Origin: Odiellus spinosus
Lineage: Eukaryota > Arthropoda > Arachnida > Opiliones > Phalangiidae
Direction: 5' to 3'
DNA length: 64,000 bases
NCBI GenBank assembly: GCA_963920705.1
Contig: OY987236.1
Span: forward strand, 12,076,190-12,140,189
Shown here in pieces: positions 1 to 64,000 of the stretch. Both the position numbers and the translations under genes were made by a program. Position 1 is the first letter of the stretch; every line of letters starts with the position of its first letter. Under the pieces are notes generated by a model. That model was not told the origin of the DNA, did not search any database, and was given only the letters and a program-made list of their open reading frames with translations.

Positions 1-1104
1 TTAGTATATTTATTAAGACCTCAGTTTAAATTATAAATTTAGTTAAAATTAGTTTGAGGGAAAAAAACCATATAAAAAACTGTTTAATGAGTTCTTTGCA
101 TTGCTTAATGTCCTCTTTCATTCAAAATGGGCAGGCATCGATATCACATTTTAACATTTTATTATTATCGCCTATGAGATTTGAATCTAACAATTCAGAC
201 TGGTTTAATTGTGAACAAATTATAAGTAATTTGAGATTAGCTACGTTACATATCTATTAAGCTCATCATTGATTGCCTATTTAATCAGTGCACGTTATCT
301 ATCATTTTGATTGATAGATTTGACCAGACATTTTTCAAATTATATAAGAATTAGGGGTACACATTTTAAACTGAAAAAGTTAAATCACCATCACCTAATT
401 TTCTAAGTTTTAATAGCATAGAGGTTTGGTTTTTTGTACCAAGTGTGTTAACTAAGTTTAAGCAAACGGCAGGTCTGATAGTGTCCCTAACAAGCATGCT
501 TCTTGGCTACACTGTAGATTTAGCTTATTAAAGGCAGAAGGGGTGGGGCTTATAAGTTAAAAGCGTATCAGGTCCTATTGGCTCCGGCCTTTGGCAAACT
601 GTATTTGGCGTACAGTAGGAAGAGACTTTCACAGGGGCACATTGAGGACCTGATAATTGCTTTTAAGGACCAGAGCCGCAGCTCCGTAAAAAATTCTCAG
701 TGACTCTGACACTAAAACAATACTCTTCCATTATAAAGAATGTGATCATTTTCAAAGCCCCACTGCCAGTCCTTACTCTAGTTTTTTCAACCCCTTAATG
801 GGTGTTTCTCCGATGAATGTGGGCTTGCAAAAGGCATCCATACTATTTGGTCTAGGAAATATTATATAAACTCATAAAAGATACAAAACAAAAATTTAAA
901 TGTTATAAGTCATTAGTTATAAAGTTAATACCGGTACAATGAAATCCCTGTAAACTCGCCTCACATTACAGATACCATTAAACGCAGTATTGGCATGATG
1001 TGATTTAATCATACTTAGTATTGTATATCAGTTTTTGTACTATCAGTTATTGCCTTTCACACTGAAAAGGAGGATTTGAGATCTTTCGCACATGCTAGCA
1101 ACAT
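1..1104. other. Gene-free AT-rich sequence left of LYRM5
   Basis: No open frame here resembles a known protein and I see no splice-bounded exon. The sequence is AT-rich and unique-looking, with no obvious repeat unit. The final part (about 1030-1104) is presumably the 3' UTR of the minus-strand LYRM5 gene. Confidence 0.5.
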
Positions 1105-1438
1105 TTAGTGGTCCGAATAGTAACGTTTCTTCAGAGTTCGGTATTTTTTGAGCATATAGAGAGCTTCCAGCTCTTTGATGATATAGTTGCCACGAACCAA
1201 CAACATTTCAAGTTGAGCTGGATCTTTCACATCCTTATTTTTCATGAAAGCTGTTTTTAATCGGTTACGGAAATAATCATATCCTTTAGGGTAGTCCCGC
1301 CCCAAAAACAATAGCTAGAAAAAAAGGTTTATTAGGACTGTAGGTGGGAAACTTTCAAGCGCCTTCATTTTCAAATGTTGTACTTACATTTTTATACAAA
1401 TGAATTACCCTAGTGCGAATGGAAGGAAGACCAGACAT
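1105..1438 (-). CDS. LYRM5: LYR motif-containing protein 5 / ETF regulatory factor 1
   Basis: Two coding exons, 1438-1388 and 1314-1105, joined in phase 0 across a 73-bp GT..AG intron, give 86 residues, close to the roughly 90 of vertebrate LYRM5 (ETFRF1). The N-terminal exon carries the LYR-type motif (LYKN, residues 14-17) and runs directly into [11 protein letters not shown]. The body contains the conserved NKDVK, KELEALY and RYYSD segments of this family. Known family members are small mitochondrial matrix proteins of the LYR/Complex1 superfamily that bind the electron transfer flavoprotein and remove its FAD; that role is inferred from similarity. The ATG at 1438 is the only start in the first exon that keeps the LYR motif. 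No neighbouring gene shares its pathway. Confidence 0.93.
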
Positions 1439-2329
1439 GGTCGAGGATAGTTAATTTAACTACGCTGATTTAACTTCAGTTTTATATAATACTTATCTTT
1501 CCCAAGAAAAACGAAAAAATGCCTAGTGTCTATACTGCTCACGTTGCCCTTCGCGATAATCTTCCAATTGAACTCGAGTATATATATTTTGAACTCTCAC
1601 GCCTATTGCACTTTCACTTCCATAACCAGATGAAATCTTACAATACTTGGTCAAATAGTAACTGCCAATTTTAATGATGTTTATCTTATCGAATCTTAAG
1701 ACCGTGTACGGTGTAATTTTCCCTGTTTTTAATGTTATGTTTACTTTTTAACAAATAAGGTCAAAGACGCAGGAAAACAAGACGATGACTCTGGTATACG
1801 TGACTATAAACACGGGCCGTGTAAGCAGACGAAACGTCTTGCACGTACTACCGTAGAGATTAGAGAAGAGGAGTAGCAGCTCCCCCCCCCCCCCACCCAA
1901 AAGCTTAAATAATGATGTTGCTCCAAAAGATCCAACACTTGAGTTTCCGGTTAGTTGGTATATTCAGAAACGGAAATACCTCGGTTTTGAGCGTATATAT
2001 AGACATAACTAAAGGGAAACAATTGCCAACAAAGGTGCCTCCATAGATTGTAGCCCCTCAATGGTGACCCGGAGTTGCTAATCTTCTTCTCTATTCTTTC
2101 TGGTACTACAGAGGGGTGATCTTCTCCCCCCTATCATTTAAGCGTTTAGTTTATTTTCCACGTGGAGCCTTGTCTTTAGAGATCTTGAAAATAATCTATT
2201 TCGCTACCTTTCGACGCTATTTAAACCATTTTAAAGATTTTAATTAAAACTAATAAATTGTATTGATTTATTTATAATTTAACAAGTTAAGTATAAAAGG
2301 GAAATTTATTTAGGTAGGGTAGAATACGA
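1439..2329. other. Intergenic sequence with a poly-C tract
   Basis: No gene recognised. A run of about 14 C lies at 1882-1895. The part next to 1439 should hold the LYRM5 promoter and 5' UTR, but no clear motif stands out. Confidence 0.4.
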
Positions 2330-2815
2330 TCATAATTGTAGATGTCGCTGTATAATGAACCTGAAAAAAATTTGAATTTTAAATGGGTTACGTTTTAATA
2401 TTGTTTGTCTGGGGAGCTCAGAAAAAATAATAAAAAATCTCCGACCACCGGAAGTTTGAGAAAAACGTATTTGAAAATTTGAAATTATAGGAAATATAGG
2501 ATAAATAACAGCGAGCTTATAGGAAAAAATAGGATATCTTTGAATACGCCGTTGATTTAACATTTTTACCACATATTTATCGCTTTTTGGTTTTCTTTAA
2601 AATCTTAATCTCTTCCGTTTTTGACTCGATGCCTTTGGTGGGAATTTTATATTTTTGAGAAATTTGAAAATAGACTTCAATTTGAAAATTAATAACCTGA
2701 TAACCGGAAAAAGTGATAAGAAATAGGCAAATATAGGAGAAAACCTTCGGTTTATATAGGAAGGCATTGAAAATATAGGAAAAAATAGGAAATATATAGG
2801 AAGTCTGGTCACCAT
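2330..2815 (-). repeat. Degenerate ATAGGA-rich dispersed repeat
   Basis: The stretch repeats variations of tataggaaa and aaaaaatagga at irregular spacing (for example about 2487-2540 and 2725-2805). The reverse-complement motif (tcctata) recurs at 18832-18925 and 19918-19965, so this looks like a dispersed repeat family. The short open frames through it have no recognisable protein and I do not call them genes. Confidence 0.45.
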
Positions 2816-2907
2816 GGTATTATTTAGATTTCAGAACGCGTTAATATAAAAGAGTAACAAATAACGAAGTTGTTTCATGACTCTAGTTTTGATTATCCTT
2901 ATCCCGT

Positions 2908-5871
2908 AATAATAAAGGTATTATTTGGAGTATTTGGTTGATTTTAACCGGGTTTTTTCTCGTTAAAAGACATTTAAACGATATAATTATAATTTACCTA
3001 ACTAATTACGAGGAAAAAACCAGGTCAGAATCAGTCAAATCCTCAAAACAATACATTAACCGCGCCCTATGGGAATTTACATGGCTAATCTGGATTTTAA
3101 ATATTTTATTTTGGAAAAAACTAATTGTCTCAACTCGCTTTAATGGAAATAGGACCCCAAAAGTGATCGAAATCCACCAAAAAAAGTTCCAGATTCAAAA
3201 CTTTATTTTTGACATTTTGGAAATCCGCGAAAACTTCAAAACTTCATTTTCCCTTTTTTGGTTTTTTCGAAAATGAGCAAAAATAAAGTTTCGAATCTGG
3301 AACTTTTTTTCGTGGATTTCGGTTCCTTTCGGGGTCCTATTTCCATTAAAGCGAGTTGAGACCAATCCGTTTATCGGTTTTGTCAAAATAAAATATTTTA
3401 AAATCATATTTCGCCACGTTAATCTCCATAGGGGGCCAATAAAGTATAATTTGGAGTATTTGGTTGATTTTTACCGGATTTTTTTCTCGTTAAAAGACAT
3501 TTAACCAATATAATTATAACTTACGTAACTAATTACGAGGAAAAAACCAGGTCAGAATCAGTCAAATTCTCAAAACAATACATTATCCGCGCCCTACATG
3601 GCGAATCTGGATTTTAAATATTTTATTTTGATAAAACTGATGAACTGATTGGTCTCATCTCGCTTTAATGGAAATGGGACCCCAAAAGCAATCGAAATCC
3701 ACCAAAAAAAGTTGCAGATTCGAAACTTTATTTTTGCTCATTTTCGAAAAAACCAAAAAAGGGAAAATGAAGTTTTGAAGTTTTCGCGGATTTCCAAAAT
3801 GTCAATAATAAAGTTTCGAATCTGGAACTTTTTATGGTGGATTTCGATTGCTTTTGGGGTCCTATTTCCATTAAAGCGAGATGAGACCAATCAGTTCATC
3901 AATTTTATCAAAATAAAATATTTAAAATCCAGATTAGCCATGTAAATCCCCATAGGGCGCCGATAATTTATTGTTTTGAGAATTTGACTGATTCTGACCT
4001 GGTTTTTTCCTCGTAATTAGTTACGTAAGTTATAATTATATTGGTTAAATGATTTTTAACGAGAAAAAAATCCGGTAAAAATCAACCAAATACTCCAAAT
4101 TATACCTTATTGGCCCCCTATGGAGATTAACGTGGCGAAATATGATTTTAAAATATTTTATTTTGACAAAACCGATAAACGGATTGGTCTCAACTCGCTT
4201 TAATGGAAAGAGGACCCCGAAAGGAACCGAAATCCATCAAAAAAAGTTCCAGATTCGAAACTTTATTTTTGCTCATTTTCGAAAAAACCAAAAAAGGGAA
4301 AATGAAGTTTTGAAGTTTTCGCGGATTTCCAAAATGTCAAAAATAAAGTTTCGAATCTGGAACTTTTTTTGGTGGATTTCGATCGCTTTTGGGGTCCTAT
4401 TTCCATTAAAGCGAGATGAGACCAATCAGTTCATCAGTTTTATCAAAATAAAATATTTAAAATCCTAATTCGCCAGGTAAATCCCCATAGGGCGCGGATA
4501 ATGTATTGTTTTGAGAATTTGACTGATTCTGACCTAGTTTTTTCCTCGTAATTAGTTACGTAAGTTATAATTATATCGTTTAAATGTCTTTTAACGAGAA
4601 AAAAATCCGGTAAAAATCAACCAAATACTCCAAATTATACCTTATTGGCCCCCTATGGAGATTAACGTGGCGAAATATGATTTTAAAATATTTTATTTTG
4701 ACAAAACCGATAAACGGATTGGTCTCAACTCGCTTTAATGGAAATAAGACCCCGAAAGGAACCGAAATCCACCAAAAAAAGTTACAGATTCGAAACTTTA
4801 TTTTTGCTCATTTTCGAAAAAAAAAAAAAATAAGGGAAAATGAAGTTTTGAAGTTTTCCCGGATTTCAAAAATGTCAAAAATAAAGTTTCGAATCTGGAA
4901 CTTTTTTTGGTGGATTTCGATTGCTTTTGGGGTCCTATTTCCATTAAAGCGAGATGAGACCAATCAGTTCATCAGTTTTATCAAAATAAAATATTTGAAA
5001 TCCAGATTAGCCATGTAAATCCCCATAGGGCGCCGATAATGTATTGTTTTGAGAATTTGACTGATTCTGACCTGGTTTTTTCCTCGTAATTAGTTACGTA
5101 AGTTATAATTATATTGTTTAAATGTCTTTTAACGAGAAAAAAATCCGGTAAAAATCAACCAAATACTCCAAATTATACCTTATTGGCCCCCTATGGAGAT
5201 TAACGTGGCGAAATATGATTTTAAAATATTTTATTTTGACAAAACCGATAAACGGATTGGTCTCAACTCGCTTTAATGGAAATAGGACCCCGAAAGGAAC
5301 CGAAATCCATCAAAAAAAGTTCCAGATTCGAAACTTTATTTTTGCTCATTTTCGAAAAAACCAAAAAAGGGAAAATGAAGTTTTGAAGTTTTCGCGGATT
5401 TCCAAAATGTCAAAAATAAAGTTTTGAATCTGGAACTTTTTTTGGTGGATTTCGATCGCTTTTGGGGTCCTATTTCCATTAAAGCGAGATGAGACCAATC
5501 AGTTCATTAGTTTTATCAAAATAAAATATTTAAAATCCAGATTCGCCATGTAAATCCCCATAGGGCGCGGATAATGTTTTGTTTTGAGAATTTGACTGAT
5601 TCTGACCTGGTTTTTTCCTCGTAATTAGTTACGTAAGTTATAATTATATTGTTTAAATGTCTTTTAACGACAAAAAAATCCGGTAAAAATCAACCAAATA
5701 CTCCAAATTATACCTTATTGGCCCCCTATGGAGATTAACGTGGCGAAATATGATTTTAATATATTTTATTTTGACAAAACCGATAAACGGATTGGTCTCA
5801 ACTCGATTTAATGGAAATAGGACCCCGAAAGGAACCGAAATCCACCAAAAAAAGTTCCAGATTCGAAAGTT
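2908..5871. repeat. Tandem array of dyad-symmetric satellite units (about 535 bp)
   Basis: About five and a half units follow one another with near-identical sequence; matching points at 4142, 4677 and 5215 give periods of 535 and 538 bp. Each unit is a large imperfect palindrome. One arm contains cgctttaatggaaatagga and the other its complement tcctatttccattaaagcg, about 200 bp apart, and the outer parts (aacgagaaaaaaatccgg and cgaggaaaaaaccagg) are also inverted relatives of each other. The open frames of 70-113 codons in the array come from reading across these arms and repeat with the unit, so they are not genes. The first two units run in the opposite orientation to the rest; the switch lies in the palindrome at about 3600-3945. 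The right end is cut at 5871, where another inverted repeat begins. Confidence 0.9.
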
Positions 5872-5876
5872 GATTA

Positions 5877-6183
5877 TCAATGTAAGTTGGTAGCGTGCGC
5901 AAAGCTTTATCACGTACAAGTTGGTGCTTAAATCATTAACTCACGTAAGTTGTGAGATTTTGGGAGAGAAGTTTTCCTGCCGTTTTCAAAATACCATACA
6001 CAGGTATTTAACTATAATGAGATTAGATTAGGTGTTTATCTACTCTCATTAAAGTTATATACCTATGTATGGCATTTTGAAAACGTCAGAAAAACTTCTC
6101 TCCCAAAATTTCACAACTTACACTAGTTAATGGTTGTTAATTGTAACGTGGTAAAGCTTTGCACACGCTACCAACTTACGTTA
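5877..6183. mobile_element. Palindromic MITE-like element at the edge of the satellite
   Basis: The two ends are inverted copies: taagttggtagcgtgcgcaa near 5882 matches ttgcacacgctaccaactta near 6160. Symmetry continues inward through aaagcttt, acaactta/taagttgt and gagagaagttt/aacttctctc to a centre near 6030. It has no coding capacity and is about 305 bp long. It starts within a few bases of the point where the last satellite unit is truncated. Family unknown; target duplication not clear. Confidence 0.7.
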
Positions 6184-7095
6184 ATATTTAATTTTTAACT
6201 TAAAAAATTGTCACCCTAAATTTACGAAAATTTGTTAGGGAGATAATATAAACTAATTTGCAAAGCATATAATTTAATTGTGGCTTTTAAAAATCGTTAT
6301 AACCGTGAAAAGGGCCAAATTCTTCGTTTTGTGTCAGTTTTCCCCCTTTGAGACGTGCATCAGTTTGGGGGAGTTTTGCAAATCTCGAGAATTCATTTAT
6401 TCACGATTTTCGGTCGATTGCCCAGGCTTCTATAGCGCGAGCGCAGCCGAAGCGCGTGATCGAGGAGGCTATGATAGTACAATCCTTGCGCATGCGCTTA
6501 TCTGAATATAAGCGGAATATTTTTTAATGGCCGCCGCAGCGGTCCGCCAGTGACAGATTCATTATTGAAAAGTATGTACTTTTATATTTAACTATAATAC
6601 TAACCTTTAAAAAAAAAAAAAAAAAAATATTTTAGTTGTTAAATGTATTGTACAAACCGGTAAGCCAGAAGAAATTTTAAATAATCTTCAATTTCCATAT
6701 AAAATCATAAATTAGGGGCCAAGGCTTATTTAGGGGCCATAAGTTAAAGTTGAACAGTTCAATTCAAAGAAGTTAAGTTGAAGTTTTAACTTGTCTTGGC
6801 TTGGCCCTTGGGCCTTATTAAAGGGCTAAAGAGAGTAAAGGCTCACAATTTACTGGCCTAGATATGGTCAAGGCTGAAGAATCTTTGATAAATAATTATG
6901 GATTAATTAATTACTTGTTAATTAATTCATTACGTGATGGCAAATTAATTTAAGCTACTTAAAAATTTAAATCCCAATCCCGAATGCCTCTTTATCAGCT
7001 AATTTAGCAAGAATGTTTGGACTGGATATTGCTTTAACTGTAAAGTCAGGTCTGTGTTAACAAATGTATTGTTTAATCAGTTAAGTTAAGGAATC
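6184..7095. other. Intergenic region upstream of Symplekin
   Basis: No coding exon recognised. It holds a 17-A run near 6609-6627 and several small inverted repeats near 6740-6840. The last few hundred bases should include the Symplekin promoter and 5' UTR; no TATA box or other strong motif stands out. Confidence 0.4.
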
Positions 7096-10000
7096 ATGAC
7101 TGCTAAAGATGCAGAAGAATGTCGCAGAAGCACAGCTGCCCAGTTTTTTATGGATGACGAAGGTGTTGATCCTAAATCAACTTATGAAAAGGTACCCTCC
7201 AATATCTTTGCAATGCAATGTATATTCAAAAAATATTCCAGAAATATTAATATTTTCAGGTTGTGGAGTTAATTAATCACGCATCCCTTGCAACTAAAGA
7301 TACTGTTAAAGCGGCAAATCTTAAACAAGTCCAGGAGTTAATAGTTCACAAAGAGCCCAATTTGCTGGATAACTTTCTCGATGTAATCGTCCTATACTAT
7401 TCTTTCTGGCACTTTTTCTGATTTAGTTTTTGTAGGAAATGCTTGCTTTTCAACACGACAAGTCTGTGGAAATTCGTAAATGTGTGGTTGGCTTTATCGA
7501 GGAAGCTTGGTAATTGAACATTAAACTCTCCAATTGAGGTTTTTGCATCTAAATACTTCAATATTATTTACAGTAAAAAAGATCCAGAGCTTTTACAGAA
7601 AGTCATCGCTAATTTAAATATGATGTTGGATGACGAATCTCCAGCCGTTCAAAAGAGAATCATTCAAGCTGCTACTCACTTATATAAAGTGACCCTAAAG
7701 GTTGGATTACTTATTACGAAAAGGAATCCATGTTCATAAAACTATAAAATTGTATTTTAAATGGATTTGTAGTGGCTTAGTTCAGCTAAAATGATAGACG
7801 ATATAATGGAAAGTGTTTGGGCTTATATGGTTCAAATTAAAGAACGTATCGTAGCACTTTTAGAGAGCGACAATGATGGGTAAACTACTAAACTTAACTA
7901 AATAGTACAGAAGTTAAAACTTAAGATTTATTTTCAGAATCCGGACTCATACGATAAAGTTTATCGAAATGCTTGTTATTTTACAGACTTTTCCAGTAAT
8001 TTTTAAGAAACAATTTAGTTCTTAATTGAAGTTAATCTTAATTACTTAAATTGCTCATTGAAGGACAGCGATAGCCCCAAAAAATCAGAAAATGAGTTTG
8101 CACTGGATGATGTTCCTTTAACTCTTAAAATAGCAAAACCTCGTAAACTGGAAGAAGATGCTAGGAGATTATTTGATTCTCTCGTTATTTTTCATGGCAC
8201 ACCACATATCTCTAGGTAATATAATATATAATAATCGTAATAGTAAATTTCTTGATTTTAAATTAATAATAAATTCCATACAGTGTAAATTTAATGACAT
8301 GTATGCAGACATTAACGTTTATTGCGAAATATCGATCAGAATTTCTATCCAAAGTAATTCAAGCTCTTGAAGCACTACATGCCAATTTACCCCCTACCTT
8401 AGCAAAATCCCAAGTTACGAGTGTTAGGAAGCATTTAAAAGTTCAACTCTTGACGCTTATCAAACATCCATCTTCGGTAGATCATCATTCGAGAATTCAA
8501 ACGCTTTTGGTCGATTTGGGAGCCACGCCCCAAGAGGTGAACTTTAATTAAGAAAATTTTTTTAATATATGTTAAAATTGAGTAAACTAAACTCTTAATT
8601 TCTGTAGATAAACAAATGTCTCCCAAAAGCGGACGAAATTCGTAAAAGAACTCGTCAAACCGACGAATCGAACCAATCTTTGAAAAGACCAAAAATGGAA
8701 GCACAGAATGAGGCTGATGATGATAAAGACGACGATCCACCCAAGAAAGCCGAACCTGCTAAAGTATCGGCTGTAGCGGCTAATACCGCTATCGATATCA
8801 CTGCTGAAGATCTTCGAACCAAATTAAACGCCATTAACGTTACGGACTTAGTATTAGTCTCCATGTTATCGTTGCCTGAGCAAATGCCACCGCAGTTTCA
8901 ATCTTCTTACACCCCAATTGCCGTAGCTGGCACGGATACTCAGATTAAGCATTTAGCTCGACTTATCGCCACACAATTAACCGCAAGTGGTATTGGAATT
9001 GGTGTGGAACAAATGAGCAAAGCCTTGGAGGTGTGTATGTTTAATCCAGTTTTAAGGGATTATTAGTTGAAATAAAGTAATTTTTTCTGATTGTGAAATT
9101 TTCACATAATAATCATTGTTTAAATCATTTTTATTTTGAAATTTATTTTAACTGTAGGAAGCGACGGCTGAGGAAGAAGCATCGTCTAGACATTCGATTA
9201 AAACTCTTGTGGGGGGGAAATTGGGATTGGAAAAAAAGAAAGAGAAAGCTCCAGTTCTCTTACTACCGACAGGAACTCACGTTTCGGCTAAAAAGAGATT
9301 GAAACAACTAAATTTATCAGAAATCACTAAACCTATACCGGAAGAACAAGCTACCAAGATGGTTTTAATGACCGTGAAGCGCATTATGGATGCTGAACGT
9401 AAATTCTGCAATGTTTATCAAGTTTTTCTTTTCAGATCAATAGTTTTAATCAATAAAATTAATCTGTCAGGTTTAGCTACCTTAGGTGGAGTTTCTCAGA
9501 CACGAATCAAAATTCTTGCGTGCTTAGCCACTCAGTTTCGTGGAGAAATTGCTGAAAGTACTGATTTTAACTTTGCATCGTTTCTTTAGGAGGTTTTGAA
9601 AGTATTGAATCTAACTTAAACCATTTAATAGTGTTACAGAATTTTATTTTTGAGGATCTTCGCAACAGATCTGAACTAGCTTTTGCCTGGCTATACGAAG
9701 AATATGCCACCTATCAATGTTTCAACCAAATGTCTGCGTTATTTGGCAAATCCACCTTAGAACATTATGAGAATTGTCTTTTGGGCATATTATTACGAAT
9801 CGCGCAAAAAGCAGATCATAAGGAAAAGGATCAGTAAGTGTGGCGTAACAAGAATGAATTATTTGGCCTTAGTAGCCTTGAGGCTATTGTGTTCCAAAAT
9901 TTGGGCCGTAAAAGCATCAACCTTATATTTTAAGTCTTTATCTTCAATTTATTAATTTTTCTAAGGCTTCTTACGAGATTCTTTTTGGAAGTTCCTTGCG

Positions 10001-12470
10001 TGACAGAGAGTGCAGTTGAAATTTTAACGACGTATTGTCAAGACGAGGTTGGTCATATTTATATACACATTGTAGTTCCTGTCATTTAATTAAACCACGT
10101 ATTGTCGTTTTTTCTTCTTTAGACTTCGGTTACTCAAGGCTTATATGTTGTGAAAGCTTTAATTGAAAAAAGGCCGCCAAAACAACTGCTATATCTTTGC
10201 ATCCTCTTAGATCTGGGTTTAAACGAAAGAGTCGAAATTCGTAACCAAGCCGTCAAAGTTGTTAAACAGTTACATGAAAGAGGAGATCTCAGACCGTTGA
10301 TTGAAGTATAAATTCTTAAAGGGATAATGAAGATAATGTTATTGTTTAATATATTGAGTCTGCTAAGCCAAATTACAATTAAATTTAAAGATAATGAGAA
10401 AACTGCACCTAATCTTTAGTTAAAACTCTGGGTTGCTTTAGGGATCATTTGGTAGGCAGGAAATATTTTTATCCATATGAAAATTGAGTTAGACTTAGAG
10501 GGCTCAAATTTCGACTTTAGGTCAGTTTAGTTTTTATGCATTGTTTTATTGAAATAAAAATAAAATATTCCTCATCTTCTTTATCCCTTTAATTGATTAT
10601 GAGTAAGCTAGTTTTCAAATGAATTAAATTAAAGTTATGATTTCTTTTCAGACGTTTGCTTTAAAAACATTGAAATACCTCTTAGAACCCAGACCTCCCT
10701 CCGATTTGTTCCCTAATAAGAATGACCAGGTTCCTGAAGCTTGGCAAGAAGAACATACCAAAATTTGCTTACATCTTTATCTATCCCTTCTCCCGTTAAA
10801 CCACAAATTGATTCACGATTTGGCCAGCGTTTATGTCGGTACAGTAGCAGATTTTAAAAGGACAATTTTGAGAGTTCTTGAAACCCCCGTAAGTAGTTTT
10901 ATCTTTCAATAGAAGGGAGATGTGCAGCAAAATAAAGTTTAATTATTTTGTTCGCATTATTCAGGTTAAAGGTATGGGAATGAGTTCACCGGAACTGTTA
11001 TTGCTTGTCGAGAACTGTCCTAAAGGGGCTGAAACACTCGTGACTCGCATTATTCATATTTTGACTGACAAAGCGCCTCCCTCTGCTGAACTAGTTTCCA
11101 GAGTACGTGACTTGTATCATAAGAGAGTTCCTGATGTTCGGTTTTTGATCCCAGTTCTAAATGGTTTGACTAGGGTATGATATTAATATTACCTTGAACT
11201 TATTGAAGTCATGCTTACGAAATTATTTTGTTTCCTGCAGAAAGAGGTGGTAGCTGCTTTGCCCAAATTGATTAAATTAAATCCTATTGTTGTTAAGGAG
11301 GTCTTTAATAGGCTACTTGGAACGCATGGTATGAATAACGTGGTTTTTAATTAAGTTAAAGGTATAATGCCCCTACGTTTGTTTAGTTGAATCAGGAACC
11401 AATTTTACTAGTCCATTGACTCCCGCTGAATTACTTGTGGCGTTGCATAATATTGATCCCTCAAAATGTGATATGAAAACTATTATTAAAGGTAAGCCTT
11501 TATTTAGTTATCACTAATTTTTGGGTCAGAACAGATCAATCACAGATGTCAGATCTTTGGGTCGAATTATCCAGGAATCCAATCATACCTCTGGTCAAAT
11601 TAATCCACGGGTCTTTGGGTGCAATTACCCATGGTCCAATTATACCTCGGGTTGTTGGGCTCAAATATCTCCCAGGTACATTTATCCCTGTGTATTTGAA
11701 TTATCCCATGATTTCAAGTTTTATTAATCTTGCAAAAGGCAGGTTCATGTTTTTGGGTCCATTATCTCTAGGTCATTTTAATATACCTATAAACTTGCTC
11801 AATTGAATGTATTTCTAGCGACGTCAATGTGTTTTTCGGAGAAAAACATTTACACTCAAGAAGTCCTTGCAGTAGTTATGCAGCAACTTATGGACCATAC
11901 ACCTTTACCCACTCTTCTAATGCGAACCGTCATTCAATCTCTCTCCCTTTACCCGCGATTGATCGGTTTTGTTATGAATATATTACAACGTCTCATTCTT
12001 AAACAAGTTAGTTATAACAAAAAAAACTATATATTATAATCCAGAATAAGAAAACTCTCTCAATTTTTCAGGTTTGGAAACAAAAAAAAGTATGGGAAGG
12101 GTTCATAAAATGTTGCCAGCGAACGAAACCGCAATCTTTTCAAGTCTTATTACAACTTCCCCCTGCCCAATTGAAAAACGTTTTTGACGTATGCCCTGAA
12201 CTTAAGGAACCTTTATATCAACACGTCAATACGTTCACGGAACACCAACGAGCTCATATTAATCAAGCTATTATGGAATTACTTCAGACCGTGACTGATG
12301 CCCCTCCGGGTACTGAAGGGACGCTTCTCATTCCTAAACAAGAACTACCACCACCACCCTCTTTGCCATTACCAAGAATAAATGTTCTAGCCACGCCTGA
12401 AGGAGTTGAACCTCCACCACCTGGTCAGGAGTTGGAGACAATTACGGAAGAACCAAATGAAGAGACATAA
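7096..12470 (+). CDS. SYMPK: Symplekin, scaffold of the mRNA 3'-end processing complex
   Basis: Twenty exons: 7096-7191, 7260-7382, 7436-7509, 7574-7700, 7773-7879, 7938-7995, 8064-8215, 8284-8536, 8608-9030, 9158-9398, 9471-9557, 9632-9833, 9966-10047, 10123-10305, 10652-10888, 10965-11174, 11241-11328, 11387-11491, 11819-12006, 12072-12470. They sum to 3435 nt, 1144 residues, near the length of fly Symplekin. The first third is the HEAT/ARM-like N-terminal domain that in known Symplekins binds Ssu72. A basic then acidic linker (KRPKME followed by DDDKDDD) lies around residues 356-380. The second half is the conserved Symplekin C-terminal region, ending in a proline-rich acidic tail. The protein scaffolds CPSF/CstF and histone pre-mRNA cleavage factors in the nucleus. 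The junctions at 9398/9471 and 9557/9632 were chosen to keep frame and an unbroken helical repeat; other acceptors nearby give stops or a 32-bp intron. Confidence 0.95.
11520..11740 (+). repeat. Degenerate minisatellite in a Symplekin intron
   Basis: The 327-bp intron between 11491 and 11819 is filled with diverged copies of a roughly 20-bp unit of the form ggtccaattatacctcggg. It is the longest-but-one intron of the gene. The open frames across it (68 and 86 codons) arise from the repeat and are not exons. Confidence 0.6.
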
Positions 12471-12559
12471 GTTAATTAAGTTTGTTTGTCCTTAATTAAT
12501 TTCTTTTAATTAGCTGTACAATAATTGTTCACAATATTTTGATATAAAATATTAACTAT

Positions 12560-14342
12560 TTAAAATCCTGGATCCCAATCGGTTTTTTGATCAATTTTAA
12601 CTATCTCATAACAAATTAAAATGTCATTGCCTTGGAATCTAACAGTTCCATCTTTTAGTCTTAGCCCGCATTCAACTTCTTTCTTTATAGACTCTACTTC
12701 ATTTTTAATATGTCGCATTGATTCTAGAGGACCTGTAATATCGCGTTATTACTCAGTATTAGATTAATGATAACAATAACAATTTAAATAATTAGTTACC
12801 TTCGTGTACAATTTCTTCTCCACGTACAAGACGGAATAAAGCATAACGTTTTAATATTCCTTTTGTGCATCGACAACCAGCAACTGGTACTTTCTTTTTA
12901 CCTTCAGTTACAATGAATTCTTGGAGTACATTGGCTTCCCCTGAAAAATTTAAATTTAAATTATATTCAATTATTTTACATTACTCTTTCAACTAACCTA
13001 TTATTTCTTCCTTATCTAACGGAGGTAATTTCTTGCTAATTTCTTCTTTAAGATTATCTATTAGTTTATAAATAATGTTGAAATCTTTTATTTCAACTTT
13101 TTTCTCTTCCGCCAGTTTCTTTATTGCGGGTGATATATGAACGTTGAACGCGTAAACAATTCCTGAAATTTAATATTTAAGGTTAGGCCAGTTCAAAACG
13201 AAAGGATGAAAAATTACTAAAAAGTAAAAACCCACAAGTACTCGAGAGTATTTAGGCTTACTACTCAATAGTATGTGCTCGTGAATAATGGGCTTAAATA
13301 CTCGCTAGATTGAACTATCGAGTAGTAAAGTTACTCAATAGTCAATACTAATTACCAGAAATAAAATAGGGTGAAACGACTACTGAGTCGAGAATGAGTA
13401 CTTACCAAGACTGATTTATAAAAAAAAAAAACATACCATTGAAAGTTTCAGCCAAGTCTATATCAGTTTCAGTGACTTCTCCTACTCCGTAATGTATAAT
13501 ATCCAATTCACATGCTTGATGAGATTGGTAGGTATCGATAATATCCATAATAGCTTCGACTGAACCATCAACATCTCCTTTAATCACAATTTCTAGCTTG
13601 GGATGGTCACTTTCGACTATTTCCTTTTCTCTGAAGATAATCTTCTTTTTACGACGTAGTTTGCCGATAGATTTTCTTTCTTCCAGATCCGCCTTATACG
13701 TTATTAAATGCTCGTCCAACTTTCTCTGAATTTCAGGGAGATCAGATTTTTGTTTCTCTTCTTTTTCTACTTCTGTACGATAATCTACAACTTCTTTAGC
13801 TCTTTTCTATGGAAGAGTTATAAATTACAGGGAGTAATATTTTTTAACTAAAATTAATAAATAATTACTTCATTTTCAACTTCGAGCAATACATCACCGG
13901 CTGCCGGTAATTCTTTCCAACCAATAACTTGCGCTGGCATTCCAGGTGAGACTAATTCGAGAGTTTTACCCCATTCATCAAACATGGACCGTACTTTTCC
14001 CCAGGCTAACCCAGCTGTAATGAAACGTCCTTTCTTTAGAGTTCCTCGTTGAACCAGAATTGTTGCTAGTTTCCTATATTAGGAAAATCAAAAATTCATT
14101 TGGAGAATTCAAAATATTTTTGGTTATAAGTGCTTTTTTTTATTATTATAACGAGGTTTATACTGTATAAAATGAAATAAAAACTTTAATTGTGCGTACC
14201 CTCTTCCTTTATCCATTTTGGATTCTAAAACTACTCCTTCAACTAAACCTTTTGGGTCGCCTTTAATTTCTAATACTTCAGCCAAAGTCAAGATAGATTC
14301 GAGTAGATGTGGTAGATTTTGACCCTAAAATACCGCAATAAG

Positions 14343-14418
<76 letters not shown>

Positions 14419-15892
14419 TTATTTTTTAAAGTATAGAAAAGAGGTTAAATTACAGTGGCTGCTGATATTTCGACTGATTGAACTTCGCCTCCCATATCCT
14501 CCAGCTGAACTCCATTTGCGATTAGACCTTTCTTCGTGTATTCCTAGTAGAAATAAATTTAATATTATTAATTAAACTTAAAGTCCCTTTAACCACAATG
14601 ATCTTACTATATCGATCTTAGGTTTGTCAATTTTGTTAATCGCTACAATCATTGGAACTTTAGCATCATTTGCAAATTTAATGGACTCTACAGTCTGTTC
14701 CATGACTCCGTCATCAGCTGCCACCACTAAAACTACTATATCTGTAGCTTGTGCCCCCCTAGCTCGCATAGCCGAGAAAGCAGCGTGTCCTGGGGTGTCT
14801 AAAAAAGTTATACTGTTTCCATTTGGAAGTTTCACTGCAATAAAATAACATTTCTGATTTTTTGTATATATTTATGTTATTTTTCTTTAATCGACAGTAA
14901 AAATCACCAGAAAAGGCTCCGATATGTTGGGTTATTCCTCCAAATTCTTCTTTAACAACAGATGTTTTTCGTAAAGAATCCAACAATGTAGTTTTGCCAT
15001 GATCTACATGACCCATTATCGTAACCACGGGTGGTCTCTTTATCATGTCCTTAGGGTCTGCTGGTGATCTATCATGATGAGTCAGTAAGTTAATCAGTGG
15101 CCTGGTTTTGATTATGACGTTATTACCGTTTCACAGCATCTTTGTTAACAATTGATTCAAATTTTTCTGTACCAGGGGCATTAACTAATTGACACCTGAA
15201 ACCCAATTTTTTTCCAATTTCATGAATTGCCTTTAAATCATCAATTTCTGAAAGCAGTGTTCATTAATGAGATGCTAGATTTTTGGATATTGGACGGTGT
15301 AAGAACTCAAACAAATAGTTTTAAGTATAGTTAAATTCTACAATGTATTTATCAGGTGTCATGATTCGCTCTTTACATATAAGTTATTTGTTTGAATTAT
15401 ACTCTAAACTTGGTGTTTTACTGGAGTTCTTATTATCATAGTTCTCTGTGTTTTGTACATAAATCATTGCTTCAAATACGTCATCTGAGAAGATGGAAAT
15501 TCATTAGTTAAAAGTATGTAGACAAAATTGGATTTAGTTTTTACCTAAACTCCTATTACTGGTTTTAGCAAGGTCAGCAACTGTCATATTGCGCCAAATT
15601 TTAATAGTCTTTGCCTTTGGTTTGATTTTTTCTATGATTTTTGGCTATACACGAGCTAATTACCTTTAATCACATTATTTAACAAATAAATAGAGAATAG
15701 AAATACCTTTTTCTTCACCATACATTTGGCATTTGTAATAGATAGATATCGTTTATATACAGAAGAATGGCTTGAATTTGGAAGAATATGTGTTGGGAAG
15801 GTCCTGCATGCAACACTTTGCTGAATAACTATTTTTCTAAATAATTTACTGTAATTTCTAAAAGTATTTATTATGTTCGCAGCTTTTATCAT
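12560..15892 (-). CDS. mIF2: Mitochondrial translation initiation factor IF-2
   Basis: Thirteen exons on the minus strand (first 15892-15707, then 15644-15545, 15484-15422, 15247-15127, 15068-14908, 14834-14608, 14543-14454, 14324-14200, 14073-13869, 13806-13437, 13162-12998, 12940-12800, last 12732-12560) sum to 2127 nt, 708 residues, close to vertebrate MTIF2. The start is rich in basic and hydroxylated residues and lacks acids, as expected for a mitochondrial presequence. The GTPase motifs are intact: GHVDHGKT (176-183), DTPGH (223-227), NKID (277-280). Domains II, III ([10 protein letters not shown]) and the C-terminal initiator-tRNA-binding domain follow. IF-2 is a GTPase that places fMet-tRNA on the mitochondrial small ribosomal subunit. 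The stop lies only 89 bp from the convergent Symplekin stop, so the 3' UTRs must nearly touch or overlap. Confidence 0.95.
14347..14414. repeat. AT dinucleotide microsatellite
   Basis: An uninterrupted run of about 34 TA/AT dinucleotides sits in the intron between mIF2 exons 7 and 8. Confidence 0.95.
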
Positions 15893-16382
15893 TTTAGATT
15901 ACTGTTATAAAATTAAATTATATTCATATTTACTATTTTGAAGGTTTTTAAGTTTGTTTACGATTGCACCAGGCTTTTTAAAAAAGCACGTGGATTACTT
16001 GCAGTAAAGCTTGCAGACGAATTTTAAACATGATAAATTTCATTGGATGATTCAACCGGAAAACCTCCCGGGTAAAAAGAAGACCGGGCTCTACATCCGG
16101 TTATTTCAACCAATCGTGTTCATTTTTAGTATTTTTCAGTTGTGTTTTGAATGGAGCTCGTATTCCGTATTTACGTTAAATTAAAAGATAATGGCAATTA
16201 AAAAATAACGTGATTGTGTGTTAAATATCATCAATTACTACGAAAAGAATACTAATATCATAAGGTAAGTTCTTTTTTGTCTTATATAAAAGTTTTCAAG
16301 AAGCTATGGCAAAAGATTAGAGTATGTCAAAGTATAGGGCCTTGGTCTTGAAAGTAAAGAATAATCGCGGAAGTTGGCAACA
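15893..16382. promoter_or_regulatory. Divergent promoter region mIF2 / tetraspanin
   Basis: The 490 bp separate the start codons of two divergently transcribed genes, so both promoters must lie here unless leaders are longer. A good splice donor (ataag/gtaagttc, near 16264) suggests a non-coding first exon of the tetraspanin transcript. No specific factor site stands out. Confidence 0.4.
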
Positions 16383-17318
16383 ATGCTGTCATTACGGTCG
16401 TTTAAAATGTGGACTAGAACTTTTATCGTCCTGAATATTTTTAATTTACTCGTCGGAGTTGTACTGTTGTTTTTAGTAATGTATTACGTAGTTTATTTAT
16501 TGGATCATTGGTTTCCTTTCGTTGGGGATAAGTACACTGACAAGAAATATTTGTATGCCCTCCTTTTTATGCCTATATCAGTCATGTTTGTATTAGCATT
16601 GTTCAACATATCTGTATCAGTAATGCGTTTGAATATGTATCAAACAAACGTGTCAGAAATAAGCACCAAAAGACGGTATTTTTGGGTTGTTCCCGTAGCT
16701 GTTGCTATTATCGTTATAAGTTCTTGCTTAGTTACTATCTTCTACACGTTGCGAAAAGACAAACTCTATAGTTCCTCTGAAGAAGGGTTGCTGTTGGCTA
16801 TCAAAAGCTATCCACGGGGTAATCAGAAATATAAGTCCTCTTTGGACCGACTACAAATTGCTTGGCAATGTTGTGGATTGAATGATTATCAAGAATTTCC
16901 CGAGTATGTTTTTGAAAAACTAATAACTCCAATTTTAGCAAAAAAATTGTAAAATATATCCTTCCCAGGTTGAATGGTGGTGTAGCTTTCAGTTGTTGCA
17001 AAAGTTCATTCATGGGTCCTTGTACCAAACCAATTTCACCTAAATCTATCCATTCGCTTGGTTGTTTATCATATTTTTTAAAATACTTTGATAGTATGGT
17101 TATGTATCATATTGTACTATCATGGTTTGTCTCCACCTATCATGTAAGTGTTAAGGGCCCGGGTAACTATCACTGAGTTAAAAAGGGGCTATTTTGAACA
17201 GATTTTGATCCTAGTAATCTCGATTTGCCTACAAGCTGCTTTAAATCGTCATAAAATTGTTTTCAAAAGTATCCCTTTGGTTGAAGGTGAAAACATTGAA
17301 CTATTGGATATGAAATGA
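16383..17318 (+). CDS. Peripherin/ROM-like tetraspanin
   Basis: Three exons, 16383-16903, 16969-17143 and 17202-17318, sum to 813 nt and 270 residues. Three hydrophobic segments lie in exon 1 (about residues 12-40, 58-85 and 95-122) and a fourth spans the exon 2/3 junction, giving the four-pass tetraspanin topology. The large extracellular loop holds CCG (163-165), then GVAFSCCKSSFMGPC and a further GC, a cysteine layout like vertebrate peripherin-2 and ROM-1 rather than CD-type tetraspanins. Known relatives organise membrane microdomains or photoreceptor disc rims; the role here is unknown. An upstream in-frame TTG codon is open, but the first ATG is at 16383. The short cytosolic tail (about 30 residues) has no recognisable signal. 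It converges on legumain with 69 bp between stops. Confidence 0.85.
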
Positions 17319-17387
17319 TTCAAATGAATATACTAAAAAAAAAACTTTATTTTTGGCAATCACACAATCTGGGGGTGATAAATAACA

Positions 17388-20300
17388 TTATATAATTCCA
17401 AAAACTGGTGGATGTACGCAAACTTCATCCATGGCTTCTTTGATGGTTACAACAGGGATCTTATCTTCGCACATGTTAACCAAAGTGTAGAGTTGACGCA
17501 AGGCATAGGCATTCTATGTAAACCAAAATTTATTTTGTAAACTCAATGTACTATATAAAATGAAAAAATTCCAATATACCTTAGAGAGGCTGAAACATTC
17601 TTGATTAAAGTATTGACGAACTTCATCGTAGCATTCAAAATCTTTCAACTGGTGTCGTTTGTTCAATAAATGAGCTTGGTTTGATCCACCAGTTGCGTAG
17701 GTTAGAATTCCAACCACTTTGTTGGTTAGGAAAACACGGTTCTATATGATAGAAATACATTTTAGAGCTCTTTGTTATGGTGTCATGTAATCAGTCGCTA
17801 GGAAAAAAAAAATACCCTGATCATCTTTTTGATTTGCTTTTGTAAAGATTGTTGTTGTTGGGGAGTCTTGGCTCGCAGAAGCTTCTGTTGAAGAATGGCC
17901 AATGGTACGTCTGGGCTTGGAACAACATCCATCTATAATTTGGTGCGTGACCATAAATCCAAACATTAGTAACTCTCTAGGTACATAGTCTTCCTATATT
18001 TTACCTGAACTTTAGGAGGGATAAAAACATTGGCTGCTGGCTTCTGACCCTGGAACTCGCTAACGTGCAATTTTCCAATACTCAAGTCTCCAAATTCTTG
18101 AACATGGCTAGTGTTAGTTTCTTTTCGAACGATTTGGAATTGTTTTTGAAGAGTCTCCGATTGTAAATTCTCCTATATAATCATAAGTCATTATTTTCGC
18201 AACAAATCTTGAGAGCTTTGTTTTTAAACTTGAAAACTCTTCACTGTGACTGATTATTACTGATACCTTATCAGAATCTTCCATCCAATTTACGCTGTAG
18301 ACATCTCCTAAATAAGTTCCTCGTTCCTCATCGTAATAGCAAGCGTAGGAGGATTCCTCGCCGTTAGCAGCCGTCGTAGCAAAAACTGAGTAAAAATTAC
18401 GCGTTAGTTTTTTGACTTTGTTCTCTTACTTTACTTGGCAAGCAAAAAAAATTACCGTTGATGTTATTGGGTAAAATGTTTTCAAAGATAGAACCAGATT
18501 CGCAGGCTTCAATGTAAACCACCAACTAGTATAATTCAAAAATGTTATTTAAAGCTAGCCCACATGCATCCTAAAATTTTACTGGCTTAAAATACTGAAG
18601 ACTAATTTTAAACACAATTAAAGCACCTAGCGGCAACCCTGTGAAACTCATCTCTGATACTTGCCAAAGGCAGGAACTAATGGGATCTGCCTTTGGCAAA
18701 GTAAATGAATTGTGTAACCGAGAAGGGACTTATGAATGAAACCAGAAGGTCATAATTAAAACTTCTGATGAAACTTAAAATTTCATAGGAGAATAAAGTC
18801 GCATTCAAATATAGTGGCAGGGCTGCAAGAGGTCCTATAAAATCCTATATTTTTTGAAAGTGTACTATATAGTCCTATAGTTTTACAAATAGTCCTATAA
18901 AATCCTATAATTTTGGACAAAATCTGCAAATTTTCTGAACTATGGCTATGAGGCCAATTAATCTGGGTGGTTCTATTCCGTTTAAAATAGTATCATTTTT
19001 TAGGATAACCCTTGTTTGTATAGTAAGTCTTCAGATTAAATTCAATGATTTGTTTTAGGTTTTAGTTAAGTTCTCCTCTGTCTCGTCTTGTGATTATAAT
19101 CCTGAAGAATTTAGTTCATTTTGAATAGTTCAAATTTACGGAGAATCTTAACACACGGCGAGACATACGAGATTATATGCCACAATTTAAACCTAATGAT
19201 TATGAAAATTAATTAAATTTAGGTTTATTTAAAACTGATTTAAAATTGACCATAATATCTGAATTAAAAAAAGGAAGCACTGGAAAAACTAAGTTAAATA
19301 ATCAAAATGGCCTAAATTCTTGAGGAATCTAAGCACACGACAAGACAGAGGAGATATTAAACTTAAATTTAAGCCTAATCGTCATTAAATTTAATCAAAA
19401 TTAAACGCTTTTATAGTTAATAAAAAAAAAGATGTTAGACAGTATGACGAAGATATTATTTTCACATTAACTATAAACGCGTTTAATTTTGATTGAATTT
19501 AATGATGATTAGGTTTAAATTGTAGTTTCATCTGGTGATTAGATTCCTCAAGAATTTAGTCCATTTTGATTATTTAACTTAGTTTATGCAGTAATTTCTT
19601 TCTTAATTCAGGTGTTTTTGTCAATTTTTAAATCAGTTTTAAATCGACTTAATTTTGATTCATTTTTATAATGATTAGGTTTAAATTGTAGTATAAGATT
19701 TTGTCTGTCTCGTCGTGCATTAACATTCCCCGTAATTTGACTCCAAACTTATTAGACAGTATGACCAAAATATTAACTTTTAGTAACCTTTTTCGAAGAA
19801 AGTAACTTGTAGTAGAAATAGCAACTTAGTATCAATTAAATCTATTAAAATTTACTCATTATTTTTCTACCATCTTGAGTTTACTTATGGTATAAAACTA
19901 GCGAAATATGATTAACTGTCCTATATAATCCAATAATTTTGCCAGAGGAATCCTAATTTTTCCTATTAAAATTTTCTTGATGAAGTGTAAATTGGGATGG
20001 CACGTGGGCTTTAGGAAAATTAAGGGTTTTGGAAAACAATATACCTTTTTGTACATGTTTTTCTTGTGCATAAAAGTAATAGCGTCATTCAAATCCTTGG
20101 CAGACAGTTCCTATTAAACAAAAACCAATTTAGCTACCTTGAAGTTGGCTGTAATTTTAAGTTTGCGTTGATTTTACTTACACTTGATGGAAAACCAAGA
20201 ATACCTGGAGCTCCATGATCGGCAAAGAAAACGAAAACATTGTCGTTGGGTCCACTTTTTAATACTTTGCCACTGCCAACTCCTTTCAATCCTTGTTCGT

Positions 20301-21027
20301 CTCCTTTCAAAACTTTGATGAAGTTTTCTGGAGTGACATCCTTTGATTTGGAGATAAAAATATTAAAAACCATTATAAAATAAAGAGTATAATCAGAAGT
20401 TAATAATTATATCAATGATATAATTATTAACTTCAGGTATAATTTTCTTTTAAACCTCTTTTGTGTAATCCTTAACAACACCTTTGTAGACATCCTTGCC
20501 CTTTGGGTGGTTAATAAGGATACCTGGGGTCGGATTCCTGAAAGTTTATAAGGTTTAGAATCAGGCCACATCACAAATTAAAATTTATTACGGTTGATCT
20601 CAGATTTTTTTCAACTTACTCAGGGTCTTGAGCCAAATCGTCATACATCAAAACAATGATTCGCTCATCAGGGATTCTAAAATAACAAAAAAATGTTTAT
20701 AGTTTTAACAATTGGATAAAACTTTTAGAGAAACAAACATACCCATGTTGGTGCAAAATTTGATAAGCGTGACAAACATCAGCCTAAAAAGTTCTCAGGG
20801 TTAAAGCTAAACTCACTGTGATTTTTTTTTTTAAATGATATTACCTGATGTCTGTAATTGTAATAATAGTTCGAACCGGCAACCAAAACGGCCCATATAT
20901 TGGTTGCATTGCTCGATACCTCATTAAGCTGTTGTTGCGCGTAAACTTGTTTTAGAAAGTCTTCGGGCAAGGCAAAAGCAGAGAGGCAACAAAGTGCCAA
21001 AACTGATACTATCACGGCGGAGTTCAT
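17388..21027 (-). CDS. LGMN: Legumain (asparaginyl endopeptidase, family C13)
   Basis: Twelve exons (21027-20845, 20783-20743, 20676-20620, 20537-20456, 20340-20182, 20110-20045, 18525-18456, 18385-18267, 18172-18005, 17932-17816, 17741-17580, 17513-17388) sum to 1350 nt, 449 residues; human legumain is 433. The start at 21027 gives a signal peptide ([19 protein letters not shown]). The catalytic dyad is visible: His163 in FADHGAPG and Cys204 in EACESGS, 41 residues apart as in human His148/Cys189. Other family landmarks are [34 protein letters not shown] and the C-terminal prodomain with its paired cysteines. The enzyme cleaves after Asn in acidic compartments or the gut lumen. It shows no sign of inactivation. 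The intron between exons 6 and 7 is 1.5 kb and full of repeats; the others are mostly short. Confidence 0.95.
18832..18925 (+). repeat. TCCTATA-rich repeat in legumain intron 6
   Basis: Six or so copies of tcctata and its variants occur within 95 bp. It is the reverse-complement relative of the ATAGGA-rich repeat at 2330-2815, with a further trace near 19918-19965. Confidence 0.45.
19139..19735. mobile_element. Long palindromic (foldback) element in legumain intron 6
   Basis: Two arms of about 290 bp are inverted copies around a centre near 19440. Examples are gttaaataatcaaaatgg (about 19293) against ccattttgattatttaac (about 19562), and aattaaacgcttttatagtt (about 19399) against aactataaacgcgtttaatt (about 19470). 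It has no coding content. Terminal motifs and target duplication are not clear. Confidence 0.7.
20396..20434. repeat. Perfect 16-bp hairpin in legumain intron 4
   Basis: gaagttaataattata and its exact complement flank a 7-base loop. It lies in the short intron between legumain exons 5 and 4 on the genomic map. AT-rich cruciform-prone sequence; a function is not implied. Confidence 0.8.
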
Positions 21028-21812
21028 CTTTCTGAAGTATAGGCTACGCAAATGAGGCGTAAACTAATTTGAAACCTCGATTGCAAAGGCCTTTATACTT
21101 AAAGATAAAATTATTCTTAATTTAGTATCTTATCACATGATGTTACAGTAACTGATAGTGAACCACTTAATAAGCAGTCACCAACGCAGTTCGTTGATCA
21201 TTTTTGAGGAATTGAAATGATATTGCTAGGAATGAGAGTCGTTAGGTAAGGGTGATCCTTAGAAAATTCGCCTTCTCCATGCTTTGAACGTGTTACTTCA
21301 ATGAATTTAGGATATATGAGGGAAAAAACAAAATATTGGTTTCTAAGAATTAAAAGTCATGCATCACATCAGATCACATGCATCCCCTTAAATCAATTAT
21401 CATCATAGATACAATGAAATGTTAAATGAACAATATCTAAACTTAGAAAGGTCATATGCCCCTCCTTTTCAACAAAAAAAAAAAAATGTTCTCGGTTTTG
21501 TCTTAAATTTTGAAAGCTTAGCACATTATCTGTGATTAGAAATACCCCGATCATTAAAGTTTTTTCATTGTTAAGAACAATGTTCCCATTATTGAATATT
21601 TTAAAACTAAAATCTTCATGGGAATTTTAACTGGAAGGGTTGGGCTGGTTGCATCATTTCATTTTAAAACTTCCTTTGGGTATAATCTAACCAACCCTCA
21701 AAAAGGAACGCAGAGCCCAATCTGGTTTTATGCCCTGAAATTAATACTAGGAGCTGCAGGGCAATTCTCTCAGTTTTCGGTAATTTTCGTAATAAACTTT
21801 TATAACTATCAC

Positions 21813-21858
21813 CATGAATTTATACATCCCACATAAATGTGGGATGTATAAATTCATG
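21813..21858. repeat. Perfect 21-bp-arm palindrome
   Basis: Arms 21813-21833 and 21838-21858 are exact complements around the loop taaa (core catgaatttatacatccc). Perfect arms this long in diverging intergenic DNA suggest recent origin or gene conversion. Confidence 0.9.
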
Positions 21859-23407
21859 CTATCACTTATTCAAAAGGTACTAACTTAGAGTGAGCCTGGC
21901 CAGCTCATAAACTCTGTTCATGACCCTGTGTATCACGAGTAGTCCTCAGGAAATCTGAACACAAAGGGGTTGTAATTTGGATATGCAGTTCTGGAGCATA
22001 GTCAAAAGTTATCTGCCACAAAATTTCGCATTTAAAAATACCTGATGCTTGCAGGTTTTCCCTGACAATCTTTGAATTTTTTCCATGACCAAATGATTAT
22101 ACAATTATTATTTTTTCTTCCGTGACAACATCTGGCACAGGCTATCTTTAAAGAATACCAAGTTTCGTGCTACAATTCCATAAGTTTTACAGCCGTTTTA
22201 AAATTACATCACCTTTTGGCCCAATTTTCAAATTTCCAGGATTTCTGACCTATACGCAACCTCGTTATAATTTGACCTTGAATGCCTTTGATGGTATAAA
22301 ATTGGCCCTGCCCCTGCATAGCCAAATTATGACCCCTTCAGGGTAGTTTTTTAGGCCAGGGAGAAAAGTCTGGGTGATTTAGAATTTCTCGCCATTCCCA
22401 TATCATTTTTTCTTTCCGAATTAGAAAGTACAATTGACCAAATATGATCTCTCTAGTGATTCTTGAAACATGATGCAACTAGCCCTTTATTTAAGGGGTT
22501 TTGAATACACACCCTATATCTCTTAAATTTGATGGCGCTTATTCTAATGCTCTGTCAAAATTTAGTTGAGATGTATTGTGCTCACAATGTCAGTGGGAAT
22601 TCGCCTTTAGACTAAAAACCACATGATTAATTTTTTTTTTTTTTTTTATTAACTAAAGACCAAAATTTATTTAGCGTACAAGAAAATCTGCGACCATTTT
22701 TACAGCGTGATTATTTAAGGAGCCACGCGCAGGTAAAGCCCAAGGGGTTTGAACATTTATAATACTGCAGTGAATGTTATAAAAATTTTACATTAAAAAG
22801 GAGTATAGAACTTAAATTTTGATTTGAGAATGTACGAGCTACTGCGTTCCTTAATCTTTTCTATAACCAACATATTGACTAGAAAATAACACCTAGTTTA
22901 GACTAAATTTTTAACAAATCATTGCACAAAAAATGGTAGGATAAATTACCAAAATGAGGGTGTTCCAGTTGTAAAATAATACATTATTTACATTTATATT
23001 TTACAATTTTAATTTTGAATTCAATGGAGCATGAAGTAATTAAACAAGTTGATTTTGATAGATTGTGCTAAGAAATATAACAATAAAACTTTCCAAAACA
23101 TGGTATTTTAATGAAAAAAAAAAAAAAAAAAAAGAGAAATTCTAGTTTTAAACACGCATGCATGATTAGCATTATTAAACCAATTGCAAAAAGTTTCTCA
23201 AAGAAACTCTTCTGACCTAATATTTGATATTTCAAACATTATCAAATTCTGGTAAGTTTAACTGTTATCTTTTGACTTCTCTTATCAAAGAAATAAAAGT
23301 AGCGTGTTATTACTTCATGCTCACTTTAAAGGGCAAGTGTTAGAAACAAAAATTAGGGAATGGTGTCATTCTTCCTTTACAATTCAGGAGATACAAAAAC
23401 GTCACTG

Positions 23408-23628
23408 TAAAGCCGTGTTTTCAATCAGCTCTTCAAGCTCTTCCGTTCTGAAAGAGAAGCTTATATCAAATTCATTTGGATATAGACTTCTCGGTCATTT
23501 AAAGCTGGTTATCTTCATTTTTATGCAAAAGCTTGATTCAAGCGTCATTTTTGTTTGTATGCAAAAACTTTATTCAAGCTTCATCTTTGATTCTTGCGCA
23601 TCAAATCTTGATTGAAAAAGTGGCTTTA
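23408..23628. mobile_element. MITE with TAAAGCC..GTTTTCAATCA termini, copy 1
   Basis: It begins taaagccgtgttttcaatca and ends cttgattgaaaaagtggctt, inverted copies, 221 bp apart. The same termini bound elements at 43926-44459 and 62153-62272. The 103-codon open frame that overlaps it is not conserved between copies and is not a gene. Confidence 0.7.
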
Positions 23629-24279
23629 CGTGTCTTTAATCCGGTTTTATGACTTGATCTTGGATGAGTATGTAATATTTATACTCATCAAAGACTTGAT
23701 AATGTTTTTATTTTTAATTATTATTTTCAATAAATTCTTAGAGAATAAGATTTTTCTTCCTCTTGACATATATTTTATTCTTTTCATTTAAAGTAAATTA
23801 TATTTTCTGATTTTTGGGAATTTTATTAAAAAATGTGATACTTGCCCTTTTATAAAACGCTGCATCCAGAAAAAAAAAAACATTAAAACCAAAACTGATC
23901 TTCCAAGTTATTCTTAATAATTTATAATATTTACAAGACAGTTTGATAGCCCATATATAACTGGTTGTGATTTGAAACACACTCTCTCAAACACAAGTGC
24001 ATTTTTTATTATTTTTTACATCTACGCGTTATTTAATACCAGGAAAATCCTGATAAATCTTCTTGTTTTTCTTGAAACTGGTTTTCTTTCATACTTTTAT
24101 ATATGAAATTTACACTAAAAATCTTCTTGGTTTAAAATCTCTTTTAATTTTGCCTCGAATAAGTTATTTAAATAACTTAAATCATTAATTAATCTAATTA
24201 AAATCATATTGCTCGTCTAATTTCAAATAATCTCTGTCAAAGGGTGGGGTAGAACTTTTTAAATATTACTTTCTCTTAA

Positions 24280-27187
24280 TTAGTCTTTTCGGTCTTTGTC
24301 AGCTTCTTGATATGTCGGAAAATTAATAGGATCTATTTTTTCAATAACTTTGTACGAAGGATATAATCCTGATTTGTGAGTCCGTCTGTTAACGCCTTTC
24401 GAATACCCATCCCAATGGTTTCCGGCTATACCAATGACATCTCCCGCATTCATTTCAATCTCGATACTTCGACGGGGTTGATGATTGTACGCCGCTATTT
24501 GATTGTGATCCTTTTGACCTCCAAAATAAAATATATCATCCAAGGATTGATACCAACTCGAAGCGTCTGGGTGCATCGTTTGCATTATTTCGTAGGAGAC
24601 TCTGCAAACCTGCAAAAATATAAAACTTATCATTTATAACTCCGGTGAAATAGTTTTTAGTTAAATAGGGCTTTGAACACTCCATAATTTCCTTGTCGAG
24701 TATTTCAGCTCAAGCAGACTCGCCAGAGCTAAGATTAATAAAGAAGCTGTTTTCTGGATATATCTCTCGTACCAACATTAGTTAAATTATTAAAACACAC
24801 GACGCAGACACTAAGTAATAAAAAATCTCAAGTGCCACCGTTAATTTTTATAATTAGAATTTAGGCGGATTCTAACACGTGGTCGTCTAACTTGATATAT
24901 TGGTCCTAGAATGAAAAGTTAGTCGCGCACCATTTTCTGAAAGAGTAATATATCCAGGAAGCCTTAGCTTCTTTGTAACTGGAATAGGAAAGGGTCAAAA
25001 ACTGAAAGAGATTTAATCCAACACCAGACAGAGTTGGGAAAACTGACTAATTTTTACGGATGTAATCAGGCTTGGCTGTACTAAATACACGCGTCAATAC
25101 TAAAGATAGGCCTTAGTCAATTTTAAATACACTCATCCAATTATTAGCTGGTATTTTGACTTTTTCCTTAGTAGTTGACTACATTTAATTCTGCTAGACC
25201 TTCTCAACTTTTTAAATGTTCAATTAAAGCAAGAAACTGTCAAGTTTTAAAATTTAATAGTAATATTTAACCTAGACTTTGCAAGTTTCAATAAAATAAC
25301 TATGAAGTAACTAAATTAATGGAATAGAGAAGATAATGACTCAACAAGTTACTCGCCCAGTCCTAATTATAAGACCAAGTGATCATAAAATTACAGATAC
25401 CTGTGAAGAAAATGTGCAAACTAGATAATCGCATTGCGCTAGCATTTGAATATCAAAGATGACTCCTTTGAGGGAACTTGAAGAGTATCGATTTGAAACT
25501 GAGGCACTCTTGGCTATGTTAGGGTCTCCAATAAATACATAATCAGGGTATCTAATGGAAAAATTGAGTATTAGACAGAAGCAATCATCTAAAGGCAGCG
25601 TTATGATTAATTAGTACTTTTTTCGAGCCTCTTCTAAGACATTTGGATCATCTGTAGCCAAATAAACTCTTCTAGCATCCACACTTTTCTTTAGACCAAG
25701 TTCTAATTTCTTGTAATACTCTTCCACAAATTCCATGTATTCGCTCAATGCGTGAAATGAGGCCTCTGTGCCTATTTTGTCTGTTCTTCGAACGTGTATC
25801 CTATGAAATATATTATTTATTAATGATCGACAATTAAATCTCAGTAGTTAATTGCTATATTACCCCACTATAGGTTTTTTAAAGTTCAACTTCTTTTCAG
25901 AATCATGAAGAAAGTCTTTGAGCTCTTTTTGAGGACGCAAAAGATACTGCACGAATTGTCCTATCCACCAAGCTCCGGGATTACCATGCAATCGAACCAA
26001 ACGTTCGTAAAGATCTTTAGGAATATCCAAAGGTAAATATATTGGTTTTGGTTTAACGTTATCTACTATGGGGAGATCGATGACTTGAACTTTATCAGAA
26101 CCTACATATGTAAAAGTTCAAATTTAGGTTTAAAACTTAATAAGCCAAAGAGATATAGCTAGCATACCAGGCCAACTCTCGCGAGGAGTTCCCGAATCAA
26201 CTGTGCAAGTCTCACTTAGAGGTTGGAATACCGATTCCCAACCATTTCGAGCGTATCTCCAGTTTTTCGAATGTAAAATTAGAGTTCTTTGAGTACCATA
26301 TGCCACAATCAGACAATAAACCACGTGATGTAGTTGACACCCATACCCGCATCCTTTGTTGAGGTTGCAAACTAGCTTTTTAGCTTTATTGCAATCTTTA
26401 GGGTTCTACATAACATTGGGTAGAATTAATTTCAATTATTGGAAGGAAACTTTGTTAGATTATCATACCTGTAAATGCAATATTCTATTTTGAACTATGG
26501 CACCCAATTCCTTCATTTCTTTTTGACGCCAAGCTTTCATGCCATCTAAATCTTTTAAATGTTCCAGATCTAATTGAATTACTCTAATGGATTAATAGTA
26601 TTAAGTTAATGACTATTAGATTAATTTAAAACTTCATGAAGTAGTATACCGTTTGTGGTCAGTACAATCTTCGAGCATATTTGTAAGAGTTCGCATAGCT
26701 TCCGCATTTCCAATCAAGCTTTTATTAAGGCCCTTCAATTCAGACCGTACGAAATACCAAAGCTCCTGAACTCCTCTTTCTACGTTTCTCCTTGTTTCTT
26801 CAAAATCTAAGGACGGTTCTTTGGCCGAGACCAAAGCGGTAGATTCTTTACTGGCACCACCCACATTTTTAGAACCTTCTTTAGATCTACTTTCCGATAT
26901 TGCTGGAGATCTTGAACAAAAATTGGATATGGTCAGGAAGATCTAGTTATATACTAACATTTTTTTTAAGGTCATATTTACTTTAAAGACGTCAGTAAAG
27001 CATGTAACTCCTCGTTTTGTTGCTTCAAAGCTTCAAGCTCATTTACTGCTCTCGTTAATCTAGCTAATAATTGTTCATCCGGTTCATTACCGTGAAAAAG
27101 TGGACCGCTAAGCAGAATTATCACCGCTAACCATACTAATAATAATACTAGCACTATTTTTCCTATGCTTAAACTCATTTTTGACAT
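24280..27187 (-). CDS. FUT8: Alpha-1,6-fucosyltransferase (core fucosylation)
   Basis: Eight exons (27187-26982, 26910-26650, 26583-26469, 26405-26168, 26101-25864, 25800-25618, 25551-25401, 24609-24280) sum to 1722 nt, 573 residues; human FUT8 is 575. Residues about 8-29 form the single signal-anchor of a type II Golgi protein, followed by a coiled-coil stem rich in E, L and Q. The donor-binding motif HVRRTDK is at 355-361; Arg357 and Arg358 match the essential Arg365/Arg366 of human FUT8. The last exon encodes the C-terminal SH3 domain ([17 protein letters not shown], about 500-520) typical of this enzyme alone among fucosyltransferases. The enzyme transfers fucose from GDP-fucose to the innermost GlcNAc of N-glycans. 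All key residues seen are intact. Confidence 0.95.
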
Positions 27188-27249
27188 TGTTTAAATATTA
27201 ACACAGGCAATGAGCATAGAGGTGCATTAGTTACCGCTGTTTACTTCCT

Positions 27250-27836
27250 GACCAAGGCCTAGCTGTAAAAACTGTTTTGTAAGATTCTCGACTAAAATAA
27301 AAGCATTAATTTATAATAAAATCATCTAAAACCCCGTAAACAACTTTCGAATCTTTTAATAATTTAAAACTAATCTTTTAATTATTTACTAATAATACTC
27401 TTTATGACGAAGAAAAACGTCACCCAACTTCCATTTTAAAATTTAATGACTCCTTTCAATAAAAGACAACCTAGGTGGCAGTAGTAGACAAATTTTATAA
27501 AACTAGGCGCTAAATTCAAATTAAGCTGGTTTTATTTTCTCTTGGCAAAGGCCTGGTTGTAAACTACCTGTCAACAATAAAATGTTAATTTATAATAAAT
27601 TCATCTAAAACCCTGCTATCAACTTCTAATTCGAATTCTTTCATAGTTTAAAATTAAATATTTAGTTATTAAGTGTTTACTAATACTGTATTCTTTATAC
27701 CAAAGAAAAACATCACCCAACTTCCCTTTTAAAATTAATGACTTTTTCAATAATAGAACCACCTAGGTTTAGTAGTAAGAAATTTTGAAAGAACGAGCTG
27801 CCAAAATCAAATTAAGGCGATTTTATTTTTTATAAG
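27250..27836. repeat. Direct duplication of about 293 bp between FUT8 and MCM5
   Basis: Two diverged copies lie in tandem, roughly 27250-27542 and 27543-27836. Shared landmarks include aaggcctagctgtaaa/aaggcctggttgtaaa, ttaatttataataaa, tcatctaaaaccc, gaagaaaaacgtcacccaac/aaagaaaaacatcacccaac and a closing gattttatttt. No open frame. The copies fill most of the 695 bp between the FUT8 start codon and the MCM5 stop codon. Confidence 0.8.
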
Positions 27837-27882
27837 GGTAATATAATAATATAAGAAAACAATTAATGCTCATAGTTGTACA

Positions 27883-30078
27883 TTACTTAACACGGTACAA
27901 TAATTTTCTTTGCAAGCGATATTGCATTTCACCACGTCTCATCATGAAATGCAAAACTTTGCGAACAGCATGATCTGGATAGTTTTGTTTTACAAAGGAC
28001 TGAATGATGGTTTGCTCAGAAACTTGGGTTCCAATAGCGAATCGTTGCTTGAGTTGTTTCTCGATTCTTTGAAACAACTGGTGTTCTTCTTCTGTCGTAA
28101 ATCCTTCAGCTCCGGACAAATTTCCTGACATAGCCGCTTCTAAAGTTGAAACTTGGAACAATCGCAAAGCTTCGTCAACATGGACTTCTGTAGCAAAGGC
28201 TTTAAGTTGCATCTTGGCCAAACTTTCAGATATTCTTATTACCGCTTCTAATTGTCGCACAGTAATTGGAATGGATGACCTCTTTTCAGTCTCCAATTCG
28301 TGTTCCCTGGTGCCATTTCTCATCAAAACATAGCGATTCTTGAGTTTTTCTCCAGCTTCAGGGTTTAATCGTGGTCCACATTTACGGCGGCAATAAGCAA
28401 TGTACTTTTGTAGCAATTTGATTGACAATTCTCCTTCAGCCAATTCTTCATTAGTTAACAAAGCATTCATGTGAACATTCATGATATGTTTCGCCAGAGT
28501 TTTATCCCTGTTTTCGTCGTGTTCATCTTTTACAATGAAAATCATATCAAATCGGGATAAAATTGTGGGCATGAAATCAATATTTTCCTCCATCTTACTA
28601 TCATCCCATCTACCAAAAACGCTGTTGGCTGCGGCTAAAACTGAACATCTGGAATTCAAAGTAGTTGTGATACCAGCTTTGGCGATTGAGATAGTTTGTT
28701 GTTCCATGGCTTCATGGATGGCTACTCTATCATCTTCCCTCATTTTGTCAAATTCATCAATGCAAACTACTCCTCCATCAGCCAAAACCATAGCTCCTCC
28801 TTCAACAACAAAATTTCTGGTTACAGGATCTTTGATGACTGAAGCTGTCAAACCGGCAGCGCTGCTTCCTTTTCCAGAAGTGTATATGCCAATAGGTGAA
28901 ACTTTCTCTACAAATTTCAAAAGTTGACTCTTGGCTGTACCAGGATCTCCTAACAGCAACATATTGATATCCCCTCTTCTCGTTAAACCATCTGGAAGAC
29001 GTTTTCTTGATCCACCGAATAATAGAGCTACAATCGCTTTCTTGATGTCTACGCTTCCGTAGATTGAAGGAGCAATACTGTTGGTGATGCGTTCGTATAT
29101 ATTGGGACTGTTAGCTAAATTCCTTAGCATCTCTTCTTCTTCCGTTGAAAATGTGAAAGAGGCAGTTCGACCAGAACCATCTATATCCACGTGTATTCCA
29201 ACTACTCTTAGATAAGGTTTTCTGATTCCAGCATTGGCATTGTCTCCCCCTCCTCTGTTACTGCCAGCCATCTTTTTAATAGAATAGATACCGATGATGG
29301 TGACTCGATTGCCAGGTACCACTCTTTCGCAAATAAACCTATCACAGTAAAGTTGTAGATGCCGTGGCATTTCTCCATGGGGTACATCTTCAGGAGCTTC
29401 TTGTAACTTTAGCATTTGAAAATCCACGCATTTGCATTTGTCTGGGATCACGAAAAACGGATCTATGGGGCATCTTGGTTGATTTGGTTGATCAGTGTTG
29501 CATTTCCTGGGTAAAGCGTAACCTTCCAAACCAGGCTTGACAGCGATATTGGGGATTGATTCTCTGCAGTTTCTACATTGAATGGTAATTCTAGTGGCCT
29601 TGGATCGAATTCCAGAAGCGGAAATGATGATTCCAGGAATTTTAACGAGTTTAGAGACTTGATCCGACTTTAAATCTCTAAGATGCATTGGATTAGCATC
29701 AGATGTTAAAATAATTTGAATGTCTTCCATCTCTTCTTCACCTTCAGGCCGGGGCCTAGTTATTTCATCAGCAACTTCTCTAGCCGCTTCTTCAAACAAT
29801 GGGAGATGTTCAGTTGGTAGTTTGTTTAATTTATCTGCCAGAGTTTCATCAAAACTACTCAAATCATCAATTGAAACTTCTAGCCAGTATTGACCCAAAT
29901 TATAATGATGTTTCAGTTGATCACGATATCGATATTGAAAATTTCCTTCATGAAATTGACGGATAAAATCTTTGAATCTCCTTTTAACAGCTTGCAATGT
30001 TGCATGATCTTCAACCTGGTTTGGATTATCCCCAAAGTTATCACTAAAGAAAACACCAGGATCATCAAATCCAGCCAT
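27883..30078 (-). CDS. Mcm5: DNA replication licensing factor MCM5
   Basis: A single uninterrupted 731-codon frame, full length against the 734 residues of human MCM5. The N-terminal half carries the zinc-binding region (CRNC with a second CKC pair). The AAA+ core shows the MCM-type Walker A GDPGTAKS (about residue 380), Walker B with CIDEFDKM, and the arginine finger in LSRFD. The C-terminus ends with the winged-helix region ([16 protein letters not shown]). MCM5 is one of six subunits of the MCM2-7 helicase loaded at origins in G1. The start at 30078 is preceded by an in-frame-free poly-A tract and matches the family N-terminus ([16 protein letters not shown]). It lacks introns, unlike every other multi-kilobase gene here. 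Two E2F-type sites lie 165-210 bp upstream. Confidence 0.98.
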
Positions 30079-30243
30079 GTTCTAGAAAAAAAAAAAAAAA
30101 AAATTATATAATGTTGCTAAAGCCATCTTAAATTTGAAATAATTACAATATTCTAAAATTATATTTAATTCCACCAACGCACAGACAGAATAATCTTTGG
30201 TTCCTTTTCCGAAGTTTACACTAAACTCAAACAAAAGAAACTT

Positions 30244-30255
30244 TATGGCGGGAAA
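30244..30255. promoter_or_regulatory. E2F-type site (proximal) of MCM5
   Basis: The sequence tatggcgggaaa differs by one base from the E2F core form at 30276. It lies about 165 bp upstream of the MCM5 start codon. MCM genes are classic E2F targets in animals, so the call rests on both motif and context. Confidence 0.7.
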
Positions 30256-30275
30256 CGTGTGTTAAAGGGCAGCAC

Positions 30276-30287
30276 TTTGGCGGGAAA
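30276..30287. promoter_or_regulatory. E2F consensus site (distal) of MCM5
   Basis: tttggcgggaaa is a canonical E2F/DP binding site. It is 32 bp from the first site, about three helical turns, in the same orientation. This suggests G1/S-linked expression of MCM5. Confidence 0.78.
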
Positions 30288-30633
30288 CTTTCAGCCAATC
30301 AGGGAAATTTGTCCCTTTAATTTTTTTATTCTTTTTTTTTTCATATTTTTCTCTTGTTTTAGTTTAAATCAAAAATAATCCACAAATTTTAGTTATATTT
30401 CTGATGTTTCATATATTATTTATTTTTATTTAATTGCTTTAAAAATTTTACTCAAAAACAATCAATTTTTGAAGGTCAGGAAAGGACAGACATAGTCGAT
30501 TTTTCCTCTTCCTTATGACCTTATCTCTTTCGCGTCAGCTTTCGTCGAGTACAGTTCGTGTTATAACACCGGCTTCTTTAGGAGTACTAATTGTATTCAA
30601 GTCTTTTGCCGTCAATATATTAATATAATAGAA

Positions 30634-32230
30634 ATGGTGAGCTATGTAACATTTTCATTACATATTACTTACAAATTAATCGTTACTTGCATCAAAATTA
30701 GTTTATTTGTGATAGAAAACATCTAGAAAAATTTCGCTTAGGCTTGGTTAGGCTTAGTGTAAAAGAATGGGGCTGCTATAAAAATGTCACATCACACCAG
30801 GATATTAGAGGAATTAGTTTTTGGCCGCGGAACTAAATTCCAAAGTCTATTAATAAATCAAAAAATTATTCACAGGCCGAACCTGTAAGAGTATTAGTAA
30901 CTGGCGCAGCTGGACAAATTGCCTACTCTTTGCTCTTTTCCATTTCCAAAGGGGATGTCTTTGGTCCTGATCAGGTATATAGCTATTTAACATTTTTTTT
31001 GGTTTTTTGGTAAGTGAAAAAATTAAGTTTTTTTTTTTTGTAGCCAATCATCCTTCATTTGTTGGATATTCCCCCCATGATGGGAGTCTTGGAAGGTGTT
31101 GTTATGGAGTTGATGGACTGCGCTTTTCCCCTTCTTCGCGATGTTGTTCCAACTTCCGACGAAAAAACTGCCTTTACCGATATTGAATCAGCTTTTCTAG
31201 TCGGGGCAATGCCCCGAAAGGAAGGTATGGAAAGGAAGGATCTATTGGCTGCAAATGTCAAGATTTTCAAAAGCCAAGGAAAAGCCCTTGACCAATATGC
31301 CAAGAAGACTGTAAAAGTTTTGGTTGTCGGAAATCCAGCTAACACTAATGCTCTAATCTGCAGCAAATATGCCCCATCAATTCCCAAAACTAATTTCTCC
31401 GCCATGACTCGTTTAGATCAGAATCGTGCTCAAGCCCAAGTACGTGTATAGTTTTTAAAACTGGATTTTTATTCACTTTGCAGACTAAACAATTGAACAA
31501 TATTTAGATTGCAAAACGAGTGGGTGTTCCTGTCAATAATGTTTCCAACGTTATCATTTGGGGAAATCATTCTTCAACCCAATTCCCTGATATTAGCCAC
31601 GCTACTGTTGTAGCTGCTGGAGCTACTCATAAAGCGACTGATGCTGTAAAAGATGATGCTTATTTGCAAGGAGAATTCATTTCTGTAAATTTTTCTTATT
31701 TATAATTCTCAATTGCAGTCATAGAAAGTATTCAGTTTCTGGTAATTTTCTGTATGAAATATCTCTTCTGAGATTGCAATAAAATAACTAGTAAAAGACT
31801 AGGATCTGAAATATAACTGCAGATTTTTATTTTTATTTTTTATTTAGACTGTGCAAAAGCGAGGCGCTGCTGTTATCGCTGCCAGAAAACTTTCATCCGC
31901 CATGTCAGCTGCTAAAGCAGCTTCTGACCACATGAAAGAGTAATTATTTGCTAACTTTTATTTTAAATAGTGTTTTTAAATTAAAATTTAAATAGTTGGT
32001 GGCAAGGAACCGCTGAAGGTCGTTGGGTTTCAATGGCAGTTATCTCTGATGGATCTTACGGTGTAGCTGCTGACGTCATGTACAGTTTCCCTGTTCAAGT
32101 GGGATCGGATCGTAACTGGAGTATTGTTCAAGGATTGGAAATCAGTGATTTTGCCCGGGAAAAGTTAGACTTGACAAGCCAGGAATTAATCGCCGAACGA
32201 GAGGAAGCTCTCAGCGTTTGCCAAGATTGA
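30634..32230 (+). CDS. Mdh1: Cytosolic malate dehydrogenase
   Basis: Six coding exons (30634-30636, 30876-30974, 31044-31439, 31508-31684, 31848-31939, 31996-32230) sum to 1002 nt, 333 residues; human MDH1 is 334. The first coding exon is only the ATG. Next comes the NAD-binding turn GAAGQI (11-16). The substrate loop contains [13 protein letters not shown]; the catalytic pair is Asp159 (in TRLDQNRA) and His187 (in GNHSST). The C-terminal part has [20 protein letters not shown]. It interconverts malate and oxaloacetate with NAD(H) in the cytosol, as part of the malate-aspartate shuttle. It lacks a targeting presequence, consistent with the cytosolic form. It is divergent from MCM5, with 555 bp between start codons. 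No anomalies seen. Confidence 0.97.
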
Positions 32231-33342
32231 CGGAAAGGTTCGCCCGCAGCCAAACTCTGAAGGAAGAAACAAATAAATTAAAACATCATCTTGGTTGGAG
32301 ATTTTTAGCTTGGCTCTTAAGTACCCTTTTTCTGATAGTAAAACCTTTAGAAAACCCAAAAAAATTAAGTTTAAGATTTAACTTTTGTTTTTTTTTCTTC
32401 TTTATCATTTTATTTCAAATCCATATATTTTTTCTTCAATTTTGTGGGGTATAATTAAATTTAGTAATTGGGATCAACGCTAGTGCCTCTACCACGTGCG
32501 AAATTACCGAGAAATTTGATGAAAAATAGCAATTAGGGCTTTGAGAATAAAACGCCAAAATAATGCTTATAAAATATTCCAAATAAAGACCCTAGGTTAA
32601 GTAACCCTTAGGAAAAAGTTTCTAAACCTAAAGTCCTTAACGCACTCTTCTCTATTTGTAGAACTTCCCTGGTATTTTAATTATTTACCTCTTAATTTTG
32701 AATGTTTAAGTTTGAAAAAAAAAAAAAAAAAAAATTTGATTTCTTTTAGGCTGTAGGCAAAAACCGCAACACATCATTGATATTATTTTTACCCCCATTT
32801 ATTTTCTATAAAATATTGTTGTATTTTTTTAGAGACACATTGTTGTAAAATTGCAATAATAATAACTAAAAATAGGTACTATAATAGACCATTTATCAGC
32901 TCAAAACTTTGTGTAATTTTGTCTATGAAGGCTTATTTTGGTGGCTTGAAAGTTCATAACTAAAAGGGTACCGTACCAGGAAACTAGTATTTTCTAAATG
33001 CTCTTGCTTTTTACCCCCCACAAATTTTTTTCAATAGTGGAAACCATTGGCTTTGACAAAAATAACTAGTGTTACCCATGAAAACGAATGGTTTGAATTT
33101 GGTGTCATTCAACGTGATTTCCCCTTTTTTTCTCCACCGAGTCTCAATAGTAAATGTTTGGCCTTAAATTAGTGTTGGCCAAAAGTTATAAGTTCTTATT
33201 CTAGTTAATGGTGCTCGTGACACTGATAATTCACCTTTCTTTCGAGTTGGGTGGACTAGTATAACACACTGGCGACACTTTAGTTTCCAATGTTAAAAAA
33301 ATCTGGTGCAACACCTCTGCTCATGATTTGATATAGTGTAAC

Positions 33343-33378
33343 ACCTTGGATGAGTATGTATTTATACTCATCCAAGGT
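33343..33378. repeat. Hairpin accttggatgagtat
   Basis: Arms 33343-33357 and 33364-33378 are exact complements around a 6-base loop. Nearly the same hairpin (cttggatgagtat .. atactcatcaaag) occurs at 23659-23693. Confidence 0.85.
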
Positions 33379-33555
33379 AACACCGGTCAGAATGAATAAA
33401 TTCGCATTTTTAGAGCCAATGGTCTTCCAGTAGTATCCCAGCCTATTGTGAGGAGGGTATGCTATGCCCTGCTGTACTAAAAGCATTGGCACCCCCTGAG
33501 AGCCGGCTTACTTCAGTGGGCGAAGCAAACCCTTACTAGGTATGCAAGATCAACA

Positions 33556-33727
33556 TTTAAAGGGGTTGCAAATCAAAAGCCCCATTTGCTCTGGAATTTA
33601 CCCCTTTAAAATGCTCTTCCCTTATTCGCAGAGCCTAGATTTGACTGTACAATTTGTTATGGTCAACGTCGTTTGAAATGAAGGCGACTTGGAAGGGAAT
33701 TAAAAAAGCGCAGGTAGTCCCTTTAAA
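33556..33727. mobile_element. 165-bp terminal-inverted-repeat element, copy 1
   Basis: It starts tttaaaggggttgc and ends gcgcaggtagtccctttaaa. Inside, ttaaaatgctcttccctta and tgactgtacaatttgttatg are shared with copies at 33720-33884 and 36968-37132. This is the most diverged of the three. Confidence 0.65.
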
Positions 33728-33884
33728 GGCCCTATCTGCTCTGAAACTTGCCCCTTTAAAATGCTCTTCCCTTACGCACGCAGCCTAGCTTTGACTATAC
33801 AATTTATTATGGTCAACGTCATTCGCTAAGCTAGAAAAGAAGGTGACTTTAAAAGGAATTAAAAATCGCAGATAGTCCCTTTAA
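33720..33884. mobile_element. 165-bp terminal-inverted-repeat element, copy 2
   Basis: It starts tttaaaggccctatctgc and ends gcagatagtccctttaaa, near-perfect inverted ends. It shares the tttaaa junction with copy 1, so the two abut head to tail. Confidence 0.75.
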
Positions 33885-34539
33885 ATGCATTCGAGGTCAA
33901 GTTAGAAGGCAGATAAATCTTGATTAAGCTCCGCCCTACATAAAGGAGCCCTAATGACTGCAACGTACAAGGTCACATTCGTAGATATATAATGACTAGG
34001 CTACGTCCCTGCAAAGGTTCATAGCCCAAGTATTATTTTTATTAGTGTAGAAACTACTAGGGTTGAGCTAGGAATAAACTATTACGGGAACCAAATATTA
34101 ATCAGTTTAAGGCTTTGCTGTTGGTTTAAAAAGAAGCTAATGCTAATTCGGAGCAGGGTAATACGAATTCGAGAAAAACCACTTTAAATCGTAAATTAAA
34201 TTTGGCGGGGCTAGAAAACTTAAAAGCTTGTCGCTAGATGGCTCTTGTCTTTGAAAACTTTGACAACGCGTGAGGCCATATTGTATGTATTTTATCTCTC
34301 GGGTACTTTGCGTTTCTAAAAATCAAAGTCAGCGATTATCTCTATCTTTCGAGTCAAACATTTACCTAAGATTGGAAAATTTTCGGTGGTATGGAAACTT
34401 AAGGCAATAATCTATCTGTTTCGAGTCACAATTTGCGTCAGAAAGTCCTTCATTTTAGGTTTTAAAATTTTCAAATGTTGATCAGTCTATGACCAAGCCT
34501 TAGTTTTTGAGTTACGTTGTTATTGTTATTATTGCGAAA

Positions 34540-37500
34540 ATGATCTTCAGTTCGAGTGACGTTTTAAGCGTAGGTCAGCTAAAAAGGCTGGCCGAACACA
34601 AATACAGCACTTCGGGTTCCACGTTGCTCGATCCGATTATGCAACCTTTTTGGAATTGGTTAGTTTTGAAATTCCCTATCTGGGTTGCCCCCAACTTAAT
34701 GACCATCGCCGGTCTCATCGTGAACATTATCACGTCCCTAATACTCGTATATTACAGTCCAGATGCTCGTCATAATGTAAGTACTTATTAATTTATTGAT
34801 TTTACTAAAGTTTCTGCTAGACTAGACTACGTGTCTTTTAAAACTAGGCTCCTTGGTGGACTTTCCTTCTTTGCGGACTTGGTTTGTTTATATATCAAAC
34901 ATTAGACGCCTTAGATGGTAAACAAGCTCGTAGAACGGGAAGCAGTTCCCCTTTGGGTGAGCTGTTTGATCATGGTTGTGACTCTGTATCTACAGGTAAT
35001 TTTGATAATTTGAAACCTTTTGAAATTGAGCATAAAACAAGACTTTTTTCCAGTTTTTGTTACGTTGGGTATCTGTATCGCCGTTCAACTTGGATCGTAC
35101 CCTTCCTTGATGTTTTTCCAGTGTTTCGCTACAATAAGTTTATTTTATTGCGCTCATTGGCAAACATATGTTTCAGGCACATTGAGATTTGGAAAGTAAG
35201 TTTTATTTTCAACTAGGTTTGACATAACTAAAAGTAATTTAAACCCGGTTAGATTTGATGTGACGGAGGTTCAGTTTTCTGTGATAGGTGTGCACCTTAT
35301 ATCAGCCATATTTGGGCCTTCATTTTGGAGCACGCAGGTAAATAAGAACATTTTTGAGAGATGTTGGTTTTAAAGTTTTTGATTTTTTTTATGGCTGAGT
35401 TTATAATTACAATTAACGTATTTTTTTTATTATTTGCAAGAAGATTATTCTTAGTTCATTAAATCTTAATCAAGTAAATTTTTCTAACAATTGCGCGATA
35501 GATTCCCTTTATTAACTTGGAGCTCAGATTTGTTCCATTCATTGGCCAAGTCATTGGTTCGACTGTTGCCTTGTGCAGTTATTGCTCAGTTATATTTACA
35601 GGTGGAGCTGGAAAAAATGGCTCTACCGTAGCTGTAAGTGGATAAGTTAACCCACTCTAGAGCCACAGAGTTCGAGAGCCAATGCTTTTGCCGCCGCTTT
35701 ATTAACAAATGCAAAAATATTACCATTAAATAGGTTTATCCCCGCTTAAATCCTATATATTTATTTGCTTATGGTTGAGGTTATACTAACGCTTTTTATG
35801 AGAAATTATTTGAAATAACTATTTTTAGATAAAGGGTGAATGAAGTCTGATAGTTATTTTTATGTATTCCTTACTTCAAAAGTATGCGTATTTTCTGAGT
35901 GTTGCTTTTTTGTGTGTACCGTAAAACCTTGTTATAACTAAACGTGCTGTGACGAAATATCGCTCATAACTAAATTTTTGGAATTCCATGCGGTATCATC
36001 TGCAAATATGATTAAAATAAATTTAGGCCTATTTTTTAATTCTTGTCAGACTTCATTCTACCTTGAAGATGGGTGTTGGTTGCAAAATACTTTAGATCTA
36101 TCAAAATTTTAAACAAACTGCTTTTTTCTCTTCCCTATTTTTCTCGTTTCTGTTTCGAACATGTTGCAAAAAATTGTTCTTTGATGATCTCCCCAAAAAC
36201 AAAATCACAACTCCGTAGATTCCTTTTTTACATGTGGAATTCCGGCTTATGCCAGTGGTGTTGGCTCTGTCCGTCACTTTCTTAATGTGCTACAATTACA
36301 TAGCGGTCATTCTGAGCGGGGGTGTGGGCAAAAATGGCTCGACTGTGGCCGTAAGTTTTAATATTTACGCAGTGGGCGCGACTCTTTTTATTGCTCAAAT
36401 CATTTTAGAACCAATTAGGTTTGAACTTTTATCTAATAATCTTTTCTCCCCTGGACCAATGATGACTTTTGTAGGGCACAAGCGTATTATCACCTTTTAT
36501 TCCGATGGGACTAGTTGTATTACCCGCGTTTATAATTTACCAGAAATCAAAATTTAACGTATACGAGAACCATCCGTGCCTCTACATTTTGGCATTTGGC
36601 TTTGTGGCAGCTAAAGTCACTAATCGTTTAGTCGTAAGTAATATAGTAATAGTAGCCTAAATTCATCTTTAATCGTAAATTTCTTATTGTTTAGATCGCT
36701 CACATGACAAAAAGCGAAATGAGCTACCTCGATTCTGTACTGGTTGGTCCTGGTATGCTCTTTTTGAACCAGTACTTCAATTTTTTTATCCCAGAATACG
36801 CTGTATTGTGGTTGTGTCTGGTAGGTTTCCTTAATACGAATACGGGCTGAGAGAGTACTGATTTCAATCGAGTACCAAGTTGTACTCAATTTGTTGTTTT
36901 CTACTCAATAAGAATTTTGAGGAACTTTCAAAGTCTTAAACAGTAGTTATTTATATTTTTTTTATGCTTAAAGGCCCTATCTGCTCCGAAACTTGCCCCT
37001 TCAAAATGCTCTTCCCTTACGCACGCAACCTAGCTTTGACTGTACAATTTGTTTTGTACAACGTCGTCTGCTAAGCTAGAAAAGGAGGCGACTTTAACGG
37101 AGATTTGAAAATCGCAGATAGTCCCTTTAAAATGGGTTTTTCATATGATAGTATCACTTACAATGAAATTTGGTTATATCGAAAATATTGCTTGTAGCGT
37201 AACATTTTGCCTCTTATTTTGTTGTATCCAGTTTAGGACTAGTTTTAGCAGATAAACTCTGGTTTTAACGAAATTTCACTTAACATTTACCTTTTCTATA
37301 TATCGAATTATAATTAAGCCTATTTCGGGCCTTGTCTTAGCAGACGAACTCTCATTATACTATAATCTTGAAAGAGAAAAGTAGAATGGAATGGAAAACA
37401 GTGTATATTTACTGGCATACATAGTGGTTAACCAGGGCCCAGTCTTTTAGTGCCTTCTTGTAGATGAAAAAACCAATAAGCTCTGCTGTGTAATAAGTTG

Positions 37501-40500
37501 ATTGCAATCACGGAATAGATGGCTCTACAACCTTAGACTCTAGTAGTAAAATACACTGCCGAATGCTGATCATGACCCACCCTTTTACCTCTCCAGAATC
37601 ACAAAAAATACCTCTTAAAGTGAAAATTATTTTTCCTTGTAACCATTGACCGTCCGTGACCCATCACTGTCGTCTGCAAAGCCAACAACATTAAGATTTA
37701 ACAAAACAGATTCGTTTTCCCTTAGAATTTCTTTATAACTAGGATTGTTTTACTGTATTGAATGATTTGAAAAGTCACTCTGAACTTAAATTTAAACTTA
37801 AATATTTAACCAAGGCCCAACTACTCTACTGGAGAACGAATAGTGGACTCTGTACTCGATAATGAAATATTTTGGCAGTACTGTCCCACTTCTTATCAGT
37901 TATCAAGCATTGAATAATTTTGGTCATTTCCAGGTTTACGCTGGAGCTGATTTACTGCATTACTGCTTCATAGTGTGTAATCAAATATGTTACCATCTTA
38001 ATATTCATTTGTTTAAAATCACGCCAAAATCGGCCACGGCGGCATCCAAATCGGAAACAATACCTATAAACTCTCCTCGAGTGGCCAACGTATTGAACAC
38101 ATCAAATGGTATGAACAAGAGAATGAATCGTTCTCATAAACGCTGATTTATTTTTGCCAAGCCCTAACCTACCAATTTTTTAGCGATAGGCCTATTTTTA
38201 CTACTAGTACCTTAAAGAGATTATTAGCTATCTCTTTTTTTTACGAGTCTGAATGACTTTAATATCTCAGTTTCTCAAATCGTGAATGAAAAACTTGAGA
38301 TATTAATTTAAAAATTTTAATTCTGTTCTAAATATCTAACTCAGTTTTTCATCTAAAAGTTTCATTTCTGGTGCTAATTTAACTTGGGTTTGCTTAAGTT
38401 AAAAACTTACGAAACTTTAATACCAGTTAAAACATTTAATTAACAAGGTAAAATTTTGGGGGAGACTTTTTTAACACATTAAGAGATTAGACTGAAGTGT
38501 TTCAGTCAGTAAATAAAAAATAACAAGACTCAGAGTTTTTAACGCTACAATTTGATAATTGGTTTTCTTAGAGAGATAAATGTTTTGTACGCGTTGAAAA
38601 CTCCAAAAATTATTCTATAAAGGCCACAATGTTCTAATTAATCCCGAGTAAATTATAATTAAAAGAAAGGTCTCATTTAAAATTTCATACTTGGTTAGCG
38701 AGAGATAAAAGTTCTTTAAAATGTCTTATGGATTCCGCTATTCCTCTCTATGTATTTCTGTTATTTAAGTCCCCTCACACACCCCTCCGCGTCCCTGTAA
38801 AAGATTCTTTGCCTTCTTAATTAATGAATCCATCAATAAAATATTGAAATTTCCACACAATCATTTTTAAAACTGGCCCTTAGCATTTTTTATCTTTGAA
38901 GATTCGTGAAAATTTTATTTATAGTCTGATTTTGAAGTTCTAGTCTATTTAGGGTTATTACTTATTAGAGTATTTGGGAGGGTACATTGTGAAGGAGAAG
39001 GGAAATATAGAACAGAGAGAGTCACCAAAAACGTGAATTTAAATGAAACCTTTCCTTTAATTTTAAGTATGTTATTTTTATTTAGTATTATTTGGTTAAA
39101 ATCCACCTTTTCCCATCTTTTGGGTCTCTTTAAATTAACCTAAATTTAACACAATTTTTTTTTTATTTAATCATTTAAAAATTAAATGATTTATTGTTCT
39201 TTTAATCACCCTTTGAGCCTTATTGCTGGCTTCTGAACAAAAATTAACTATGGGGAAACATTCTATATATATATTCGAAGCGAGTCACAAGTTATATAAA
39301 TAGAAAAATCACTTTAATTTGTGATTTAGATGAGTTAGGACTAAAATCACTAAATTATAGACAAATCTCGTGAAAATTGCAGTTAATGGCATATGCAGGA
39401 TATTTCTGAAAAACTCAATAAGAGTGTGAATTTATTCATATACAGCCATGACTAATATGGAACTAATAATATACATTCACCACCATTGCCAAAAAGAGGT
39501 TTATCGCTAAATCCCATCTTAAGAAAGCTAATTTGGAATGTGTTGGTGGTTGGTAGCTCAGTTGCTAAGAGCATGGGAGGTTTTCCTGGAGGTTGGTGGT
39601 TCAAATCCCGTGAGCTGTTGAGTTATCTTTTCACCTACGGATTCATCCTTAATGTTAATTCTCAATACCGTGAATGATCTATTCCCTCTTAACACTAATT
39701 ACAACCTATATTTGGCATTAAGGTAGGTTAGATTTGAATGTCCTTGCCCCCAAAACTAAGGTGTTATCCCTGTGGAAAAAATGCATGTTTTTCACAATGG
39801 GTTTAGCAGATGGCGTTTTGGTTGCGAATAGACTTTATTTCTATATAAATTGAGGATGGAAAACTGGTTTTGAGGATGAAGAAATAATTAAATTAGCAGG
39901 TTTAATCAGAATTAACTGAGATTTATTGAACCCTGAGAAGGCTATGTAAACCTCCGTAAAATTTGATTAATCCTGCTAATTACGGGTCTTTTGAAGAGGA
40001 TATTAGCATACCATGCAATACCCAGAGTAGGTTATGCCTCTCTTGTTTCCTAGCCCAACTGGGGTTGTGAAATAAGTAATATTATAGATTCATGAAAAAA
40101 ATGAGTCTCTTCTGAAGTTGCAAAAACTGGCAATCAGAGATATTTATTATTTAGTGACTCGCTGCGATTAATATTTTTATAATAACAAACTACTAACTAG
40201 GTAATTTCTTTTTCCTCCCCTCTGAACTACAAATTTTCCCATTAGAGGTTGAGTTTAATTACAAAAAATCAACGCAATAAGTTGTTTTAGGATGGGGACT
40301 ACTTGTATTTTAGTTCAGAGGGTGAAACTTAAAAAGTTCTAGAAACGCTTTGGTGATTGCATCTATGTGCCAAAAAATATAAAACTATTTGATTAATCCT
40401 TAAATTTAATCTTAAATTAACTTAACTATTTAGCTTTCTCGATTGAGTCTCGTGAATTTAATCCCCAAAGTTCCTGATATCTCTAACAAAAATCCCCGTA

Positions 40501-43033
40501 GAAAACACTAGATTCCAAAGAATTAAACCCTTATGTTTTTATTTTTTTCGACTGCATGTTGAACTCTGCAGGATGATTGTGTGCGGAAATTTAGAAAGTA
40601 ATTTTCTTAGAAATTAAAGACAGTGCCATACTGCCATTTGAACCGCTACTAATTGATTTACGACCAAAAACAATCCCGATTTAAAAGAAAAAAAAACTGC
40701 AGTAGAACTTTACGCTTTAAATTTTATTTTTTCATAACCACGCTGGTTATTTTTCCTGCAAAACAATTTTTTTGTGATGGATCCGAACTAGTATCAATTA
40801 CTGATATCAAAGTTTTACTGTTATATCTATTGCCCATCTTTAAAGTGATATTCTAAAATAGATAGCGCTCGCGACGGTAATGTTTGGCGCCAAAATTTGA
40901 ATTTCTCTCCAAATTTTTTTAAATTTTAACAGGGAAAAATCTAAAATAGTGAAGTCAAGACCAAAAAATAACGTTTTAGGTTTTGATTCAATTTTGTCAT
41001 GTTAATATCGGTTAAATCTTGATATCAGTAACGATATCGGCCAACACTTTTTATTTTTCCTCTTTCTTTAATGGGGTTGTTAATTGTGTGATAATTTACC
41101 GTAATTTTATTTTAATTTATATACATATATATAAAAAAAAAACCTCGCGCGTTCCTGCTTTGAAATGCCACAATATTAAACAAAAAACTAATTGAAAGTT
41201 AAGTTTTTATCATTGAAAAAAAGATTTATTTTATATCCCACATCATATCGGCATTATTTTTTATCGTATTTCAGTTTTTTTGGAACACAATCATAGATAA
41301 GGTTTTTAAGGTTATGTTTAAATATTTTAGTAATGTGCGAATAAATAATTTTGCAATAATAACTCCCAATATAATACAAAAGACAAATAATATTTGTTAA
41401 TTGATTAATCAAATATATGATTAAATATAATATACATGAAACATTTTGTAATTAGCTAAAACCTAGCTTCCATAGTCGTCTATAATTATAACAGCAAAAA
41501 CAATGAAACAAACGAGGTTAGATAAGGCCTGGTTGATGACTTTTGGACTTCGCACATTACTATTGAGGGTTATAAAGATTAGGAATGTTTTACATGGGGA
41601 GTTATTTAAACAAAATCAATTGGAAGTTTATAAAAGAGCTTATCGAGCGTTGTTGTTACGCATTAAAAACTAATAGGAAAAAATACAAAAATTGGCACGC
41701 ATTTCTCTGTAGCTTTTTGCTCAAATTTTGTAATTTTATACAGGTTATATCATATGTATATAAATATATTTAGCGTAACAACTCGTATAGCTGCAAAATC
41801 CTTAACGTTAGAAGTAATAAAAGGCTTAAGTTATAAATTGTAGTAAATATTAAGTATCGGGGAAAACTGGTCTAAACGCTCGTGGCTTGTAAAAAAAATA
41901 ACAAGTTTCAAATAATTGTTCCAAAGTTAAAATTTTTAGTAGAGAAGTTAGCTTCCTTTTTTAGGATAAACATGTTTACATATTAGTTTTTTTTATGCTC
42001 GAGAAACTTCATAGCGCTAGTCAGTAGTTTTGTTCAATCAAAAAAACAATAAAAAAAAAGCTCTAAAAACAATGATTGTACACAAATAAAAGTGTTTTTT
42101 TGGATGAAAATCGTCCTAATCATTAGGGGTTAAATACTTTTATGCGGATATCAATACAAGATTTCCATGGGTCAGGGAACAACTGGAAAAATCAGTAAAA
42201 TTGAAGTGCCAGATGAATTCGTGGAATATAGTATAGTTCTTTGGTTATGGAAAATGATCACGGCAATTGAAATACATAGTTTTGTGGCAACTTTGATGGG
42301 CATTGCTATATTTCGCGTGGAAGAATCTAATTGAGTTGATTTAATTCTGATTAGATTTTGGACGAATACTTTGTTTCTAGTGTCTCTACTGTGATTACTT
42401 TCTAGACTAAATGTTAGGCCTAGCTGTAAGCACTGGAACTGAAAGTAATCAATGTAGTATGAATTTAAAACCCTTTCCAATGCCCCTACGTCTATTTCGT
42501 ACATTCTTCACTTAGGTCAACAAGGGCAACTGAAAACACTCAAATCACGATCTCCGGTGCCCTAAGTTAAGCCTAAAATTACACGGCTAATTTTGGTATT
42601 AGTAGGGGACTTGAATTCTCCTAAGCTATGTTAGGTTAGGCTTAGGTGGAAGTAGTCAAATGAAGCCCATTTAAAAATTAGTAACGTATTGTAGTATGAA
42701 TTTAAACCCATCTACAGTGTCCTAACTTCATATACTCTTCGCTGAAAACACTTATCTTCAGTGTCCCAAGTTAGGCCGGAAATTAGTATACAGTATTATT
42801 AATAAAGGTTTTGAAGTAAAGTTAGGGCTCGTAATTGTTGAAAAGGGTGCAAAAACAAATTTTTAAATTTCATCTGATAGATTTTATTTTATATTTTAGA
42901 CCCTTGCGAAATATTGGACCATGATACTGCACCCTATCAACAATTGAGTCCTAATGATGATGAGAATATGGATAATTACGATGATCTGGAACAGGAGGAT
43001 ACTCACGATAGGCAACATTTATTACCCAAGTGA
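34540..43033 (+). CDS. CEPT1: Choline/ethanolamine phosphotransferase
   Basis: Exons 34540-34776, 34848-34995, 35054-35195, 35253-35337, then either 35502-35633 or 36219-36350, then 36475-36633, 36695-36820 and 37934-38146 give 413 residues. The donor at 38108/38109 joins in frame to 42900-43033 and would give 445 residues. The CDP-alcohol phosphotransferase motif is complete: Asp102-Gly103, Ala106-Arg107, Gly116, Asp120 and Asp124. Several membrane helices and the conserved [21 protein letters not shown] and HMTKSEM segments identify the CEPT1/CHPT1 family. The enzyme transfers phosphocholine or phosphoethanolamine from CDP-choline/-ethanolamine to diacylglycerol at ER/nuclear or Golgi membranes. 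The ATG at 34540 is the first in the frame. Two mutually exclusive-looking exons and two C-termini are described in the findings. Confidence 0.93.
35502..35633 (+). other. CEPT1: CEPT1 alternative exon 5A
   Basis: A 132-nt, phase 0/0 exon bounded by gatag/att and gct/gtaagt. It encodes 44 residues starting [10 protein letters not shown] and ending [11 protein letters not shown], one membrane segment and the following loop. Confidence 0.85.
36219..36350 (+). other. CEPT1: CEPT1 alternative exon 5B
   Basis: A 132-nt, phase 0/0 exon bounded by cgtag/att and gcc/gtaagt. It encodes 44 residues starting [10 protein letters not shown] and ending [11 protein letters not shown]. It has the same length, phase and end residues as exon 5A, with about 19 of 44 positions identical. 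Confidence 0.85.
36968..37132. mobile_element. 165-bp terminal-inverted-repeat element, copy 3
   Basis: It starts ttaaaggccctatctgct and ends gcagatagtccctttaaa, in the same orientation as the 33.7-kb copy. It lies in the CEPT1 intron between exons 7 and 8. Confidence 0.75.
39547..39618 (+). other. tRNA-like sequence with A and B boxes
   Basis: tagctcagttg (39554-39564) fits a Pol III A box and ggttcaaatcc (39598-39608) is a perfect B box at tRNA-like spacing. A D-stem pairs (gctc with gagc). The T-stem and acceptor stem do not pair well, so this is more likely a tRNA relic or the head of a SINE than a working tRNA. Confidence 0.35.
40780..41047. mobile_element. Diverged copy of the TAGTGTTGG element
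   Basis: It resembles the element at 49907-50159 in order: actagtatcaattactgata near the left, atagatagcgc in the middle, tatcggttaaa and tcggccaacact at the right. The left terminus has decayed. Confidence 0.5.
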
Positions 43034-43578
43034 CGTAGAAGATGGACCACTATAGTCATTTTCTTTTTTAACGTACGCAAAATGTCAAGCATTTAATTTA
43101 TACCCATTTGTAGCGCAAAAAAACAAGACATTTTGCAAACAAAAAACAGAGCTTTAATGAAACAAAACATATAAGGGTATTTTTAAATCGTAGCAAATTG
43201 ATACAGTCAATAATTGTTTAGTTTGTTAAGCTTTTAATTTAAACACTTATTTTTTCTAGTTGATCTGATTTGCACATATATTTTTCCATTATATTATAAG
43301 TATTAATTTTTTATGGTTAAATATTATATTTTTTCCTTATTTTAACAAAGTATTAAAGTTACTAACATACCGGTAATTAATATAGAAACTAGTAATGCAA
43401 ACTTGGCTTATAATAATAGGATTATATTTTTGTAAAATATTTTGCAAAGAAAAAGAAAATAGCAATTCCATATACCGTTATAACAATAAAAAGATTACGT
43501 AGCCAAGCCCGACATTTAATTTTTATCATATTTTATTTAATATTTTGGGCATATTTATTTCTTAATTTAATAGTGTAC

Positions 43579-43868
43579 GAATCCACCAATATAAAAAGTT
43601 TACAAAACAAATATTAAACTAGAAATAGATTTAAAACTTACCATCAAAATAGGTTTAGCTGGATTCATGGAGATCCTAGCGACCAATGGGCAAATGCCCA
43701 TCGTTCACGCGAAATCTCCACGAGACTTACAATTCGATTGGTCGCTAGACCTTATACGGGAGGAAATCAGAATCTCCATGAATCCCACTAAGCCTATTTT
43801 CCGGGTAAGTTTTAAATTTATTTCTAGTTTAATATTTGTTCGTAAATGTTTTCCCCATTGGATTAGGT
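43579..43868. mobile_element. Palindromic MITE, copy 1
   Basis: Left half gatttaaaacttacc, ggattcatggagatcc and right half ggaatcc-type inverted counterparts (tctccatgaatcc, gggtaagttttaaa) fold into one palindrome. The outer ends are ccaccaat..aagttt and its complement. A second copy lies at 56646-56980, with the asymmetric core in the opposite orientation. Confidence 0.75.
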
Positions 43869-43925
43869 CTATTTAAACAATAAGGAATCGATAAAAAATC
43901 ACTTAGTGTTAGGTTGCATTCTCAC

Positions 43926-44459
43926 TTTAAGCCCTGTTTTCAATCAAGTTTTTCAAGCTTCTACTTTTGCTATTCCAAAAGAAGTTTATATCAACTTTAT
44001 ATGTGTTCACACATATTATTTATGAATCGCTTTATTGTAGCTCCAGCTATCAGTTGTTGAAACCGAATAGGTATGAAACTGGTTCACGAATCAGTTTCGA
44101 GAAAAGACGGTTTCCTGTTCACACCAGTCCAGCGAAACGTTTTGAAACGGTTTAAATCGATTCCAAGGCCTCCCTTACCACAAAAAGTTAGTCTGATGTG
44201 AAGAGGTCCTCAAGAACACTAAAAAGGTCTTGGGGAAGTCTTTAAGACCTCCCCAAGAATTCTTAAGACTGCATAAGACTCCCGAAAGACTTCCCCAAGA
44301 CCTCTTAAGACGAACTTTTTTCAGTAAGGGCTAGTATGAATGCAGCTTTAGGTATCTGCTTTTCTCTTAGTTGAAGCCTGATAATGTCAGTTAAATGAGA
44401 AGCTTGATTTAAGCTTCAACTTCTTGGCCAAAAAATCTTGATTGAAAACGCGCCTTTAG
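43926..44459. mobile_element. MITE with TAAAGCC..GTTTTCAATCA termini, copy 2 (composite)
   Basis: It begins ctttaagccctgttttcaat and ends cttgattgaaaacgcgcctt. Inside it sit a roughly 165-bp repeat shared with 55490-55775 and, within that, a 159-bp element (44172-44330). Confidence 0.65.
44172..44330. mobile_element. 159-bp MITE inserted in an older repeat
   Basis: Ends are cccttaccacaaaaagttag and the inverted aacttttttcagtaaggg. The interior repeats gacttccccaagacctctt in both orientations. The related repeat at 55.7 kb reads ccaaggcatagtatgaac without this insert, which fixes the insertion point and implies a 2-bp (ct) duplication. Confidence 0.75.
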
Positions 44460-46639
44460 AGATACAAATTACAAGAACAGTATAGAAAAAAAAAAATAAG
44501 TTGCCATCTTCACAAAATTTGGCCATAAAAAAAATTTCCCCACATATGGTCCCAGCATGGATATTATAGAACTAACAGTTAAAGATTCTCTCGCCTTCTG
44601 GTAAGTAATAGTTGTTTTACTTGGTCTCTTTTATAAAAGTACTTAATACAGAAAGTCTTACATTTCATTTTAAACTTAATCATTTAATCAAGTTTTTGCC
44701 ACATTTATATACTTATGACACGGTTACAGTATAACTTTAATTAAGCCTACACTGATAAAGTGATAATTAAATGTTATTTATACAGTTAAAGTTTAAAGAT
44801 TGTATTGTGAAACTACCAAAGATGTTCTGGTAAGTTTCAATGACTATAAGGAGCTTTTTTTTGCAGATTTTGTAATTTTTATCAAAGGTACTTGTTTCAT
44901 TATCCCTTTAGAGGGAATATAACCAGGTTTAAAGAGATAGTATCACGTATTTTTTTAACCCCACCCCCTCCTATGGCTGCGTTGTTTTTGGTGATATACA
45001 CTGTTACAACCTTGGAAGGGACCAAAAATTGCCATAGATACAAAATGAGGGTTCACCAAAGTGGGTGTTGATCCCTCCTAATAATCAATCGCCTTGGAAG
45101 TTATATTCCCTTTTAATGACAAATTTGTAATTTCCATATTTGTTTTTACAGTTGCATAATTTTCTTTTTTTATTAAGTTTTTGTTGACTACTAAAACCAA
45201 CTTTAAGAGGCATATCACCACGTTTCTTCATAAGACAAAACTTAATCATTCAAGCTATTTGCCATTCCCTAAAATTAGAATGACTTCCAATTTTAAAAAC
45301 AAACAAATCAATTAAAAATTAAACATTATTCAAGAGCCCCTATTATTAATATTATAATTATGCTTCAAGCTCATGTCGGTGGAATATTACGTCACACTCA
45401 GCCTTGCAATACATATGTAAACTCCTCCTATTTATTTAGTTTTAACAACAACATCAGGTTAATCTTCTGATATTACTAAATTTTTTTAGAAAAAAGACAA
45501 AATTTCTTTGTTTAACCACACCTGTGGGTGGTCTTTTCTATTATGTCTTTTTCTTTTCCTGAAAAGTTTTTAAGAAACTTTTAATCAACAATGATCTTTC
45601 TACGCAAGTAATTAACTTTTCAATACTTACGTCTTTTTCTTAGTTCGTGCTTTCACGGCCAGATCAGCTTGAAGAATTTTTATAGATGATAGTTTAGGAC
45701 AATTGTCGAAATGCCTACGATATCGTAGATATTGGTTGGTGGGGGATCCTGCCTGCATTGTTGTGGTCTTCTTCGACTACACTTTCATTTGTATATTGTC
45801 CGACAGTAAATTAACGTTTTCCGCATCATTCTATAACAAAAACCGTTAGTTGCCAGCATGAAAGTTATTTACATCCGATGCCGATCAACCTGCTCTCCTA
45901 AAGAGTCCGAAATGAAAGGCTTGATCAAGGGTAACACTTATAATTCAGAACAAGAATACTCGCTAAGTTAAGTTTTTATATAGACCAAAAAGGTTCTATA
46001 ATGCTGCAAGTTAGGTATGAATTCGTTCTTCAGAAGCGGTAAATTCCCTCGTCCCGGGCTAGAGAACCAATCAGGGCGGAGAACGTAAGTCTTGTGATAA
46101 GTGATGCAACTATTAAGCTGGATTTACACTGATAAAGTTTCTCGTTTCATTCGTGGGCGTATAGAAGTCTGAACGTGTGCGATAAGGACTAATTGAAGAA
46201 TTAGTCAGTGTGCATCCGCCTTTCAATTAGAATATATAATATTTTTCTCTCTACTCCAGATGCTGTACACGAAGGGAAATCTAGGAGGAGAAAGGGGAGA
46301 TTACTCAGAGGCAGTTTATTTAGATAAGGGAATAATAATACCTTTACAATATTCATAACAGTATGTGTTGAACTTGTTAGCAAGTACGCAGACAATCTAT
46401 TATTGGAAAGAGGCGAGTCTGGGCGAGTATAAGTATAAGCTTGTTCAATTATGCGCCCTTCAGTCTCAAACTGATTGACTAGCTCTTTTTTGTTGCCGTG
46501 TTAATTTAATATAACTTGAGGTATTAGGAACTTTCAGCTGTTTGTTATTGTTATCACCATAAATTTAGAAGATAAGTTATAAACTTATGTTATCACCAAT
46601 TTTAGGATGCACCAACAGAAACTTCCTGTTTACTATTAT

Positions 46640-47056
46640 CAGAGGGATATAATAACCCCCTTCGGGGGGAAGTATGAAAGCCCCTATACTACCAATGCTA
46701 AAAATCACGAACAACAAGAGCCCGCTGCTGACTATCTAGGCACTAGCTCGCGCTGGACTTCTCAATGTCGCTACTCTAGTAAATGGTCTTTGTATAAACA
46801 AGACGGCACGATTTGTGTTTAGAACATCATGTCTCAGGAGTCAGGCTGTCTGTTAAAATGGAGTCAAAGGTTGACTTCAGCTCGCAAGTTCCGGAAGTGT
46901 GCGTAGGGAAAATTTAGTGAGGTTCAAAATGGTGTAACTATTTTTTGGGAGTAAAGCGGTGTGTCGATCCGCCGCGATTTACGCCGGGCACTTGTTGTTC
47001 GTCAATTTTGCCTACCTTTCATACTTCCCCCCGAAGGGGGTTATTATATACCTCTG
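46640..47056. mobile_element. hAT-like non-autonomous element with 7-bp target duplication
   Basis: The 417-bp element starts cagagggatataataacccc and ends ggggttattatatacctctg; the inverted match extends about 45 bp through cccccttcggggggaagtat. It is flanked on both sides by ctattat (46633-46639 and 47057-47063). CAGAG-type ends and 7-8 bp duplications are typical of hAT transposons. It has no transposase. The 71-codon frame running into its left part is not a gene. Confidence 0.8.
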
Positions 47057-47369
47057 CTATTATCATGCTATTATTTAGTCTATGACGCGACTGTACCAGG
47101 CATTCCAGACTGTACTGATTATTTACCACTGTAGCTTGATAGGGAAGTTTTCCTTCTGTTATAATATTCTAAAATCCGAAAATTAAAGAATCCTTGTGTT
47201 TTAATTTTCCAGTTTTTATATTTATTTCGAAAACCGAAATGCCTTTCGAACCCTCCATAACTTCAAATCTTAATCCAAAAAACTTGAATTTCTAAGCAGC
47301 TGAACTATAAGATAGCACTATAAGTTTATGCTTATCTTCTAGAATATAAGTTATAATCTTATAATAGCA

Positions 47370-47503
47370 GGGGCGTCGGAAGCGGGGGGGCAGGGTGGGC
47401 TCAAGCCCCCTCGACCGTCGGACCTGGGGTAACTGAGCCCCATATAATTTGACCTTAGCCAACTTGTTCAGCCCACCCACTTAGTAATAACTTCCGACGC
47501 CCC
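47370..47503. mobile_element. 134-bp MITE with GGGGCGTCGGAAG ends
   Basis: ggggcgtcggaag at the left and cttccgacgcccc at the right are exact 13-bp inverted repeats. The direct repeat aatagca lies immediately outside both ends. The interior is GC-rich compared with its surroundings. Confidence 0.8.
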
Positions 47504-47956
47504 AATAGCAACCGAAATAGATATTTATAGCGCGCTATAAATTATAATCACCGAAATATTCGTAAGGCTTTTCCTTTGGTAAAATAAAACTTGGACCTTT
47601 AGCTACGCCCAACGAGCTAAGCCGAATTTAAAATGAAATATGAATTGTGACTACGCAATTTTTAAAACAAAACGCTAAATCTAAATCTTTTTGGCAAACA
47701 GCCAATAAACTAGACTTTTCATGACAATTTTCCAAATAGTAAAATAAAATTTGACCTTCAGCAGCATCAAATGACACGCTAAGCCTAACCAGAATAAATA
47801 GCAATAGTTGCCATGCAGATCTTTTAAAACAAACTAAAACCACTTGGCAACTCAAAGATTTTTTAATTTGCCCTTTCTAATCCGACTAGGTCCATGCTTG
47901 ATTTTGCCTGTTCAAATTTCCCTCGCTTGCGAGTTGCGTTGTACGTCATCAGTCTG

Positions 47957-47964
47957 TGACGTCA
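47957..47964. promoter_or_regulatory. CRE-like palindrome upstream of mind bomb
   Basis: tgacgtca is the full CRE/ATF site, with a half site (acgtcatc) 14 bp upstream. It is about 390 bp before the mind bomb start codon. The motif is short; use in vivo is unproven. Confidence 0.35.
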
Positions 47965-48356
47965 TCATAGAGACATGTCTTCCGTAAGTTCCGTGTGTAG
48001 TAGTGCCGTCATGTTGCCGTTGGATATTTGATAAACCCCAGAATTTGAAGTAAATAACTTAATTAATTTTAATCTGGATAATTATACTCAAAAGTGGTCG
48101 TTTTTAAGCTTACATATTGATCATTACATAGTTTAACTCTAACCTAGTTGTAGTAATGGGATGTCAGTTTCTTTATGTGTTTTTATTAAGCCTTGGTTTA
48201 CTTTGTTTACCTTTTCGAGCTCGGCAGCTGGAGCTGGGCTTCTATGTTGCATAGTCTAGCCTAAAAACACAGTGGCCTATTTTAAAACTCATAACTACTA
48301 TTCAATATTTTAAGAGAACCAATTTTTTTGGATATATTAGGTAATTGGAGAGAAAA

Positions 48357-52040
<3,684 letters not shown>

Positions 52041-54235
52041 GTAGGACCCTTTCATTTTAGAGTTTGTCTGTTGAGTTACGTATGTTTAATTCTCATTTCC
52101 GTGGTATTACCACACCGAAGAGTTATTTTATATTTTTATTTGTATGTCTACTTTGTGTTGGGTTTTGTGTGGTTTTACTGATTTAGATATTTAAGCCTAC
52201 CGTGTATTAAGGAAATTTGGTGTTTCCAGGGCTCTCACCAGGTCCCTAAAATACCCAAAATGTTTAATTTGGTCCTTTAATTACCCTACCTTCAATAATT
52301 CCAAGCAATATTGCTCAAAACACTAAAAAATCTTCCCACCAAAGGAAGAATTCAGTATTAATTATTGTTTTTATGAAAAGAGTACTTAGTATTTGGATGT
52401 TCTAGTTATTTAGAAAAGTAGCTGCGTTAAATTCATGAACTGGGATAAATAAGTCATAACATTAAGTTTATAACTTATCTACTATAAGTATGTCAATTAG
52501 TTCAATTCCTTAATGAGACCTTGTTTCAGAGCTGATGACACTGTGACGTCAAAACCATCCCTAGTAGCCAAAAATTAGGAACAACGAAAGTCCCTTTTCC
52601 CCTATTCTATATTATTTTGGTGGGAGCCCTGTGTTTGGGAAAGTCGCATTACATCAATGTTTCAGGAAATTCGCGTTACGTTTAAGGAAACCAGCGCTAC
52701 ATCATTGTTACCGCGTTTTGTAACAAGTTATTTGGAACAAGGGAGAATATTCAACTGTTTTCTACGGAATATTGTAGTATTTTTCTTTTCAGATATTAGT
52801 ATTATATACTCGTTTTTCGTAATGTAGTACTAGGGTTTTTATAGTATTGGGGACCCTGGTAGTACCTTATCGTAGTACCTATAAGGTATTTTAAATTTAA
52901 TTTATTTTTAGTTATATTTTTCTACGGCTACAATTTTTATTTTTCTAAGTTTAATATTATTTCTGCAAAAAAAAAGTACTTAATTTTAGTATTCTACTCA
53001 CTATCATTGGGCATCAAATCCTTGAATATCTGTGGGTTTTATCTCACTTCTACTCTGCAACTAAACTTTATTTCTAACTAAACAGTTCATCAACCATTGA
53101 ATTCTATAGTTTTTTCAGGTGAAATATTTAAGCCTTCCTTATAAATCAATCTAAAATTAACCATGGGGTAGGACATAAGTTAAACTTGCGTGAAGTATTT
53201 CAAAATCATTTTTCTCTAGATTTCTTGATTTTAATTTTTTTTAGGATTTCGTAATTTTTTACCAGTATGCAGATAATATTCTCAAGGCCATAAACCCCTA
53301 TTTCTAATCCAAAATAGCCCCTCAGAAATAATCATAATAATTTCCGTTGCGAGGTACAAAATCCGACATCATTGGTTTCTATATTCAAAATTTCAATATA
53401 GCCTGATGTTGAAAACTTAATTCGTTATTTACCAGGTGTTTTTACCATCATATCAAACGTATTATTAACTTAACCCCCTTAATTATAATAGCTGAGTTTG
53501 GAGATACCCTGACCACCTTTATGCTCTTGACCGAAATCAATCTCAGGTTTTTTGTCCGATACATAAGTATTTTAATATACAACCACTTGAAATTAGTTCT
53601 TCGAGATGAAACACATAATAGATGATTGCATTTTTTAATAGAACCATTGATACCGCTTCTTGTAAGGAAGTCTTACATCGTGTCTAGAAAATCAATGACT
53701 CGTAATCAGAATCAGCTTAAAATTTCAGAGCGTACAAAGCTACGCTTGGTACTACCTGAAACCTTTGTCTCTAGTTTCATGTGTTGAAACTTCAACCTGA
53801 TTCTGACTGTAGTGTCAATTCTGTCGCCTATAAATAAGGGTCAAATTAATTTTTGTAAGGTCATGGGTCAAAGATATATTTTACTACTTAAGCGCCTATT
53901 TGATTTATAAATTTTTCAAAGAAAAATAAGAAAGAGATGTATACTTTTAATGTTCCTATTAAGAAAAAATATATATATATATATTGTTTAACTACCATAG
54001 GGAGACAAAAAGACAAAGTAGATGGGTCAAAAAGTAGAGCAAGCCAGCTGTCTTAATTTCCAAAGCCGGCCCCACCCTGGGTATCTCCTAACTCCTCCTA
54101 AAGGGCTTGCCCTTAAAGTGCAAGTCTTTCGTGAAGAATTGCTTTTTTTGAGAATTAGTTCAAATTAGCTGAAAAATTAATTAAAACTTTAAGGTCAAAT
54201 AATTTTCCAATTTTTGTGTTGTGCCACTGAAGAGT

Positions 54236-54450
54236 TAACCACGGGTCAGGGAAAGCAGGGAATTTTAAGATATTTTAAAAAGTCAAGGAATTTGAAGATC
54301 TTTTAAGAAACCAGGAAATTACAATAATTAGCAGCAGAAAAGGATTACCTTGATATTGAAAATATTTATTTTTAGTCATATGTAAAAGGTTAAAAATTTT
54401 GTAGTTTTGTCAGGGAAATCCTGGAAAAGTCAGGGTTTGAATCTTTAAGG
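54236..54450. repeat. gtcaggg-rich degenerate repeat
   Basis: Motifs such as gtcagggaaa, cagggaattttaa, caaggaatttgaag and gtcagggtttgaatc recur. The vocabulary matches 59815-60265, so both are members of one degenerate family. Confidence 0.45.
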
Positions 54451-55489
54451 AACTGTGGCAATCTTGAATCGGTACACCAATTATGATAAATACTTGCTCA
54501 AACTATACCTACAGTTATTATTCCACCTTGTTAGCTTTTTCACCCGGTAGAAAACGCTATTTGAATTAATATTAAATGTTACAGTTTTAATTCGAGCCAT
54601 TTAGAAGATATGAAAAATTGTAATACCTTTATTTGGTATGAGGTGTAGTTTTAAATTACCTCAAACTCGTCTTAAACCATGGTGGGACATGGGCGTGAAT
54701 TATCTAAGCTCTTATCCTCTGTCTGCGAGACTTTTTAACAAGGTGTTCTATAGCTCCCAGACTCCACCCAGATAGGGGGATGAGCTAGTGACGTCTAGTC
54801 ACGTGGTAAACACCGCTACAGTACAATACTGAGTCAACAAGGGAAATATTGATACATCAGAGCTTTCTATATCGCACCTTGGTGTCATCCCCCTTAGTGA
54901 GGGAATTTCAGTATTCGCCCTTAGAAGCGCTCCCCCAGTAAGGGATTCCATGACGTCAGCCTTTCTTTCCCCCTTGGCTCTCTGCTGTCTCCCTATTATG
55001 TAGTGACACTTGATCTTTGAAGGCCGGGCATCGCGTAAAGGTAATCTCATATTTTATACAAAATCACTAAAGGGGTTTCTCGTATCCTCTCTTCAGCAAC
55101 TATAATGAATCATAGATTAGTTTTTTTTTGTCTTTGGCTACTCTCTCTCTTATTTTTTGACATGTTAATACTTTTTTTTTTCCTCGAGAAGCTATATTTC
55201 ACCTTCTCTCCATAGGAGAGCCCGTGTTGGCAATTTTCTCGTTCCATCTCTGCCCTTTTTATGGCCGATCGAGCTACCTGCTATACGGCGCTAAAGTTGT
55301 CTTAGGGTTATTTCCCCGGATGGTTTATGCGAGTTTTGACTTTTGGATGGGCGACCTGAATCTAAAGGGAAGGTAAAATGTATCCAATAGAGTTGTGGCG
55401 TTTAGGCGAGGTTTAGTTGTAGTTAAGCCCCTACTACACCTTGTTTTGACCTCCGTCCCTGAAGCTACGGTCACACTTTAGCTACAGTT

Positions 55490-55775
55490 ACACCAGAATT
55501 TCTTAATCGTTTTGAAACGGTAAAATCAATTCGATATTCAAATTGCCAAGAATCGTCTTAAGCGTCACGTGTTCACGCATTATTTTTATAAATAGATTTA
55601 TTGTAACTTCATCTATCGGTTGTTGAAACCGAATCGGAATGAAACTGGTTCCCGAAGCAGTTTCGATAAATCTAATCAAATCGATTCGAGAAAAGACGGT
55701 TTCCCGTTCACACGACTCTAGTGAAATGTTTTAAAACTGTTTAAATCGATTCCAAGGCATAGTATGAACGCAGAT
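55490..55775. repeat. Dispersed repeat shared with 44.0 kb
   Basis: The block with gttgttgaaaccgaat, atgaaactggttc, gagaaaagacggtttcc and tttaaatcgattccaaggc matches 44000-44170 in the same order and orientation. An inner part (gataaatctaatcaaatcga) is absent from the 44-kb copy. Ends are weakly inverted. Confidence 0.7.
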
Positions 55776-56645
55776 TCAGTTAAACTTTTTTTCCCTTTAA
55801 CAAAAACCAGTATAGTAAACATAGTAATATAGTAAATCTAGTTTCGTACTCTCTTTAAATATCAAAACAACCTTTATATATTGAAGCTCGCGTATGCTAC
55901 TACTTGTTTCTTTTTTGTTATGTCCTTTAACCCCCTAAGGAGCAAATTCTGCTTAGACTATTCATCCTTATTTGTCCATCTCTGGCCTTTGCTTCTCCTT
56001 GGTTTTTCTCGTTGCCTTTCGTAACTTTAGAAGACTGACTTGTATATATTTAGAGAAGGGGTTATTTGTTCTGGCAAAACAGAAGGGGGCTTCATTTTTA
56101 TTAGAAAGTCTTACGCAATTTTAGGTCAGTCTCCCGAAACAATATTACAGATCACGCTCAATTTACTTTGGGGGGGCCCTGGCTAAAATTCACATAAAGA
56201 TGAAAAAATATTTTTGATTTATTTCGAGGAGAGAAAATAGGTAATGTGAAACTCCAAAACGGGAGATTTAAAAAAAAAAAGGGGGGGGGGGAGCCCATTA
56301 TTGACACTGAAAAGAATACTATTAACAGAACCCTATTTTAGAATTAATAAAGGTGGCTTCTCAGGTTGGGATCTCCTGTACTGATCAATAAAATTAAAAA
56401 TTCAGAATATATAAAAGCTAAAAAAATGGCTAAAATCTATTCGTAATATTTCAGTTTTATTTAAAAGTTTGAACCATGTAAACGAAATTAGTTTTTCACT
56501 GTGCCTAAATGTATATCTTTAAAGGAAGATTTAAATTTTTTATCTATTCCTGATCGTTTAAATAGGCCTAATCTACTTTCAAATTAGATAAAAATATAGT
56601 TAAATTTTATTCTACACGGATTTCGAGAAACAGCCCTTCCTTATT

Positions 56646-56980
56646 GTTTAAATAGGCCTAATCCATTAGTGAAAAAATTTACGAACAAATATTAAACTTG
56701 AAATAAATTTAAAACTTACCCTTAAAATAGGCTTCGCGGGATTCGTGGAGATCCTGATTTCCTCGCGTATAAGGTCTAGCGACCAATAGAATGCGATTGT
56801 AAGTCTCGTGGAGATCTCGCGTGAACAACGGCCTTTGCTCATTGGTCGTTAGACCTTACACGGAGACAATTCAGGATCTCCATGAATCCCGCTAAACCTA
56901 TTTTCTGGTTAAGTTTTAAATATTTTTAGTTTAATATTTGTTTTGTAAACTTTTTATTGGTGGATTAGGCCTATTTAAAC
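56646..56980. mobile_element. Palindromic MITE, copy 2
   Basis: It runs from gtttaaataggcctaatcc to ggattaggcctatttaaac, exact 19-bp inverted ends, 335 bp in all. A solitary end-like sequence also occurs at about 56557. Its core, from tcctgatttcctcgcgtata to ggtcgttagacc, is the reverse complement of the core at 43.7 kb. Confidence 0.8.
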
Positions 56981-57659
56981 GATAAAAAATCGATTAAAAA
57001 TCACTTATTAGGTTGCATTCTTCCTTGAATAAAAAAAATCACTATCCAGGGCTAAAATTTGAAAACCATAAAAATAGGGTCGTGTGTTAATCTTCGCCAG
57101 GCATACGAAACATATGAGATTATAATATCTTAAATAAAAAAATTACAAGTTTTTCTGACACTCTTTTTACATTAAGCCTCTCTTTAATATCATTTTTTCA
57201 CCACTTCCGCATTATGTTTTATTCGGTTATGAAAGAGAAAAAATAAATAAAAACTAATTATCTATACGCTATGCTTAGCTTTTTGGGTAATATTTCACCC
57301 TAGTTTTAATCTCTTTAAAAAAAAATTGGAGGGTTAAAATAAGTTTTTGCGAAAAAATCTCGTCCTAATGCCTAGAATTTAAATTATTTTTCAAATCCCT
57401 TTTCAACACCCTTTTGTGATTAATTAGGGTGAAAGCGAGACTTCCTTTTTGCTGCTGCGAAATAAAAAAAAATTCTCAGCTCCTAGGATTCTTTTTTAAA
57501 TAACTTTATCCCGTTTCTTTTAACCTAGTACAAAAAAATGTGGCTGAAAAAGATTTTTTTCCTCGCATCTTCTAAATATAAAACAGAAAGTATTTTAATT
57601 TATTCAAAAGGTTCTATCGATTTAGTATCCCTCCCTCCTCTTCTTTTTCTATTAAAGTA

Positions 57660-58160
57660 ACGGTGGAATATAACTCGAAAAGATTAAAGGGCAACTTGGA
57701 GCTAAAAATGGAACAGCTTTTGAATTTATTTTCGGAATCACCTTCCTGTTTGGAATTTTTAGACTCGTTTTTGGCGTTTAAATTAATTTCTAAAGTTCGA
57801 TAAAATTTGAATAAAAGTAAATATAAATTTCGACCAATCATATAATTTCAGCCTTTAACAGCGCTTGTAATGTCCTAAACCCAAAAGAATAGTTCAGCCT
57901 TTTGACGCTCAAGGTCTTGGCCGTCTAACGCCGGCCTATCTCTTAATGTTAGGACATTACAAGCGCTGAAATAATATGATTGGTCGAAATTTATATTTAC
58001 TTTTATTCAGACTTTACTGAATTTTAAAAATAAATGTAAACACCAAAAACGTGTCTAAAAATTACTTGAAAATTCATGAATATGTTTTTGGCATGGTGAT
58101 TCCGAAAATAAACTCGAAAGCTGTTCTATTTTTAGCTCAAATTTACCTTTAACCTTTATA
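57660..58160. mobile_element. 500-bp foldback element
   Basis: Arms of about 220 bp are inverted: aaaagtaaatataaatttcg (about 57813) with cgaaatttatatttactttt (about 57986), gcgcttgtaatgtccta with taggacattacaagcgc, and farther out atttattttcggaatcacc with ggtgattccgaaaataaa. About 55 bp of unique sequence lie at the centre. No terminal signature recognised. Confidence 0.8.
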
Positions 58161-59937
58161 TATCCAAACATACACACTGAATGAAACGATCTGGCGCAGT
58201 AGCGCAGCTAAAATATTCCATGGCGCAGCTGGAGAATTAAATGGCGCAAACCAATTCACTAGGTCAGTTGGGGTTATTTGCGCAGAATTATCTTCATCAT
58301 AACAGCAACGAAACCCCAAAAAAATTTAATTGAGCAACAAAACAAAGAAAAAGATCATAGCTCTAATATTGATTCTTCATTTCGTCCTTTAGGTTATTCA
58401 TCGAATTTCTTTTACTCTCATTAAGTTGCAGTCTCATTATAATTTAAAAGCTTGTCACTTACACTTTAAGATTGAAATTTAGCTTTTTATATATTTTGGA
58501 TCGTTTCTTATATCTCTACCACTTTATTTAACCTTTTGCTCCTGTAAATAAACTTTGCCTTGCACACCGCTGTACGAATGTTGAAACACTTTTACAGGCT
58601 CCGTAGAAAATACATTAGAATACTCGCCCCTGGAAGATGGCCTCGCTTTTAAGTAGTAGGATCAGAAACGCTAGGCTTTCCACGCTCAATGGTACACTGC
58701 AATCGAACGCTATCTTTTTAGAGAGCTTTGGAAAGACGGTCCGTTTTTCTAAGGTCAAGCTCACTATCTGATAATTCCCATGCTTCACCAGTAGGGGATA
58801 TACTCGTCTTCAAGCGGAGTATACAATGACTTTATACGAGTTTAAAACATCGCAAATGAAAACGCCTCATTTTATTTTTATTTTTTCTCTCATTTTGCAA
58901 ACTTCTCTTGATCGTGAGAATCGGCTGCCGTTTATTTACGGACCAAAATAATAAAGATAAAATCATTCACTTTCTGAAGGCAAGATTAAACTCCATAAAA
59001 TAAACTGTACTGCGCATGGCCCAAGCAAAAATGACACCCACTTTTCTCTCTCGTTTCTGATTCTTCTACTTAAACAATCCTTTATTGTATCCCCTTTAGA
59101 GTTAAGAAAGAATACACCGAAATATTTTAGGGGATAGTCCCGTTATAAGAAACAAACCCTATATACATAGCCTCAATATCTGTAAAGACTCTAACGACCC
59201 GAAGAAAGCTTAAAAAAAAAAAAAAAAAAAAAAAACTCCCTTTCACCCTCCTTAATTCACTCTTTGCAGATAAGATTTGCGATTTTTAAGAGCATATATC
59301 GCTAAAAATCGTATAGCGACAAAAACTTCGTATATATTATTAGATGAATAAGCTGGGATTAAACTCGCGGCTCATGTAGATCTAAAGATAAAATCCGTCT
59401 ACCTTAATCGCCCTTGACGTTATAGATAAACTATTAAGTTTCATCTTAAAAGTAGACTACAGTTAATGCTCTTCATGGTTTTGTGTAATATATTAAATGT
59501 CTTTGACTCTAGTTGATTATTAGCTTGAAAATGTATATACAGGGGTGGTCCAGGTTTAACCACTGAATGGTATAGTGTTTAAAAACGAATCTAAGGGATA
59601 ATGAACAAGAAATATCTCGCGATTTTTTTTTTTTTTAAATAACGTTTTTATTTTATCTGATTTCTTCAAACGTTTCACTTTTAATTTTTCGATGCCTTTA
59701 GATATATTTAAAACTAAGAGTATTATATGGAAATATAGCTCACTAAGAGATTGGGTTGGTAATGCTATATAGATCTACTGACCACACACACATAAGCAGG
59801 GTGCATATAATCCTTGAAAATCTGTAATTTCTGGAAATATCATAGAATTTGAATCCCCCCCCCCCAAAACTCATAAAAATATAAATCAGGGTTTATACAA
59901 ACCTGTAAATCTCAGGAAAATAAATTAAAGGAAAAAA

Positions 59938-60265
59938 GTCAGGTAAATTTAAAAATATTATTGAAATTCTGGGAAATTTAAAAATATTATTGAAATTCTG
60001 GGAAATTTAAAAATATTATTGAAATTCTGGGAAATTTAAAAATATTAGTGAAATTCAGGGAAATTTAAAAATATTAGTGAAATTCAGGGAAATTTAAAAA
60101 TATTAGTGAAATTCAGGGAAATTTAAAATTATTAGTGAAATTCAGGGAAATTTAAAATTATTAGTGAAATTCAGGGAAATTAAAAATATTAATGAAATTC
60201 AGGGTTTAAAAATATTAGTGAAATTCAGGGAAATTTAAAAATATTAGTGAAATTCAGGGAAATTT
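59938..60265 (+). repeat. 29-bp minisatellite, about 11 copies
   Basis: Tandem units of the form gggaaatttaaaaatatt followed by attgaaattct. Early copies share gaaattctg, later ones gaaattcag, so the array expanded in at least two steps. One copy near 60200 is shortened. Confidence 0.9.
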
Positions 60266-62152
60266 GATCTAAATGGGTTGTCACCAAATAAATATATATA
60301 ACAAATCACCTAAATTAAAAATTTCTGTTAAATATTCCGTAACAATTACTTGTGGAATATTTTTTACCCTTCTTTTAGAGGGTTTTATGCGGGAAAATGC
60401 TTCTGCTCTGCTAGAATCCTCAACTCTGTTATCATTGGTCAATAAATTGGGTCTAGGAGTGGCCTAATCGATTAAATCGATTTCAAAAAGGAACTCCCGA
60501 GTCAAGTACCCAGAGACGTTCTTTCTCTACCGCCCCCTGCCTGGTTCACGACCCCCTACTTTCTAAGGGTCAATTCTTTTGTTATAGAGTAAAAAGGTTA
60601 AGCTTTAATTGTCTTTTAGAGTTTTTTTTAGTCTTATATACCTCTATCTCCGCCCACTCTTTAAAAAACCATTTCGACCCTTTTTTTTTTTTTTTCTTCA
60701 ATCTTTTCTTATTTTTTTTTTAACGGTCGGTATAATTGAGTTTTCTTCACATTTTATAGTGTGAGTTGCGAGAAAAAGAACAAGCCTACTCCTCATACTA
60801 GTTTATTGTCCTGTAATCTTACCTATCCTAGGTGAAATATTTTTCCAACGACCAGTCCACGCAAGATAGCGTCAAGTATTGTGTTTGATGGTAGGAAGAT
60901 ATATCGCGTTTCTTCGCCATTGCGTATATGACCCTCTCGAAGGAAGGTTAATTATGTTACCCATGGTTCTAGACACTCTAGCGGCTGCAGTCGGTGTAAA
61001 CATTCAATCGCTAAGCTCCACTCCTGAGAAAAAATGCTAGGACAATATCTCGAACCGAAGCTGCCTTAATATCACTGTCCCCCACTCTCAGACTCCAAAT
61101 CTATCGGCAAAGTTAAAAGTAGATCTTTTTTAGTGCTGACTTGAACAATTTGCAGTTTGATGATAGCGTTACGCCATCCTCGCGTTAATTACTTCTCTGG
61201 AATCAGTAATAGACTTTTGACAACACCCACAGAGCAGACTGTTTTTCCCCCACCTAAAAAACTAAACACTTTTGTTTTGAATTACTAAGGAATGTCTAAG
61301 ATATTACCAGGGACACTTTCTTTAGCTTGATAATTTTATACTTGGGAGCGAAAGTTCCTTATCTCTGTTACAACACCATGGAATCAGTTTTTATGGGTGT
61401 TTTTCTCACCGTCTTTTTCCAAACTTTCGGGCCTAAATGCGTTTTTAATTATGCCCCCCTTAATATTATACCTATATTATCTATTGTACGTACTGCTTAA
61501 ATTGGGTATTTTTTTCATCAACCCCTGTTAATTATTTCATAATTAACAACGAAGCTCGTTAAGATCCTGGTGGGAAATATTTTCGTACTTTTATTCCGGC
61601 GGTCCCTTTTAAAAAAAATCTAGGATATTCTCTGGAGACTAAATTTAGATTGGCCAAAAGCCCACGACGAAATTTTATTTTAATTTATTAAATTACTCAT
61701 TAGATTTCTATTAATTACTCAAATGATAATTTATATTCTTTAATAAACATTATAAATTATAGTTTACTCTATCATACATTCTAAATTAGAGTGTATGTCG
61801 TACATAAACGATTAATCCAACGCACCCATTAATAGAAAGGGTTTTTAATTAATTCCAATTAGATTGTTTTGCAATTTTCTTTATTGGAAAATTATTTCTA
61901 CATTGCCAGTCTTTAATTATTGGACATTAATTATTCCAACTTACTCATTCATAGAAAGGGGTTTTAATTAATCTTATTCCTACTTGGGTTAATTCCAATT
62001 AGACAGTCTTTCTATATTTATTGTCTTAACCGACGAATCATATCTTCAACAATTATTCCAATGCACCCATTCATATAAACGTTATAACTATTTATGCAAC
62101 ATTGGATCGAGAATTAGTCGTTGCTTAACTCCTCGTGAACTTTAGTATAGGC

Positions 62153-62272
62153 TAAAGCCACGTTTTCAATCAAGATGCTTTGGCATAGTAAATGATAACT
62201 ATAGATATTCACCTAAGTTAAAACGAAAAATTACTTTTTTGGCAAAAAACCGTGATTGAAAACGCGCCTTTA
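62153..62272. mobile_element. MITE with TAAAGCC..GTTTTCAATCA termini, copy 3
   Basis: The shortest copy (120 bp): starts taaagccacgttttcaatca, ends tgattgaaaacgcgccttta. The interior is unrelated or strongly shortened relative to the copies at 23.4 and 43.9 kb. Confidence 0.7.
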
Positions 62273-63399
62273 TACTAGTATATATTGCTTTAAATTTACA
62301 GCCTCACACTTTTGTTCAAAAGAGCAATTTGCAATCTCAGGCGGATTTATACATTGTTTAACCTCATTGGGGAATAAAGTAGTTTAACAAACTCCTAGAC
62401 ATTATTTTTATTTCGATCAATTTATAGCCTCGGGAAAAAGAACTCTTGTAAAACCCCAACGGTTTTAGCGCCGTCGGAGAGCTAGTTAAAGCTTAGTTAA
62501 TGTCGTCCAGTCTCCAAATACCACCTACCTTCCCCCTTTTCCGAATTCCCTAAGCTAAAGGCCCCTTACTACGCCCGAAACGAAAACCCCTTTTGTTTCA
62601 AGCCTCTAATGAGAGGTCGATGCTCTATTAGCCTCGTTTTCGCGGAAAGGGAAGGTTGCTGAATTTGCTAGGGAGGTTGGTGTATGTCTACAACAAGGGG
62701 ATAATTCTGGCTACAATGGTGCCAATATTTGAAGGAAGGCTAATTTTGGGATGAATTCGATCCGATGGGTAAAACACCACATCTATACCTGTCTTTTCCC
62801 TAGAAGGATTGTTTTAGGGCCATATGGGTGTTAAAGAGTAAAAATATATTATTAATTCGCTACAATTTCGTACAAAACCGCAAAAAAATATATCTTTAAG
62901 TAAAATTTATTTGAATGGAGAAGTATTACAGGATTGCCCCATTTGGCAATTGGATAAATTTTTTTATCAGTGTAGACTAAGGCGTGCGTTTTCAGTACGC
63001 TCTGATAAAGTTCAGTGACGTTAACCGAAGCATCCGGTAGGCTACCTCTTAATGTATTTTCTATAAGGGTGGTATCTTCGGTATGCGTCGCTGAACGCAT
63101 CTAAATTGGCGCACCGTTAATTTTACTGAATTTTAAAAATGCCTTTCATGTCTGGATTTCATCCGAAGCTCGAGAGGTAAATAGTATCCCACAAAAACCA
63201 AGCTCTCACTTTCTAATCAAAAACGTATATACATCTTCTCACAAAACAGCCCGTAACCGTCGTGAAATCAAATTATGGTCAAGGTCTAGATGTGTCTGCC
63301 CATAAACATCGTGTGCCTATCACATCACTTACTTTGCGCGGCCTAAGTTGTTTTTTTATTTGATGGCAAGTGATGTGACCTTAGAATAAGATTAACATG

Positions 63400-64000
63400 T
63401 TTTGAAAACTTCCCTTGAATAATACCGATACATTGTGTAAGCCCCCAATTCTATAATATGTCGCTGGAATTTCCAGGGTAATCGGTACTTGAATTATTAA
63501 ACAACTTAGTTTATTGATTAGTTACCCCTATAGATTAACGTGTCCTGAAGTCTTCCTGTAAATAATACCGATACATCATGAAACCCCCACTTTCATGATA
63601 TGTCGCTGGAATTTACAGTAAAATCAGTACATCAGTCATTGAACAACGTAGCTAATTGAACAGGGCTATGATTTGTTACCCCTTAGATTAACGTGTTCTG
63701 AAATCTTCCTGTGAATAATACCGATACATCATGAAACCCCCACTTTCATGATATGTCGCTGGAATTTACAGGAGAATCAGTACATCAGTCATTAAAAAAC
63801 GCAGTTAATTGAACAGGGCTATGATTTGTTACCCCTTAAAATGTTCTGAAATCTTCCTGTAAGTAATACCGATTCATCATGAAACCCCCACTTTCATGAT
63901 ATGTCGCTGGAATTTACAGGAGAATCAGTACATCAGTCATTAAAAAACGCAGTTAATTGAACAGGGCTATGATTTGTTACCCCTCACAGTAACGTGTTCT
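63400..64000 (+). repeat. Tandem array of about 150-bp units, running off the right edge
   Basis: Four units begin at about 63405, 63547, 63700 and 63849. Each holds cttcctgt, aataccgatacatc, atgtcgctggaattt, gtacatcagtcatt and tgatttgttacccc. The later three are nearly identical; the first is diverged. Each unit contains a small inverted pair (atcatgaaaccc / ctttcatgat). Confidence 0.9.

Follow-up and report, generated by a model that had tools for sequence, protein, structure and literature searches.

The alternative exons of insect Dscam1 and Mhc are adjacent, homologous and equal in length and phase. A study covering 269 cassette exons of 76 Drosophila genes called mutually exclusive pairs from transcript splicing graphs (PMC3303723), and bb in a boxcar (bbc, CG6016) is among 11 genes in which conserved motifs occur in one exon of the pair only (PMC3303723, 2012); the tissue patterns of these fly exon pairs are unknown, according to the same source. 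The product of bbc is a diacylglycerol cholinephosphotransferase (PMC7721134), and the gene has several isoforms that are maternally deposited (PMC5147784).

Here we describe a gene of the arachnid Odiellus spinosus with a pair of exons arranged like those of Dscam1 and Mhc. It differs from those systems in having two copies only, in showing no standout docking or selector pairing, and in that the predicted swap concerns a membrane helix, transmembrane helix 6 (TM6), in an enzyme of lipid synthesis. The fly gene bbc has, by name, the same enzyme activity and mutually exclusive exons have been recorded for it as well, so the finding is less new than the initial annotation, which knew of no earlier description for CEPT1 in this lineage, had proposed. 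The bbc exons of that study may be other than the one encoding TM6, and neither the identity of those exons nor a TM6 swap is stated in the passages of PMC3303723 considered. We liken the two genes by name and literature, with no implication that their exon pairs are orthologous. No paper on a TM6 swap in CEPT1 was among the matches listed for open-licence PubMed Central, a scope within which absence from print is not established. PMC3228551, PMC6071210 and PMC3923563 do not mention 'bbc' in their main text, and PMC3019233 was rejected as a lead, as it concerns Disabled and uses 'BBC' to abbreviate a component.

Gene structure and identity of the enzyme

We found an eight-exon gene at positions 34540-38146 (+) of the window, the whole 64-kb stretch of DNA that was analysed, and one of its exons is present in two versions, E5a and E5b (Table 1). 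All eight introns of this CEPT1/CHPT1-type gene have GT-AG borders, and the choice of either E5a or E5b yields an open protein of 413 residues. Residues 9-372 of both isoforms align without gaps to residues 16-379 of the PDB chain 8gyw (E = 4.6e-154 for the E5a isoform and 5.4e-155 for the E5b isoform), which PDB names choline/ethanolaminephosphotransferase 1. Both isoforms match five PDB sequences, all named as members of the CEPT1/CHPT1 enzyme family; apart from 8gyw these are 8ero and 9uet and, more weakly, 8urt and 8ul9 (cholinephosphotransferase 1). We know of no duplicate of the TM6 exon in vertebrates. We take 8gyw to be the human and 8ero the Xenopus enzyme, an assignment that agrees with the structure papers PMC10156783 and PMC10182977.

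Table 1. Exons of the Odiellus spinosus CEPT1/CHPT1-type gene and features of the introns around E5a and E5b (window coordinates)
Feature	Position	Strand	Remarks
E1	34540..34776	+	start codon and first 79 codons
E2	34848..34995	+	carries CDP-alcohol phosphotransferase motif DALDGKQAR...GELFDHGCD
E3	35054..35195	+	coding exon
E4	35253..35337	+	ends WSTQ
E5a	35502..35633	+	alternative TM6 exon, 132 nt, phase 0
Intron between E5a and E5b	35634..36218	+	585 nt
Inverted repeat in intron between E5a and E5b	35832-35850 and 36046-36064		19 nt, 89% complementarity, 195 nt apart; 13-nt perfect part (35838, 36046)
AG-free zone before E5b acceptor	36096..36216	+	121 nt, possible distant branch point
E5b	36219..36350	+	alternative TM6 exon, 132 nt, phase 0
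E6	36475..36633	+	begins GTSVLSP
E7	36695..36820	+	coding exon
E8	37934..38146	+	C-terminus and stop codon

PF01066 is the sole Pfam family in both isoforms, and the signature of class II CDP-alcohol phosphotransferases, D1xxD2GxxAR...GExxDHxxD, is present in E2. The similarity to CEPT1/CHPT1 is full-length in both isoforms, TM7-10 included, and outside E5 the protein is identical to 8gyw at 201 of 320 residues. The assignment to CEPT1 in the initial annotation is thus borne out as CEPT1/CHPT1 type by the PDB matches (E ~1e-154), the Pfam family and the motif, and the prediction that the gene product is a choline/ethanolamine phosphotransferase of this type is well supported. Such an enzyme would produce phosphatidylcholine and/or phosphatidylethanolamine, with CDP-alcohol and diacylglycerol as substrates. 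That E5a and E5b stem instead from two copies of the gene, whether separate, overlapping or mis-assembled, is a reading to which we give hardly any weight, since all other exons of the gene are single within the window and the two lie in one series of introns and exons with matching phases.

Pfam neighbours of the gene span positions 12018-31451 and comprise a symplekin C-terminus at 12018, a translation GTPase at 14759 (-), a tetraspanin at 16365, a FUT8-type fucosyltransferase with SH3 at 24280 (-) and a malate/lactate dehydrogenase at 31044. The window also encodes an ankyrin protein, at 50469. An uninterrupted frame of 732 residues at 27883-30081 (-), with MCM domains and the MCM5 C-terminal domain, is apparently an intronless MCM5 gene. 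Tandem repeats occur at ~2911-5875 (+), with a period of ~530 bp and a self-identity of 91% between copies one period apart and of 74-76% between those separated by four to five periods, at 59935-60265 (29-bp unit, 11.6 copies) and at 63389-64000 (153/301-bp unit), the last reaching the end of the window. The frames at 4079-4468 and 4614-5018 are similar to each other and part of the ~530-bp array, the latter having no Pfam match. A stretch at ~39543-39620 (+) looks tRNA-like by eye (GGTAGCTCAGTTG...GGTTCAAATCCC) and is perhaps a tRNA-derived repeat; ARAGORN reported no tRNA in the window, and an Rfam scan of the window gave no matches.

An old pair of exons, both under selection

As the initial annotation had it, E5a and E5b are exactly 132 nt each and in phase 0 at the coordinates of Table 1; both begin IPF and end GKNGSTVA, 19 of their 44 residues are identical, and each joins in frame to WSTQ at the end of E4 (35337) and to GTSVLSP at the start of E6 (36475). 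The pair has an ungapped BLOSUM62 score of 97, where the best of 20,000 shuffles scored 24; with the shared ends removed, the score of the core (exon residues 4-36) was reached by 0 of 20,000 shuffles. Because shuffles never reach the observed score, the likeness is not due to chance, and the duplication of the exon is confirmed as real. A tblastn search of the whole window with E5a recovered E5b (E = 1.9e-9) besides E5a itself, and no other match was better than E = 1.0; there is thus no third copy of the exon within the 64 kb by this search.

The two exons share 67 of 132 nucleotides, with identity at 24, 32 and 11 of the 44 sites at codon positions 1, 2 and 3, respectively. Positions 1 and 2 taken together (56/88) are more conserved than position 3 (11/44; P = 3.8e-5 by Fisher's exact test), and different codons encode 13 of the 19 residues common to both exons. 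Third positions at chance in combination with a constrained protein indicate an old duplication with both copies under selection, and neither E5a nor E5b can have drifted freely for most of the time since. E5a shares 20, 20 and 18 of its 44 residues with 8gyw, 8ero and 9uet, and E5b shares 20, 23 and 22; the distance between the two exons is thus about that to the vertebrate enzymes, as would fit either a duplication of great age or a quicker pace of change afterwards.

These data bear on the proposal that one exon alone is spliced in and the other is an unused remnant. Such a remnant might be sought in E5b, whose acceptor is unusual and lacks a nearby pyrimidine tract, but we consider this improbable: free drift would not leave third codon positions saturated and positions 1 and 2 conserved, the GT-AG sites are intact at both exons, and both frames are open, as they were in 187 of 5000 random 132-mers of intron composition. 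E5a and E5b are adjacent homologous exons of equal length and phase, the form by which mutually exclusive pairs are recognised; retention of the duplicated exon for alternative use is well supported, and we infer that in Odiellus spinosus the two are mutually exclusive.

The exon on the structure of the enzyme

The model of 8gyw spans residues 28-407 (PMC10156783), which places the exon at residues 239-282 of human CEPT1; each version encodes TM6 and the loop GKNGSTVA, the loop being identical in both. The initial annotation had put the swapped helix next to the active-site region. This can be stated more sharply: the exon corresponds to TM6, which borders both the acyl-chain chamber and the lipid cleft, and the catalytic, CDP-binding motif sits outside it, in E2 (TM2-TM3). 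In human CEPT1, TM6 lines one side of the acyl-chain chamber and of the TM5/TM6 cleft, its residues C253 and T254 contact the acyl tails, and substitution of either cleft residue, S261 or Y265, reduces activity; the TM5 change V216A is reported to alter diacylglycerol use (all PMC10156783). Diacylglycerol enters through the TM5/TM6 cleft in the model of the same authors, according to whom a structure in complex with diacylglycerol is still needed (PMC10156783), and a TM5/TM6 entryway has likewise been proposed for Xenopus CHPT1, in which TM6 is loosely packed (PMC10182977).

Human CEPT1 (8gyw) and the CHPT1 chains (8ero, 9uet) match the protein end to end with either exon and have the same CDP-binding motif, but they differ from it in having one TM6 sequence per chain, with S261, where E5a has A and E5b has M. 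At positions 253, 254, 257, 258 and 261 (human CEPT1 numbering), E5a has G, Q, G, S and A, E5b has L, A, V, T and M, and 8gyw has C, T, G, T and S. Of these, 253, 254 and 261 are assigned to the chamber face from PMC10156783, and 257 and 258 by helix periodicity. The summed residue volume at the five positions is 442 for E5a and 674 for E5b, compared with 490-539 for the three PDB chains. Ser261 of 8gyw is absent from both exons and Tyr265 is kept in both; C262, N264 and V274 are further retained in E5b, and G257 in E5a. E5a is therefore nearer to the PDB chains by chamber-face volume and E5b by overall sequence (to the two CHPT1 chains), and as these two structural measures disagree we name neither exon as the ancestral form. 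On our reading, E5a would give an open-chamber and E5b a narrow-chamber form, and we infer from the positions of the exchanged residues that the swap may affect the choice of diacylglycerol.

Inclusion of both exons in one mRNA, giving an enzyme with a repeated TM6, would be tolerated by the reading frame: 132 is a multiple of three, both exons are in phase 0, the joined frame stays open, and frame alone equally permits neither exon. We nevertheless regard it as very improbable. The matched PDB chains have a single TM6 stretch without insertion, and as each exon supplies one transmembrane helix, including both or neither should, judging from the 10-TM structures, invert TM7-10, the dimerisation domain.

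The exons might also be mutually exclusive while the swap alters headgroup preference, cell location or protein partners and leaves diacylglycerol use as it is. Members of the family vary in headgroup preference and reside in ER or Golgi membranes (PMC10156783, PMC10182977), which speaks for this; we consider it unlikely, however, as the contacts to CDP and headgroup that are described lie outside TM6, and the TM6 contacts named in these papers are to the acyl tails and the cleft (PMC10156783, PMC10182977).

Splice sites and the choice between exons

The splice sites of both exons had initially been described as strong. This holds for the donors, both GTAAGT, and does not hold uniformly for the acceptors, in that the AG of E5b lacks an adjoining pyrimidine tract. 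The tract of this acceptor lies ~60-100 nt upstream of the exon, inside the AG-free zone of 121 nt (Table 1); the AG-free zones of the other seven introns measure 10-54 nt. A zone of at least 121 nt arose in 25 of 5000 shuffles, a frequency that should be read as a chance of roughly 0.04 because the zone was chosen after viewing 8 introns, and a gap as long occurs at 13 of the 3318 AGs in the window. Long AG-free zones mark distant branch points of alternatively spliced exons and have regulatory elements inside (PMC1431707); E5b resembles such exons in the long zone and in a pyrimidine tract toward its upstream end. This suggests that the zone marks a regulated acceptor. Control of E5b through it is the candidate that we judge likeliest as the mechanism of exclusivity, at somewhat under even odds.

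No clear device for exclusion was found in intron pairing, spacing or splice-site type. Steric exclusion as in tropomyosin (PMC1431707) was rejected because the putative E5b branch point is too far from the E5a donor: the intron is 585 nt long, and a branch point even near 36100 would lie >450 nt from that donor. Incompatibility of U2 and U12 sites was likewise rejected, both donors being GTAAGT and thus of the ordinary type. The three introns pair with one another no better than their shuffled versions (54, 57 and 18 of 100 shuffles were as good), and the same holds for the middle intron when its two halves are paired (17 of 100), so competing RNA structure between introns is unsupported as an exclusion device. 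The intron between E5a and E5b holds an inverted repeat (Table 1), whose 13-nt perfect part was equalled in 2 of 300 cases when that intron was shuffled and in 10 of 300 when the region was. Its 12-nt core occurs within the window at its two arms only, and a weaker complementarity (80% over 20 nt) to sequence past E5b overlaps its left arm. The repeat may form a regulatory hairpin or mark the termini of a small mobile element; as an element of exclusivity it serves as a lead only.

Search for animal relatives

Protein-guided scans for animal relatives returned 2 pattern matches in viral contigs and 64 in genome contigs, with no relatives in either. Degenerate DNA patterns gave 0 matches in viral and 0 in genome contigs; a further such pattern gave 2 matches in viral contigs, both rejected as chance (best tblastn E 0.19), and tblastn against plasmids was empty.

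Implications for phospholipid synthesis

Our preferred explanation, to which we assign a probability of roughly 0.55, is that E5a and E5b are a mutually exclusive pair that swaps a lipid-gate helix, with splicing tuning diacylglycerol use or lipid passage. The pair arose by an old tandem exon duplication, and each mRNA would carry one member. TM6 from the chosen exon would line the acyl-chain chamber and one side of the TM5/TM6 cleft, the presumed route for diacylglycerol and for the product phospholipid, and the side chains turned toward the chamber would be small or polar with E5a, bulkier and hydrophobic with E5b. Splice choice would then most likely tune either the diacylglycerol species used or the rate of lipid entry and exit, with the CDP-choline site untouched.

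More tentatively, and at a strength that leaves it no more than a possibility on the doubtful side, TM6 splicing may act as a regulated switch between diacylglycerol (acyl-chain) selectivities, with an open-chamber and a narrow-chamber phospholipid synthase made from a single gene, such that tissue, stage or temperature would set the acyl make-up of new membrane lipid. No comparable control point for the Kennedy pathway was among the matches listed for open-licence PubMed Central. The cleft indicated by PMC10156783 and PMC10182977 bears on how choline/ethanolamine phosphotransferases select diacylglycerol species, and a natural pair of enzymes differing solely in TM6 would test it directly; the exon pair would also show that splicing can set the lipid make-up of membranes.
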